A DNA stretch of 38,892 nucleotides from a virus. Every line of letters starts with the position of its first letter. Position 1 is the stretch's first letter. The DNA is taken from IMG/VR virus record IMGVR_UViG_3300032093_000350, positions 1 through 38,892 of that record; one strand, 5' to 3'. Made by a program: the position numbers and the translations under genes. Shown one piece after another: positions 1 to 38,892 of this stretch. A model generated the notes under the pieces. That model had not been told where the DNA came from. It saw only the letters and a list, made by a program, of their open reading frames with translations, and ran no database searches.

Positions 1-450
1 AGTGGTAGTAGTGGAACTACAGGTACAAGTGGTAGCAGTGGTTCAACCGGTTCAAGAGGCAGTAGTGGTACAAGTGGTACAACCGGTACAAGTGGTAGCA
101 GTGGTAGCAGTGGTAGCAGTGGCACAACCGGTACAAGTGGTAGTAGTGGTAGCGGTGGTACGAGTGGTACGAGTGGTAGTAGTGGTGCAAACGGTGGTAA
201 TGGTACAAGTGGTACAAGTGGAAGTACAGGAAGTAACGGTACTAGTGGTAGTAGTGGAACTACCGGTACAAGTGGTAGTAGTGGTACAAGTGGCGCCGGT
301 GGTAGTAGCGGTAGTAGTGGTACCGGTGGTAGTAGTGGTGTAAGTGGCGTGGGTGGAACTAGTGGAACTAGCGGAAGTACTGGAAGCAATGGTACAAGTG
401 GTACTAGAGGAAGTAGTGGCACAAGTGGTAGTAGTGGAACAAGTGGAATC
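1..450 (+). repeat. Tandem 9-nt Gly-X-Y coding repeat
   Basis: The DNA is an array of imperfect 9-base units of the kind AGTGGTACA and AGTGGTAGT that encode the collagen-like triplets. The bias toward T and G on the + strand leaves the other frames open too, which gives Val- and Tyr/His-rich shadow reading frames. The array starts before the window, so its full length is unknown. Confidence 0.85.
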
Positions 451-1044
451 GGTGCTATAAGTGGTGGGTCGTTTACTAATACAAATAGATTAATATATGA
501 TGATACGACCACATCTATAAAAGATAGTTCTTTTCTTTATCATGACACTACGAATAGTAGATTTGGTATAAATGTTGCTTCTCCGGCCTTTAGATTAGAT
601 ATGACCGATCAAGCGAGAATTGGAAAAGCTGAAATAGGTACTTGGCCGGCAGTTTCTACTTACGCTTATTTTGGACACGAAGCGTTGGATCATTCGGTCT
701 TAGGAAATTACGCTTTATTACAATTTTCGGATGGAAACACATATTTGAACGCTGCGTCTGCGGCTAGTATATATTTACGTATAGACAATACAACTGCATT
801 TGTAGTTGATTCAAATAGACGTACAGGAGTTGGAGCTGCACCGGATGTGAATGGAAGATTGTATGTATTTGGTGAAGGTTCAACTAGTAATTTTCTTTCT
901 ATAGCGAATTGTAATGGAGATAAAACTGCTAGTACGACTGGATATACGTTTGCGGGATTTATTAGTATATATGTGAACAATACTGTTACTGGATTTGGTT
1001 CTGCTAATGGAACGTATTATTTTCCAATTTACAGCAAACCATAA
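1..1044 (+). CDS. Collagen-like tail fibre or appendage protein, 5' end missing
   Basis: Frame 1 is open from the first base, so this is the C-terminal 347 residues of a longer protein; an internal ATG at 349 should not be taken as its start. About 150 residues are collagen-like Gly-X-Y triplets, almost all G-T-S, G-S-S and G-T-T with rare G-A-N, G-S-N and G-T-R. A non-repetitive C-terminal domain of about 195 residues follows, rich in Ser, Thr, Asn and aromatic residues, as in phage fibre tips. Such triplets form trimeric rods in phage fibres (family knowledge), so a virion fibre or capsid decoration that touches the host is likely. It precedes a glycosyltransferase gene, so the Ser/Thr-rich shaft may be glycosylated (inference). 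The exact structural role is open. Confidence 0.85.
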   Translation, partial: SGSSGTTGTSGSSGSTGSRGSSGTSGTTGTSGSSGSSGSSGTTGTSGSSGSGGTSGTSGSSGANGGNGTSGTSGSTGSNGTSGSSGTTGTSGSSGTSGAGGSSGSSGTGGSSGVSGVGGTSGTSGSTGSNGTSGTRGSSGTSGSSGTSGIGAISGGSFTNTNRLIYDDTTTSIKDSSFLYHDTTNSRFGINVASPAFRLDMTDQARIGKAEIGTWPAVSTYAYFGHEALDHSVLGNYALLQFSDGNTYLNAASAASIYLRIDNTTAFVVDSNRRTGVGAAPDVNGRLYVFGEGSTSNFLSIANCNGDKTASTTGYTFAGFISIYVNNTVTGFGSANGTYYFPIYSKP

Positions 1045-1061
1045 TATAGTTATTACTAGTT

Positions 1062-1331
1062 ATGAATAATATAAGATATAGAATTTCTAGATGTGACGAA
1101 GTTGCAAATTTGCAAGTGAAACATGTTTGTTTAAGTGTGGAACGTGAAGATAATGTTGGTGAACAAATATCTCATTGTATTGCACTAAGTGGATCACAAT
1201 ATTTGGGAAAAACTAATCAAGAATGTGTAGATTTAGCGTTTAGTTTAATGAGCGAGTCTATTTCTCGTAGTGTTAGCAAATTAAGTTCCATTGATTATTC
1301 TATAGTTGGTAGTTATTATATACCGAATTGA
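1062..1331 (+). CDS. Hypothetical protein (89 aa)
   Basis: I do not recognise this small soluble protein. It begins with ATG 17 bases after the fibre gene and has four cysteines (residues about 11, 23, 38 and 56), no signal peptide and no membrane segment. Its last codons overlap the start of the glycosyltransferase: the TGA stop at 1329-1331 shares bases with a TTG start at 1328-1330. The two are therefore probably translationally coupled. Its position between a fibre gene and a glycosyltransferase suggests a role in fibre maturation, but no motif supports that. Confidence 0.65.
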   Translation: MNNIRYRISRCDEVANLQVKHVCLSVEREDNVGEQISHCIALSGSQYLGKTNQECVDLAFSLMSESISRSVSKLSSIDYSIVGSYYIPN

Positions 1332-2341
1332 AAACCATAACTTTAAGTTCGAACTATAGTTACGTTAGTGGATATGGTATTATTTTAGAGTCTTTGTTGA
1401 AGGATTTACCCTATAATATAATACCCAGATCGTATGGTCCGATATCTTCTAGATTTGATGAATATTTCAATAAAAATTTTAAATATTCATCTGATATTTT
1501 GGATTTAACGTTGTTGAGTATAAGTAATGATGTTGACGTTTTAAATCCGTTATTACATATATCTTTTGATAGACGCAGAGTTTTGTATACAATGTGGGAA
1601 AGTACTAGAGTTAACGATTTGATTATAGAAATTTTGAATAAATTCAAGTGTATTATAGTGCCAAACGATTATAACAAAATTAACTTTATTAATCAAGGAT
1701 TGAACGTTCCAGTTGAAGTTGTTAATTTATTTTGTGATACCGAGACATTTGTTTATAAAGCTCCGGAGAATAGATCTAAGTTTGTGTTTGGTATTTCAAA
1801 CGAAGATCCTAGAAAAAATATAGATAAAGTTACCCGTTGTTTTTTAAAAGCTTTTAAAAATATAAAAAACGTGGAACTACAAGTTAAAACGTGTGGAGAA
1901 ATTAAATATAAAAATATAGATTCTCGTATTGTTTATACTACAAACAAACTTTCTAAACTTGATTTGCGGAATTGGTATTATAATTTGGATGTATATGTGA
2001 GTGGCGCTACGTGTGAAGGGTGGGGTATGATGCAACAGGAAAGTATGTGTTGTGGTCGTCCTTTGATATATACAGATTATGCTGGACTTTCTGAATTTGT
2101 TAACTATAATAATGGGTTTGAAGTTGGATATACAGAAGTATTTAGTACTAAACAGTGGGGTGGTTTTTGTGGAAAATGGAGTGAATTTAACGAAGAGGAA
2201 TTGGTTGAAAAAATGGTATATTGTTATAATAATAAAAAAGATGTACAAGAACGTGGGTACATATCTTCGGTGGAAGCTAAAAGGTTTACCGTTAATAAAT
2301 TTATAAATAATCTGACGGATGTGATTAATTTATATATATAG
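1328..2341 (+). CDS. GT-B fold glycosyltransferase (GT4-like)
   Basis: Predicted to transfer a sugar from an activated donor. The N-terminus has the Gly-rich acceptor-side loop (VSGYG, residues 13-17). The C-terminal half has NEDPRKN (158-164) and the E-x7-E signature (E230, E238), followed by CCGRPLIYTD and a Gly-Leu-Ser/Glu stretch that contacts the nucleotide sugar in GT4 enzymes. At 337 residues it is close to the usual size. The start is TTG at 1328, overlapping the previous stop as TTGA. I accept it because the next residues form the expected first beta strand and no ATG lies nearby. Placed directly after a Ser/Thr-rich fibre, it may glycosylate virion proteins, though modification of DNA or host glycans cannot be excluded. 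Confidence 0.85.
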   Translation: MKTITLSSNYSYVSGYGIILESLLKDLPYNIIPRSYGPISSRFDEYFNKNFKYSSDILDLTLLSISNDVDVLNPLLHISFDRRRVLYTMWESTRVNDLIIEILNKFKCIIVPNDYNKINFINQGLNVPVEVVNLFCDTETFVYKAPENRSKFVFGISNEDPRKNIDKVTRCFLKAFKNIKNVELQVKTCGEIKYKNIDSRIVYTTNKLSKLDLRNWYYNLDVYVSGATCEGWGMMQQESMCCGRPLIYTDYAGLSEFVNYNNGFEVGYTEVFSTKQWGGFCGKWSEFNEEELVEKMVYCYNNKKDVQERGYISSVEAKRFTVNKFINNLTDVINLYI

Positions 2342-2345
2342 CATT

Positions 2346-2564
2346 ATGGATGTATCATATTTGCAATCAAAACCTATTTTTGAGTTTTCAGACTTGGAAT
2401 TAAAAGCGTTTGGCTTTGAAATAAGTGAAATTATTTTAAATCACGAAAAAAATTTGAATATGATTCGGGTTGAATTAACCAGAAGATCTTTATCAAAAGT
2501 AGTCACTTCTGTAACAAACGATCAACTGAATAATATATTGACTCAAAATAAAAAAACAATATAA
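2346..2564 (+). CDS. Hypothetical protein (72 aa)
   Basis: A short protein starting 5 bases after the glycosyltransferase stop, so it belongs to the same transcript. It is mainly helical in appearance (Leu, Glu and Lys heptad-like spacing across residues 18-50), acidic at the start and basic in the middle. It has no cysteines, no signal peptide and no membrane segment. I do not recognise the family. It ends the fibre/glycosyltransferase cluster; a 119-base gap with inverted repeats follows. Confidence 0.6.
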   Translation: MDVSYLQSKPIFEFSDLELKAFGFEISEIILNHEKNLNMIRVELTRRSLSKVVTSVTNDQLNNILTQNKKTI

Positions 2565-2590
2565 TATTGCCAGGTTAAATTATATAAAGT

Positions 2591-2672
2591 ATAAGCATAT
2601 TAAGCGCTTTTATTGATTGTAATATAAATTTCTTAACATAAGTTATATAGTATAGTGCTTGTAAATGCTTAT
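2591..2672. repeat. Spaced inverted repeat in intergenic gap
   Basis: ATAAGCAT at 2591-2598 is the exact reverse complement of ATGCTTAT at 2665-2672, and the 8-base palindrome AAGCGCTT lies between them. The repeat sits in the 119-base gap after the glycosyltransferase cluster and touches the TATTTATT signal before the next gene. It could be an operator or a leader hairpin; no T-run follows, so it is not a standard terminator. Confidence 0.4.
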
Positions 2673-2679
2673 ATTTATT
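2672..2679 (+). promoter_or_regulatory. TATTTATT late-type signal
   Basis: A variant of the TATTTATA octamer, beginning 12 bases before the ATG of the HAD-nucleotidyltransferase gene. The spacing matches the copies before 8962, 16587 and 28062. No Shine-Dalgarno sequence lies between it and the ATG. Confidence 0.35.
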
Positions 2680-2683
2680 ATAA

Positions 2684-3853
2684 ATGATTAGTAATAATTA
2701 CAAAATATATGTGGATATGGATGGTGTGCTTAGCGATTGGGAAGCACAATTCAAACGTTATAGTGGTGGAATACCGGTAGATACTTATGATAGTTTATAT
2801 GGCAAGAAAAATAGATATAAACTAGTAAATAAAAATAGTCCTGGTTATTATGCTAATATGCCATGGATGAAAGATGGTAAATTGCTTTATAACTTTATTG
2901 ATGGTTTTCCTGATGTGGAAATATTGAGTCATGCACCTGATAACAAATCAAAAATAGGCAAAGAACAATGGTTAGCTAATAAAAATATTAAATTTAAAGC
3001 AAATCTAGTATCTAATAGGCAAGATAAAGCTAAATATGCTACTTCAAATAGCGTATTGATAGATGACCGTGAAGATGTTGTAAATGATTTTATTAATGCT
3101 GGTGGTAAAGCTATTCTTCATATCAATTCTATAAACACTATTAATCAATTAAAAGAATTGACGGGTATTAAAGAAAAACATAGAATATATAATAGTATAC
3201 TAAATCCTACTATATGGTCTACAGAAAATAATTTAAGAACAGAAGTACTTAATGCTTTAATAAATGTTGCTGAAACTTTTTACGAAGATAGTGAATTGAA
3301 CGTTCCTCTTGAAGATGTTTACTTTCTTGGCAGTACAGCTGGATACAATTGGACGCCCACAAGCGATATAGATTTACATTTGGTGGTAGACTTTAGTAAG
3401 ATTGGTACCAATCAAGAGTTAGTAAAGAATTATGTTGACGGCTTAAAAAATAAGTGGAATCAATCACATGATATAAAGATAGGCAATCATCCGGTTGAAG
3501 TTTATATTCAAGATATTAAAGAATTAAACAAAAGCCAATCGGTATATAGCTTGATGAAAAATCATTGGATTAAAAAACCAAAACATGAAGATATTTATAT
3601 TGATAAAGATACCATAAAAAAGAAATACAAACAACTGACACACTCAATAGATAGAGCTATATCAGACGCTGATATAGAGAAAATAAAGAAGTTGATTAAA
3701 CGTGTATATGATATACGACAATCTGGATTAGATAAAAGCGGAGAATACAGTACCGAGAATTTAGTGTTTAAACTTTTAAGATCAACTGGATATATAAATA
3801 AACTGAGAGACACAATCACTCAACTAACAGATAAAGAATTATCTAAAATATAA
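2684..3853 (+). CDS. HAD-type phosphatase fused to a nucleotidyltransferase domain
   Basis: A two-domain protein of 389 residues. Residues 1-165 look like the 5'-(deoxy)nucleotidase branch of the HAD family: motif I DMDGV with nucleophile D11 and acid/base D13, and a late acidic motif LIDDRED (125-131). Residues about 185-300 carry the polymerase-beta-type nucleotidyltransferase signature: LGS (215-217) followed by SDIDLHLVV, in which D228 and D230 would bind metal. The C-terminal 90 residues are helical and lysine-rich. Each domain is familiar, but I do not know this fusion. Joining a phosphatase to a nucleotidyltransferase suggests end-repair of nucleic acid, or nucleotide editing; the substrate is unknown. 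It stands alone between a gap and the tail tube gene. Confidence 0.8.
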   Translation: MISNNYKIYVDMDGVLSDWEAQFKRYSGGIPVDTYDSLYGKKNRYKLVNKNSPGYYANMPWMKDGKLLYNFIDGFPDVEILSHAPDNKSKIGKEQWLANKNIKFKANLVSNRQDKAKYATSNSVLIDDREDVVNDFINAGGKAILHINSINTINQLKELTGIKEKHRIYNSILNPTIWSTENNLRTEVLNALINVAETFYEDSELNVPLEDVYFLGSTAGYNWTPTSDIDLHLVVDFSKIGTNQELVKNYVDGLKNKWNQSHDIKIGNHPVEVYIQDIKELNKSQSVYSLMKNHWIKKPKHEDIYIDKDTIKKKYKQLTHSIDRAISDADIEKIKKLIKRVYDIRQSGLDKSGEYSTENLVFKLLRSTGYINKLRDTITQLTDKELSKI

Positions 3854-3882
3854 AAAACTTTGTATAAAATCAAATTTTATAA

Positions 3883-3890
3883 TATTTATA
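3883..3890 (+). promoter_or_regulatory. TATTTATA late-type promoter candidate before tail tube gene
   Basis: An exact TATTTATA octamer lies 32 bases before the tail tube ATG. Unlike the other copies, it leaves room for a transcription start near 3897 and a Shine-Dalgarno-like AAGG at 3904-3907. This is the best case for reading the octamer as a -10-type element. Confidence 0.5.
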
Positions 3891-3914
3891 TCTAGAACAT
3901 AATAAGGTAAAAAT

Positions 3915-4406
3915 ATGGCAGAACTACTAAATCCAAACGAAATATTTGCAACCGCATTCGAACCAAAAATCAAGAACAGATTTATACTGTACGTCGACGG
4001 AATTCCATCTTTCATCATCAAGAAAACTGATCGACCAAAACTAAGTCAAACCGCTAAAGAACTTGATCACATCAATATTCGTACCTTCTATAAAGGTAAA
4101 AGCATTTGGCAAGCAATCACTATGGAACTGTATGATCCAATCGTACCAAGTGGTGCACAAGCTGTAATGGAATGGGTGCGTTTACACCACGAATCTGTTA
4201 CAGGTCGTGATGGTTATCAAGATTTCTACAAGAAAGATTTGACCGTAAATGTTCTCGGTCCTGTAGGCGACAAGGTAGAAGAATGGAGTCTACGTGGATG
4301 CTTTATTACCGAGGCCAGTTTTGGTGATATGGATTGGAGTGACGATGGTAGTGCATTAACAATATCGTTGACCGTGCAGATGGACTACGCAATCTTACAA
4401 TATTAA
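3915..4406 (+). CDS. 19: Tail tube protein (T4 gp19 family)
   Basis: The major subunit of the inner tail tube, which polymerises inside the sheath. The 163-residue length equals that of T4 gp19. Family-typical segments are the N-terminal KNRFILYVDGIPSFIIKKTDRP, the central KGKSIWQAITMELYDPI and the C-terminal beta-rich run ending in VQMDYAILQY; no internal deletion is apparent. AAGG at 3904-3907 is a usable Shine-Dalgarno. Arg codons are mostly CGT and there are many C-ending codons, unlike the neighbouring structural genes, as expected for a very highly expressed gene. A strong terminator follows directly, which isolates this transcript. The identification is firm. Confidence 0.92.
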   Translation: MAELLNPNEIFATAFEPKIKNRFILYVDGIPSFIIKKTDRPKLSQTAKELDHINIRTFYKGKSIWQAITMELYDPIVPSGAQAVMEWVRLHHESVTGRDGYQDFYKKDLTVNVLGPVGDKVEEWSLRGCFITEASFGDMDWSDDGSALTISLTVQMDYAILQY

Positions 4407-4430
4407 TATCAATATAACCTTATTAAAAAG

Positions 4431-4457
4431 AACCCCGATGGAAACGTCGGGGTTTTT
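4431..4457 (+). terminator. Rho-independent terminator after tail tube gene
   Basis: CCCCGATG (4433-4440) and CGTCGGGG (4445-4452) form an 8-bp stem with one T-G wobble and a GAAA tetraloop, followed by five T. It is GC-rich against the AT-rich background. Confidence 0.92.
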
Positions 4458-4458
4458 C

Positions 4459-4466
4459 TATTTATT
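4459..4466 (+). promoter_or_regulatory. TATTTATT late-type signal
   Basis: A near-exact octamer 13 bases before the ATG at 4472, directly downstream of the tail tube terminator, where a new transcript must begin. The T-run of the terminator overlaps its 5' flank. Confidence 0.4.
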
Positions 4467-4471
4467 ATTAT

Positions 4472-5383
4472 ATGAATCTAGGCAAGAAACTATTTGTAAT
4501 TTATCCAGGCAGATTTCATCCCTGGCATAAAGGGCACAAAGGCGTATTTGATTATTTAAGTACAAAATACGGTGGTAACGAAGTATATATAACAACTACC
4601 GATAAAGTAGAGCTACCAAAGTCGCCATTTACGTTCGACGAAAAAGCTAAGATGATGGTTTTAACCGGTATACCGTTAAATAAAATAATAAAAGTAGTAC
4701 AAAATTATAATGTACAAAATTTAGTGGGTAAAATTCCAATTGATATCAATAGAGACAGTATCATATTTGTTGTAAGTGAAAAAGATATGGCGGAAGATCC
4801 AAGATTTAGTAAATTTACTAAAAAGGATGGATCTCCAACTTATTTACAACCAATTCCTAAAAATTTAACCAAGTTACAACCAGCTATAACTCATGGATAT
4901 ATTGATACAGTACCCACAACAGATTTTACAGTATTGGGTATGCCAGCTAGAAGTGCTAGTCAATTAAGAACACAATATACAAATTTGACTTCTCAAAACA
5001 GAAAAGAGTTTATTAAAGATTTATTTGGTAAGTATGATGACGGGGTATTTAATATTATGAACACAAAATTAGGTAATTCAGCTCAACCGATATCAGAAAA
5101 CCAAAAGAATATATTAAAACGATTGATTCGTGGAGTTTTAAAAGAAGATGAATCTAAGGTTAAAAACATGAAGAAGTTAGCTGATATGGCTTTGCAAAAA
5201 CAAAGACAGGCAGAATTAGACGATGCAAATGAAAAATTAGATTCAGCCGAAGCACAACAAGACGTGGCTACATCTGATGAAGATAAAAAGAAATCTGATG
5301 ATGCTGTTAAAAGAGCTAAGGATATTGTTAAAAAAGCTGACATGATGCTTCAAGCGGCTAAACATCAAGTACAATCAAGTTAA
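4472..5383 (+). CDS. Cytidylyltransferase/NMNAT-like protein with helical tail
   Basis: Residues 1-200 match the nucleotidylyltransferase alpha/beta-phosphodiesterase superfamily: GRFHPWHKGH with the H19-x-x-H22 catalytic pair, and a second nucleotide-binding motif ARSASQLR (159-166), the usual ISSTxxR position. NMN adenylyltransferase or a cytidylyltransferase activity is plausible; the substrate cannot be read from sequence. Residues 205-303 form a charged helical tail rich in Lys, Asp, Ala and Gln, probably a coiled coil, beginning with a short basic-hydrophobic segment (KRLIRGVLKED). The gene lies among tail genes, so a virion-associated or scaffold-like role for the tail is possible. Some phages carry NMNAT-like enzymes for NAD salvage, but no NAMPT partner is present in this window. 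Confidence 0.78.
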   Translation: MNLGKKLFVIYPGRFHPWHKGHKGVFDYLSTKYGGNEVYITTTDKVELPKSPFTFDEKAKMMVLTGIPLNKIIKVVQNYNVQNLVGKIPIDINRDSIIFVVSEKDMAEDPRFSKFTKKDGSPTYLQPIPKNLTKLQPAITHGYIDTVPTTDFTVLGMPARSASQLRTQYTNLTSQNRKEFIKDLFGKYDDGVFNIMNTKLGNSAQPISENQKNILKRLIRGVLKEDESKVKNMKKLADMALQKQRQAELDDANEKLDSAEAQQDVATSDEDKKKSDDAVKRAKDIVKKADMMLQAAKHQVQSS

Positions 5384-5428
5384 ATATAATAACAAAAAAG
5401 TTATAACAAGTTCTATATATTATAAGTT

Positions 5429-6241
5429 ATGAACGACGAAATTTTAATTACACGTAGTAATCAATCCAAAGAAGTTACACAACCAACATATCCTACAGAA
5501 CGTATAGATTTACCAAGCAAAGGTTATTTCTATAGTGAAAGTGATCCATTAAGTACGGGATATGTTGATATGAAGATGATGACCGCTAAAGAAGAAGATA
5601 TTCTCACCAGTCAAAATCTTATCAAAAAAGGCGTGGTATTGGATAAACTATTAGAAAGTTTGATAGTAACACCAGGCGTAAATATTGAAAGTTTATTATT
5701 GTGTGACAAAAACGCTTTGTTTGTAGCTGCTAGACGATTGGCATATGGTGATAGTTATGGACCTGTACAAGTTAGATGTCAAAAGTGTTATGAAGAATCT
5801 AAACAAGTTGTAAATTTAGGCGAGTTACGTGAAAAACCATACGAGTTTGAAAAGGTACAAAAAGGACATAATAATTTTCAGTTTGTATTACCTTATTCTA
5901 AAAAAACAGTTGTATTCAAACTATTGAGTTCAAAAGATGAAACCGATATTGATAATGAATTGAAAGCAACTGCTAAGTTTGTAAAGTCAGGTGGTAGTAC
6001 TGAAATTACTACCCGTTTGAAAAAGATGATAGTTTCTATTGATGATAAATCGGATAGAGCTACCATTAATAAATTTGTTGATAATGAACTTTTATCAAAA
6101 GACAGTATGGCTTTGAGATCTTACGCTAGACAAATTTCACCTGAATTAGACATGTCTTTCAATTTCACTTGTGCAAATTGCAGTCATGAAGAAAGGATGG
6201 ATGTACCGATGACGGTACAGTTTTTTTGGCCTGAGTCCTGA
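5429..6241 (+). CDS. 26: Baseplate protein, T4 gp26-type (T4_baseplate family) with zinc ribbon
   Basis: The N-terminal pattern IDLPSKGYFYSESDPL, the middle MTAKEEDILTSQNLIKKGVVLDKLL and the ALFVAARRLAYGDSYG segment match the T4 baseplate protein family that includes gp26. Two Cys pairs, C117/C120 and C248/C251, probably make a zinc knuckle. It ends in FFWPES. The gene lies immediately before the tape measure gene, the position where many tailed phages encode tail assembly chaperones with a programmed frameshift. A T7 run at 6221-6227 lies inside the 29-base stretch where this frame and the next open frame overlap, so a longer frameshifted product is possible. The function (baseplate hub assembly) rests on family knowledge. 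Confidence 0.82.
   Translation: MNDEILITRSNQSKEVTQPTYPTERIDLPSKGYFYSESDPLSTGYVDMKMMTAKEEDILTSQNLIKKGVVLDKLLESLIVTPGVNIESLLLCDKNALFVAARRLAYGDSYGPVQVRCQKCYEESKQVVNLGELREKPYEFEKVQKGHNNFQFVLPYSKKTVVFKLLSSKDETDIDNELKATAKFVKSGGSTEITTRLKKMIVSIDDKSDRATINKFVDNELLSKDSMALRSYARQISPELDMSFNFTCANCSHEERMDVPMTVQFFWPES
6221..6227 (+). other. Candidate +1 (or -2) ribosomal frameshift site
   Basis: Seven consecutive T lie near the end of the gp26-type gene. The +1 frame is open from 6213 to 6446 and overlaps the gp26 frame up to its TGA at 6239-6241. A +1 slip here would fuse the gp26-type protein to the downstream frame. An alternative slip point is the final UCC-UGA. Neither has been tested. Confidence 0.35.
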
Positions 6242-6248
6242 GTATAGA

Positions 6249-6446
6249 TTGCATCTTCACGAACAAATATTTCAGTTAAGTTATTTCTCTAATGGAGCTA
6301 TAAACGTAATTATAGCTTATAATCTGCCTGTATATCTACGCAACTTTTATTATAAACAACTTGTTAAATTCAAAGAACAAGAAAACAAATCATATGATAA
6401 AAGTTCATCTCCTCCGACAAAAACAAAAATAGATAAACCATTTTAA
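6249..6446 (+). CDS. Small tail assembly protein or frameshift extension of the gp26-type protein
   Basis: As a separate gene it needs a TTG start at 6249, seven bases after the gp26-type stop, with no Shine-Dalgarno sequence. The frame is open upstream to 6213, giving extra residues FFGLSPEYRL before HLHEQIFQLSYFS. The protein has a conserved-looking core (HEQIFQLSYFSNGAINVIIAYNLPVYLRNFYYKQL) and a charged tail. It resembles short proteins found between baseplate and tape measure genes in T4-like phages, which is recollection and not a search. The lack of a good start, the T7 run upstream and the position before the tape measure favour expression by frameshift. It could also be a plain translationally coupled gene. 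Confidence 0.65.
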   Translation: MHLHEQIFQLSYFSNGAINVIIAYNLPVYLRNFYYKQLVKFKEQENKSYDKSSSPPTKTKIDKPF

Positions 6447-6461
6447 AATATAATATATCTA

Positions 6462-6469
6462 TATTTATA
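6462..6469 (+). promoter_or_regulatory. TATTTATA late-type signal before tape measure
   Basis: An exact octamer beginning 19 bases before the tape measure ATG, in a 34-base gap that is entirely A and T apart from one C. The same 19-base spacing occurs before 27477. No Shine-Dalgarno lies between it and the ATG. Confidence 0.45.
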
Positions 6470-6480
6470 TTATATAATTT

Positions 6481-8946
6481 ATGGCAGATAAATTAACATC
6501 ATCTGATTTAGATTCAATGAAAAAATCGTTGGATCTTATGACCGATTTGTCTAAAAATTTACGTAGTGAGTTTATTAAAATAAAGAACACAACTGACGTT
6601 TTAAGTCAGGATTTCAAGGACATTGTAAAATCCGCGACGGATAATAAAAATATAGCGGAAAGATATCTAATAACACAGAAAGTAATTGCTGTTTATTCTG
6701 AAAAAATTAACGAATTAAAATCCAAATCGGGATATTTAGACAAAGTTTCTCTGCAGTTTAAAAAGAACGAAGTACTTTTACAAAATCAAATCGTTAAACA
6801 AAATATTAATCTACTTACAGATCAGATAAACAAAGGTAAAATAGACGCGGCCGAAGGACTCAAACGAATTGAATCGTTAAAAATGCAAAGAATTGAACGA
6901 TTGGGAGAACTGAATGTTTTAGAACGATTAAACGGTAAGAACAATAAAACTCTTGACAACTTATACAAACAACGTGAATCCTCGGAAGAAATTATAAATA
7001 ATATTGAATTAATCAGTGAAAATGAAAGCATAAGAAACAAACTTTTAGGAATAGGTAAAAAAATATTAGGCGATATGGGTACGCTCGGTTCAGCGATCAC
7101 AAAATCGTTTGACGTGGAAAAATTAAATAAATGGAAAGTTGCCCTAGAACTCGTGACGCTTATTTTAGAAAAGGGTTACGAAAATTTCAAATCATTCGAT
7201 AAAACTGCAGTTTCGGTAAGATCTAATTTAGGCGTTCTTCCTGGTCAAGCAAATAAACTTGAATCATTAATTAAAGAAGTCGGCATCGATTCCATGCATT
7301 TGGGTGCAACGTTTGAAGATATAGGTAAATCTATAACGGCAATTGCTGGTGAGTTTAATTCTCTTGTTGCACAAGATAAAGAATTGTTAAAAACAACAAC
7401 TGCTTTAGCAAAACAGTTTGGAATTGCAGAAGGAACTAGTGTCAAGTTCTTGAAAACACTTGGTGGTATATCGGGCAGTTCTACATCTTCACAGAGATCA
7501 ATGGCAGGATTTGCACAAAAAATAGCACAAGCTGCGGGCGTACCTCTGGGAAAAATAATGGAAGATATTGCAAATGCAAGTGATGATGTTAGAATATATG
7601 TTGGTAGTTCTGCTGTTTCTATGATAAAAGCTGCCGCTGCGGCAAGAATGATGGGTATTGATTTAAATAAAGCGGCTTCAAGTGCAGAAAAACTTCTTCA
7701 ATTTGAAACTAGTATAAATGCGGAATTAAAAGCGAGTGCTTTACTAGGTCAAAATATTAATTTTAATTATGCTCGACAGTTGTCATTTAACAAAAATATA
7801 ATTGGAGCTAATCAAGAAATATTAAAAATTGCAAAACAAGTTAATTTCAATCAACTAAATCCAATTCAACAAAAAGCATTTGCCGATGCAGCGGGTAAGA
7901 GTGTAGGTGAATTACAAGATATGTTGACACAAGAGAAGAATATACAACTTGTCAGAGACGGTACTAACGAAAAAGCAAAGAAAGCTTTGGCAGATTACGA
8001 ACGATTAATGCAATTGAAAGAAGAAGAAGCAAAAAATATAGGTAAAGTCGCAGAACAGGAAATTTTGAGAAAAGCTAATCAAGAAAAATTAGCACAAATA
8101 CAAAATAAATTTAACCAACTCATGAGTGAGTTATCTGAACCTGTTATGGAAATTACGGGATATCTACTAGATATAGCAATCGGCATAATGCCTCTTGTTA
8201 CAAATGTTGTCAAATCGGGAATATTTATGTTTAAAGGATTATCCGTAATAGTTGGTTTTGTATCAACCAAGCTTGGAGAATGGATAACAAAAATTTCGGC
8301 GTTTGTTGGTCCACTAAGTCGTTCAAGTAAAATTTTGTTAAGCATTGGAAAGTTTATACTTCCAATTATCACAGCTTTCGGAAAATGGTTAACTCCGATT
8401 GGATGGGTAATAACAGCTTTTATGGGACTTAAAAGCTTAATGGATGGTTTCAAAAAATATTGGGATGAAAGTGCCGATTGGCCATCAAAAATGTGGACTG
8501 GATTAAAATTATTAGCAAAAGCTATAATTGAAGCATTTTTACCATTTGAAGATGTACGTAAATATTTAGACAAATGGTTTTTCGGAAAATCTCCATCAAT
8601 GGCCGGAAAATTAATAATGAAAGGATTTTCTTCAATAGGTCCTGAATTACACGATTCTTTAACAAGACCGATGGAGAGTGCTTATAAAGATATTGAAGAC
8701 ATGTCTCCACCTGGAATAAACGTAGAAAATACTACTACAAACAAACTTGTTGAAAAATCGGATAACGAATTGATATCTGCTATTAATACAAGTAACCAAC
8801 AATTAATTGCAAAAATGGACCAGTTAATAAATTTGATGGCAAATGGTGGTATTGCTGTAAACATGGATGGTCAACGTGTACAAAATGCTTTATCAAGAGT
8901 TAACTATAGATCAGGTGGATTTGGTCAATCAACAACATTAGCTTAA
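6481..8946 (+). CDS. Tail tape measure protein
   Basis: A long (821 aa) helical protein directly after the tail assembly genes. Residues 1-200 are coiled-coil-like, rich in Lys, Asp and Asn. A Gly/Ala-rich central part follows, with phrases such as LGGISGSSTSSQRSMAGFAQKIAQAAGVPLG and AAAAARMMGIDLNKAASSAEKLL. Residues about 555-660 carry several hydrophobic segments that could insert in the host membrane during ejection. The segment FGKSPSMAGKLIMKGFSSIG near 705 is the kind of motif seen near the C-terminus of tape measure proteins. Tape measures set tail length and are ejected ahead of DNA. This assignment rests on length, composition and position. Confidence 0.87.
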   Translation: MADKLTSSDLDSMKKSLDLMTDLSKNLRSEFIKIKNTTDVLSQDFKDIVKSATDNKNIAERYLITQKVIAVYSEKINELKSKSGYLDKVSLQFKKNEVLLQNQIVKQNINLLTDQINKGKIDAAEGLKRIESLKMQRIERLGELNVLERLNGKNNKTLDNLYKQRESSEEIINNIELISENESIRNKLLGIGKKILGDMGTLGSAITKSFDVEKLNKWKVALELVTLILEKGYENFKSFDKTAVSVRSNLGVLPGQANKLESLIKEVGIDSMHLGATFEDIGKSITAIAGEFNSLVAQDKELLKTTTALAKQFGIAEGTSVKFLKTLGGISGSSTSSQRSMAGFAQKIAQAAGVPLGKIMEDIANASDDVRIYVGSSAVSMIKAAAAARMMGIDLNKAASSAEKLLQFETSINAELKASALLGQNINFNYARQLSFNKNIIGANQEILKIAKQVNFNQLNPIQQKAFADAAGKSVGELQDMLTQEKNIQLVRDGTNEKAKKALADYERLMQLKEEEAKNIGKVAEQEILRKANQEKLAQIQNKFNQLMSELSEPVMEITGYLLDIAIGIMPLVTNVVKSGIFMFKGLSVIVGFVSTKLGEWITKISAFVGPLSRSSKILLSIGKFILPIITAFGKWLTPIGWVITAFMGLKSLMDGFKKYWDESADWPSKMWTGLKLLAKAIIEAFLPFEDVRKYLDKWFFGKSPSMAGKLIMKGFSSIGPELHDSLTRPMESAYKDIEDMSPPGINVENTTTNKLVEKSDNELISAINTSNQQLIAKMDQLINLMANGGIAVNMDGQRVQNALSRVNYRSGGFGQSTTLA

Positions 8947-8949
8947 TAC

Positions 8950-8957
8950 TATTTATA
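8950..8957 (+). promoter_or_regulatory. TATTTATA late-type signal
   Basis: An exact octamer starting 12 bases before the ATG at 8962, filling nearly the whole 15-base gap after the tape measure stop. The arrangement is the same as at 28050, including the preceding C. Confidence 0.45.
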
Positions 8958-8961
8958 ATAA

Positions 8962-11466
8962 ATGGCAAATAGTCAAACATACGTAGATGGATTTACACCA
9001 ACCGGCACACAGTTAACCACATTATCTGATATTCAAGGATCTGGCTTGAGATTACCCGCGCCTACGGCAAATTATATTAACATACGTTCTCCAGGCAAAA
9101 TAGAAACGTTATTTAACGCACAAGGCAATTCAAATACCTTATATACAACAAATAAACCTCAAGATTTATACCTAAAAGGACCATTTGCCAGTCAAATGTT
9201 CGTATATAAAAGTATAGAGGAAGGTCAACGAAATAAACTTACAACAGTATTTCAAGCATCACGTCAAGATACAACTAGAGTAACTAAATTCTTAGGATCC
9301 GCTGCGGGAACACGTTTTATACTAAAACAACTCACACTTCAAGGTTTTCAACCACACGATGAAACTAAAGTATACAATCCAGCTTCGCCTATTATAGCGG
9401 CTTTAAGATTGGCGTCGCTTGGCTCAATTGATAGACCGACTCGTCACTTGGATACGAGTAATATAGTTGGTGGATTGTTAGGGGCTAGCGGCCTGGGCAG
9501 TGTCGTAAGAACCGTAGGAGGACTATTTGGGGGTGGTGGACCATCTATACCAGCACCTCCTAGAAGTAGCGTTGCAAGTGAAGCTAGTGGTGGATTAGGA
9601 TTGTCTACATTTACTTCTTTACTTGGTGGAGCTGATCGATCTGATAGAGTTGTCGCTCCTTTAGCAAGGCCTGATGTAAGAGATTTATTGAGAGGACAAA
9701 CTGCTACAAATGCTTACAACGCTACTCGTTACGGCAAGCTGGTAGCGAGTGGTGGTGGTAACTTTTTTACGAGATTGTTAGGCGGAGTAGGAAACTTTTT
9801 ACAAAACAATACTTTGATCGGCGGCATTATACCTCCTAAACAACCGTGGAAAGCTAATTATCGTGCTGATGAACAGACTTATGATTTGTATTTGAACGCA
9901 GGAGGACTATTTGATACTTTTAATGTTACCCCAACAAAAAGTGGTGGTATTTTAAGTGGATTGAAGAAAACACTTGGTATAGGAACAACACAAAAATTTA
10001 CAGGAGTAAGAACCAATCAAAGATTCTATCATGGAAGTACAAACCCTTCATCCATGCTTAGATCTGATAACTATATAAAAACATTTGGAGACCAATATCA
10101 ACAGACCGCTGTTGGTGTAGTTACATTTCAAGGATCAACTAATTACAACAATGTTGAACAATTACAAAGTTCAGACTTCAGTCGGACTGCTAAAGATAGT
10201 TTTGGTAATCCAATTGTTGTAGATGGCAAGAGCACCAGTCAACTTAAATATACAGATGTAGTTAAAGCTGATAGAAATAATGGTACCAATCTAGAACAAA
10301 GCGATCAATTATTAAACTATAAAGTATTAATTGAAAACGTTGATAATTTACAAGACACGTTTAGCGATCAGACAAAAGTTCCTACAGACTTAATAATAAA
10401 AAATTTAGATAAAGCAATTGAAAATATAGTAGGAAACTCGGCAAATGATTTATATTCTATTAACTCTATAGGAAACAAAAACGCTAAACCACTTCAGTTT
10501 GCTAAATATGGAAACCAAAGTGAAGTTGGTATGAGTTATCTTGAAGATGTAAAAACCAAATATACTGACAAATTTACCGGATCTCCTGATAATTTAAATT
10601 TTCCAACCAGACTAGGAAAAAAATATGGAAAAGACAGATTTATACAACCCACAAATAATGTGGATTACGTAAACTCGTTGAATGTATTAAACCAAGAACA
10701 GTTTGATAAACAATACGGAAAAGATTCTGAATATGGTGGTTTTGGACCTGATATAATAAAATTTTATTTTTATGATATTATTAATCAAAAATATATACCA
10801 TTTAGTGCTACTATAAAAGGCATTCAAGACAGTAATACGGCTGAATGGGAAACAATTGAATATTTAGGAAGACCTGATAAACTTTACTATTACAAAGGAT
10901 TTACGAGAGAAGTGGGGTTCAGTTTTACAGTTAACGCACATAGTATTAAAGAACTGTTACCGATGTGGTCAAGAATAAATTATCTAATAGGATTGACACG
11001 ACCTGCTAATTACACACTTGGTGACGTTGGTGGATACGTAGTTCCGCCGATGGTTCAATTAACTCTCGGAGATTTTTACAAGAACCATTTTGTACTAATA
11101 AGAACGTGTAATATTACTATACCAGACGACGCAACTTGGGAAACCATACCAGAAAACATGACATCTCCAAATGACACGTGGAGTTGGGGATCCAACAGAG
11201 CTTACAAATGGGACAGTAATAAAAATTTATTAAATTCGAGAAATGACAAGAGTTCTTCGGAAGGACGATTCGCTCAATTTCCTAGAACAGCCGAAATAAA
11301 TTTACAAATGAATGTTCTAGAAAAAGATAAGCCAAAAACAGGTAGAGCTGTTTGGGGAGATGCTCCGATCCGTGAAAATGAATCGTTTTTTGAAACTGTT
11401 AAAGGCGACACATTTAGTGAAAATGTACGATTTCCAATAGGAACACAATTGAATTATACTTCATAA
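8962..11466 (+). CDS. Large baseplate/tail structural protein
   Basis: An 834-residue protein between the tape measure and the LysM-like baseplate gene. A Gly/Ser/Pro-rich low-complexity stretch lies at about residues 165-235, and a further Gly-rich segment at about 255-285. The last 250 residues have ordered, aromatic-rich sequence (IKFYFYDIINQKYIPFSATIKGI, then PMWSRINYLIGLTRPANYTLG and VQLTLGDFYKNHFVLIRTCNITIPDDATWE). This resembles tube-like beta domains of baseplate/tail-tube junction proteins such as gp48 and gp54, but I cannot assign it to one of them. It starts at ATG just after a TATTTATA signal. There is no signal peptide or enzyme motif. Virion function is inferred mainly from context. 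Confidence 0.72.
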   Translation: MANSQTYVDGFTPTGTQLTTLSDIQGSGLRLPAPTANYINIRSPGKIETLFNAQGNSNTLYTTNKPQDLYLKGPFASQMFVYKSIEEGQRNKLTTVFQASRQDTTRVTKFLGSAAGTRFILKQLTLQGFQPHDETKVYNPASPIIAALRLASLGSIDRPTRHLDTSNIVGGLLGASGLGSVVRTVGGLFGGGGPSIPAPPRSSVASEASGGLGLSTFTSLLGGADRSDRVVAPLARPDVRDLLRGQTATNAYNATRYGKLVASGGGNFFTRLLGGVGNFLQNNTLIGGIIPPKQPWKANYRADEQTYDLYLNAGGLFDTFNVTPTKSGGILSGLKKTLGIGTTQKFTGVRTNQRFYHGSTNPSSMLRSDNYIKTFGDQYQQTAVGVVTFQGSTNYNNVEQLQSSDFSRTAKDSFGNPIVVDGKSTSQLKYTDVVKADRNNGTNLEQSDQLLNYKVLIENVDNLQDTFSDQTKVPTDLIIKNLDKAIENIVGNSANDLYSINSIGNKNAKPLQFAKYGNQSEVGMSYLEDVKTKYTDKFTGSPDNLNFPTRLGKKYGKDRFIQPTNNVDYVNSLNVLNQEQFDKQYGKDSEYGGFGPDIIKFYFYDIINQKYIPFSATIKGIQDSNTAEWETIEYLGRPDKLYYYKGFTREVGFSFTVNAHSIKELLPMWSRINYLIGLTRPANYTLGDVGGYVVPPMVQLTLGDFYKNHFVLIRTCNITIPDDATWETIPENMTSPNDTWSWGSNRAYKWDSNKNLLNSRNDKSSSEGRFAQFPRTAEINLQMNVLEKDKPKTGRAVWGDAPIRENESFFETVKGDTFSENVRFPIGTQLNYTS

Positions 11467-11503
11467 ACAACAACCGACGCAAATATACACAAATACGTTT
11501 AAT

Positions 11504-11794
11504 ATGAGATATCAATTTACACCAGTTCAAAAACGATGGGACGGTAAAAATACATACAAAACTACGTATTATCCCATCATACCAGAATCGCCTGACGATT
11601 TTTATATTACTGTAAGTGAAGTTGATTATCTCGACAGTTTGGCTAAAAAATATTATGGCGATGAAAGTTTATGGTGGATCATTGCTAGAGCAAATAATTT
11701 AACTGGATATAAATTATCTGTCAATAACAATAAACAACTACGTATACCTGCTAACACATCTATCATATTTAATAATTTAAAAAATATAAATTGA
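11504..11794 (+). CDS. 53: LysM-like baseplate wedge protein (gp53-type)
   Basis: A 96-residue protein with the phage LysM-like pattern LDSLAKKYYGDESLWWIIARANNL followed by KQLRIPAN. In tail proteins this domain helps attach baseplate parts to the tube and sheath end, and a similar segment ends T4 gp53. It is much shorter than T4 gp53, so it may be a stand-alone LysM tail protein (gpX-like), and the symbol is tentative. It lies between the two largest baseplate genes with gaps of 37 and 4 bases, consistent with co-assembly. Confidence 0.72.
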   Translation: MRYQFTPVQKRWDGKNTYKTTYYPIIPESPDDFYITVSEVDYLDSLAKKYYGDESLWWIIARANNLTGYKLSVNNNKQLRIPANTSIIFNNLKNIN

Positions 11795-11798
11795 CCGT

Positions 11799-14700
11799 AT
11801 GGCACAAAATCAAGAAATATCTAATACGGCCCCATTGTGGTGGGAGTTGCAAAACATTCCGACGCAAGTTGTGAGAGAGTTGAGAAGACGTAGCAATTCT
11901 CAAAACATAGGATTGAGTGTTCCGTCTCCCTACATACCAACTTCAACATTTAATTTTGAATCCAACTATAACTCGTATAAGGGTCCGATGACTCCGTGGG
12001 TTAGAGTGTTTAGTAACAGTACAGGAAAATCCATAAACGGAATGGTACCACATAGTTCTTATTTAGACAGATATTATGTACCGGTTGATTATGATGGATT
12101 TATTTTAAAAGGAGGTGACGGTTTTTACGATGCTTTTGGATATGATTCAAAAATAGGTTTTAATCAAACAAATGCTATAATTGGTTACCAAGCCGATGGA
12201 AAACCTCATTTCATAGACGGATTATATCGTACACAACTAAACTATACAACGAGAACTGAAGGATATTTTCCACAAAATAATCAAACTCCATCGGTGTTAC
12301 CGCCTCCTGGAATAACTCAGGTTACTGTTAAACAAAGCAAAGAATTTTTAACATACGCTACTATTAACTTTAAATGTTATGGGTTAGCACAACTAGAGTA
12401 TTTAACTCCGTTTTTTCTGACTGCTGGAATAAATGTTTTTGTTGAGTTTGGATGGAACTTATTTAATCAAAAATCAATACTAAATTTAGCAGATGAAAAG
12501 GAATGTTGGGAAATTATAGAAAAACCACAAACGGCTCTAGACAGAGCTAATGCATCAAATGGTAATTATGGATGTGTAAGTGGAATTGTAACCAAATATT
12601 CATTTGTTACGGTTGATGGATATACATATGATTGCACTACTGAACTTATTTCTAGACAAGGATTGTTCGCCGGTATGCGAACGGATACAAATGCTAAAAT
12701 ATCTGTAGGAGACAAAGACGGTGATAAAAATGATAAAGAATTCTTAGATTTAAGAACATTTTTTAAACTTTATTTGCCATCAATAAATCAAGTATTGATG
12801 GAAAATCAAAATGAACCAAAAGCTAATTTTTTGAATTATATTATAGATAAAATAGATTCTATAAAACCTGATAAGTCACAAAAAGACGCCGACGCAAACG
12901 CGCAACAATCGGAGAAAAGTATAAGAACTGTTATTGAAACCGTTAAAAATTACAATAAAACCTTTTATGATGGTAAACCCGAAGATAGAGTTTTTATTGG
13001 CAGATTGGAAGAAGTTTACAAAAAGAAAAATTCCGTGAGTTCCGGACCTGTTATTAGTTATAGAAATATTAAACCGTTTTCAAAAGCACCGACATTAAGC
13101 CAGCTTTCTGACATTGATGTTAAAACTGATTTTGACGGTAAAGACGGCGCAAAAGAGGTTTGGATGCAATTAGATTTTGTGTTTGAATTGGTAAATCTGT
13201 TTATGTCAAATAGAAATACAAACCAATTTTTAATTGATATAAAAGATGTTATAGTAAATGCTCACCCAAACTTAATATCATGTGATAAAAATGTATTAAT
13301 ACCAAATCCGGTTGCGCCTAAAGTAAATAAAGGTACGGTTTATAAAAAAGGATCTCCAAACAGTGGTTATATTAAAACTAAAGATACTTATGAAGATTTA
13401 ACAATGTCAGATACAAGAGCTGTAACGGATTTTTTAAGCATAACACAGTTACAAAATTTTGATGTAGATCCGTTTATTTCACAATTACAAGATATAACGG
13501 TTGAAAGAAATATAGAATTGGAAAATAAATATAAAAAAGCTAAAGATGAAAACGAGTTAAAAGAATTTTACAAAAGATTAACTGTAGAAGAAAGTTATTA
13601 TTTGGCGTGTGAATCTGCTAGAAAAGCTTTTAAAACCGCCGGCCGTGTAAGAGACAATCTGGATATCGTTATTAATTATTTATATTATAATAGTATAAAT
13701 AAAAACGCAGAGTCTATAGCAGCTTTTCCTTTTGCAAAAGAAACAAATGGTTACAAACAATACTATTATGGATACTTAAAACACATTTATATCAGTAAAA
13801 CAAAATTAATAGAAATTGTAAAATCCGAAGAAACAAAGGGATACAAACAGTTTATAACAGCTATATTAAATACACTAAATTCGTCAACTGAAAATTTTTG
13901 GAAGTTTGAAATTGTTGAAGGACAAGACAAAGATGGAAAGTCGACGGTGTCAATTATAGATAAAAATACGTCAAATTTGGATGCTTTAAAACAGATTTAT
14001 ACATTTGAATTGGGTAGTACAAATAATGTTGTACGAAGTATAGATTTCAATGTTAATTTAACAAATGAACAGGCTATAAACGTTTTGTTTGGAGGTCAAA
14101 ATTCCGCTGTAGCTGGATTGAAAGACAAATATACATCTTCTATAAAAAATGCACAATCTGTTGGTGATGTTGAGGGTACATTGACCGATTTAAGCAAAGT
14201 GCCATTTTTGAAATTTGTTGATAGAATGGATCGTTATCAACTAACCTTATTAGCTGAAAAACAAAAAGAACAATTAAAATCTTCACCTACATCTTCAACT
14301 GTACCTGGTACAACATCTGGTATAGAAAACGATAATAGTATGATTGAGTCTATACAAAAATATGGTCCGCAAGAATCAAATGGAATACTGTGTATGACTT
14401 TTAAACAAGTTTCGTCTGTATATGAAAACGACATAAAAATAATACAGAACGTTATAGGAACAGGCCGCGCGGACGCGTCTATTCGTGGACCGGCGCTTAA
14501 AAGATTAGATAATGTTCCTAAAAACTATAAATATTTGTGTCTGCCAAATGAACTTAGAGGTAAATTATTACAAATGTTAGACGACGGTGATTATAGACAT
14601 AATGCAGCAAAATATAGCGGCGTAGCAGATAATTTTACCGTAATTATAAAACTTGATGGTATTTTTTCATTTAAAAATCTACAAGTATTTGCTATAAATA

Positions 14701-14846
14701 ATTTACCAAAACCATATGTGCCTGGAAATGTAATATTTCAAGTATTAGAAGTTGATCACGTTTTGACCGCTGGAAAATGGGAAACGGTGGTCAACGCTTT
14801 GGTACGTTGTATCGGAGGCACAGACCTTGAATATGTTGTTATATGA
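11799..14846 (+). CDS. Large baseplate hub-type structural protein
   Basis: A 1015-residue protein, the largest in the window. The N-terminal third contains a beta-rich region (TVKQSKEFLTYATINFKCYGLAQLEYLTPFFLTAGINVFVEFGWN). The middle is long, charged and helical. The C-terminal 60 residues read like a hub domain (NFTVIIKLDGIFSFKNLQVFAINNLPKPY, then VLEVDHVLTAGKWETVVNALVRC). The pattern V-x-H-x(5)-G-x-W-x-T-x-V recurs in gp27/gpD-like hub proteins that bridge tube and spike. I infer a hub role from that and from the neighbours. It overlaps the next gene by four bases (ATGA). No lysozyme motif is visible. Confidence 0.7.
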   Translation: MAQNQEISNTAPLWWELQNIPTQVVRELRRRSNSQNIGLSVPSPYIPTSTFNFESNYNSYKGPMTPWVRVFSNSTGKSINGMVPHSSYLDRYYVPVDYDGFILKGGDGFYDAFGYDSKIGFNQTNAIIGYQADGKPHFIDGLYRTQLNYTTRTEGYFPQNNQTPSVLPPPGITQVTVKQSKEFLTYATINFKCYGLAQLEYLTPFFLTAGINVFVEFGWNLFNQKSILNLADEKECWEIIEKPQTALDRANASNGNYGCVSGIVTKYSFVTVDGYTYDCTTELISRQGLFAGMRTDTNAKISVGDKDGDKNDKEFLDLRTFFKLYLPSINQVLMENQNEPKANFLNYIIDKIDSIKPDKSQKDADANAQQSEKSIRTVIETVKNYNKTFYDGKPEDRVFIGRLEEVYKKKNSVSSGPVISYRNIKPFSKAPTLSQLSDIDVKTDFDGKDGAKEVWMQLDFVFELVNLFMSNRNTNQFLIDIKDVIVNAHPNLISCDKNVLIPNPVAPKVNKGTVYKKGSPNSGYIKTKDTYEDLTMSDTRAVTDFLSITQLQNFDVDPFISQLQDITVERNIELENKYKKAKDENELKEFYKRLTVEESYYLACESARKAFKTAGRVRDNLDIVINYLYYNSINKNAESIAAFPFAKETNGYKQYYYGYLKHIYISKTKLIEIVKSEETKGYKQFITAILNTLNSSTENFWKFEIVEGQDKDGKSTVSIIDKNTSNLDALKQIYTFELGSTNNVVRSIDFNVNLTNEQAINVLFGGQNSAVAGLKDKYTSSIKNAQSVGDVEGTLTDLSKVPFLKFVDRMDRYQLTLLAEKQKEQLKSSPTSSTVPGTTSGIENDNSMIESIQKYGPQESNGILCMTFKQVSSVYENDIKIIQNVIGTGRADASIRGPALKRLDNVPKNYKYLCLPNELRGKLLQMLDDGDYRHNAAKYSGVADNFTVIIKLDGIFSFKNLQVFAINNLPKPYVPGNVIFQVLEVDHVLTAGKWETVVNALVRCIGGTDLEYVVI

Positions 14847-15226
14847 TAAAAGATACCCCCGATAATATTGCATCAATTGTAGGATTAAATTCGTATACAT
14901 ACACGAATCCTACCACATACACCCCCGTCATAAGTGAAAACGATTATGATTATGGATATATCAGCAGATTTTTCGTCGCAAAAATTAATTATTTTGATGT
15001 ATACGAAACCAATAACAAAGATTTTAATTTGGCGAATGATTCTTTTTATAAAAAAATAAAGATTGATTGGAAGATTACTGGACCAGAATTCAATATATAC
15101 AAAGGCAAGGTTTTAGAAACAACAGGAGTTGTTAATTATAACGTTTTACAAATCAAAGCAGCATCTTCGTATATACCAAACATCGGGGTTATTTTAAATA
15201 ATCCAAAACAGTTTTGGAAAGGATAA
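14843..15226 (+). CDS. Small tail/baseplate-associated protein (127 aa)
   Basis: It starts within the stop of the hub-type gene (ATGA overlap), so it is translationally coupled and probably works with it. The sequence is aromatic-rich and beta-like (SRFFVAKINYFDVYETNNKDF, then VVNYNVLQIKAASSYIPNIGVILNNPKQFWKG), acidic, without cysteines or membrane segments. I cannot assign a family. It is the last gene of the structural run; a sigma70-like promoter and the polymerase-like gene follow. Confidence 0.7.
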   Translation: MIKDTPDNIASIVGLNSYTYTNPTTYTPVISENDYDYGYISRFFVAKINYFDVYETNNKDFNLANDSFYKKIKIDWKITGPEFNIYKGKVLETTGVVNYNVLQIKAASSYIPNIGVILNNPKQFWKG

Positions 15227-15229
15227 TAG

Positions 15230-15257
15230 TTGACTTTTATTTTACTATGTGTAGTAT
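15230..15257 (+). promoter_or_regulatory. Sigma70-like promoter candidate before polymerase-like gene
   Basis: TTGACT at 15230-15235 and TAGTAT at 15252-15257 are separated by 16 bp. The predicted start falls on or next to the GTG start codon at 15264, so the mRNA would be leaderless or nearly so. The six-base distance from -10 to start codon is the same as for uvsE. Confidence 0.45.
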
Positions 15258-15263
15258 TAAGAT

Positions 15264-16559
15264 GTGAAGTACACATCAAAAATTTACCTTAAATTAATAA
15301 CCAGAGACAACAATTGTCACAGTAAAAGTGACAATATAATCGCGGCGTTTGTTTATGATTTTGGTACCCGACAAAAATATTACTATAATATAAGTCATCC
15401 GGACGTTGCAACGAATTCATCGCTTGACGAGATAAAGAATGAGTTAAAAAACAGTTCGTATTCGGTTTATGTAAAAAATAAAAAAACTTATAAGTATTAC
15501 ATTGATTGTAACTTATTTGACGTGAATCTTTTTAGTTTTATTAATAACAATCAAATATTAAATGACATTAGTTGTGAATGTAAAGATTTTTTGCAGAACA
15601 ACTATCACAACATTAAAGATTATAACGTAATCGTTCCGTATGTGACACACCAGCGCTGTTTTGATGATGAAGTGGAACAAATCAAACATTTATCAAACGA
15701 AGACGTTGATACGTATTGTTACAAATTTTTCAACAACGTTATTACTGATACGTTATATGAAGTTGAAAAAAATGGACTAAAAATAGATTCCGACTTGTTT
15801 AAAACTCATTTTAAAGCCCGTACTTATGATGGATATGTTTATACAAGTTATAATATTTACAATCCCACGGGTAGACCCAGTAATTCATATGATGGCGTAA
15901 ACTACGTAGCTTTAAAGAAAGATAATGGATGTAGATCCAGTTTTATATCCAGATATGGAATTTCTGGTTACTTATTGATGGTAGATTTTACAGGTTTTCA
16001 TCCTTATATTGTTGCCAATTTAATTGATTATAAAGTACCTGAATCAGAGACGATATATGAGTATTTAGCCAAACAATATTACAACACCGATTCAATTTCG
16101 TCTGAACTGCTTAATAAGGCTAAAAAGTTGACATTGGTTAATTTATACGGTCAAATAAATGATGACTATATAAACATAGATTATTTTAAAAAAACAGAAC
16201 AATTAAAAACTGAGTATTGGAACAAATTTCTTAAAAAAGGTTATGTTACAACACCTATTTATAAACGAAAAATAACAACTAAACACGTATCGGATCCAAA
16301 TAAAAACAAATTATTTGCGTATATTATTCAAGCTGCGGAAACTGAATATGGTATGGATAGATTAAAGTCGTGTCTTAAATTTTCATCCGACAAACAAATA
16401 ACTACTGTATTGTACAATTACGATGCTATATTATTTGACGTGGGGATAGTAGATGCAAATGATATACGTGATTTAGTTGATATAATAAAAAACAAAAAAT
16501 TCAAAGTTAAGGTTTATAAAGGAAATAATTATAATGATTTGAAATTAGTGTCGTTGTAA
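15264..16559 (+). CDS. Reduced, divergent family A DNA polymerase-like protein
   Basis: 431 residues with the layout of the PolA palm and fingers. TLYEVEKNGLKIDSDLF (about 167-183) matches the lead-in helix, and NPTGRPSNSYDGVNYVAL the TGR segment. VDFTGFHPYIVANL stands where motif A (DYSQIELR) should be. AKKLTLVNLYGQ stands for motif B, keeping the Lys and Tyr-Gly, and VLYNYDAILFDV for motif C (VHDE). The two catalytic Asp positions seem present, but motif A loses SQIELR and motif C has D-A in place of D-E. No exonuclease motifs are evident in the N-terminal 150 residues. The start is GTG at 15264; an overlapping ATG at 15262 is out of frame and hits TGA. It is probably a conserved derivative with altered or lost activity rather than the main replicase. 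Confidence 0.65.
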   Translation: MKYTSKIYLKLITRDNNCHSKSDNIIAAFVYDFGTRQKYYYNISHPDVATNSSLDEIKNELKNSSYSVYVKNKKTYKYYIDCNLFDVNLFSFINNNQILNDISCECKDFLQNNYHNIKDYNVIVPYVTHQRCFDDEVEQIKHLSNEDVDTYCYKFFNNVITDTLYEVEKNGLKIDSDLFKTHFKARTYDGYVYTSYNIYNPTGRPSNSYDGVNYVALKKDNGCRSSFISRYGISGYLLMVDFTGFHPYIVANLIDYKVPESETIYEYLAKQYYNTDSISSELLNKAKKLTLVNLYGQINDDYINIDYFKKTEQLKTEYWNKFLKKGYVTTPIYKRKITTKHVSDPNKNKLFAYIIQAAETEYGMDRLKSCLKFSSDKQITTVLYNYDAILFDVGIVDANDIRDLVDIIKNKKFKVKVYKGNNYNDLKLVSL

Positions 16560-16562
16560 ATA

Positions 16563-16582
16563 TATTTATATCTATATTTATA
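16563..16582 (+). promoter_or_regulatory. Two tandem TATTTATA octamers
   Basis: Exact copies at 16563-16570 and 16575-16582, 12 bases apart, end 4 bases before the ATG at 16587. This is the only doubled copy seen, and it lies in the 27-base gap before the 764-residue unknown gene. Confidence 0.5.
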
Positions 16583-16586
16583 ATAG

Positions 16587-18881
16587 ATGAACTTTAAATC
16601 ATTAATAAACGATATTTGTTGTGACGGTCGTATAAAGGGTGGATTCATAGATCTTAAAAACGCAGATCATGTTTTTGTGCTTCAAGAATATCTTGAAAAG
16701 AATGGTTACGACGTAAATGAAATAGTAGAAAAAACCGCTGACTTATTTGAAGCTGGTAGATTTCCTGAAAGACAGGCATATAACAAAGACGGTATATTGG
16801 TAACATTTCCAAACAAATCTTATAGAGATCGTGCAGTAAACAAAGGTACACATTTTGCTGAAAATCCAAAAAAAGCTGATACTAATATTTTTACAACTCC
16901 TCCGCCTGATGTATCTACTAATACCGAACCAAGTAAAAAAACAGTTTCTATAGACCAGGAATTAACTGGAGACGTCGAGGATACTCAACAAGACAAGAGA
17001 ACCTCTCAAGAAAAAGAATTTGATGCTAACGACGTATTGTCTATGCTTATAGGACAATCACCACTCGTAAATTACAGTGTAGATGAAGCTAAACGATTTG
17101 GTTTTTATAAAAAAGGTTTTAAATGGTATAATTCTGAGGGTGAATATATTGGACAACAAATATACGATGAATCCGTTTCTAAAAAAGTAATTGTGTCGGA
17201 TGCTATATCTCCCACCGTATATATGAAAAAAGCGGAAAAGATCAAAGATTTAATACATCCCGATCTTTTAAAAAAGCTTGATTTCTTAAAATCAGCAGAT
17301 AAAACAAAACGAACTCAAATATTTGAAACAATTCCTATATTAACCGCTTTTGGTATTACAGAGTTTGAAAATCTCCAAACAGGAGGAGACTATATTGATT
17401 ACGCAATAGGTTTTTTAAACGATTGGGGTAAGTTGAGATCAAAACTTGAAACGATACAAAATCCTAAAGCAAAAGAAGAAAACTTAAAAATATATGAGTT
17501 AGTAGACAAAGATTTAAAAAATATAGGAGGTGAAGGTGTAACTCTGGCGGAACTTGGTACCCCTAGCGATTTTATACACAAATCTATACGAACATTTTAT
17601 GATGCAGCTAACGTATACAATAATAAATTTTTAAAAGGACAAAAAGAAACAAAAGAAAATACAGCTGATATCATTTTAATATATGGAGGAAAATCCAACG
17701 ATGTTATAACTGCTTTGAAAAATGGTCAAATAGAAGACACGGATGTAGATTCAATGGCGAAAATTAAAGATAAAAATATAAAATTTGCTTTAATTAGTTT
17801 AAAGGCCGGTACTGCTCGTTTGGGACACGTATTAACACAATTGGCACAATATGTAGGTCAAACTCTGTCAGCACAGCCATCGTCTGAGAAATTGAACGAA
17901 GGTATAATTGACACAATTTCAAATAGCATAAAAACCGCTATAGATAAAATAAAAAATATTCCTGATATCGTTAAAAACTATTATGAATCTTTTATAAAAT
18001 CTATAAATCCATTTACCAACAAAATACACAACTTCTTTTTTAAAGAACTCAACGTTGATGTAACTCAAATTGAATCTACTGCGTTTAAAAAACTAGAAAG
18101 TTTAGAAAATGAAATTGAAAAAGAAATAGGATCGCTAAATGAAGACGTTGAAAAATGTGATGATGCTCATGCGTTATATACAGGAACAATTGATAAAAAT
18201 CTAAAATCGTTCAAAACTGTACTACAGTCTAATGTGGAAGATATATCACTTTTAAACAAAATAATAGAATTGTCAAACAATCAAATATTGATTGAATTTT
18301 TTCCTATCAGTATAGAAAAACTGGAAATGGAACAAATTAAAAATCTTAAAAAATCTATTGTATATACTATAGACCAAATACAAAAGGATTATAGTATTAA
18401 CGACTGCTTAGAAAGAGATACACTAAGACCTATATTTAAATACAGAGCTAATGTTTTAGCTTTAAAATATATTGATCTCATAATGAATAATGTGCTTAAA
18501 GATGTCAATACATCTAATCCAAATCTAATACGAGACGAATTTATTAAACTTTCAAGCTTGTTATCATCTGAAGCTGTATTTGGTACAAATGTTAGTTTGC
18601 CTCTGATTAAATTTACCGGTAAAAAAATAGAAAAACTAAAATATAAGAGCAATTTTAAATTAGAACTACCTGAAAAGTATAAAGATATAAAATTGGGAAA
18701 GATTCGTATCAATGTAGTACCGGATGAGGGTTATTTAACTGTAAATTTATATTTGTTTATAGGTATCACAATGAAAGATGACATCGCGACACCTACATAT
18801 GCCAACTATTTAATGGATAGTAGCAGTGGAAGCAAATTTACATTCAAAGTTGAAGGGCAGAAAGTAGTGGAAAAATTATGA
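16587..18881 (+). CDS. Large protein of unknown function, probably virion-associated
   Basis: A 764-residue protein I cannot assign. The first 95 residues look like a compact domain (LQEYLEKNGYDVNEIVEK, then FPERQAYNKDGILVTFPNKSYRDRAVNKGTHFAENP). An acidic, Thr/Ser/Pro-rich linker follows (about 96-145). A long mostly helical body has predicted coiled coil at about 495-540, and the end is beta-like (GKIRINVVPDEGYLTVNLYLFIGI). Cysteines are few and there is no membrane segment. The doubled TATTTATA upstream suggests late, strong expression, which fits a structural or ejected internal protein. It overlaps the next gene by four bases (ATGA). Confidence 0.72.
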   Translation: MNFKSLINDICCDGRIKGGFIDLKNADHVFVLQEYLEKNGYDVNEIVEKTADLFEAGRFPERQAYNKDGILVTFPNKSYRDRAVNKGTHFAENPKKADTNIFTTPPPDVSTNTEPSKKTVSIDQELTGDVEDTQQDKRTSQEKEFDANDVLSMLIGQSPLVNYSVDEAKRFGFYKKGFKWYNSEGEYIGQQIYDESVSKKVIVSDAISPTVYMKKAEKIKDLIHPDLLKKLDFLKSADKTKRTQIFETIPILTAFGITEFENLQTGGDYIDYAIGFLNDWGKLRSKLETIQNPKAKEENLKIYELVDKDLKNIGGEGVTLAELGTPSDFIHKSIRTFYDAANVYNNKFLKGQKETKENTADIILIYGGKSNDVITALKNGQIEDTDVDSMAKIKDKNIKFALISLKAGTARLGHVLTQLAQYVGQTLSAQPSSEKLNEGIIDTISNSIKTAIDKIKNIPDIVKNYYESFIKSINPFTNKIHNFFFKELNVDVTQIESTAFKKLESLENEIEKEIGSLNEDVEKCDDAHALYTGTIDKNLKSFKTVLQSNVEDISLLNKIIELSNNQILIEFFPISIEKLEMEQIKNLKKSIVYTIDQIQKDYSINDCLERDTLRPIFKYRANVLALKYIDLIMNNVLKDVNTSNPNLIRDEFIKLSSLLSSEAVFGTNVSLPLIKFTGKKIEKLKYKSNFKLELPEKYKDIKLGKIRINVVPDEGYLTVNLYLFIGITMKDDIATPTYANYLMDSSSGSKFTFKVEGQKVVEKL

Positions 18882-19273
18882 TAACACAAAAGCAATTGCT
18901 TTGTACATTTTCAAATAACGTTCAATATACAGAGACACTAAAAGAAATTAACAAACAGTACCATTTAATAGATGGTAAAATTTTTGTATTTGCTAACGAA
19001 AAAAATTTAAGAGAACTTTATTTAACATTTAACGTTGTAAAAAAAGAAGAAATTCGTAGATATAAAGGTACCATAAGCATACATCGTAAAAAACAAACAA
19101 ATACGTTATACACATTAAACGCCATGAATCGTTTAATTGAAGATGAGAATAATGGTGTATTTGACAAAAATTTTCAATTAAATTGGAACAATTATAAAAA
19201 TTCAATTATTTTAACAAATGAAATAGGAGTTAAAATTGTTTCATTAAAATTATTTTCTGTGTTTGATGTTTGA
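18878..19273 (+). CDS. Hypothetical protein (131 aa)
   Basis: It begins inside the stop codon of the 764-residue gene (ATGA overlap), so translation is probably coupled. It is basic, with beta-like segments (KIFVFANEKNLRELYLTFNVVKKEEIRRYKGTISIHRKK) and a helix around TLYTLNAMNRLIEDENNG. It has one Cys and no membrane segment. It is the last gene before the regulatory gap in front of the ssDNA-binding protein. I do not recognise a family and have no functional evidence beyond the coupling. Confidence 0.68.
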   Translation: MITQKQLLCTFSNNVQYTETLKEINKQYHLIDGKIFVFANEKNLRELYLTFNVVKKEEIRRYKGTISIHRKKQTNTLYTLNAMNRLIEDENNGVFDKNFQLNWNNYKNSIILTNEIGVKIVSLKLFSVFDV

Positions 19274-19277
19274 TAGT

Positions 19278-19285
19278 TATTTATA
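19278..19285 (+). promoter_or_regulatory. TATTTATA octamer before the gp32-like leader
   Basis: An exact octamer 114 bases upstream of the gp32-like ATG and directly before the first hairpin of its leader. If it acts as a -10-type element, the transcript would carry the whole leader. It begins only 5 bases after the stop of the preceding gene. Confidence 0.4.
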
Positions 19286-19391
19286 ACTTGATTTTGACAT
19301 ATACACGTTGTATGATCAAATCAAGTTGGTTATCTGAGTCGTGTGACTCAAAATAATTAACTAATTAAACAATTAAACAATTAAATAAATT
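19286..19391 (+). promoter_or_regulatory. Leader of the ssDNA-binding protein gene: hairpins plus tandem octamers
   Basis: The leader has an imperfect hairpin with 9-bp outer arms ACTTGATTT (19286-19294) and AAATCAAGT (19318-19326). A second hairpin follows: TGAGTC (19335-19340), loop GTGT, GACTCA (19345-19350). Then come four contiguous 8-base units, AATTAACT, AATTAAAC, AATTAAAC and AATTAAAT, at 19355-19386, ending 5 bases before the ATG. T4 gene 32 mRNA is repressed by its own product through a pseudoknot followed by unstructured UUAAA-type repeats up to the start codon. The layout here is the same, so autogenous translational control is likely. Confidence 0.65.
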
Positions 19392-20222
19392 ATGGCATTA
19401 GATATTAGTAAGCTAAAGAGTCGTTTGAACTCTCTTTCAAACACAAATCAAAAATCCAACCTTATTTGGAAACCCAAGCCAGGCAAACAAGTCGTTCGTA
19501 TTGTACCTTATAAGTACGTTCCTGAGAATCCCTTCATTGAGCTAAAGTTTCACTACAATCTCAATAACAAGACTTATCTATCTCCCGATAGTTTCGGTCG
19601 TCCAGATCCAATCGTTGAGTTTAGTAATCGTTTGAAGAAGACTGGTTCTAAGGAAGATTGGCAGATGGGTCGCAAGATGGAACCAAAGATGCGTACATTT
19701 GCGCCGGTAATCGTTCGTGGCGAAGAACATGAAGGTGTAAAGTTCTGGGGATTTGGTAAGCAAGTATATCAGGAACTTCTATCTATTATCAGCGATCCTG
19801 ATTTTGGTGATATTACTGATCTAACCAGTGGTCGTGACATCGTTGTTGAATTCAAGACTGCTGAAGGTGGCGCTAGTTTCCCAGAAACCAGCATTCGTGT
19901 TAAGCCAAATGTAAGTGTTGCTATTGATCCAAAGAATACTCAGTTGCTTGATGCTCTAAAGGCACAAGTTAACATTCTGGATCTATTCCCAGAACTTTCT
20001 TATGATGAACTCAAGGAAGTTATGGATAAGTGGTTAAATCCGGAAACATCGGCCGAGTCAACTGTTCCAACTGAAACAGCTGCTTCTGTTGATGATGATG
20101 ATGTTCCATTTGCAACACCAGCTAAAGCTACCGTAGCTACAGCACCAGCTTCACCAACTGCTGCTAAAGCAAAGGGTAAGGATAGTGTAGAACAAGCATT
20201 TGATGACTTGTTTAACTCCTAA
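19392..20222 (+). CDS. 32: Single-stranded DNA-binding protein, gp32-like
   Basis: Binds ssDNA at forks and recombination intermediates and partners UvsX and the helicase. The 276-residue protein has the gp32 plan: a short N-terminal arm, an OB-like core (KPGKQVVRIVPYKYV, then RTFAPVIVRGEEHEGVKFWGFGKQVYQELLSII and GRDIVVEF), an Ala/Pro/Thr linker, and an acidic tail with DDDD near residue 237 and EQAFDDLFNS at the end. It has no cysteine at all, so the Cys/His zinc site of T4 gp32 is absent. The arm also lacks an obvious KRKST-like cooperativity motif. The gene has biased codon use (Arg CGT, many C-ending codons), which fits stoichiometric expression. It is followed by a terminator and then uvsX. 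Confidence 0.87.
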   Translation: MALDISKLKSRLNSLSNTNQKSNLIWKPKPGKQVVRIVPYKYVPENPFIELKFHYNLNNKTYLSPDSFGRPDPIVEFSNRLKKTGSKEDWQMGRKMEPKMRTFAPVIVRGEEHEGVKFWGFGKQVYQELLSIISDPDFGDITDLTSGRDIVVEFKTAEGGASFPETSIRVKPNVSVAIDPKNTQLLDALKAQVNILDLFPELSYDELKEVMDKWLNPETSAESTVPTETAASVDDDDVPFATPAKATVATAPASPTAAKAKGKDSVEQAFDDLFNS

Positions 20223-20233
20223 AAAATAAAAAT

Positions 20234-20266
20234 AAGCCGGTGGAGTTTTTATACACCACCGGTTTT
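20234..20266 (+). terminator. Terminator between gp32-like gene and uvsX
   Basis: CCGGTGG (20237-20243) pairs with CCACCGG (20256-20262), and the stem is extended outward by A-T and G-T pairs into TTTT. It also rules out a GTG start at 20240 for uvsX, since that codon lies inside the stem. Confidence 0.87.
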
Positions 20267-20281
20267 CTAGTTATATACATT

Positions 20282-21424
20282 ATGGCAAAAAAAAGTGTTA
20301 CGAAAGAAACTGGACAACGAGACGAATTAGTTGAGTTGTTAGCAAACGAACTAAACAAAGCAAACAAAGATGGTGGCAAGATTGCTTACTTTCTAGATGA
20401 ACAAGAAAACCCAGCCGAAATTAGCGACTGGATTAGTACAGGTTCTTCTATTCTGGATCTAGCAATTAGTAACCGTCCGCATGGAGGTTTGCCTGTTGGT
20501 AAGATGATAGAATTCAACGGTTTGGAAGGAACTGGTAAGAGTCTAGTTTCAGCCCACGTTGTTGCTGATACCCAACGAAAGGGTGGAGTTGCGGTAGTAA
20601 TTGATACTGAAAACGCAGCTGCTCCTGAGTTCTGGAAGAGTTTGGGTGTAGATCTATCTAAGTTACTGTATGTTCAATGTGAAACCGTTGAAGATATTTT
20701 TGCTCAGATGGAGAAAATGATTGCAATTGTTCGTAAGAGCAACAAAGATCGTATTCTAACAATCATTGTTGATTCTGTAGCAGCAGCATCAACAAAGGCA
20801 GAACTAGAAAGTGATCATGGCAAGGATGGTTTTGCCACGGGTAAGAGTATTATTATCAGTAAAGCAATGCGTAAGATTACCACTATGATTGGTCGTCAAA
20901 AGGTTCTTACTGTATTTACTAACCAACTACGTCAGAATCTAAATGCTATGGCATTTGGTGACAAGTATGTAGTAAGTGGTGGTAAGGCACTAGCTTATCA
21001 TTGTAGTGTACGTGTTCGTTTGAACAACACTGGTAAACTCAAGAAGGGTGAAGAAATCATTGGTAATGCGTGTAAAGCAGTTGTTGTTAAAAACAGAATG
21101 GGACCACCACAACGTCAAGCAAGTTTTGATATCTATTTCGATAGCGGAATTGCTGACTATAGTAGCTGGATTAAAGTTCTAAAAGAACAAAATCTGGTTA
21201 AACAAGGTGGTGCTTATTACACATACAAAAAAGACGATGGTACTGAATGGAAGTTCCAATCCAAGGACTTTGTGACGACAATGCAGAGTGACAAACAATT
21301 GAGTGAAGAAATTTACTTGAAGATTTGTGATGCTGTTATCATGAAGTACAAAGATCCTAACAGCCAGATCGTCGATGATGCTATCGTAGATACAGACGAA
21401 GAAACCGCTGGAAACGAAGAATAA
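20282..21424 (+). CDS. uvsX: UvsX/RecA-type recombinase
   Basis: The strand-exchange ATPase for recombination and repair. The 380-residue protein has Walker A GLEGTGKS (80-87), a Walker B-type strand ILTIIVDSVAA, and the DNA-binding loop region TNQLRQNLNAMAFGDKYVVSGGKALAYH, which is RecA/UvsX-like. The acidic C-terminus (DTDEETAGNEE) is typical of RecA proteins. I place the start at ATG 20282: the frame is open upstream to a GTG at 20240, but that lies in the terminator stem and would add 14 hydrophobic residues foreign to the family. The gene follows the ssDNA-binding protein and leads into the exonuclease four bases downstream, so it heads the recombination/replication run. Confidence 0.92.
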   Translation: MAKKSVTKETGQRDELVELLANELNKANKDGGKIAYFLDEQENPAEISDWISTGSSILDLAISNRPHGGLPVGKMIEFNGLEGTGKSLVSAHVVADTQRKGGVAVVIDTENAAAPEFWKSLGVDLSKLLYVQCETVEDIFAQMEKMIAIVRKSNKDRILTIIVDSVAAASTKAELESDHGKDGFATGKSIIISKAMRKITTMIGRQKVLTVFTNQLRQNLNAMAFGDKYVVSGGKALAYHCSVRVRLNNTGKLKKGEEIIGNACKAVVVKNRMGPPQRQASFDIYFDSGIADYSSWIKVLKEQNLVKQGGAYYTYKKDDGTEWKFQSKDFVTTMQSDKQLSEEIYLKICDAVIMKYKDPNSQIVDDAIVDTDEETAGNEE

Positions 21425-21428
21425 AAAT

Positions 21429-22493
21429 ATGAGTGGATTCAGTTCATCTGAAAAGAAAAGACTGTTTTCTCTCTTTGAAAATATCAAGGAGGATGTTGGA
21501 ACGGGTCTCAAAAAGAATACCAATTCTGACATCCTCCTTGTTGACGGTTTAAATAATTACATCAGATGTTTCGCTTCTATTCCATCTTTGAATGAAGACG
21601 GATTGCATACGGGTGGTATTGCTGGATTTTTAAAGAGCGTTGGCTTTGCAATTAAACTACTTTCTCCTACCAGAGTCATTATTGTATTTGATGGTAAAGG
21701 TGGCAGTCAAAAACGTAGAAAGATATATCCTGGTTATAAGAATGGTAGAAAAACGGATATTAAACTCAATCGTAATTATGAAGAATTGTCTTCTTCACAA
21801 ATTGAATCTGTTAATTTCAAGAAAGAACTTATTCGTACAGTAAATTATTTGGATACACTGCCTGTAACTGTAATGGCAATTGATCAAATAGAAGCAGACG
21901 ACACAATAGCTTATTTAGCTAAAGATACATTCAAAGACAGTAATGTAACCATTATGTCTACTGATAAAGACTTTCTTCAATTATCAAGTGATAAGATTAA
22001 AATCTGGAGTCCTACTAAAAAGAAGATTTTTGGCTGCAAAGAAATATTAGATGAATATGGAATTACTTGTAATAACTTTATTTTCTATAGAATTATGGAA
22101 GGTGATACAAGTGACAATATTCCTGGGTTAGATGGAGTTGGATTAAAAAGAGTTGTTAAAGCATTTCCTTTTTTAGCCAACGAACAACAAGCTTGTTTAC
22201 AACAAATTTATAATTATTCTGAAAATTATAAAAGCAAATACAAGATTTATGAAACTGTATTAGATAATAAGTTATTACTTGAACGTAATTATGAATTGAT
22301 GCAGTTACATAACACTCAGATACAGTCTTTTACACAACTACGTGTAGAAGAGATTATTAATACCCCAGTTAAAAAGATAGATAAAATTAGCTTCTCCAAG
22401 TTAATTACAGAAGATAAAATGTGGAACAACATTCCAAATTATCACATTTGGTTAAACGAATGTTTCGGTAAATTAAATAGTTTCGTAGAATAA
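21429..22493 (+). CDS. rnh: 5'-3' exonuclease / RNase H (FEN family)
   Basis: Removes RNA primers and 5' flaps during lagging-strand synthesis. Acidic metal ligands lie in order: ILLVDGLNNYIR (D39), VIIVFDGKGG (D88), IDQIEADDTIAYLA, MSTDKDFLQL and GDTSDNIPGLDGVG, the last being the helix-hairpin-helix entry of FEN enzymes. The arch region (KRRKIYPGYKNGRKT) is basic as expected. At 354 residues it is slightly longer than T4 RNase H, mainly through an N-terminal extension of about 33 residues before the first catalytic strand. That extension is encoded across a perfect 12-bp inverted repeat. It starts four bases after uvsX. Confidence 0.88.
   Translation: MSGFSSSEKKRLFSLFENIKEDVGTGLKKNTNSDILLVDGLNNYIRCFASIPSLNEDGLHTGGIAGFLKSVGFAIKLLSPTRVIIVFDGKGGSQKRRKIYPGYKNGRKTDIKLNRNYEELSSSQIESVNFKKELIRTVNYLDTLPVTVMAIDQIEADDTIAYLAKDTFKDSNVTIMSTDKDFLQLSSDKIKIWSPTKKKIFGCKEILDEYGITCNNFIFYRIMEGDTSDNIPGLDGVGLKRVVKAFPFLANEQQACLQQIYNYSENYKSKYKIYETVLDNKLLLERNYELMQLHNTQIQSFTQLRVEEIINTPVKKIDKISFSKLITEDKMWNNIPNYHIWLNECFGKLNSFVE
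21485..21540 (+). repeat. 12-bp perfect inverted repeat inside the exonuclease gene
   Basis: CAAGGAGGATGT (21485-21496) and ACATCCTCCTTG (21529-21540) are exact reverse complements separated by 32 bases, near the 5' end of the coding region. The left arm contains a Shine-Dalgarno-like AAGGAGG, which the hairpin would hide. Confidence 0.7.
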
Positions 22494-22513
22494 AAAAAAG
22501 TTGGTAATAAAAG

Positions 22514-22542
22514 TTGAGGTACACTAAAAACAGTGATAAAGT
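22514..22542 (+). promoter_or_regulatory. Sigma70-like promoter candidate before helicase
   Basis: TTGAGG (22514-22519) and TAAAGT (22537-22542) are spaced 17 bp apart, 11 bases before the helicase ATG. The match is moderate. Confidence 0.4.
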
Positions 22543-22553
22543 AGTATTATCTT

Positions 22554-23936
22554 ATGGAAAATAAAAAAGCAATTGATTCATTAATTAAATATGGTCGGGA
22601 TTTTCAACTCAAGTGCATTTCGTGCTTAATATCTGATCGTTCGTTTATTGAACGTATTCATGATATTATTGAAGTCGAGTTCTTTGAGAGTGATGCTAAT
22701 AAATGGATTCTAAAAGAAAGTTTATCTTACTTTAGTGAATATAAGGACTTGCCTACACTAACAGTATTTAAAATTAAAATTGATTCTGTATCGGACGATG
22801 TGCTTAAAAAGAGCATTGTAGATAATCTTAAATTGATATACCAAAAAGTTACAGATAATGATCTAAAGTTTGTAAAAGAACAGTTTCTAGAGTTCTGTAA
22901 GAACCAAAAGTTAAAGAATGCTATTATTGAAAGTGCAGATCTACTAGAGATCGGTCAATATGAAAAGATTAAACACGTTGTAGACCAAGCTATGAAAGCT
23001 GGTATGGAACGTAATATTGGTCACGATTATTCGGAAGACGTTGAAAAACGTATGAGTGTAATGAGTCGTAATTGTGTCAAAACCAATTGGGTTGAAATTG
23101 ATACCATTATGGATGGTGGACTAGCGGCTGGTGAACTTGGTATTATTACAGCTTGTGCTGGTAGTGGTAAGAGTTGGGTACTCAGCAAACTTGGTGCGGA
23201 AGCAATGAAACAAGGTAAGAATGTAGTTCATTTTACTCTTGAGTTGAATGAAAACTATGTAGGATTGAGATACGATAGTTGTTTTACTGGAATTGATTTC
23301 CAGAATATCCGTAACAATGTTGATATTGTAAGAAATAAAATTGCGGAAGTTCCTGGTAAATTAAAGATTAAATACTTCCCAATTAAAACAGTCAGTGCAT
23401 ATAGTTTAAAAGCACATTGCGAACGATTGGCTGTATTGGGTACCAAGGTAGATATGATTATTGTTGATTATGCTGATATTCTACGTCCATCACAAAGTGA
23501 ACGTAATAGTAACAGTTATAGTGAAGCTGGTGGTATTTATGAAGAACTTCGTGGTGTAGCTGGTGAATTGCAAGTTCCAATTTGGAGTGCTTCACAGAGT
23601 AACCGGGCTGCTATGGATGAAGATATTATTCAGGCTAACAACATCGCTGATAGTTATCGTAAGATTATGACGGCTGACTTCGTTATGAGTTTGAGTCGTA
23701 AGGTAAATGACAAACAGGCAAATACAGCACGATTCCACGTAATTAAGAATCGTTTTGGTCCAGATGGTTTGACATTCCCAAGCAAGATGAATGCTGGTTG
23801 TGGTCAGATTGAAATCTATAGTGAGAACTCCAAGGAGGGTATGGGTATTCTTAATGAGATGATGGATGGTGAAAATCAAGTTAAGAAAGCACTAAAATCC
23901 AAGTGGAACGTTCATAATAGCGATGATGAAGAATAA
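22554..23936 (+). CDS. 41: Replicative DNA helicase (DnaB/gp41 type)
   Basis: Unwinds the fork as a hexamer. The 460-residue protein has an N-terminal helical domain (1-150) and a RecA-type motor domain: Walker A CAGSGKS (201-207), TLELNENYVGLR, Walker B MIIVDYADIL, then the WSASQSNRAAMDED sensor segment and a late KNRFGPDGLTFP loop. These are in the order and spacing of DnaB-family helicases. The C-terminus is acidic (NSDDEE), as is common where T4-type helicases contact partners. No primase domain is fused, and no gp61-type primase gene is in the window. It lies between the exonuclease and nrdA in the replication run. Confidence 0.9.
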   Translation: MENKKAIDSLIKYGRDFQLKCISCLISDRSFIERIHDIIEVEFFESDANKWILKESLSYFSEYKDLPTLTVFKIKIDSVSDDVLKKSIVDNLKLIYQKVTDNDLKFVKEQFLEFCKNQKLKNAIIESADLLEIGQYEKIKHVVDQAMKAGMERNIGHDYSEDVEKRMSVMSRNCVKTNWVEIDTIMDGGLAAGELGIITACAGSGKSWVLSKLGAEAMKQGKNVVHFTLELNENYVGLRYDSCFTGIDFQNIRNNVDIVRNKIAEVPGKLKIKYFPIKTVSAYSLKAHCERLAVLGTKVDMIIVDYADILRPSQSERNSNSYSEAGGIYEELRGVAGELQVPIWSASQSNRAAMDEDIIQANNIADSYRKIMTADFVMSLSRKVNDKQANTARFHVIKNRFGPDGLTFPSKMNAGCGQIEIYSENSKEGMGILNEMMDGENQVKKALKSKWNVHNSDDEE

Positions 23937-23945
23937 TTTATAGTG

Positions 23946-23957
23946 TGTTGATCAACA
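23946..23957. promoter_or_regulatory. 12-bp perfect palindrome upstream of nrdA
   Basis: TGTTGATCAACA is a perfect palindrome 10 bases after the helicase stop and about 80 bases before nrdA. It may be an operator. It does not fit the NrdR-box pattern as I know it. Confidence 0.4.
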
Positions 23958-24006
23958 AAAACGTGCAAAAAAATTATTAAAAAAGTTATAATCCAAACAC
24001 AAAATG

Positions 24007-24032
24007 AACTATCCAAACGATAGTTATTTTTT
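24007..24032 (+). terminator. Weak terminator or attenuator just before nrdA
   Basis: AACTATC (24007-24013), loop CAAAC, GATAGTT (24019-24025), then ATTTTTT. The stem is perfect but short and AT-rich. It ends 7 bases before the nrdA ATG, and a TATAAT lies upstream at 23987-23992, without a clear -35. Confidence 0.5.
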
Positions 24033-24038
24033 ATCCGT

Positions 24039-26327
24039 ATGAATAAAGAAATTTTTATAAAGAAGAGAAATGGTAATACTGAGAAATTCAACGCAGACAA
24101 GATCAACAAGATCTTACAATGGGCTACGGAGGATATAAAAGGTGTTAGTTTTGAAGAAGTCGCAATGAATGCTCATCTGTCATTCTTTGATGGAATGACA
24201 TCTAAAGATATTCATTCTATGTTAATTGAAGCTTCTGCTAATCTAATTACAGAAGAAAAACCAAATTATCAATATGTAGCATCTCGTTTGCTAAATTATC
24301 AATTGAGAAAGAATGTTTGGGGAGGTAAAAATCCACCTAAACTATATGATCTAGTAAAAACCAATATTGATGCTTTGGTTTATGATGGCGGTATTCTTGA
24401 CTGGTACAGTAAACAAGAATTTGATAAACTAGATGAGTTTTTAAAGCATGATCGTGATTTTAATTTCACTTATGCTGGTATCAAACAGTTGTGTGATAAG
24501 TACTTGGTACAAAATCGTATTACTAAGACAATTTATGAAACTCCCCAGTTTGCATATATGCTTATCGCCATGACTTTCTTTAAGGACTATAAAGAAAAGA
24601 GACTGGATTATATAAAGAAAGCATACAACTACTTTAGTAAGCATAAGATTAATCTGCCAACGCCTATTATGGCGGGTGTAAGAACTCCTATGAAGAGTTA
24701 TGCTAGTTGTTCTCTCTTTACAGTAGATGATGATCTACGTAGTATTTTTAGTAATAATAGTGCTGTAGGTTTTGCTACCGCTAGTCGTTATGGAATTGGA
24801 TTGAATCTATCCAGACTACGTGCTACAAACGCTCCTATTCGTAACGGAGAAGTTGTACACACAGGTCCAATTCCATTCGCTAAAGCATTTGAATCTACGG
24901 TAAAGAGTTGTCACCAAAATGGTATTCGTGGTGGTAGTGCTACGGTAAACTTTGCTTGGTTCCATTATGATATTCTAGATATTCTTGTATTGAAGAACAA
25001 CCAAGGTACCGATGATAATCGTGTTCGTAAACTAGACTATTGTGTTGGTTTGGATAAGTTAATCTTTGAAAGATTTCTACAAAATAAAGATGTAACACTA
25101 TTCAGCTATCACGAATGTCCATCACTTTGGAATACATTTGGTATGGAAGGTTTCAAAGAAAAGTATGAAAAGGTTGAAGCTAACAAGAACATTAAGTTTA
25201 AAAAGAAAGTACCTGCTCGTGAATTGATGGGACTACTTGCTAAAGAACGTCTTGAAACCGGACGTATTTATACAATGTTCGTAGATCATGCTAATGAACA
25301 TGGTAGTTGGTTGGATCAGGTAGATACAAGCAATCTATGTCTTGAAGTAAATCATCCATTGACTCCAATTTATGATGTTAATGATCCAAACGGTGAAATC
25401 GGCGTTTGTGTGTTAGCAGCACTAAATTGGCTGGAGATTAAAGATGATGATGAAATGGCAAGTGTGTGTGACATCATCGTTAGAATGTTGGATGCTTTGA
25501 TTGATCATCAAGAATATTTCGTACCAGCAGCAAAGAATTTTGCTACTAAACGTCGTAGTCTAGGTGTAGGTGTAAGTAACTTGGCTGCTCTATTGGCTAA
25601 AGAAGGTTTGAAGTATTGGGATAATAAGGCTCCAAACTTTGTTGCCAAGTGGATGGAAAAGACCAGTTATTATCTAATCAAGGCTAGTGTACAAATGGCT
25701 AAAGAAATTGGTAAGTGTGAGAAGTTTGAACGTACTAAGTTTAGTCAAGGAGTATTACCAATTGATACTTATAAAAAGGATGTAGATGAATTCATTACTG
25801 AACCACTACATTGTGACTGGGAATCTCTACGTGAAGAAATCAAGAAATATGGTATGAGACATAGCACACTTACTGCTTGTATGCCAGTTGAATCTAGTAG
25901 TGTAATTCAAAGTAGTACCAATGGTATTGAACCACCTCGTAGTGCTATTAGTTTCAAGGGAAGCAAGAGTAACATTTTGCCTGTAGTTGTTCCTAATATT
26001 GACAAGTACAAAGAAGATTATACTTTTGCTTTTGATATGCCAAGTAATGAAGGTTACTTGAAGGTAGCAGCTGCTATTCAAAAATTTACGGATATGAGTA
26101 TTAGTACAAATACTTACTATATTCCATCTCGTTATGATAAAAATAAAGTTCCTGTTCAAGAAGTAATTAAGGATATGTTATTGGCTTACAAATATGGTCT
26201 AAAGAACTTGTATTATGCTAATACTGATGACGGTGATAAACAAACCGTTATGGACGAAAAGAAGACAGAAACAAAACAACCAGTAGTACAAGAATCCGGT
26301 TGTGAAAGCGGAGCTTGTGCTCTATAA
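24039..26327 (+). CDS. nrdA: Ribonucleotide reductase class Ia, large (alpha) subunit
   Basis: Reduces ribonucleoside diphosphates to deoxy forms for phage DNA synthesis. The 762-residue protein has an N-terminal ATP-cone-like segment (1-90). The redox cysteines are C224 (ASCSLFT) and C457 (GEIGVCVL). The active-site NLCLE has thiyl-radical C434 and E436. The C-terminal shuttle pair is C755/C760 in CESGACAL, nearly identical to the E. coli NrdA tail. The finger region MPVESSSVIQSSTNGIEPPRSAISFKGSK is intact. All catalytic positions are present, so it should be active. It pairs with nrdB 12 bases downstream, and the short leader contains an attenuator-like hairpin. Confidence 0.95.
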   Translation: MNKEIFIKKRNGNTEKFNADKINKILQWATEDIKGVSFEEVAMNAHLSFFDGMTSKDIHSMLIEASANLITEEKPNYQYVASRLLNYQLRKNVWGGKNPPKLYDLVKTNIDALVYDGGILDWYSKQEFDKLDEFLKHDRDFNFTYAGIKQLCDKYLVQNRITKTIYETPQFAYMLIAMTFFKDYKEKRLDYIKKAYNYFSKHKINLPTPIMAGVRTPMKSYASCSLFTVDDDLRSIFSNNSAVGFATASRYGIGLNLSRLRATNAPIRNGEVVHTGPIPFAKAFESTVKSCHQNGIRGGSATVNFAWFHYDILDILVLKNNQGTDDNRVRKLDYCVGLDKLIFERFLQNKDVTLFSYHECPSLWNTFGMEGFKEKYEKVEANKNIKFKKKVPARELMGLLAKERLETGRIYTMFVDHANEHGSWLDQVDTSNLCLEVNHPLTPIYDVNDPNGEIGVCVLAALNWLEIKDDDEMASVCDIIVRMLDALIDHQEYFVPAAKNFATKRRSLGVGVSNLAALLAKEGLKYWDNKAPNFVAKWMEKTSYYLIKASVQMAKEIGKCEKFERTKFSQGVLPIDTYKKDVDEFITEPLHCDWESLREEIKKYGMRHSTLTACMPVESSSVIQSSTNGIEPPRSAISFKGSKSNILPVVVPNIDKYKEDYTFAFDMPSNEGYLKVAAAIQKFTDMSISTNTYYIPSRYDKNKVPVQEVIKDMLLAYKYGLKNLYYANTDDGDKQTVMDEKKTETKQPVVQESGCESGACAL

Positions 26328-26328
26328 T

Positions 26329-26334
26329 AGGAGG
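26329..26334 (+). promoter_or_regulatory. Consensus Shine-Dalgarno for nrdB
   Basis: AGGAGG five bases before the ATG at 26340. It stands out because many genes here, notably those behind TATTTATA, have no recognisable ribosome-binding site. Confidence 0.8.
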
Positions 26335-26339
26335 AACAG

Positions 26340-27398
26340 ATGAAGAGTGTATTAAATAAAAAGAATATAGACCAATTAAGAAATCCAATGTTTCTAGGAG
26401 AAGATCTATCTCTACAGAGATATGATTTGATCAAGTATCCTAAATTCTATGAGTTGTATGATCAACAATTAAACTTTTTCTGGAGACCACAAGAAGTTTC
26501 TCTAGTTAAAGATATTAGTGATTACAAAAATCTTTCACCAGAAGAACGATTTGTATTTGATAGTAACTTGAAGTTTCAAACTATGACTGACAGTATGTTG
26601 AGTCGTAGTATTCACGAACTAATGAAACACGTTACTAATAGTGAACTAGAAATTTGTATGAATACGTGGAGTTTCTTTGAAACTATTCATAGTAACAGTT
26701 ATACATACATTCTTAATAATGTTTATCCAGACGCTACCAAGTTTTTTGATAGTATCTTGAATGATGAAGAAATTGTTAAGAGAGCCACTGCTATTAGTAA
26801 GAAATATGACGAACTATTAACACCATCAGATGATGTTAAACAACAATTGTTTGATGCTGTATTAGCTACTCAGATTACTGAAGGGTTAATCTTCTATGTA
26901 AGTTTTGCTTGTAGTTTTTATTTCGGATATCGTGGAAAGATGGAGGGTAATAGTAAGATTATTAAATTTATCAGTAGAGATGAAAATCTTCACGTAGCTA
27001 TTACCCAAAACATTATGAAGAACTGGATTAATAATCCAGATGAAGGATTCCAAGATATTGTTAAAAAGAATGAAGACAAGATATATGCTGCTTATGAAAT
27101 GGCAGTAAATGCAGAAAAAGACTGGGCTGACTATCTATTCAGTAAAGGTAATCTAGTAGGTCTAACAAGTGAAAGTCTAAAACACTATGTTGAATGGTTA
27201 GCAAATAATAGACTAAGTAGTCTTGGGTATAAAAAGTTGTATCCTAATGCCAAGACTAATCCGTTGAGTGGATGGTTGGATAGTTACTATGATAGTAAGA
27301 AATTGCAAGTAGCCCCCCAAGAAACCGAACTAAGTAGTTATGTAAAAGGTGTAGATAATACGATCACCGAAGGTGCATTTGATGACTTTAAATTGTGA
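26340..27398 (+). CDS. nrdB: Ribonucleotide reductase class Ia, small (beta) subunit
   Basis: Holds the di-iron centre and tyrosyl radical used by NrdA. The 352-residue protein has all ligands: D84 (TDSML), E114 and H117 (FETIHSNSY), E181 (ITEGLIFYVSF), E215 and H218 (SRDENLHV), with the radical tyrosine at Y121. WRPQEV near 48 and the C-terminal VAPQETELSSYVKG carry the Trp and Tyr of the radical-transfer path. The end, FDDFKL, resembles the NrdA-binding tail of E. coli NrdB. It is translated from a strong AGGAGG site and followed by a clear terminator, which closes the replication/nucleotide operon. It is complete and probably functional. Confidence 0.95.
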   Translation: MKSVLNKKNIDQLRNPMFLGEDLSLQRYDLIKYPKFYELYDQQLNFFWRPQEVSLVKDISDYKNLSPEERFVFDSNLKFQTMTDSMLSRSIHELMKHVTNSELEICMNTWSFFETIHSNSYTYILNNVYPDATKFFDSILNDEEIVKRATAISKKYDELLTPSDDVKQQLFDAVLATQITEGLIFYVSFACSFYFGYRGKMEGNSKIIKFISRDENLHVAITQNIMKNWINNPDEGFQDIVKKNEDKIYAAYEMAVNAEKDWADYLFSKGNLVGLTSESLKHYVEWLANNRLSSLGYKKLYPNAKTNPLSGWLDSYYDSKKLQVAPQETELSSYVKGVDNTITEGAFDDFKL

Positions 27399-27424
27399 TA
27401 TTGGATGTAAATAATCAAAAATGT

Positions 27425-27454
27425 AACGGGTACTTAAATAGTATCCGTTTTTTT
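27425..27454 (+). terminator. Terminator after nrdB
   Basis: AACGGGTACT (27425-27434) pairs with AGTATCCGTT (27440-27449) over 10 bp with one G-T wobble. The loop is TAAAT, and the stem leads into a run of seven T. Confidence 0.9.
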
Positions 27455-27457
27455 ATA

Positions 27458-27465
27458 TATTTATA
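27458..27465 (+). promoter_or_regulatory. TATTTATA late-type signal before PAS gene
   Basis: An exact octamer immediately after the nrdB terminator, starting 19 bases before the ATG at 27477. Because a terminator precedes it, a new promoter is required about here. Confidence 0.5.
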
Positions 27466-27476
27466 TATACTTAATT

Positions 27477-28031
27477 ATGGAAACATTTTTTAACTATTTA
27501 GAAAAAATAATTGTAATAAGCGCTGCTGGAGGAGTACTTTTTGGTGCTTTTAAATGGGTATTTATATTAAATAAAAATATTAAGGAAATTTTATCCGAAG
27601 TCAAACCAAATTCAGGCACTTCTTTGAAAGATCATATTTCTAAAATAGAAAAACAAGTATGCCATGACAGCAATTTGATACAAACTATTTGTATTAGACA
27701 AAAATGGTTATTAGATAATCGTCCAGAACCCATATTTGAATGTGATACGCATGGTAATTGTACGTGGGTAAATGAAAAATATTGTCAGTTATTAAAACAC
27801 GACGTTGAATATTTTTTGAATAATGGATGGAAAAACGGCGTACACCCAGAAGATTTAGAATATGTAGAAAAAGAATGGGAAAAAACCATAAAAGATAAAA
27901 GAAGTAGTGTTAGTACTCATAGGGTGGTTGATAGAGAAGGTACGATTTATAACGTGCGCGTAATCGCTACACGAAACGACAATCACGGATATATAGGACA
28001 CATAGAAGTGTTATCCAATAAAAAAGAATAA
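27477..28031 (+). CDS. Membrane-anchored PAS-domain protein
   Basis: 184 residues. Residues about 8-30 (IIVISAAGGVLFGAFKWVFIL) form one membrane segment, and a short coiled linker follows (31-80). Residues about 82-182 read as a PAS fold of the PAS_3 type: RPEPIFECDTHGNCTWVN, then a helix with LLKHDVEYFLNNGW, HPEDLEYVEKEW, HRVVDREGTIYNVRVIATR, and a last strand GHIEVLSN. PAS domains sense small ligands or redox state or mediate protein contacts. No kinase, cyclase or methyl-acceptor domain is attached, so the output is unknown. A phage-coded sensor or decoy acting on a host signalling complex at the membrane is one idea (inference). It starts a three-gene accessory group after the nrdB terminator. 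Confidence 0.78.
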   Translation: METFFNYLEKIIVISAAGGVLFGAFKWVFILNKNIKEILSEVKPNSGTSLKDHISKIEKQVCHDSNLIQTICIRQKWLLDNRPEPIFECDTHGNCTWVNEKYCQLLKHDVEYFLNNGWKNGVHPEDLEYVEKEWEKTIKDKRSSVSTHRVVDREGTIYNVRVIATRNDNHGYIGHIEVLSNKKE

Positions 28032-28049
28032 TAATTGATCCACAAACAC

Positions 28050-28057
28050 TATTTATA
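28050..28057 (+). promoter_or_regulatory. TATTTATA late-type signal
   Basis: An exact octamer starting 12 bases before the preferred ATG at 28062. Position and flanking C match the copy at 8950. It decides the start of the gene that follows. Confidence 0.45.
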
Positions 28058-28061
28058 TAGT

Positions 28062-28694
28062 ATGAAACATTCCAAAGAATTAGTAAATAAATTAGTTAAA
28101 GAAACTCTTGAACAAAAATATACAAACGCATCCGCTTCTTGGTCTGATTTAATTGATGAATTATCCAAAGATATAAAAAAACCAATTGTATTGGACGATG
28201 CTGGTAATTATAACGTATGTGAATGTGAACCGTATCATATTAGTATACGTCCTATAATACACGGTATCTGTGACGTACAAGCATTTAAAGATTACAGCGA
28301 CAGAACGAAGAAATTGTTTAAAACATTTGATGAAGTTAAAAAGTTTGTCAAAGAATATCTAAATAGTAAAGATTCAAATTATGTTGATTCTGCTTATCAA
28401 CGCAATGTTGAAAATAGTAAAGATAAAGAGGGTGGTAAAAAGGCAGATAAAGCTTCTGATGAACAAAACTTAATTGATCCGGAAAAAAACAACAAAGTGG
28501 TGAAAAACATCAAGGCCGACCCAATGAATAAAGAAATTGACGATCCTACTCAACCAATGCGTGAGGTAGAAAAATTTGAAAAACAAATTGATCGTAAAAG
28601 CAAAAAACCAAGTTATACTCCTCCTACTCTTCCTAAAAATTTGCAAAAATTGGTTGTTAAGTATACAAAAGCTGGTAAGAAGAAAAAGAAATAA
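28062..28694 (+). CDS. Lysine-rich hypothetical protein (210 aa)
   Basis: I place the start at ATG 28062, just after a TATTTATA signal. An upstream in-frame TTG at 28035 would add nine residues and run through that signal. Residues 1-110 look folded (HSKELVNKLVKETLEQKY, then DLIDELSKDIKKPIVLDD, and CECEPYHISIRPIIHGICDVQAF with three Cys). Residues 115-190 are low-complexity and charged (Lys, Asp, Glu, Asn), and the C-terminus is very basic (AGKKKKK). The basic tail suggests nucleic-acid or membrane contact. I do not recognise a family. It sits between a PAS protein and a small membrane protein. Confidence 0.65.
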   Translation: MKHSKELVNKLVKETLEQKYTNASASWSDLIDELSKDIKKPIVLDDAGNYNVCECEPYHISIRPIIHGICDVQAFKDYSDRTKKLFKTFDEVKKFVKEYLNSKDSNYVDSAYQRNVENSKDKEGGKKADKASDEQNLIDPEKNNKVVKNIKADPMNKEIDDPTQPMREVEKFEKQIDRKSKKPSYTPPTLPKNLQKLVVKYTKAGKKKKK

Positions 28695-28716
28695 TTTTAT
28701 TTTAGTTTAAATTTTT

Positions 28717-28956
28717 ATGATACCAGAATACAATCCAAACGATTATAACGCAGTAATATCACGAATTGATGTAAGTTTAAAAAATATTACTGATAAATTA
28801 ACAGCGATAGAAACTAGTGTAAACGCAAACGTAATTCAAGTAGAAAAACGATTGACTTTGTTAGAACAGTTTAAATGGAAGTTGATAGGAATAAGTACAG
28901 GTATAACCTCTATATTTGCAACATTAGTACATTATTTTACAAATAAACAATCATAA
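28717..28956 (+). CDS. Small coiled-coil membrane protein, XhlA/holin-accessory-like
   Basis: 79 residues: an N-terminal helix with heptad spacing (VSLKNITDKLTAIETSVNANVIQVEKRLTLLEQF) followed by one membrane segment (WKLIGISTGITSIFATLVHYF) and a short tail. This layout, with a coiled coil ending in RLTxLE before a single C-terminal membrane helix, is that of XhlA-type hemolysin/holin-accessory proteins. A role in lysis or in a membrane complex is possible. No endolysin gene lies nearby, and small membrane proteins are easily over-assigned, so I keep the lysis role as a guess. A terminator follows directly. Confidence 0.65.
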   Translation: MIPEYNPNDYNAVISRIDVSLKNITDKLTAIETSVNANVIQVEKRLTLLEQFKWKLIGISTGITSIFATLVHYFTNKQS

Positions 28957-28980
28957 TAATTTTTATCGTCCAATCAAACC

Positions 28981-29007
28981 AAAAACCATCTAACCGATGG
29001 TTTTTTT
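28981..29007 (+). terminator. Terminator before the AAA+/VWA operon
   Basis: AAAAACCATC (28981-28990), loop TAACC, then GATGGTTTTT (28996-29005) and further T. The 10-bp stem is A/T at its base and works on the + strand; the A-tract could also serve the minus strand. Confidence 0.87.
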
Positions 29008-29017
29008 ATTTTTTGTG

Positions 29018-29045
29018 TTGACTTCTTATAAGTCCGTGGTAAGAT
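29018..29045 (+). promoter_or_regulatory. Sigma70-like promoter of the AAA+/VWA operon
   Basis: TTGACT (29018-29023) and TAAGAT (29040-29045), 16 bp apart, directly behind a terminator and 22 bases before the ATG of the AAA+ gene. The context requires a promoter here. Confidence 0.65.
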
Positions 29046-29067
29046 GGATTTACGGTAAGAAAAACAT

Positions 29068-30039
29068 ATGAAAAATAAAAACTCACTAAGTCTGGTTACT
29101 AGCAAGGATTTTGATATTAAAAGTTATCTAAATACCTGTGTCAATCTTCGTCCTTCTTCTTTGATCATGGACGATCTAAAGTGGAAGTATATGGTACGTA
29201 GTGCTATTCGTGGCAAGAACATTCTGCTTCTTGGTCCAACTGGCTGTGGTAAGACTCTATCTGCACAGACTGTAGCTAAGGCTATTGGTCGTGAAGATAA
29301 CTTCTTCTATTTTAATTTGGGGGCTACGCAAGATGCTCGTAGTGCTTTGATCGGTAATACCCACTTTGATAAGAAGACGGGTACTTTGTTTAAGGAGTCT
29401 AGCTTCATCAAAGCGATTCGTACTCCAAATGCCATCATTCTTCTTGACGAAATTTCTCGTAGCCATCATGATGGTGTAAATATTCTAATGACTGTTCTGG
29501 ACGATCTACAACGTTATCTACGTCTTGATGAAAAGGACGATTGTGAAGTTGTCAAGGTTGCTGATGGCGTTACTTTTATTGCTACAGCTAACGTAGGTAA
29601 CGAGTATACCGCTACACGTGTAATGGATCGTGCTCTGCTTTCACGTTTTCCGGTAAAGATTGAAGTAGTTCCTCTTGACAAGGATAGTGAATATAATCTA
29701 CTAAAGAGTCGTTTCAATATCGTAGGCGAAGATCAGCTTGAGATTCTCAAGTCTGTTTGTGAAATTGCCGAACATACACGTAAGCAGGTTAAGCAGGATG
29801 ACAGCAAGCTAACGAATTTTATTCCTACACGTTCAACTGTTGAGATTGCTGAACTTATTGTTGATGGATTTAATTTGCTTGAAATTGCAGAGTCAACCAT
29901 CTATCCTAACTTCAGCGATGACGGAGGTGTAGACAGCGAACGTACTTATATTCGTCAGCTTGTACAGAAGTACATCAAGGTCGAGTCTAAGGAGAAGTTG
30001 TTCAATGATCCGTTAAAGAACGATCAGCCTCCTTTCTAA
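29068..30039 (+). CDS. MoxR/CobS-type AAA+ ATPase
   Basis: A 323-residue AAA+ ATPase. Walker A is GPTGCGKT (56-63), Walker B IILLDEI with D127/E128, and sensor-1 is TFIATANVG. An arginine-finger region RVMDRALLSRFPVKIEV follows, then an alpha-helical lid. The NLGATQDARSALIGNTHFD insert matches MoxR/CobS-like ATPases, which usually act with a VWA-domain partner to remodel or insert metal into a target protein. Exactly such a partner follows 25 bases downstream. T4-like cyanophages carry a cobS-like gene, but no CobN homologue is in this window, so cobalamin synthesis should not be assumed. Arg codons are mostly CGT and Leu often CTT or CTA, pointing to strong expression. Confidence 0.87.
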   Translation: MKNKNSLSLVTSKDFDIKSYLNTCVNLRPSSLIMDDLKWKYMVRSAIRGKNILLLGPTGCGKTLSAQTVAKAIGREDNFFYFNLGATQDARSALIGNTHFDKKTGTLFKESSFIKAIRTPNAIILLDEISRSHHDGVNILMTVLDDLQRYLRLDEKDDCEVVKVADGVTFIATANVGNEYTATRVMDRALLSRFPVKIEVVPLDKDSEYNLLKSRFNIVGEDQLEILKSVCEIAEHTRKQVKQDDSKLTNFIPTRSTVEIAELIVDGFNLLEIAESTIYPNFSDDGGVDSERTYIRQLVQKYIKVESKEKLFNDPLKNDQPPF

Positions 30040-30064
30040 TAACTAAATAAACAAACAAACTATT

Positions 30065-32143
30065 ATGAGTAACTATAGTGATTTCTGGTTGAAAGACAAC
30101 CATTACGAATGGGATTGGGAAGATGAACTAAATGTGGCTATTGAAGAAGAAGCTGGCACGGATACCAATGTTGATGCTGAGGATCGTGTTAGTGAGAATA
30201 CCGCTAGATTGATTCGTCTTTCGTCCGCTCGTCGTGCTGTTGCTAATTATGTCAGTATTCTTACGAATCAGAATGTACCTGTAGTATTCAATGATAGTGC
30301 AGTAAATTGTACTGATGGTAAGGTGGTTTATATCAGTAGCGATATTACTAAGAAGGACAATTTTGATGTGGCTGTCGGACTAGCCTTACACGAAGGCAGC
30401 CACATCAAATATTCTGACTTTGAAATGCTCAAGACTGTATGGATGAATGTACCCCGTGACATTTATAACTACTCTGAAAAGTTGAATATTTCAAAGGACG
30501 AGGTAGGTAAGACTTGTCAGACAATTCTAAACTATGTAGAAGATCGTTTTATCGATTATACAGTACATCGTAATGCTCCTGGTTATCGTGGATATTATGA
30601 TGCTTTGTATGATGAATACTTTAATAACAAGGTAGTCACCGATGCTTTGGAAAGTGATTTGTATCGTACATTGAGCATTGAGTCTTATTTGTATCGTATT
30701 ATTAATCTTACAAATCCAAGTACCAATCTAAAGGCACTGCCTGGTTTGTATGATATCGCTAAAGAACTAGATCTTACCAATATTAGTCGTTTGATTACTG
30801 CTAAGTATCGGTTGAACGTTGCTTATAAAATTGCTGAAATTGTGTTTAAGAATATCAATGAACATACTCAACAGCAAGGTGAAATGACGCTGGGTCAAGA
30901 TGTAGGTATCGGAGAAGGTACTTCGTCTGGGACTTCTATGTCTACTGATAGTAGCAAAGATGCATCTGATGTACTTGGTGGTACAGAATCAACTGTAACC
31001 ACTGATAATACAACTGTTGTTTCAGATATTGGCAACGATCCTAACGTTAGCAAGACCAAACAAAGTAAGATTACAAAGGCTTTTGAAAAACAGAAGAATT
31101 TTATTGCTGGTAAGATCAAGAAGAAGAAGGTTTCTAAACGTGAAAAGGCACTATTGGACGTTCTTGAAAAGAGTCAGATCGATCTAGTGCCGGTAGCGCA
31201 AGAAATGCTTAAGGCTAGTGGTATGATTGGAAATATTGAGTGTATTCTTGTAAAGAATATGACTAAGGATCTTATTATGTCTGAGGAATTTCCTATGGGT
31301 ATTGGTAGTAATAATGAAATTACTCGCAAGGAACTTCAAAAAAACATAGATGATGGTATTGTATTGGGTACAAAACTAGGTCGTCGTCTTCAAATTCGTA
31401 ATGAAATTAATATTGATAAGTTTACTCGTCGTAATTTGGGCAAGATTGACAAACGGTTGATGCACGAATTGGGGTTTGAAACCGATAGCAATATCTTTTA
31501 CAACACATTTACAACTAAATATAAGAAGGTTAATTTTCATATTAGTGTAGATGCTAGTTCTAGTATGCGAGGCAGTAAGTGGAATCGTACAATCAAGTTG
31601 TGTGTAGCACTAGCTAAGGCTACATCTATGATTGATAATGTGGATCTTACTATTAGTTTTCGTACAACTATGAGTAATAATCCATATATTCTAGTTGCTT
31701 ATAATTCTAAAGTAGATAAATTTATTAAAATTAAGAATTTGTTTTCTTATTTAATTCCTGTAAATACAACTCCTGAAGGATTGTGTTTTGAGGCACTAAT
31801 GAAGTTCTTGCCAAAAGCCGATGGTAGTACAAATAGTTATTTTGTTAATATTAGCGATGGTGAACCTTGTTTTTTCTATAACAATACAGTAACTCACATT
31901 TCATTTGCTTATCGTGATAAGGAAGCTTGTGAACATACACGTAAACAAGTAAAGAAAATCAAGGAATCTGGATATAATATTATTTCATACTTTGTATCGG
32001 ATTATGATACATTCGGCCTTGACGTTACACGTAATAACTTTAAGACTATGTATGGTAGTGATTCACATTTTATTAATGTAGAGAATCTGAATCAGATTGT
32101 AAAAACTGTTAATAGCAAGATGATGGAAGCTATTGACTTATAA
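30065..32143 (+). CDS. HExxH plus von Willebrand A protein (CobT-like partner)
   Basis: 692 residues in three parts. Residues 50-270 contain a HExxH zinc motif (H109-E-G-S-H113 in GLALHEGSHIKYSD) and a downstream NYVEDRFIDY with acidic candidates for a third metal ligand. Residues about 275-345 are a Ser/Thr/Asp-rich linker. The C-terminal part is a VWA domain with MIDAS DASSS (496-500), Thr in NTTPEG (about 568) and Asp in NISDGEP (598), all three MIDAS elements. MoxR-type ATPases pair with VWA proteins (RavA-ViaA, CobS-CobT, NorQ-NorD). Here the partner also keeps an intact metalloprotease-like motif. The target is unknown; host protein remodelling or cleavage and virion maturation are options. 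The promoter of the next gene overlaps its 3' end. Confidence 0.83.
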   Translation: MSNYSDFWLKDNHYEWDWEDELNVAIEEEAGTDTNVDAEDRVSENTARLIRLSSARRAVANYVSILTNQNVPVVFNDSAVNCTDGKVVYISSDITKKDNFDVAVGLALHEGSHIKYSDFEMLKTVWMNVPRDIYNYSEKLNISKDEVGKTCQTILNYVEDRFIDYTVHRNAPGYRGYYDALYDEYFNNKVVTDALESDLYRTLSIESYLYRIINLTNPSTNLKALPGLYDIAKELDLTNISRLITAKYRLNVAYKIAEIVFKNINEHTQQQGEMTLGQDVGIGEGTSSGTSMSTDSSKDASDVLGGTESTVTTDNTTVVSDIGNDPNVSKTKQSKITKAFEKQKNFIAGKIKKKKVSKREKALLDVLEKSQIDLVPVAQEMLKASGMIGNIECILVKNMTKDLIMSEEFPMGIGSNNEITRKELQKNIDDGIVLGTKLGRRLQIRNEINIDKFTRRNLGKIDKRLMHELGFETDSNIFYNTFTTKYKKVNFHISVDASSSMRGSKWNRTIKLCVALAKATSMIDNVDLTISFRTTMSNNPYILVAYNSKVDKFIKIKNLFSYLIPVNTTPEGLCFEALMKFLPKADGSTNSYFVNISDGEPCFFYNNTVTHISFAYRDKEACEHTRKQVKKIKESGYNIISYFVSDYDTFGLDVTRNNFKTMYGSDSHFINVENLNQIVKTVNSKMMEAIDL

Positions 32144-32160
32144 TATAATTGTGGTATAAT
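32133..32160 (+). promoter_or_regulatory. Sigma70-like promoter of the 129-aa gene
   Basis: TTGACT (32133-32138) overlaps the last codons of the VWA gene, and consensus TATAAT (32155-32160) is 16 bp away. It leaves a leader of about 45 bases with AAAGGA before the ATG at 32212. Confidence 0.72.
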
Positions 32161-32211
32161 ATATAAATGGTGATATATTCACTAAACAAACATAATAAGA
32201 AAGGATAAAAC

Positions 32212-32601
32212 ATGAAAAAGACAGATCGAAAGAATAAGACAAACCTAACAGTAACATGGCCCTCAAACATCTTTACTATTAAAGAGTTGAATGTTCTGAA
32301 CCCGGATTTCGTAGAAATTACACTACGAGTTCGTATAAAGAAAGCAATAGAGAGTTCTGAAATTACTGATATTGGTGTACTTCACAATGGTAAAGGCCGT
32401 CCTACATTGGTATTTGTACACGGCACTCCAACCAAAGAACATCTTGAGGAGGCTAAGTCAAGACAGGTAATTTTGAAGGATTCAACTACTGTTAACGTAG
32501 TTAACATTAATTCTAAAAAACAAATCGTATCTATTTTTGATGATGCAAAGACAACGAAAAGTGTAATTGAGATGAGTGAAAATAAACCGGTTAATGTATA
32601 A
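32212..32601 (+). CDS. Small protein, possible winged-helix DNA-binding protein (129 aa)
   Basis: Residues about 20-75 read like a winged-helix module: FTIKELNVLNP, then VEITLRVRIKKAIESSEITDIG as a candidate recognition helix and turn, and NGKGRPTLVFVHG as a basic wing with the GRP motif. The remainder is Thr/Val/Lys-rich and looks extended. It has its own strong promoter, a Shine-Dalgarno (AAAGGA) and a closing terminator, so it forms a single-gene unit, as many early regulatory phage genes do. The DNA-binding assignment comes from pattern only and needs a profile search. Direction and position suggest co-expression with the AAA+/VWA pair but under separate control. Confidence 0.65.
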   Translation: MKKTDRKNKTNLTVTWPSNIFTIKELNVLNPDFVEITLRVRIKKAIESSEITDIGVLHNGKGRPTLVFVHGTPTKEHLEEAKSRQVILKDSTTVNVVNINSKKQIVSIFDDAKTTKSVIEMSENKPVNV

Positions 32602-32605
32602 TAAA

Positions 32606-32845
32606 TTAAGGATTGTGTGACCAAAGCGGATTGTACGTAAGCAATCCGCTTTTTTCTTTTACATAATAATTTATTTCTGCTTTTGGCATATTTTTCTTTA
32701 TTGATCGTATAATACCGGATGTCATGTTCCAACTTCCATGATAAATTGGTTCGTCCATTTCACTGTCCAATACGAGAAACTTTGTTGAAGAAATTTCAAA
32801 TATATAAAACAACTTTTCTTTTGGGTTGATTTTTTTGAATGTCAT
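32606..32845 (-). CDS. Small hypothetical protein on minus strand (79 aa)
   Basis: It reads on the minus strand in a space otherwise empty of genes, convergent to the 129-aa gene. The sequence looks protein-like: KLFYIFEISSTKFLVLDSEMDEPIYHGSWN, then SGIIRSIKKNMPKAEINYYVKEK. On this strand a TATTTATA octamer (32864-32857) begins 19 bases before its ATG, as for other genes here. Its last 12 or so codons run through the hairpin at 32623-32652, which is unusual. I do not recognise a family. A second, overlapping minus-strand frame at 32382-32732 is a shadow of the + strand gene. Confidence 0.55.
   Translation of the reverse strand: MTFKKINPKEKLFYIFEISSTKFLVLDSEMDEPIYHGSWNMTSGIIRSIKKNMPKAEINYYVKEKSGLLTYNPLWSHNP
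32623..32656 (+). terminator. Strong terminator after the 129-aa gene
   Basis: AAAGCGGATTG (32623-32633) and CAATCCGCTTT (32642-32652) form a perfect 11-bp stem with an 8-base loop, followed by T-rich sequence. With A's on the other side it is probably bidirectional. It lies inside the 3' end of the minus-strand gene. Confidence 0.9.
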
Positions 32846-32856
32846 GTTACTATAGT

Positions 32857-32864
32857 TATAAATA
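32857..32864 (-). promoter_or_regulatory. TATTTATA signal on minus strand
   Basis: The + strand reads TATAAATA, which is TATTTATA on the minus strand, 19 bases before the minus-strand ATG at 32845. On the + strand it overlaps the ATG at 32864, so a + strand promoter role for that gene is unlikely. Confidence 0.35.
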
Positions 32865-34048
32865 TGAACGTATTACAAGAATATTTCGGCATTGAGTCTT
32901 TTGATTTTGGAACAAATAAAAAGAAATTGGTAGATAATCTCAATTTCTTAAAATCAATGTCTGTTGAAGAACAAACTTTTTATAAAAAATGGTTAGAAGT
33001 ACAAAACTATAGAAATGTTGCTAATAAATTAAATACGATAAAAGCTCGTATATGGAGACCTACGGATTTTAATAATGAAACACTTACAATTAAAGAAATT
33101 GAAAGCTGTCAACCAGAATTGGTTTATGTAGAAACCAAACAACAAAATGAAGATTGGACTTTATTGCGAATATTTGTAAGCACATTTGAGTTTAGTCAAA
33201 CTCCGGGTCGGTTTCTTAAGTTTCTTATAGTTGATAAAAATAAACCAGAAACTCCATACATCGGAGTTTTAGCTGTTAGTAGCGATGTAATTACTATTAC
33301 GGACCGTGACAATTATATTGGGTGGAATTCTGATAATAAAATTAAAGATAAAAAATTAGCACACAGTGCTATTGGTAGTAGTATTATTAGTACACAACCA
33401 TTTGGATATAATTTTCTGGGTGGTAAATTGGCAGCCGCGATGGTTGTTAGTAGCGGTGTAAGAGATTTATGGAAGAAACTATATAATCAAACTCTTGTAG
33501 GCATGACCACTACATCGTTGTATGGCAGCTACAGTATGTATAACAGTTTAAAATGGTGGCATAAATGTGGAACTAGTGCTGGTAAAGTTGCTATAAAACC
33601 AGATGATGAAATTTATAAAGTGTGGCACAATTGGGTAAAAGAAAATTGTACTGAAAAATATGATAAAGCTATGACTCAAAAAGAAGGAGTAAGTGGACCT
33701 GTAACCGGTGCTAAATCAAGAGTCATAGGAATGATCTTTAGCAAGTGTGATATAAAACAAAGTCATTATATGCACGGTTATGAACGAGGTGTATATTACA
33801 GTTGTTTTTATGATAACAGCAAAGAATTCTTTCAAAATAAAATTACCGAAGATAAATTGGTGATGAAGAAGTTATTTGTTGATGATAATAAAGCCATTAT
33901 GGAATGGTGGAAACCAAAGGCTATTGAAAGATATAAGAAATTAAAGAGTGAAGGTAATTTAAAAACTGATATACACTTTTATAATCAAATGATCGGCATG
34001 ACATATGATGAAGCAAAGAGTGTTTATTTTCACGAAGTTGGTCGTTGA
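32864..34048 (+). CDS. DruA/DUF4338-like protein
   Basis: 394 residues. The central part has the pattern I associate with DUF4338, the DruA family of Druantia defence: YIGVLAVSSDVITITDRDNYIGW, then KLAHSAIGSSIISTQPFGYNFLGGKLAAAMVVS, LVGMTTTSLYGSYSMYNSLKWW and KCGTSAGKV. The C-terminal 120 residues are basic and helical with KAIERYKKL. The biochemical role of DruA is not established. No DruE helicase or other Druantia gene is present, so this is not a Druantia locus. A stand-alone phage copy could be a mobile-element remnant, a competitor of the host system or a nucleic-acid enzyme (inference). It is followed by a strong promoter and uvsE. The family call is from memory of the pattern. Confidence 0.62.
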   Translation: MNVLQEYFGIESFDFGTNKKKLVDNLNFLKSMSVEEQTFYKKWLEVQNYRNVANKLNTIKARIWRPTDFNNETLTIKEIESCQPELVYVETKQQNEDWTLLRIFVSTFEFSQTPGRFLKFLIVDKNKPETPYIGVLAVSSDVITITDRDNYIGWNSDNKIKDKKLAHSAIGSSIISTQPFGYNFLGGKLAAAMVVSSGVRDLWKKLYNQTLVGMTTTSLYGSYSMYNSLKWWHKCGTSAGKVAIKPDDEIYKVWHNWVKENCTEKYDKAMTQKEGVSGPVTGAKSRVIGMIFSKCDIKQSHYMHGYERGVYYSCFYDNSKEFFQNKITEDKLVMKKLFVDDNKAIMEWWKPKAIERYKKLKSEGNLKTDIHFYNQMIGMTYDEAKSVYFHEVGR

Positions 34049-34073
34049 CATTTTATAATTTGTGATGTAATAT
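34045..34073 (+). promoter_or_regulatory. Near-consensus sigma70 promoter of uvsE
   Basis: TTGACA (34045-34050) and TAATAT (34068-34073) are exactly 17 bp apart, the best match in the window. The predicted transcription start is at or beside the ATG at 34080, so the mRNA would have almost no leader. Confidence 0.75.
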
Positions 34074-34079
34074 TATAAA

Positions 34080-34997
34080 ATGATGAAAAAATCACTATGT
34101 TGCATCAGTCTCAAACTTCAAGAGCAAGGAATCAAAGGGTCAACCATGACCAAAACACGATTTCTTGCTCTTGATCGTAAAAATGCAGAAAAAATTGTTG
34201 CAGATCGTACTCTCAACAATGTTTTTGTTACGCGTAAAACTCTGGAATTTTGTGTTTCTAAAAAATGGAACTATCGTGTTACAAGTGGTATGATGCCGTT
34301 GGAAACACTTCCCGAAGCAAATTTGTTACTAGAATCTGCCTATAATTTCAAGTCTATCAAAAACGAATTTGATTTGTGTGTTAAAGTAATCAAGGATAAC
34401 AATATTCGTTGTAGCACGCATCCGGATCAATTTGTTGTACCGGCTAGTTCAAACTCAGCTGTAGTAACCAAATCCATCGAAGAACTAAAGATGCATGCCA
34501 AAATGATGGATATGCTTGGTTTACCACAATCATATGAATCTCCTATCAACATTCATATGAACTGTTACAAGGGTGATGTAAAAGATATCGCCTTGCGTTT
34601 TATTGATGTCTATAAAACATTTCCTGACAATGTGAAGTCAAGACTGGTTTTGGAGAACGAAGACAAACCTAATAGTTGGAAAGTTGAAGAACTGTATGAT
34701 TTGATTTATTCTCAAACCGGTATTCCGATTACATATGACAATCTTCATTTTCGTTGTAATCCAGGCAAACTATCCGCTAAAGATGCAGTAAAACTTGCAA
34801 AATCTACTTGGGGTAAGTATACGCCACTGTTTCATTTTAGTGATAACGATTTAAATAATAGTAATCCACGTGCACATGGTGATTATGTACGTAACATTCC
34901 TGACGAATATGTAGGTGAATATGATGTGGATTATGAGTTTGAATTTAAGGCTAAAGATTACGCGATTGAAAAATTTGAAAAAGAGTTTAATCTATAA
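34080..34997 (+). CDS. uvsE: UV damage endonuclease (UvsE/UVDE)
   Basis: Nicks DNA 5' to UV photoproducts and some other lesions. The 305-residue TIM-barrel protein has the family's metal-site motifs in order: STHPDQF (around 118), INIHMN (around 157), LVLENED (around 195), ITYDNLHFRCNPG (around 222), HFSDND (around 257) and the closing DYEFEFKAKDYA. The first strand (LCCISLKL) requires a start at 34080 or the adjacent ATG at 34083. No Shine-Dalgarno is present, since a consensus promoter lies directly upstream. Arg CGT codons dominate. It groups with DNA-modifying genes and suggests a phage exposed to sunlight (inference). Confidence 0.9.
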   Translation: MMKKSLCCISLKLQEQGIKGSTMTKTRFLALDRKNAEKIVADRTLNNVFVTRKTLEFCVSKKWNYRVTSGMMPLETLPEANLLLESAYNFKSIKNEFDLCVKVIKDNNIRCSTHPDQFVVPASSNSAVVTKSIEELKMHAKMMDMLGLPQSYESPINIHMNCYKGDVKDIALRFIDVYKTFPDNVKSRLVLENEDKPNSWKVEELYDLIYSQTGIPITYDNLHFRCNPGKLSAKDAVKLAKSTWGKYTPLFHFSDNDLNNSNPRAHGDYVRNIPDEYVGEYDVDYEFEFKAKDYAIEKFEKEFNL

Positions 34998-35008
34998 ATA
35001 ATAATATT

Positions 35009-35608
35009 ATGGAAAATATTTGTCCGATCATTGTACTAAACCACATTACGGATCGTATCAATCAACATCACAAATTGTATAAAACTTTACCTGTAAAAGA
35101 CATATATTGGGAATATATACTTTCAAATTCATTAAAAGATGCAAATTTTAAGTGTAAATGGGATGGTGATAGTCACGATGCGGGTAAAGACATTATTGTT
35201 GAGGATATGAAATATAAACGTATTTCTTGTAAATCAGGAAAGTTATCGTTTAGTAAAAGAAAAAATAAAATTGAAACGTTGAACATTAGTGGATTTCGCA
35301 CAACGTCACAAAAAACTTTAGAAGAAAAACTCAATTATATTGACAATAATCATGAGGATATTGTATACTCATTAAGTTCAACATTATTTAAATCACATAA
35401 AAAATATGTTTTAACTATCTTTACTCCACCTAAGTTTAAAGATTTAACGTGGACCGAGAGTTATACAAAGAAAAATAAAGTAAATTATAAGTCATCTAAA
35501 TTAAACGGCGTTTATGCTAAGATATTGTCATCGTGTAGCGACCAGTTATGGTATTGGATAGATTATGATTGTTCCTTAATACTAGAAAAGTATGATATTC
35601 AACTTTAA
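35009..35608 (+). CDS. Candidate restriction-type endonuclease (PD-(D/E)xK-like)
   Basis: 199 residues, overlapping the methyltransferase gene by 17 bases. The region DIYWEYILSNSLKDANF, then WDGDSHDAGKDIIVED (D57, D61) and KRISCKSGKLS (S73-x-K75), reads like a PD-(D/E)xK nuclease core in which the Glu of the ExK pair is replaced by Ser, a variant known from the Cfr10I group. E35 in the preceding helix could supply an acid. The tight coupling to a DNA methyltransferase is the other main evidence. Alternatives are a methyltransferase accessory or specificity protein. Start ATG is 11 bases after uvsE. Confidence 0.58.
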   Translation: MENICPIIVLNHITDRINQHHKLYKTLPVKDIYWEYILSNSLKDANFKCKWDGDSHDAGKDIIVEDMKYKRISCKSGKLSFSKRKNKIETLNISGFRTTSQKTLEEKLNYIDNNHEDIVYSLSSTLFKSHKKYVLTIFTPPKFKDLTWTESYTKKNKVNYKSSKLNGVYAKILSSCSDQLWYWIDYDCSLILEKYDIQL

Positions 35609-36605
35609 ATTAGAAAATTTTATAAATCATAGAAATTCAACAAGAAATTTGAATGATCAAGAATTTGAAATAGCAAAAGTAGAATTAGCTTATCAACTCG
35701 AGAATTATGATTATAAGATAAAATTTACAGATAAAGAATTACGGAGTGATTGGAATAATTTATGTAAATTTAATGAAGATGTTAAAGAAATTAGTTCTAC
35801 AGTTAGACATGGAATGAAATTATCGGAACATTTCATGGATAATTTTTATGATATTAAAGATCCAAAAGGTAGAAGTTTTTCAAATCAATGGACTTCCTCA
35901 AATCTACAAAAAATACTAACGTGGAATAGAAAATCTCACAGTACTCCTTATCTTTCTGAAATTAAAAGAGGAGTATATTTCTGTACAGGTATGACCAAAA
36001 ATACAATGTACAGACCGACGTTGACTAAACTTATATGTAATAAATATGCTAAGTGTGGTTATGTATTAGATCCGTGTTGTGGATGGGGTGGCAGAATGAT
36101 GGGTACAGTCGCGTCCGGTGCACATTATATTGGTTTTGAACCTAATACCAAAACGTATAATAATTTATTAAAAATTGTATCTTTTTTGGGAATAAATCAT
36201 CTTGTCACGATACACAATGATGTCGCGGAAAATATTCACAAATACGATTTACCAAAAATTAATTTAATTATTACAAGTCCTCCTTACTATAATTTAGAAA
36301 TTTATTCGGACGAAATCACACAATCTGTAAAAAACAATCAATCATATGAACAGTGGATTGATTGTTTTTTAAAACCGGTAATTAAATCATGTTTGGATAA
36401 AGGGTGTGAGGATGTAGTCAGTGCGTGGAACGTAATGAACTTTGGTAAGATAAAAATGATAACCGACGTAGAAAAAATACATAACGAGTTTGGATATGTT
36501 AATATAGACAAATACAACGTTGTGAGTAGTAAACGACAATCTAATCAAAATAAAACTAAAAATGAGAAAAATAACGATTCAACTATTTGTTATAGCAAAA
36601 TATAA
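35592..36605 (+). CDS. DNA methyltransferase (amino-MTase, SPPY motif)
   Basis: Predicted N4-cytosine or N6-adenine DNA methyltransferase. Motif I, which binds S-adenosylmethionine, is LDPCCGWGG (159-167). GFEPN follows as the acidic ribose-binding strand, and catalytic motif IV is TSPPYYNLE with SPPY at 229-232; SPPY is more typical of N4-cytosine enzymes. The N-terminal 150 residues (FKLENFINHRN, then GVYFCTGMTKNTMYRPTLT) are probably target-recognition and dimer elements. At 337 residues it is complete. It overlaps the nuclease-like gene by 17 bases. The enzyme could protect phage DNA from host restriction or form a restriction-modification pair with its neighbour. Confidence 0.85.
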   Translation: MIFNFKLENFINHRNSTRNLNDQEFEIAKVELAYQLENYDYKIKFTDKELRSDWNNLCKFNEDVKEISSTVRHGMKLSEHFMDNFYDIKDPKGRSFSNQWTSSNLQKILTWNRKSHSTPYLSEIKRGVYFCTGMTKNTMYRPTLTKLICNKYAKCGYVLDPCCGWGGRMMGTVASGAHYIGFEPNTKTYNNLLKIVSFLGINHLVTIHNDVAENIHKYDLPKINLIITSPPYYNLEIYSDEITQSVKNNQSYEQWIDCFLKPVIKSCLDKGCEDVVSAWNVMNFGKIKMITDVEKIHNEFGYVNIDKYNVVSSKRQSNQNKTKNEKNNDSTICYSKI

Positions 36606-36617
36606 TTAATAAACAAG

Positions 36618-36646
36618 TTGACGTTTTGAAAAATTAGTGTTAATAT
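36618..36646 (+). promoter_or_regulatory. Strong sigma70-like promoter of the 68-aa gene
   Basis: TTGACG (36618-36623) and TAATAT (36641-36646), 17 bp apart. The predicted start near 36653 is directly followed by an inverted repeat. Confidence 0.7.
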
Positions 36647-36654
36647 AAATTTAA

Positions 36655-36671
36655 GTTAGTAACATACTAAC
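36655..36671 (+). repeat. Inverted repeat at predicted transcript start
   Basis: GTTAGT (36655-36660), AACAT, ACTAAC (36666-36671). At about +3 to +19 it could be an operator or a 5' hairpin that stabilises the mRNA. Confidence 0.45.
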
Positions 36672-36708
36672 GAAACAAAAACAAATAAAAAAGAAAGAAA
36701 AAATAAAT

Positions 36709-36915
36709 ATGTATACACGCACAAATACTCGTAATAAAACTAACTTCGTAGGTCACAATACAACCGGCGTAGAGATTTATCTATCTACCCCCGTTGCAAA
36801 GGCTAAGAAGGCGTCTCGCTTGACTCTACGTACCGGTAATACCCGTATCGATCTAGACGGTCGCCAAATTAAGGCTCTACGTGAAGTCTTGAGTCTGGGT
36901 TATAAGAATGCCTGA
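36709..36915 (+). CDS. Small, highly expressed protein of unknown function (68 aa)
   Basis: A basic 68-residue protein (TNTRNKTNFVGHNTTGVEIY, then KAKKASRLTLRTGNTRIDL and GRQIKALREVLSLG). The end looks like a beta hairpin followed by a helix. It has the most biased codon use in the window (Arg CGT/CGC, Leu CTA, Gly GGT, many C-ending codons), its own near-consensus promoter, a leader of about 55 bases with an inverted repeat and an A/G-rich ribosome-binding region, and a strong terminator 55 bases downstream. These point to heavy expression, probably early. No function is recognisable; a host-takeover or nucleic-acid-binding protein would fit (inference). Confidence 0.75.
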   Translation: MYTRTNTRNKTNFVGHNTTGVEIYLSTPVAKAKKASRLTLRTGNTRIDLDGRQIKALREVLSLGYKNA

Positions 36916-36942
36916 TAACTAAATCGGTTCATATATATTAAT

Positions 36943-37194
36943 ATGAACTGCGATTTTAATCACATAATGTTATGGTTGCTAATTGTGTTAGCAACCATAA
37001 TTTCTTTTTTATCTATATTTTTGAGTTTAAGACTTGTTAAAAAATTTGATGAATTTGAACTTATTACATCTAACGCCATTGAAATACTAAATAACGAACG
37101 AATAAATTTGTTAAAACAAGTTGAAATATTATATCGTCGTGGTAGAATATTAAATAATGAAACAAAGGAAAATAACAGAAAACGTAACAAATAA
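36943..37194 (+). CDS. Small membrane protein with coiled tail (83 aa)
   Basis: One N-terminal membrane segment (IMLWLLIVLATIISFLSIFL, residues 8-27) and a charged helical tail (KKFDEFELITSNAIEILNNERINLLKQVEILYRRGRIL) ending in a very basic stretch. The membrane segment is encoded by a perfect 13-bp hairpin with a T-run, which also looks like the terminator of the preceding gene. The frame overlaps the gp62-type gene by 38 bases. Its heptad-like tail makes a real protein likely, but the terminator overlap leaves doubt. Function unknown. Confidence 0.55.
   Translation: MNCDFNHIMLWLLIVLATIISFLSIFLSLRLVKKFDEFELITSNAIEILNNERINLLKQVEILYRRGRILNNETKENNRKRNK
36970..37010 (+). terminator. Terminator-like hairpin inside a coding region
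   Basis: TTATGGTTGCTAA (36970-36982), loop TTGTG, TTAGCAACCATAA (36988-37000), a perfect 13-bp stem followed by TTTCTTTTTT. It probably ends the transcript of the 68-aa gene. Confidence 0.82.
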
Positions 37195-37633
37195 ATCCCG
37201 CGGATTATTTGACCATGTAAATCATATACGGGAAATTAAAAATCCAGACTATTATGCAAGTCTAACTGACTCTGAAAAAACATCTTTCAATAAATATATG
37301 ATCGTTAGAATATTAAGCATGGATAGTGATCTAATTGAAGAAATGGCACTCATATCTAAATATTTTCAGATTATTCCAAACGAACAATTTTACAAGATAA
37401 TGATTGAAGTAGTTCCAAAAGGTAGAAAATTTTGTAAGTATATAAAGGGTTCGTTGGATAATATAAACAAAACTGTACTGGAATGCATTTGTAAAAAGTT
37501 CTCTGTTGGAGAGTCCGACGCTAAAGATTATTATAATGTATTTATTTCTTCTGAAACAGGCATAAAAGATTTAGTTTGCTTAATTGAAGGATTTGGTTTT
37601 TCTGAAAAAGAAGTGGAAAAAATGTTATCATGA
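37157..37633 (+). CDS. 62: Sliding-clamp loader small subunit (gp62-like)
   Basis: 158 residues. The family pattern is clear: LFDHVNHIREIKNPDYYASLTDSEKTSFNKYMIVRILSMD at the start, VPKGRKFCKYIKG in the middle, then LECICKKFSVGESDAKDYYNVF and IEGFGFSEKEVEKML at the end. This matches the phage clamp-loader A subunit (T4 gp62), which with gp44 loads the gp45 clamp. Those partners are not in the window. The start at 37157 gives a 15-residue basic N-terminal extension before the usual SLFDH-like beginning; no alternative start codon lies closer. The stop overlaps the dNMP kinase start (ATGA), so the two are coupled. Confidence 0.85.
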   Translation: MKQRKITENVTNKSRGLFDHVNHIREIKNPDYYASLTDSEKTSFNKYMIVRILSMDSDLIEEMALISKYFQIIPNEQFYKIMIEVVPKGRKFCKYIKGSLDNINKTVLECICKKFSVGESDAKDYYNVFISSETGIKDLVCLIEGFGFSEKEVEKMLS

Positions 37634-38262
37634 AAATTATTGGTGTATCCGGATTTGCTAGAAGTGGTAAAGACTTGTTTACCAGTGTAGCCCAAAACAT
37701 ATTATCTGAACTGGGAATTAAATCGGAAAAGTATGCTTTGGCATATGAACTTAAAAATGATTTAAAAGATCTTATTAAGGAAAAAGTAAATATAGATGTT
37801 TTTACAGAAAATACTTCCGAAAAAAGTATTATACGACCTTTATTAGTTGCGTATGGCGATTTAATGCGTAAAACAAGCGAAGGCAAATATTGGACTTCTA
37901 AAGTAGAAAACAGAATCGTTGATAGTAAAGCTGACGTGGTATTTATAACAGATATTCGTTATGATGTTTATCCGGAAGACGAATGTACATGGCTACAGAA
38001 GAAAATGTCTGGAAAATTAGTTCATATTACAAAATATAAACTGTCACCGATACCTTCAGGCAACCGTTTTAGTAAAAATAAAATTACTAAAATATATGAT
38101 TCGGCTCCAAATGAACATGAGTTATTAAACAATCCCAAGATTTTGAAACGTGCAGATGTTGCTTTGGAATGGCAAGACTTTTCGGATTATTGTGATATTA
38201 AAACACATCCAACAATTCGGACTACTGTATCGGACGTACTAAAAAAGATCAACGTAATTTAA
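37630..38262 (+). CDS. 1: Deoxynucleoside monophosphate kinase (gp1-like)
   Basis: Phosphorylates dNMPs for phage DNA synthesis. The 210-residue protein has a P-loop GVSGFARSGKD (residues 5-15) and a substrate-side helix IIRPLLVAYGDLMRKTSEGKYWTSKVE, typical of phage dNMP kinases, where Arg-Pro and YGD contact the base and sugar. A Walker B-like strand ADVVFITDIRY follows. It is slightly shorter than T4 gp1 but complete. It is coupled to the clamp loader by an ATGA overlap. Its 3' end overlaps the convergent minus-strand gene by 14 bases. Confidence 0.85.
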   Translation: MKIIGVSGFARSGKDLFTSVAQNILSELGIKSEKYALAYELKNDLKDLIKEKVNIDVFTENTSEKSIIRPLLVAYGDLMRKTSEGKYWTSKVENRIVDSKADVVFITDIRYDVYPEDECTWLQKKMSGKLVHITKYKLSPIPSGNRFSKNKITKIYDSAPNEHELLNNPKILKRADVALEWQDFSDYCDIKTHPTIRTTVSDVLKKINVI

Positions 38263-38530
38263 ACCGTTTTATTTCGTGATTACTGCCGTGTGTGAAAATG
38301 ATAATGTCATCGGTTGTTTTTGACTTAAAATATTCTAATAAACCGGTACAATTTGAATTTACAAATTGAATGTATATATTGTTACATTCTTCCGATTTTT
38401 GAGCTTTTTTTTGTTTTTGACACGAACAGATTTTACCCACGCTTAATATACAAGAACGCAAATTTGATACGGACGGAATATTATCAGATCCTATAAAATT
38501 TAATAATGCTTGTGGTCCACTTATATTCAT
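38249..38530 (-). CDS. Small cysteine-containing protein on minus strand (93 aa)
   Basis: A minus-strand gene, convergent to the dNMP kinase. It has a Cys-rich stretch (SNLRSCILSVGKICSCQKQKKAQKSEECNN) that could bind metal, then a mixed C-terminal part (YFKSKTTDDIIIFTHGSNHEIKRFKLR). It overlaps its upstream neighbour by four bases (ATGA on the minus strand), so the two are coupled, which supports both as real genes. I do not know the family well; a short zinc-binding protein is plausible. Confidence 0.62.
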   Translation of the reverse strand: MNISGPQALLNFIGSDNIPSVSNLRSCILSVGKICSCQKQKKAQKSEECNNIYIQFVNSNCTGLLEYFKSKTTDDIIIFTHGSNHEIKRFKLR

Positions 38531-38892
38531 AATAATTTTTTAACTATTAGGTATAGACTAAGGCTAACGATATAATTTATTGGAAATACCATACTAGCAA
38601 ACACAAAATGATATTCCAAAACAAATGTTAACAAGTTTACTGAAAACAAAGTGGTCCAAAAACACAAACATATCGGACATGACAGTAGTTTGGTTAAATA
38701 ACCCGGATACATACCATAAATAAATTCTGGATAAGTAGACATTACATCAATTTCCGATTTATATCTATTAAACTCGTTTACTTTTAATAAATTTCTTGTA
38801 TTGGTTAAATTAGCAATAGTTACAACAATATCACTTTCAAACCAAACGATCATTATAAATGTTACCCAACATATAATTGGAATATTAAAATC
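38527..38892 (-). CDS. Membrane protein with CPxC motif on minus strand, N-terminus outside window
   Basis: The frame stays open to the window edge, so the ATG at 38853 need not be the start. The extra residues (FNIPIICWVTFIMIVWF) complete a membrane segment, and I therefore call the gene partial. Further hydrophobic segments follow (LFSVNLLTFVLEYHFVFASMVF, then INYIVSLSLYLIV), and between them YPGYLTKLLSCPICLCFW. The CPxC-x-C-F-W pattern just before a membrane helix recalls small phage and bacterial membrane proteins of the DUF1360 kind. It is coupled to the Cys-rich gene downstream by an ATGA overlap. Function unknown. Confidence 0.62.
   Translation of the reverse strand, partial: DFNIPIICWVTFIMIVWFESDIVVTIANLTNTRNLLKVNEFNRYKSEIDVMSTYPEFIYGMYPGYLTKLLSCPICLCFWTTLFSVNLLTFVLEYHFVFASMVFPINYIVSLSLYLIVKKLL

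Follow-up and report, generated by a model that had tools for sequence, protein, structure and literature searches.

A MoxR-type ATPase and a zincin-like VWA protein in a T4-like phage fragment

The window (the whole stretch of DNA analysed here) spans an IMG/VR record of 38,892 bases from end to end and represents a fragment of a T4-like phage genome. It carries a T4-like gene set comprising tail and baseplate genes, single-strand binding protein, UvsX and a DnaB-like helicase, together with genes for NrdA, NrdB, a small clamp-loader subunit and a dNMP kinase. The nearest named relatives of the phage are Microcystis phage Mel-JY01 and the 484-kb phage LR756508. Amid the replication and nucleotide genes, and not among the virion genes, lies a pair of genes separated by 25 nt, the first encoding an AAA+ ATPase and the second a partner protein that joins a zincin-like motif to a VWA domain (Table 1).

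Table 1. Positions in the window of the AAA+/VWA gene pair, its motifs and its flanking signals.
Feature	Position	Strand	Evidence
Intrinsic terminator (hairpin and T run) upstream of the pair	28981..29005	+	Kept in relatives, with a paired stem change
Sigma70-type promoter, TTGACT-16-TAAGAT, TG before the -10	29018..29045	+	Same place in 11/11 relatives, TAATAT in one
MoxR-type AAA+ ATPase, 323 aa	29068..30039	+	Pfam AAA_5, E 1.1e-17; PHROG 249 'porphyrin biosynthesis', E 2.4e-26; solved relatives include Midasin, NorQ and CobS
Walker A, GPTGCGKT, residues 56-63	29233..29256	+	Sequence and family alignment
Walker B, D127-E128	29446..29451	+	Sequence and family alignment
Zincin-like and VWA partner protein, 692 aa	30065..32143	+	ORF, motif conservation, predicted fold
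HEGSH motif, residues 109-113	30389..30403	+	HE[GA]SH in 32/32 representatives
Candidate glutamate helix, NYVEDRFID, residues 156-164; E159 candidate third metal ligand	30530..30556	+	Invariant residues; aligns with cyanophage NVxEDxRIE
MIDAS DASSS, residues 496-500	31550..31564	+	D496, S498 and S500 invariant
MIDAS T569	31769..31771	+	Invariant
MIDAS D598	31856..31858	+	Invariant
Next-gene promoter, which overlaps the 3' end of the VWA gene and bounds the unit	32133..32160	+	11/12 in the window, 12/12 in relatives

An earlier note, made from the sequence alone, had read the first gene as a MoxR-type ATPase and the second as a protein combining HEGSH with a VWA domain. For both, the position or frame, the length and the motifs proved to be as described. 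In the family alignment of the ATPase the Walker A segment and D127/E128 are invariant except at P57 and T58, and the protein belongs to the MoxR clade with both Walker motifs in place. Midasin and NorQ outscore CobS as its solved relatives. A defence-system reading of the ATPase was rejected, PADLOC yielding generic AAA matches only.

The note's placing of the unit between a terminator with promoter and the promoter of the next gene also holds, and the arrangement is the same in relatives. The upstream terminator and promoter stand at an identical site in 11 of the 11 relatives compared; a recurring TTGACA-16-TATAAT is likewise found where the VWA gene ends. Region-wide, promoter-like sites are not commoner than in shuffled sequence. 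The strong codon bias that had also been claimed is weakly supported, with Nc values of 37.6 and 37.0 for the two genes and GC3 values of 0.34 and 0.28 versus approximately 0.20-0.27 for most genes.

Conservation of the metallopeptidase-like and MIDAS residues

The conservation of the partner protein was assessed across 32 representatives at most 70% identical to one another. H109, E110, S112 and H113 of the HEGSH region were invariant in all 32, as were N156, E159, D160 and D164 further downstream and D496, S498, S500, T569 and D598 of the VWA domain. The full MIDAS of the earlier description thus requires one correction: D496, S498, S500 and D598 stand, and the threonine is T569 rather than T568, the latter being serine in Mel-JY01. 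The note had also raised the prospect of homologues lacking HExxH; the motif is kept across the homologues.

By comparison, the 2,124 remaining ORFs of the fetched loci contain HExxH at a rate of 0.010 per 692 residues. The combination of HExxH with a following NxxED was present in 107 of 108 relatives, the sole exception being a truncated copy, and outside these relatives the combined signature was met in one other ORF of the fetched loci, the CobT of Mae-Yong1326-1. Searches of Pfam, PHROGs and NCBIfam assigned the partner protein to no family, Pfam and NCBIfam gave no hit to any known peptidase family, and a PDB sequence search with the VWA family returned chance or low-complexity matches only.

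The searches found 25 close viral loci, and relatives of the partner protein on at least 572 viral contig stretches. A genome-contig search additionally revealed two full-length relatives in MAG contigs that are not clearly cellular (L115 and L116, labelled Nitrosopelagicus and Flavobacteriaceae); these are probably viral contigs binned with the MAGs.

Co-occurrence with the ATPase was examined, as the note had proposed, and the two genes proved to travel together. The ATPase gene was present alongside the VWA gene in 29 of the 32 fetched stretches. Searching whole contigs raised this to 30 of 32, and the two remaining representatives are fragments of 22 and 29 kb. The gene order is reversed (VWA-ATPase) in three representatives, and in Mel-JY01 the two genes lie 13 kb apart with both kept.

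The search for a conserved third gene, suggested alongside, did not yield one. The candidate considered was the 129-aa ORF that immediately follows the pair (32212-32601); it has a strong conserved promoter, looks winged-helix-like by eye and gave no confident family match. It is kept in 23 of the 32 loci, but nrdA and ORF 28035 are retained about as often (21 each); furthermore, it has its own promoter and was not found near the pair where the order is VWA-ATPase. We have therefore treated its retention as lineage synteny and rejected it as a partner. No virion gene was conserved beside the pair in the related loci.

Predicted structure of the partner protein

The full-length model of the partner protein had a pLDDT of 76.6, with a confident VWA domain. 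Its best PDB match was the VWA domain of NorD bound to NorQ (9qh6, E 1e-6), and the MIDAS domains of Rea1/Mdn1 were also among the top matches. The best viral fold matches were to full-length CobT-like proteins from phages and haloviruses (E 2.6e-15 to 1e-10); ORF892 of Acidianus two-tailed virus was a weak match.

Modelled alone, the N-terminal domain (residues 38-272) reached a pLDDT of 90.9 and a pTM of 0.86. HExxH falls on a predicted helix spanning residues 97-116 and NxxED on a second spanning residues 144-170 (full-length numbering), so that the gluzincin-type feature of HExxH with a downstream glutamate on a second helix is present in both sequence and predicted helices. The minigluzincins selecase and jannalysin accounted for four of the top five PDB matches of this domain, none of them significant (E>1), and no PDB match was obtained at E<1.

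Relation to other AAA+/VWA pairs

Pairs of this kind have precedents. MoxR genes paired with metallopeptidase-vWA genes have already been described in jumbo phages (Iyer et al. 2021, PMC7824862), where the T4-related group 2.2 members (ASV44729.1/ASV44728.2) likewise place an ATPase beside a vWA protein with an N-terminal metallopeptidase domain. The window pair has this architecture, with a MoxR ATPase adjoining a protein in which an N-terminal metallopeptidase-like domain is joined to vWA; the likeness to ASV44729.1/ASV44728.2 is drawn from the published description. The window clade is almost without library annotation. The MIDAS-bearing VWA partner is itself the linked component expected of MoxR AAA+/VWA systems.

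The cyanophage core genes cobS and 'peptidase' (T4-GC 150 and 146; P-SSM2, S-PM2) encode the same combination of HExxH, NxxEDxRIE and VWA MIDAS, the alignment of NYVEDRFID with NVxEDxRIE coming from profile-profile comparison. This pair also adjoins replication genes, as in the window, but differs in that the peptidase comes first, the gap between HExxH and ED is shorter and the sequences are too divergent for a BLAST match. Comparison of the N-terminal profiles alone nevertheless gave P 94% and E 8.7e-8 with HExxH and ED aligned, and the VWA profiles gave P 91% and E 1e-6. The cyanophage 'peptidase' partner was present in 463 phage records.

Viral pairs termed CobST are widespread (PMC8651126). 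Among them (haloarchaeal tailed viruses, Gordonia phages and Microcystis phage Mae-Yong1326-1), the haloviral and Gordonia members match the window protein in fold over the full length, although their sequences are very divergent and their gene neighbours are different. HExxH followed by N-x-x-E-D was found in the cyanophage 'peptidase', the CobT proteins of Ochrobactrum phage OC and Mae-Yong1326-1, Bacteroides phage BS162P1 and the haloviruses HCTV-2 and HVTV-1; Gordonia phage GMA7 has HExxH with a variant second motif, MSEDIRCD. The sequence relationships indicate that the window partner, the cyanophage 'peptidase' and the phage and haloviral 'CobT' proteins are homologous members of one clan, and PHROG 1576 bridges the groups. 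The pair is already known from many tailed viruses, and what is added here is the HExxH...NxxED signature common to viral 'peptidase' and 'CobT' proteins.

Two cellular systems share the design. NorQ-NorD (9qh6, PMC13036017) likewise consists of a MoxR ATPase and a partner made up of an N-terminal domain, a linker and a VWA domain, but acts on nitric oxide reductase, and the NorQD literature searched (including PMC13036017) mentions no protease motif. CobS-CobT-CobN shows the same AAA+/VWA pairing, and some members of the window family weakly match CobT_C; the window family differs in having no PF06213 match, no CobN found and a protease motif.

A putative ATP-driven protease machine and its alternatives

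We consider it probable that the pair is an ATP-driven, two-part AAA+ remodelling machine with a putative gluzincin-like protease. Its support consists of the domain order, motif conservation, co-occurrence, the pair's own conserved promoter, the predicted folds and homology to the phage 'CobT/peptidase' clan. By inference from its family, the MoxR-type ATPase would form a ring, and this ring would contact the partner at its VWA end, in the manner of NorQ with NorD. The partner itself would comprise, in order, an N-terminal gluzincin-like metallopeptidase domain (HEGSH and the glutamate helix NxxED), a disordered acidic linker and the VWA domain. A target could be gripped by the MIDAS via an acidic residue, ATP turnover would then pull on partner or target, and the zincin domain would cut the target. 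Metal binding and catalysis by the HEGSH domain are inferred, and the kept metal ligands can instead serve a structural or metal-handling role. The literature searched reports no experiment on viral members of the pair. The suggestion of the earlier note, that an AAA+/VWA pair with a kept protease-like motif and without a CobN target possibly remodels or cuts a protein, fits all tests run.

The annotation of viral pairs as CobST raises the alternative of a cobaltochelatase, in which the pair would replace CobS and CobT, borrow CobN from the host and raise the supply of cobalamin. This has been proposed for viral cobST in PMC8651126, which regards 'peptidase' as a wrong annotation of CobT, and the alternative is supported by the match of the ATPase to PHROG 249, the presence of CobS structures among its relatives and the weak CobT_C (PF11775) matches of 8 of the 32 partner members (best E 0.0019), the window protein itself not being among these. 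The note had found no CobN in the window. Since the window is a genome fragment, where such an absence says little, ten longer related records were checked, and CobN (PF02514) was found in none of the ten, most of them fragments, while the search was positive in five controls. No viral member tested matched PF06213, the N-terminal family of cellular CobT, a Pfam profile that may miss distant relatives; the control search was positive in Caulobacter, the family was not found in 61 genomes of the class of record G014, and plasmid searches found no cellular CobT for comparison. Further points against a chelatase are the lead of Midasin and NorQ over CobS among the solved ATPase relatives and the fact that chelation needs no intact HExxH. 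The window phage, moreover, encodes a class I ribonucleotide reductase (NrdA/NrdB), an enzyme that needs no B12. As far as sequence conservation can tell, the invariant HExxH and ED speak against the view in PMC8651126 of 'peptidase' as a misannotated CobT. We regard a viral cobaltochelatase as improbable, and the conserved protease site suggests that the vitamin-B12 chelatase label of the pair is wrong or incomplete.

Somewhat less improbable, though still unlikely, is a virion assembly and processing machine that would act late in infection to fold and cut a tail or capsid protein. Virion assembly with processing was explicitly proposed for the jumbo-phage pair in PMC7824862, with the MoxR-vWA pair of Acidianus two-tailed virus as precedent, and ORF892 of that virus is the weak fold match noted above. 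The window pair, however, stands under its own sigma70-type promoter amid replication genes; the P-SSM2 pair lies between gp46 and gp45 and that of Ochrobactrum phage OC between a recombination endonuclease and the sliding clamp, and no conserved virion gene adjoins the pair. The least probable of the readings, and one to which we give very little credence, is a metal-insertion chaperone without proteolysis, its HExxH domain handling metal for a purpose such as loading the metal site of the phage NrdB. NorQD inserts iron (PMC13036017) and, in the window clade, 1.7 kb separates the end of nrdB from the ATPase gene downstream; yet the pair is also found in viruses with other neighbours, for example Microcystis phage Mae-Yong1326-1 and halovirus HVTV-1, and the invariant catalytic-base glutamate of HExxH would be dispensable for a mere carrier of metal.

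For the putative protease machine, a virion protein is a slightly less likely target than a host or replication-phase one, because the pair sits amid replication genes in the window, in cyanophages (P-SSM2) and in Ochrobactrum phage OC. More tentatively, viral 'cobST' pairs, which are a core trait of marine cyanophages, may as a whole be ATP-driven metalloprotease machines acting on proteins of the infected cell rather than chelatases, the window belonging to a large uncharacterised branch. Cyanophage cobS is usually interpreted as a vitamin-B12 auxiliary metabolic gene. Should the conserved HExxH site prove catalytic, this interpretation would be mistaken or incomplete, and an ATP-driven protease common among viruses would have escaped study. 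The conserved protease signature in viral 'cobST' is under-appreciated; HExxH-NxxED identifies single residues whose change would decide function, rendering that of viral 'cobST' testable.

Other features of the window and related records

Several neighbouring genes were recorded in passing. Between nrdB and the AAA+ gene, positions 27477-28031 encode a PAS-domain protein that some relatives lack; it carries a putative membrane segment at its N-terminus. A DruA-like protein (32864-34048; Pfam E 9e-20), present in 19 of 32 related loci, is phage-encoded alone; DruA is otherwise known from the Druantia anti-phage system. The gene for a UV-damage endonuclease (UvdE) follows at 34080-34997, at a distance from the AAA+/VWA pair that differs between relatives. 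Five proteins of 821, 834, 1015, 431 and 764 aa without a PHROG match are encoded between the tail and replication genes (6481-18881).

In this clade the genes for the small (gp62-like; 37157-37633) and large (gp44-like) clamp-loader subunits are approximately 26-33 kb apart, as seen in the window and records G001, G002, G005, G006 and G017; the two genes adjoin each other in G003 and G007. Finally, in locus L006 (1-1736) a helicase gene is split near residue 205 by approximately 640 bases, perhaps an intron or an inserted endonuclease gene.
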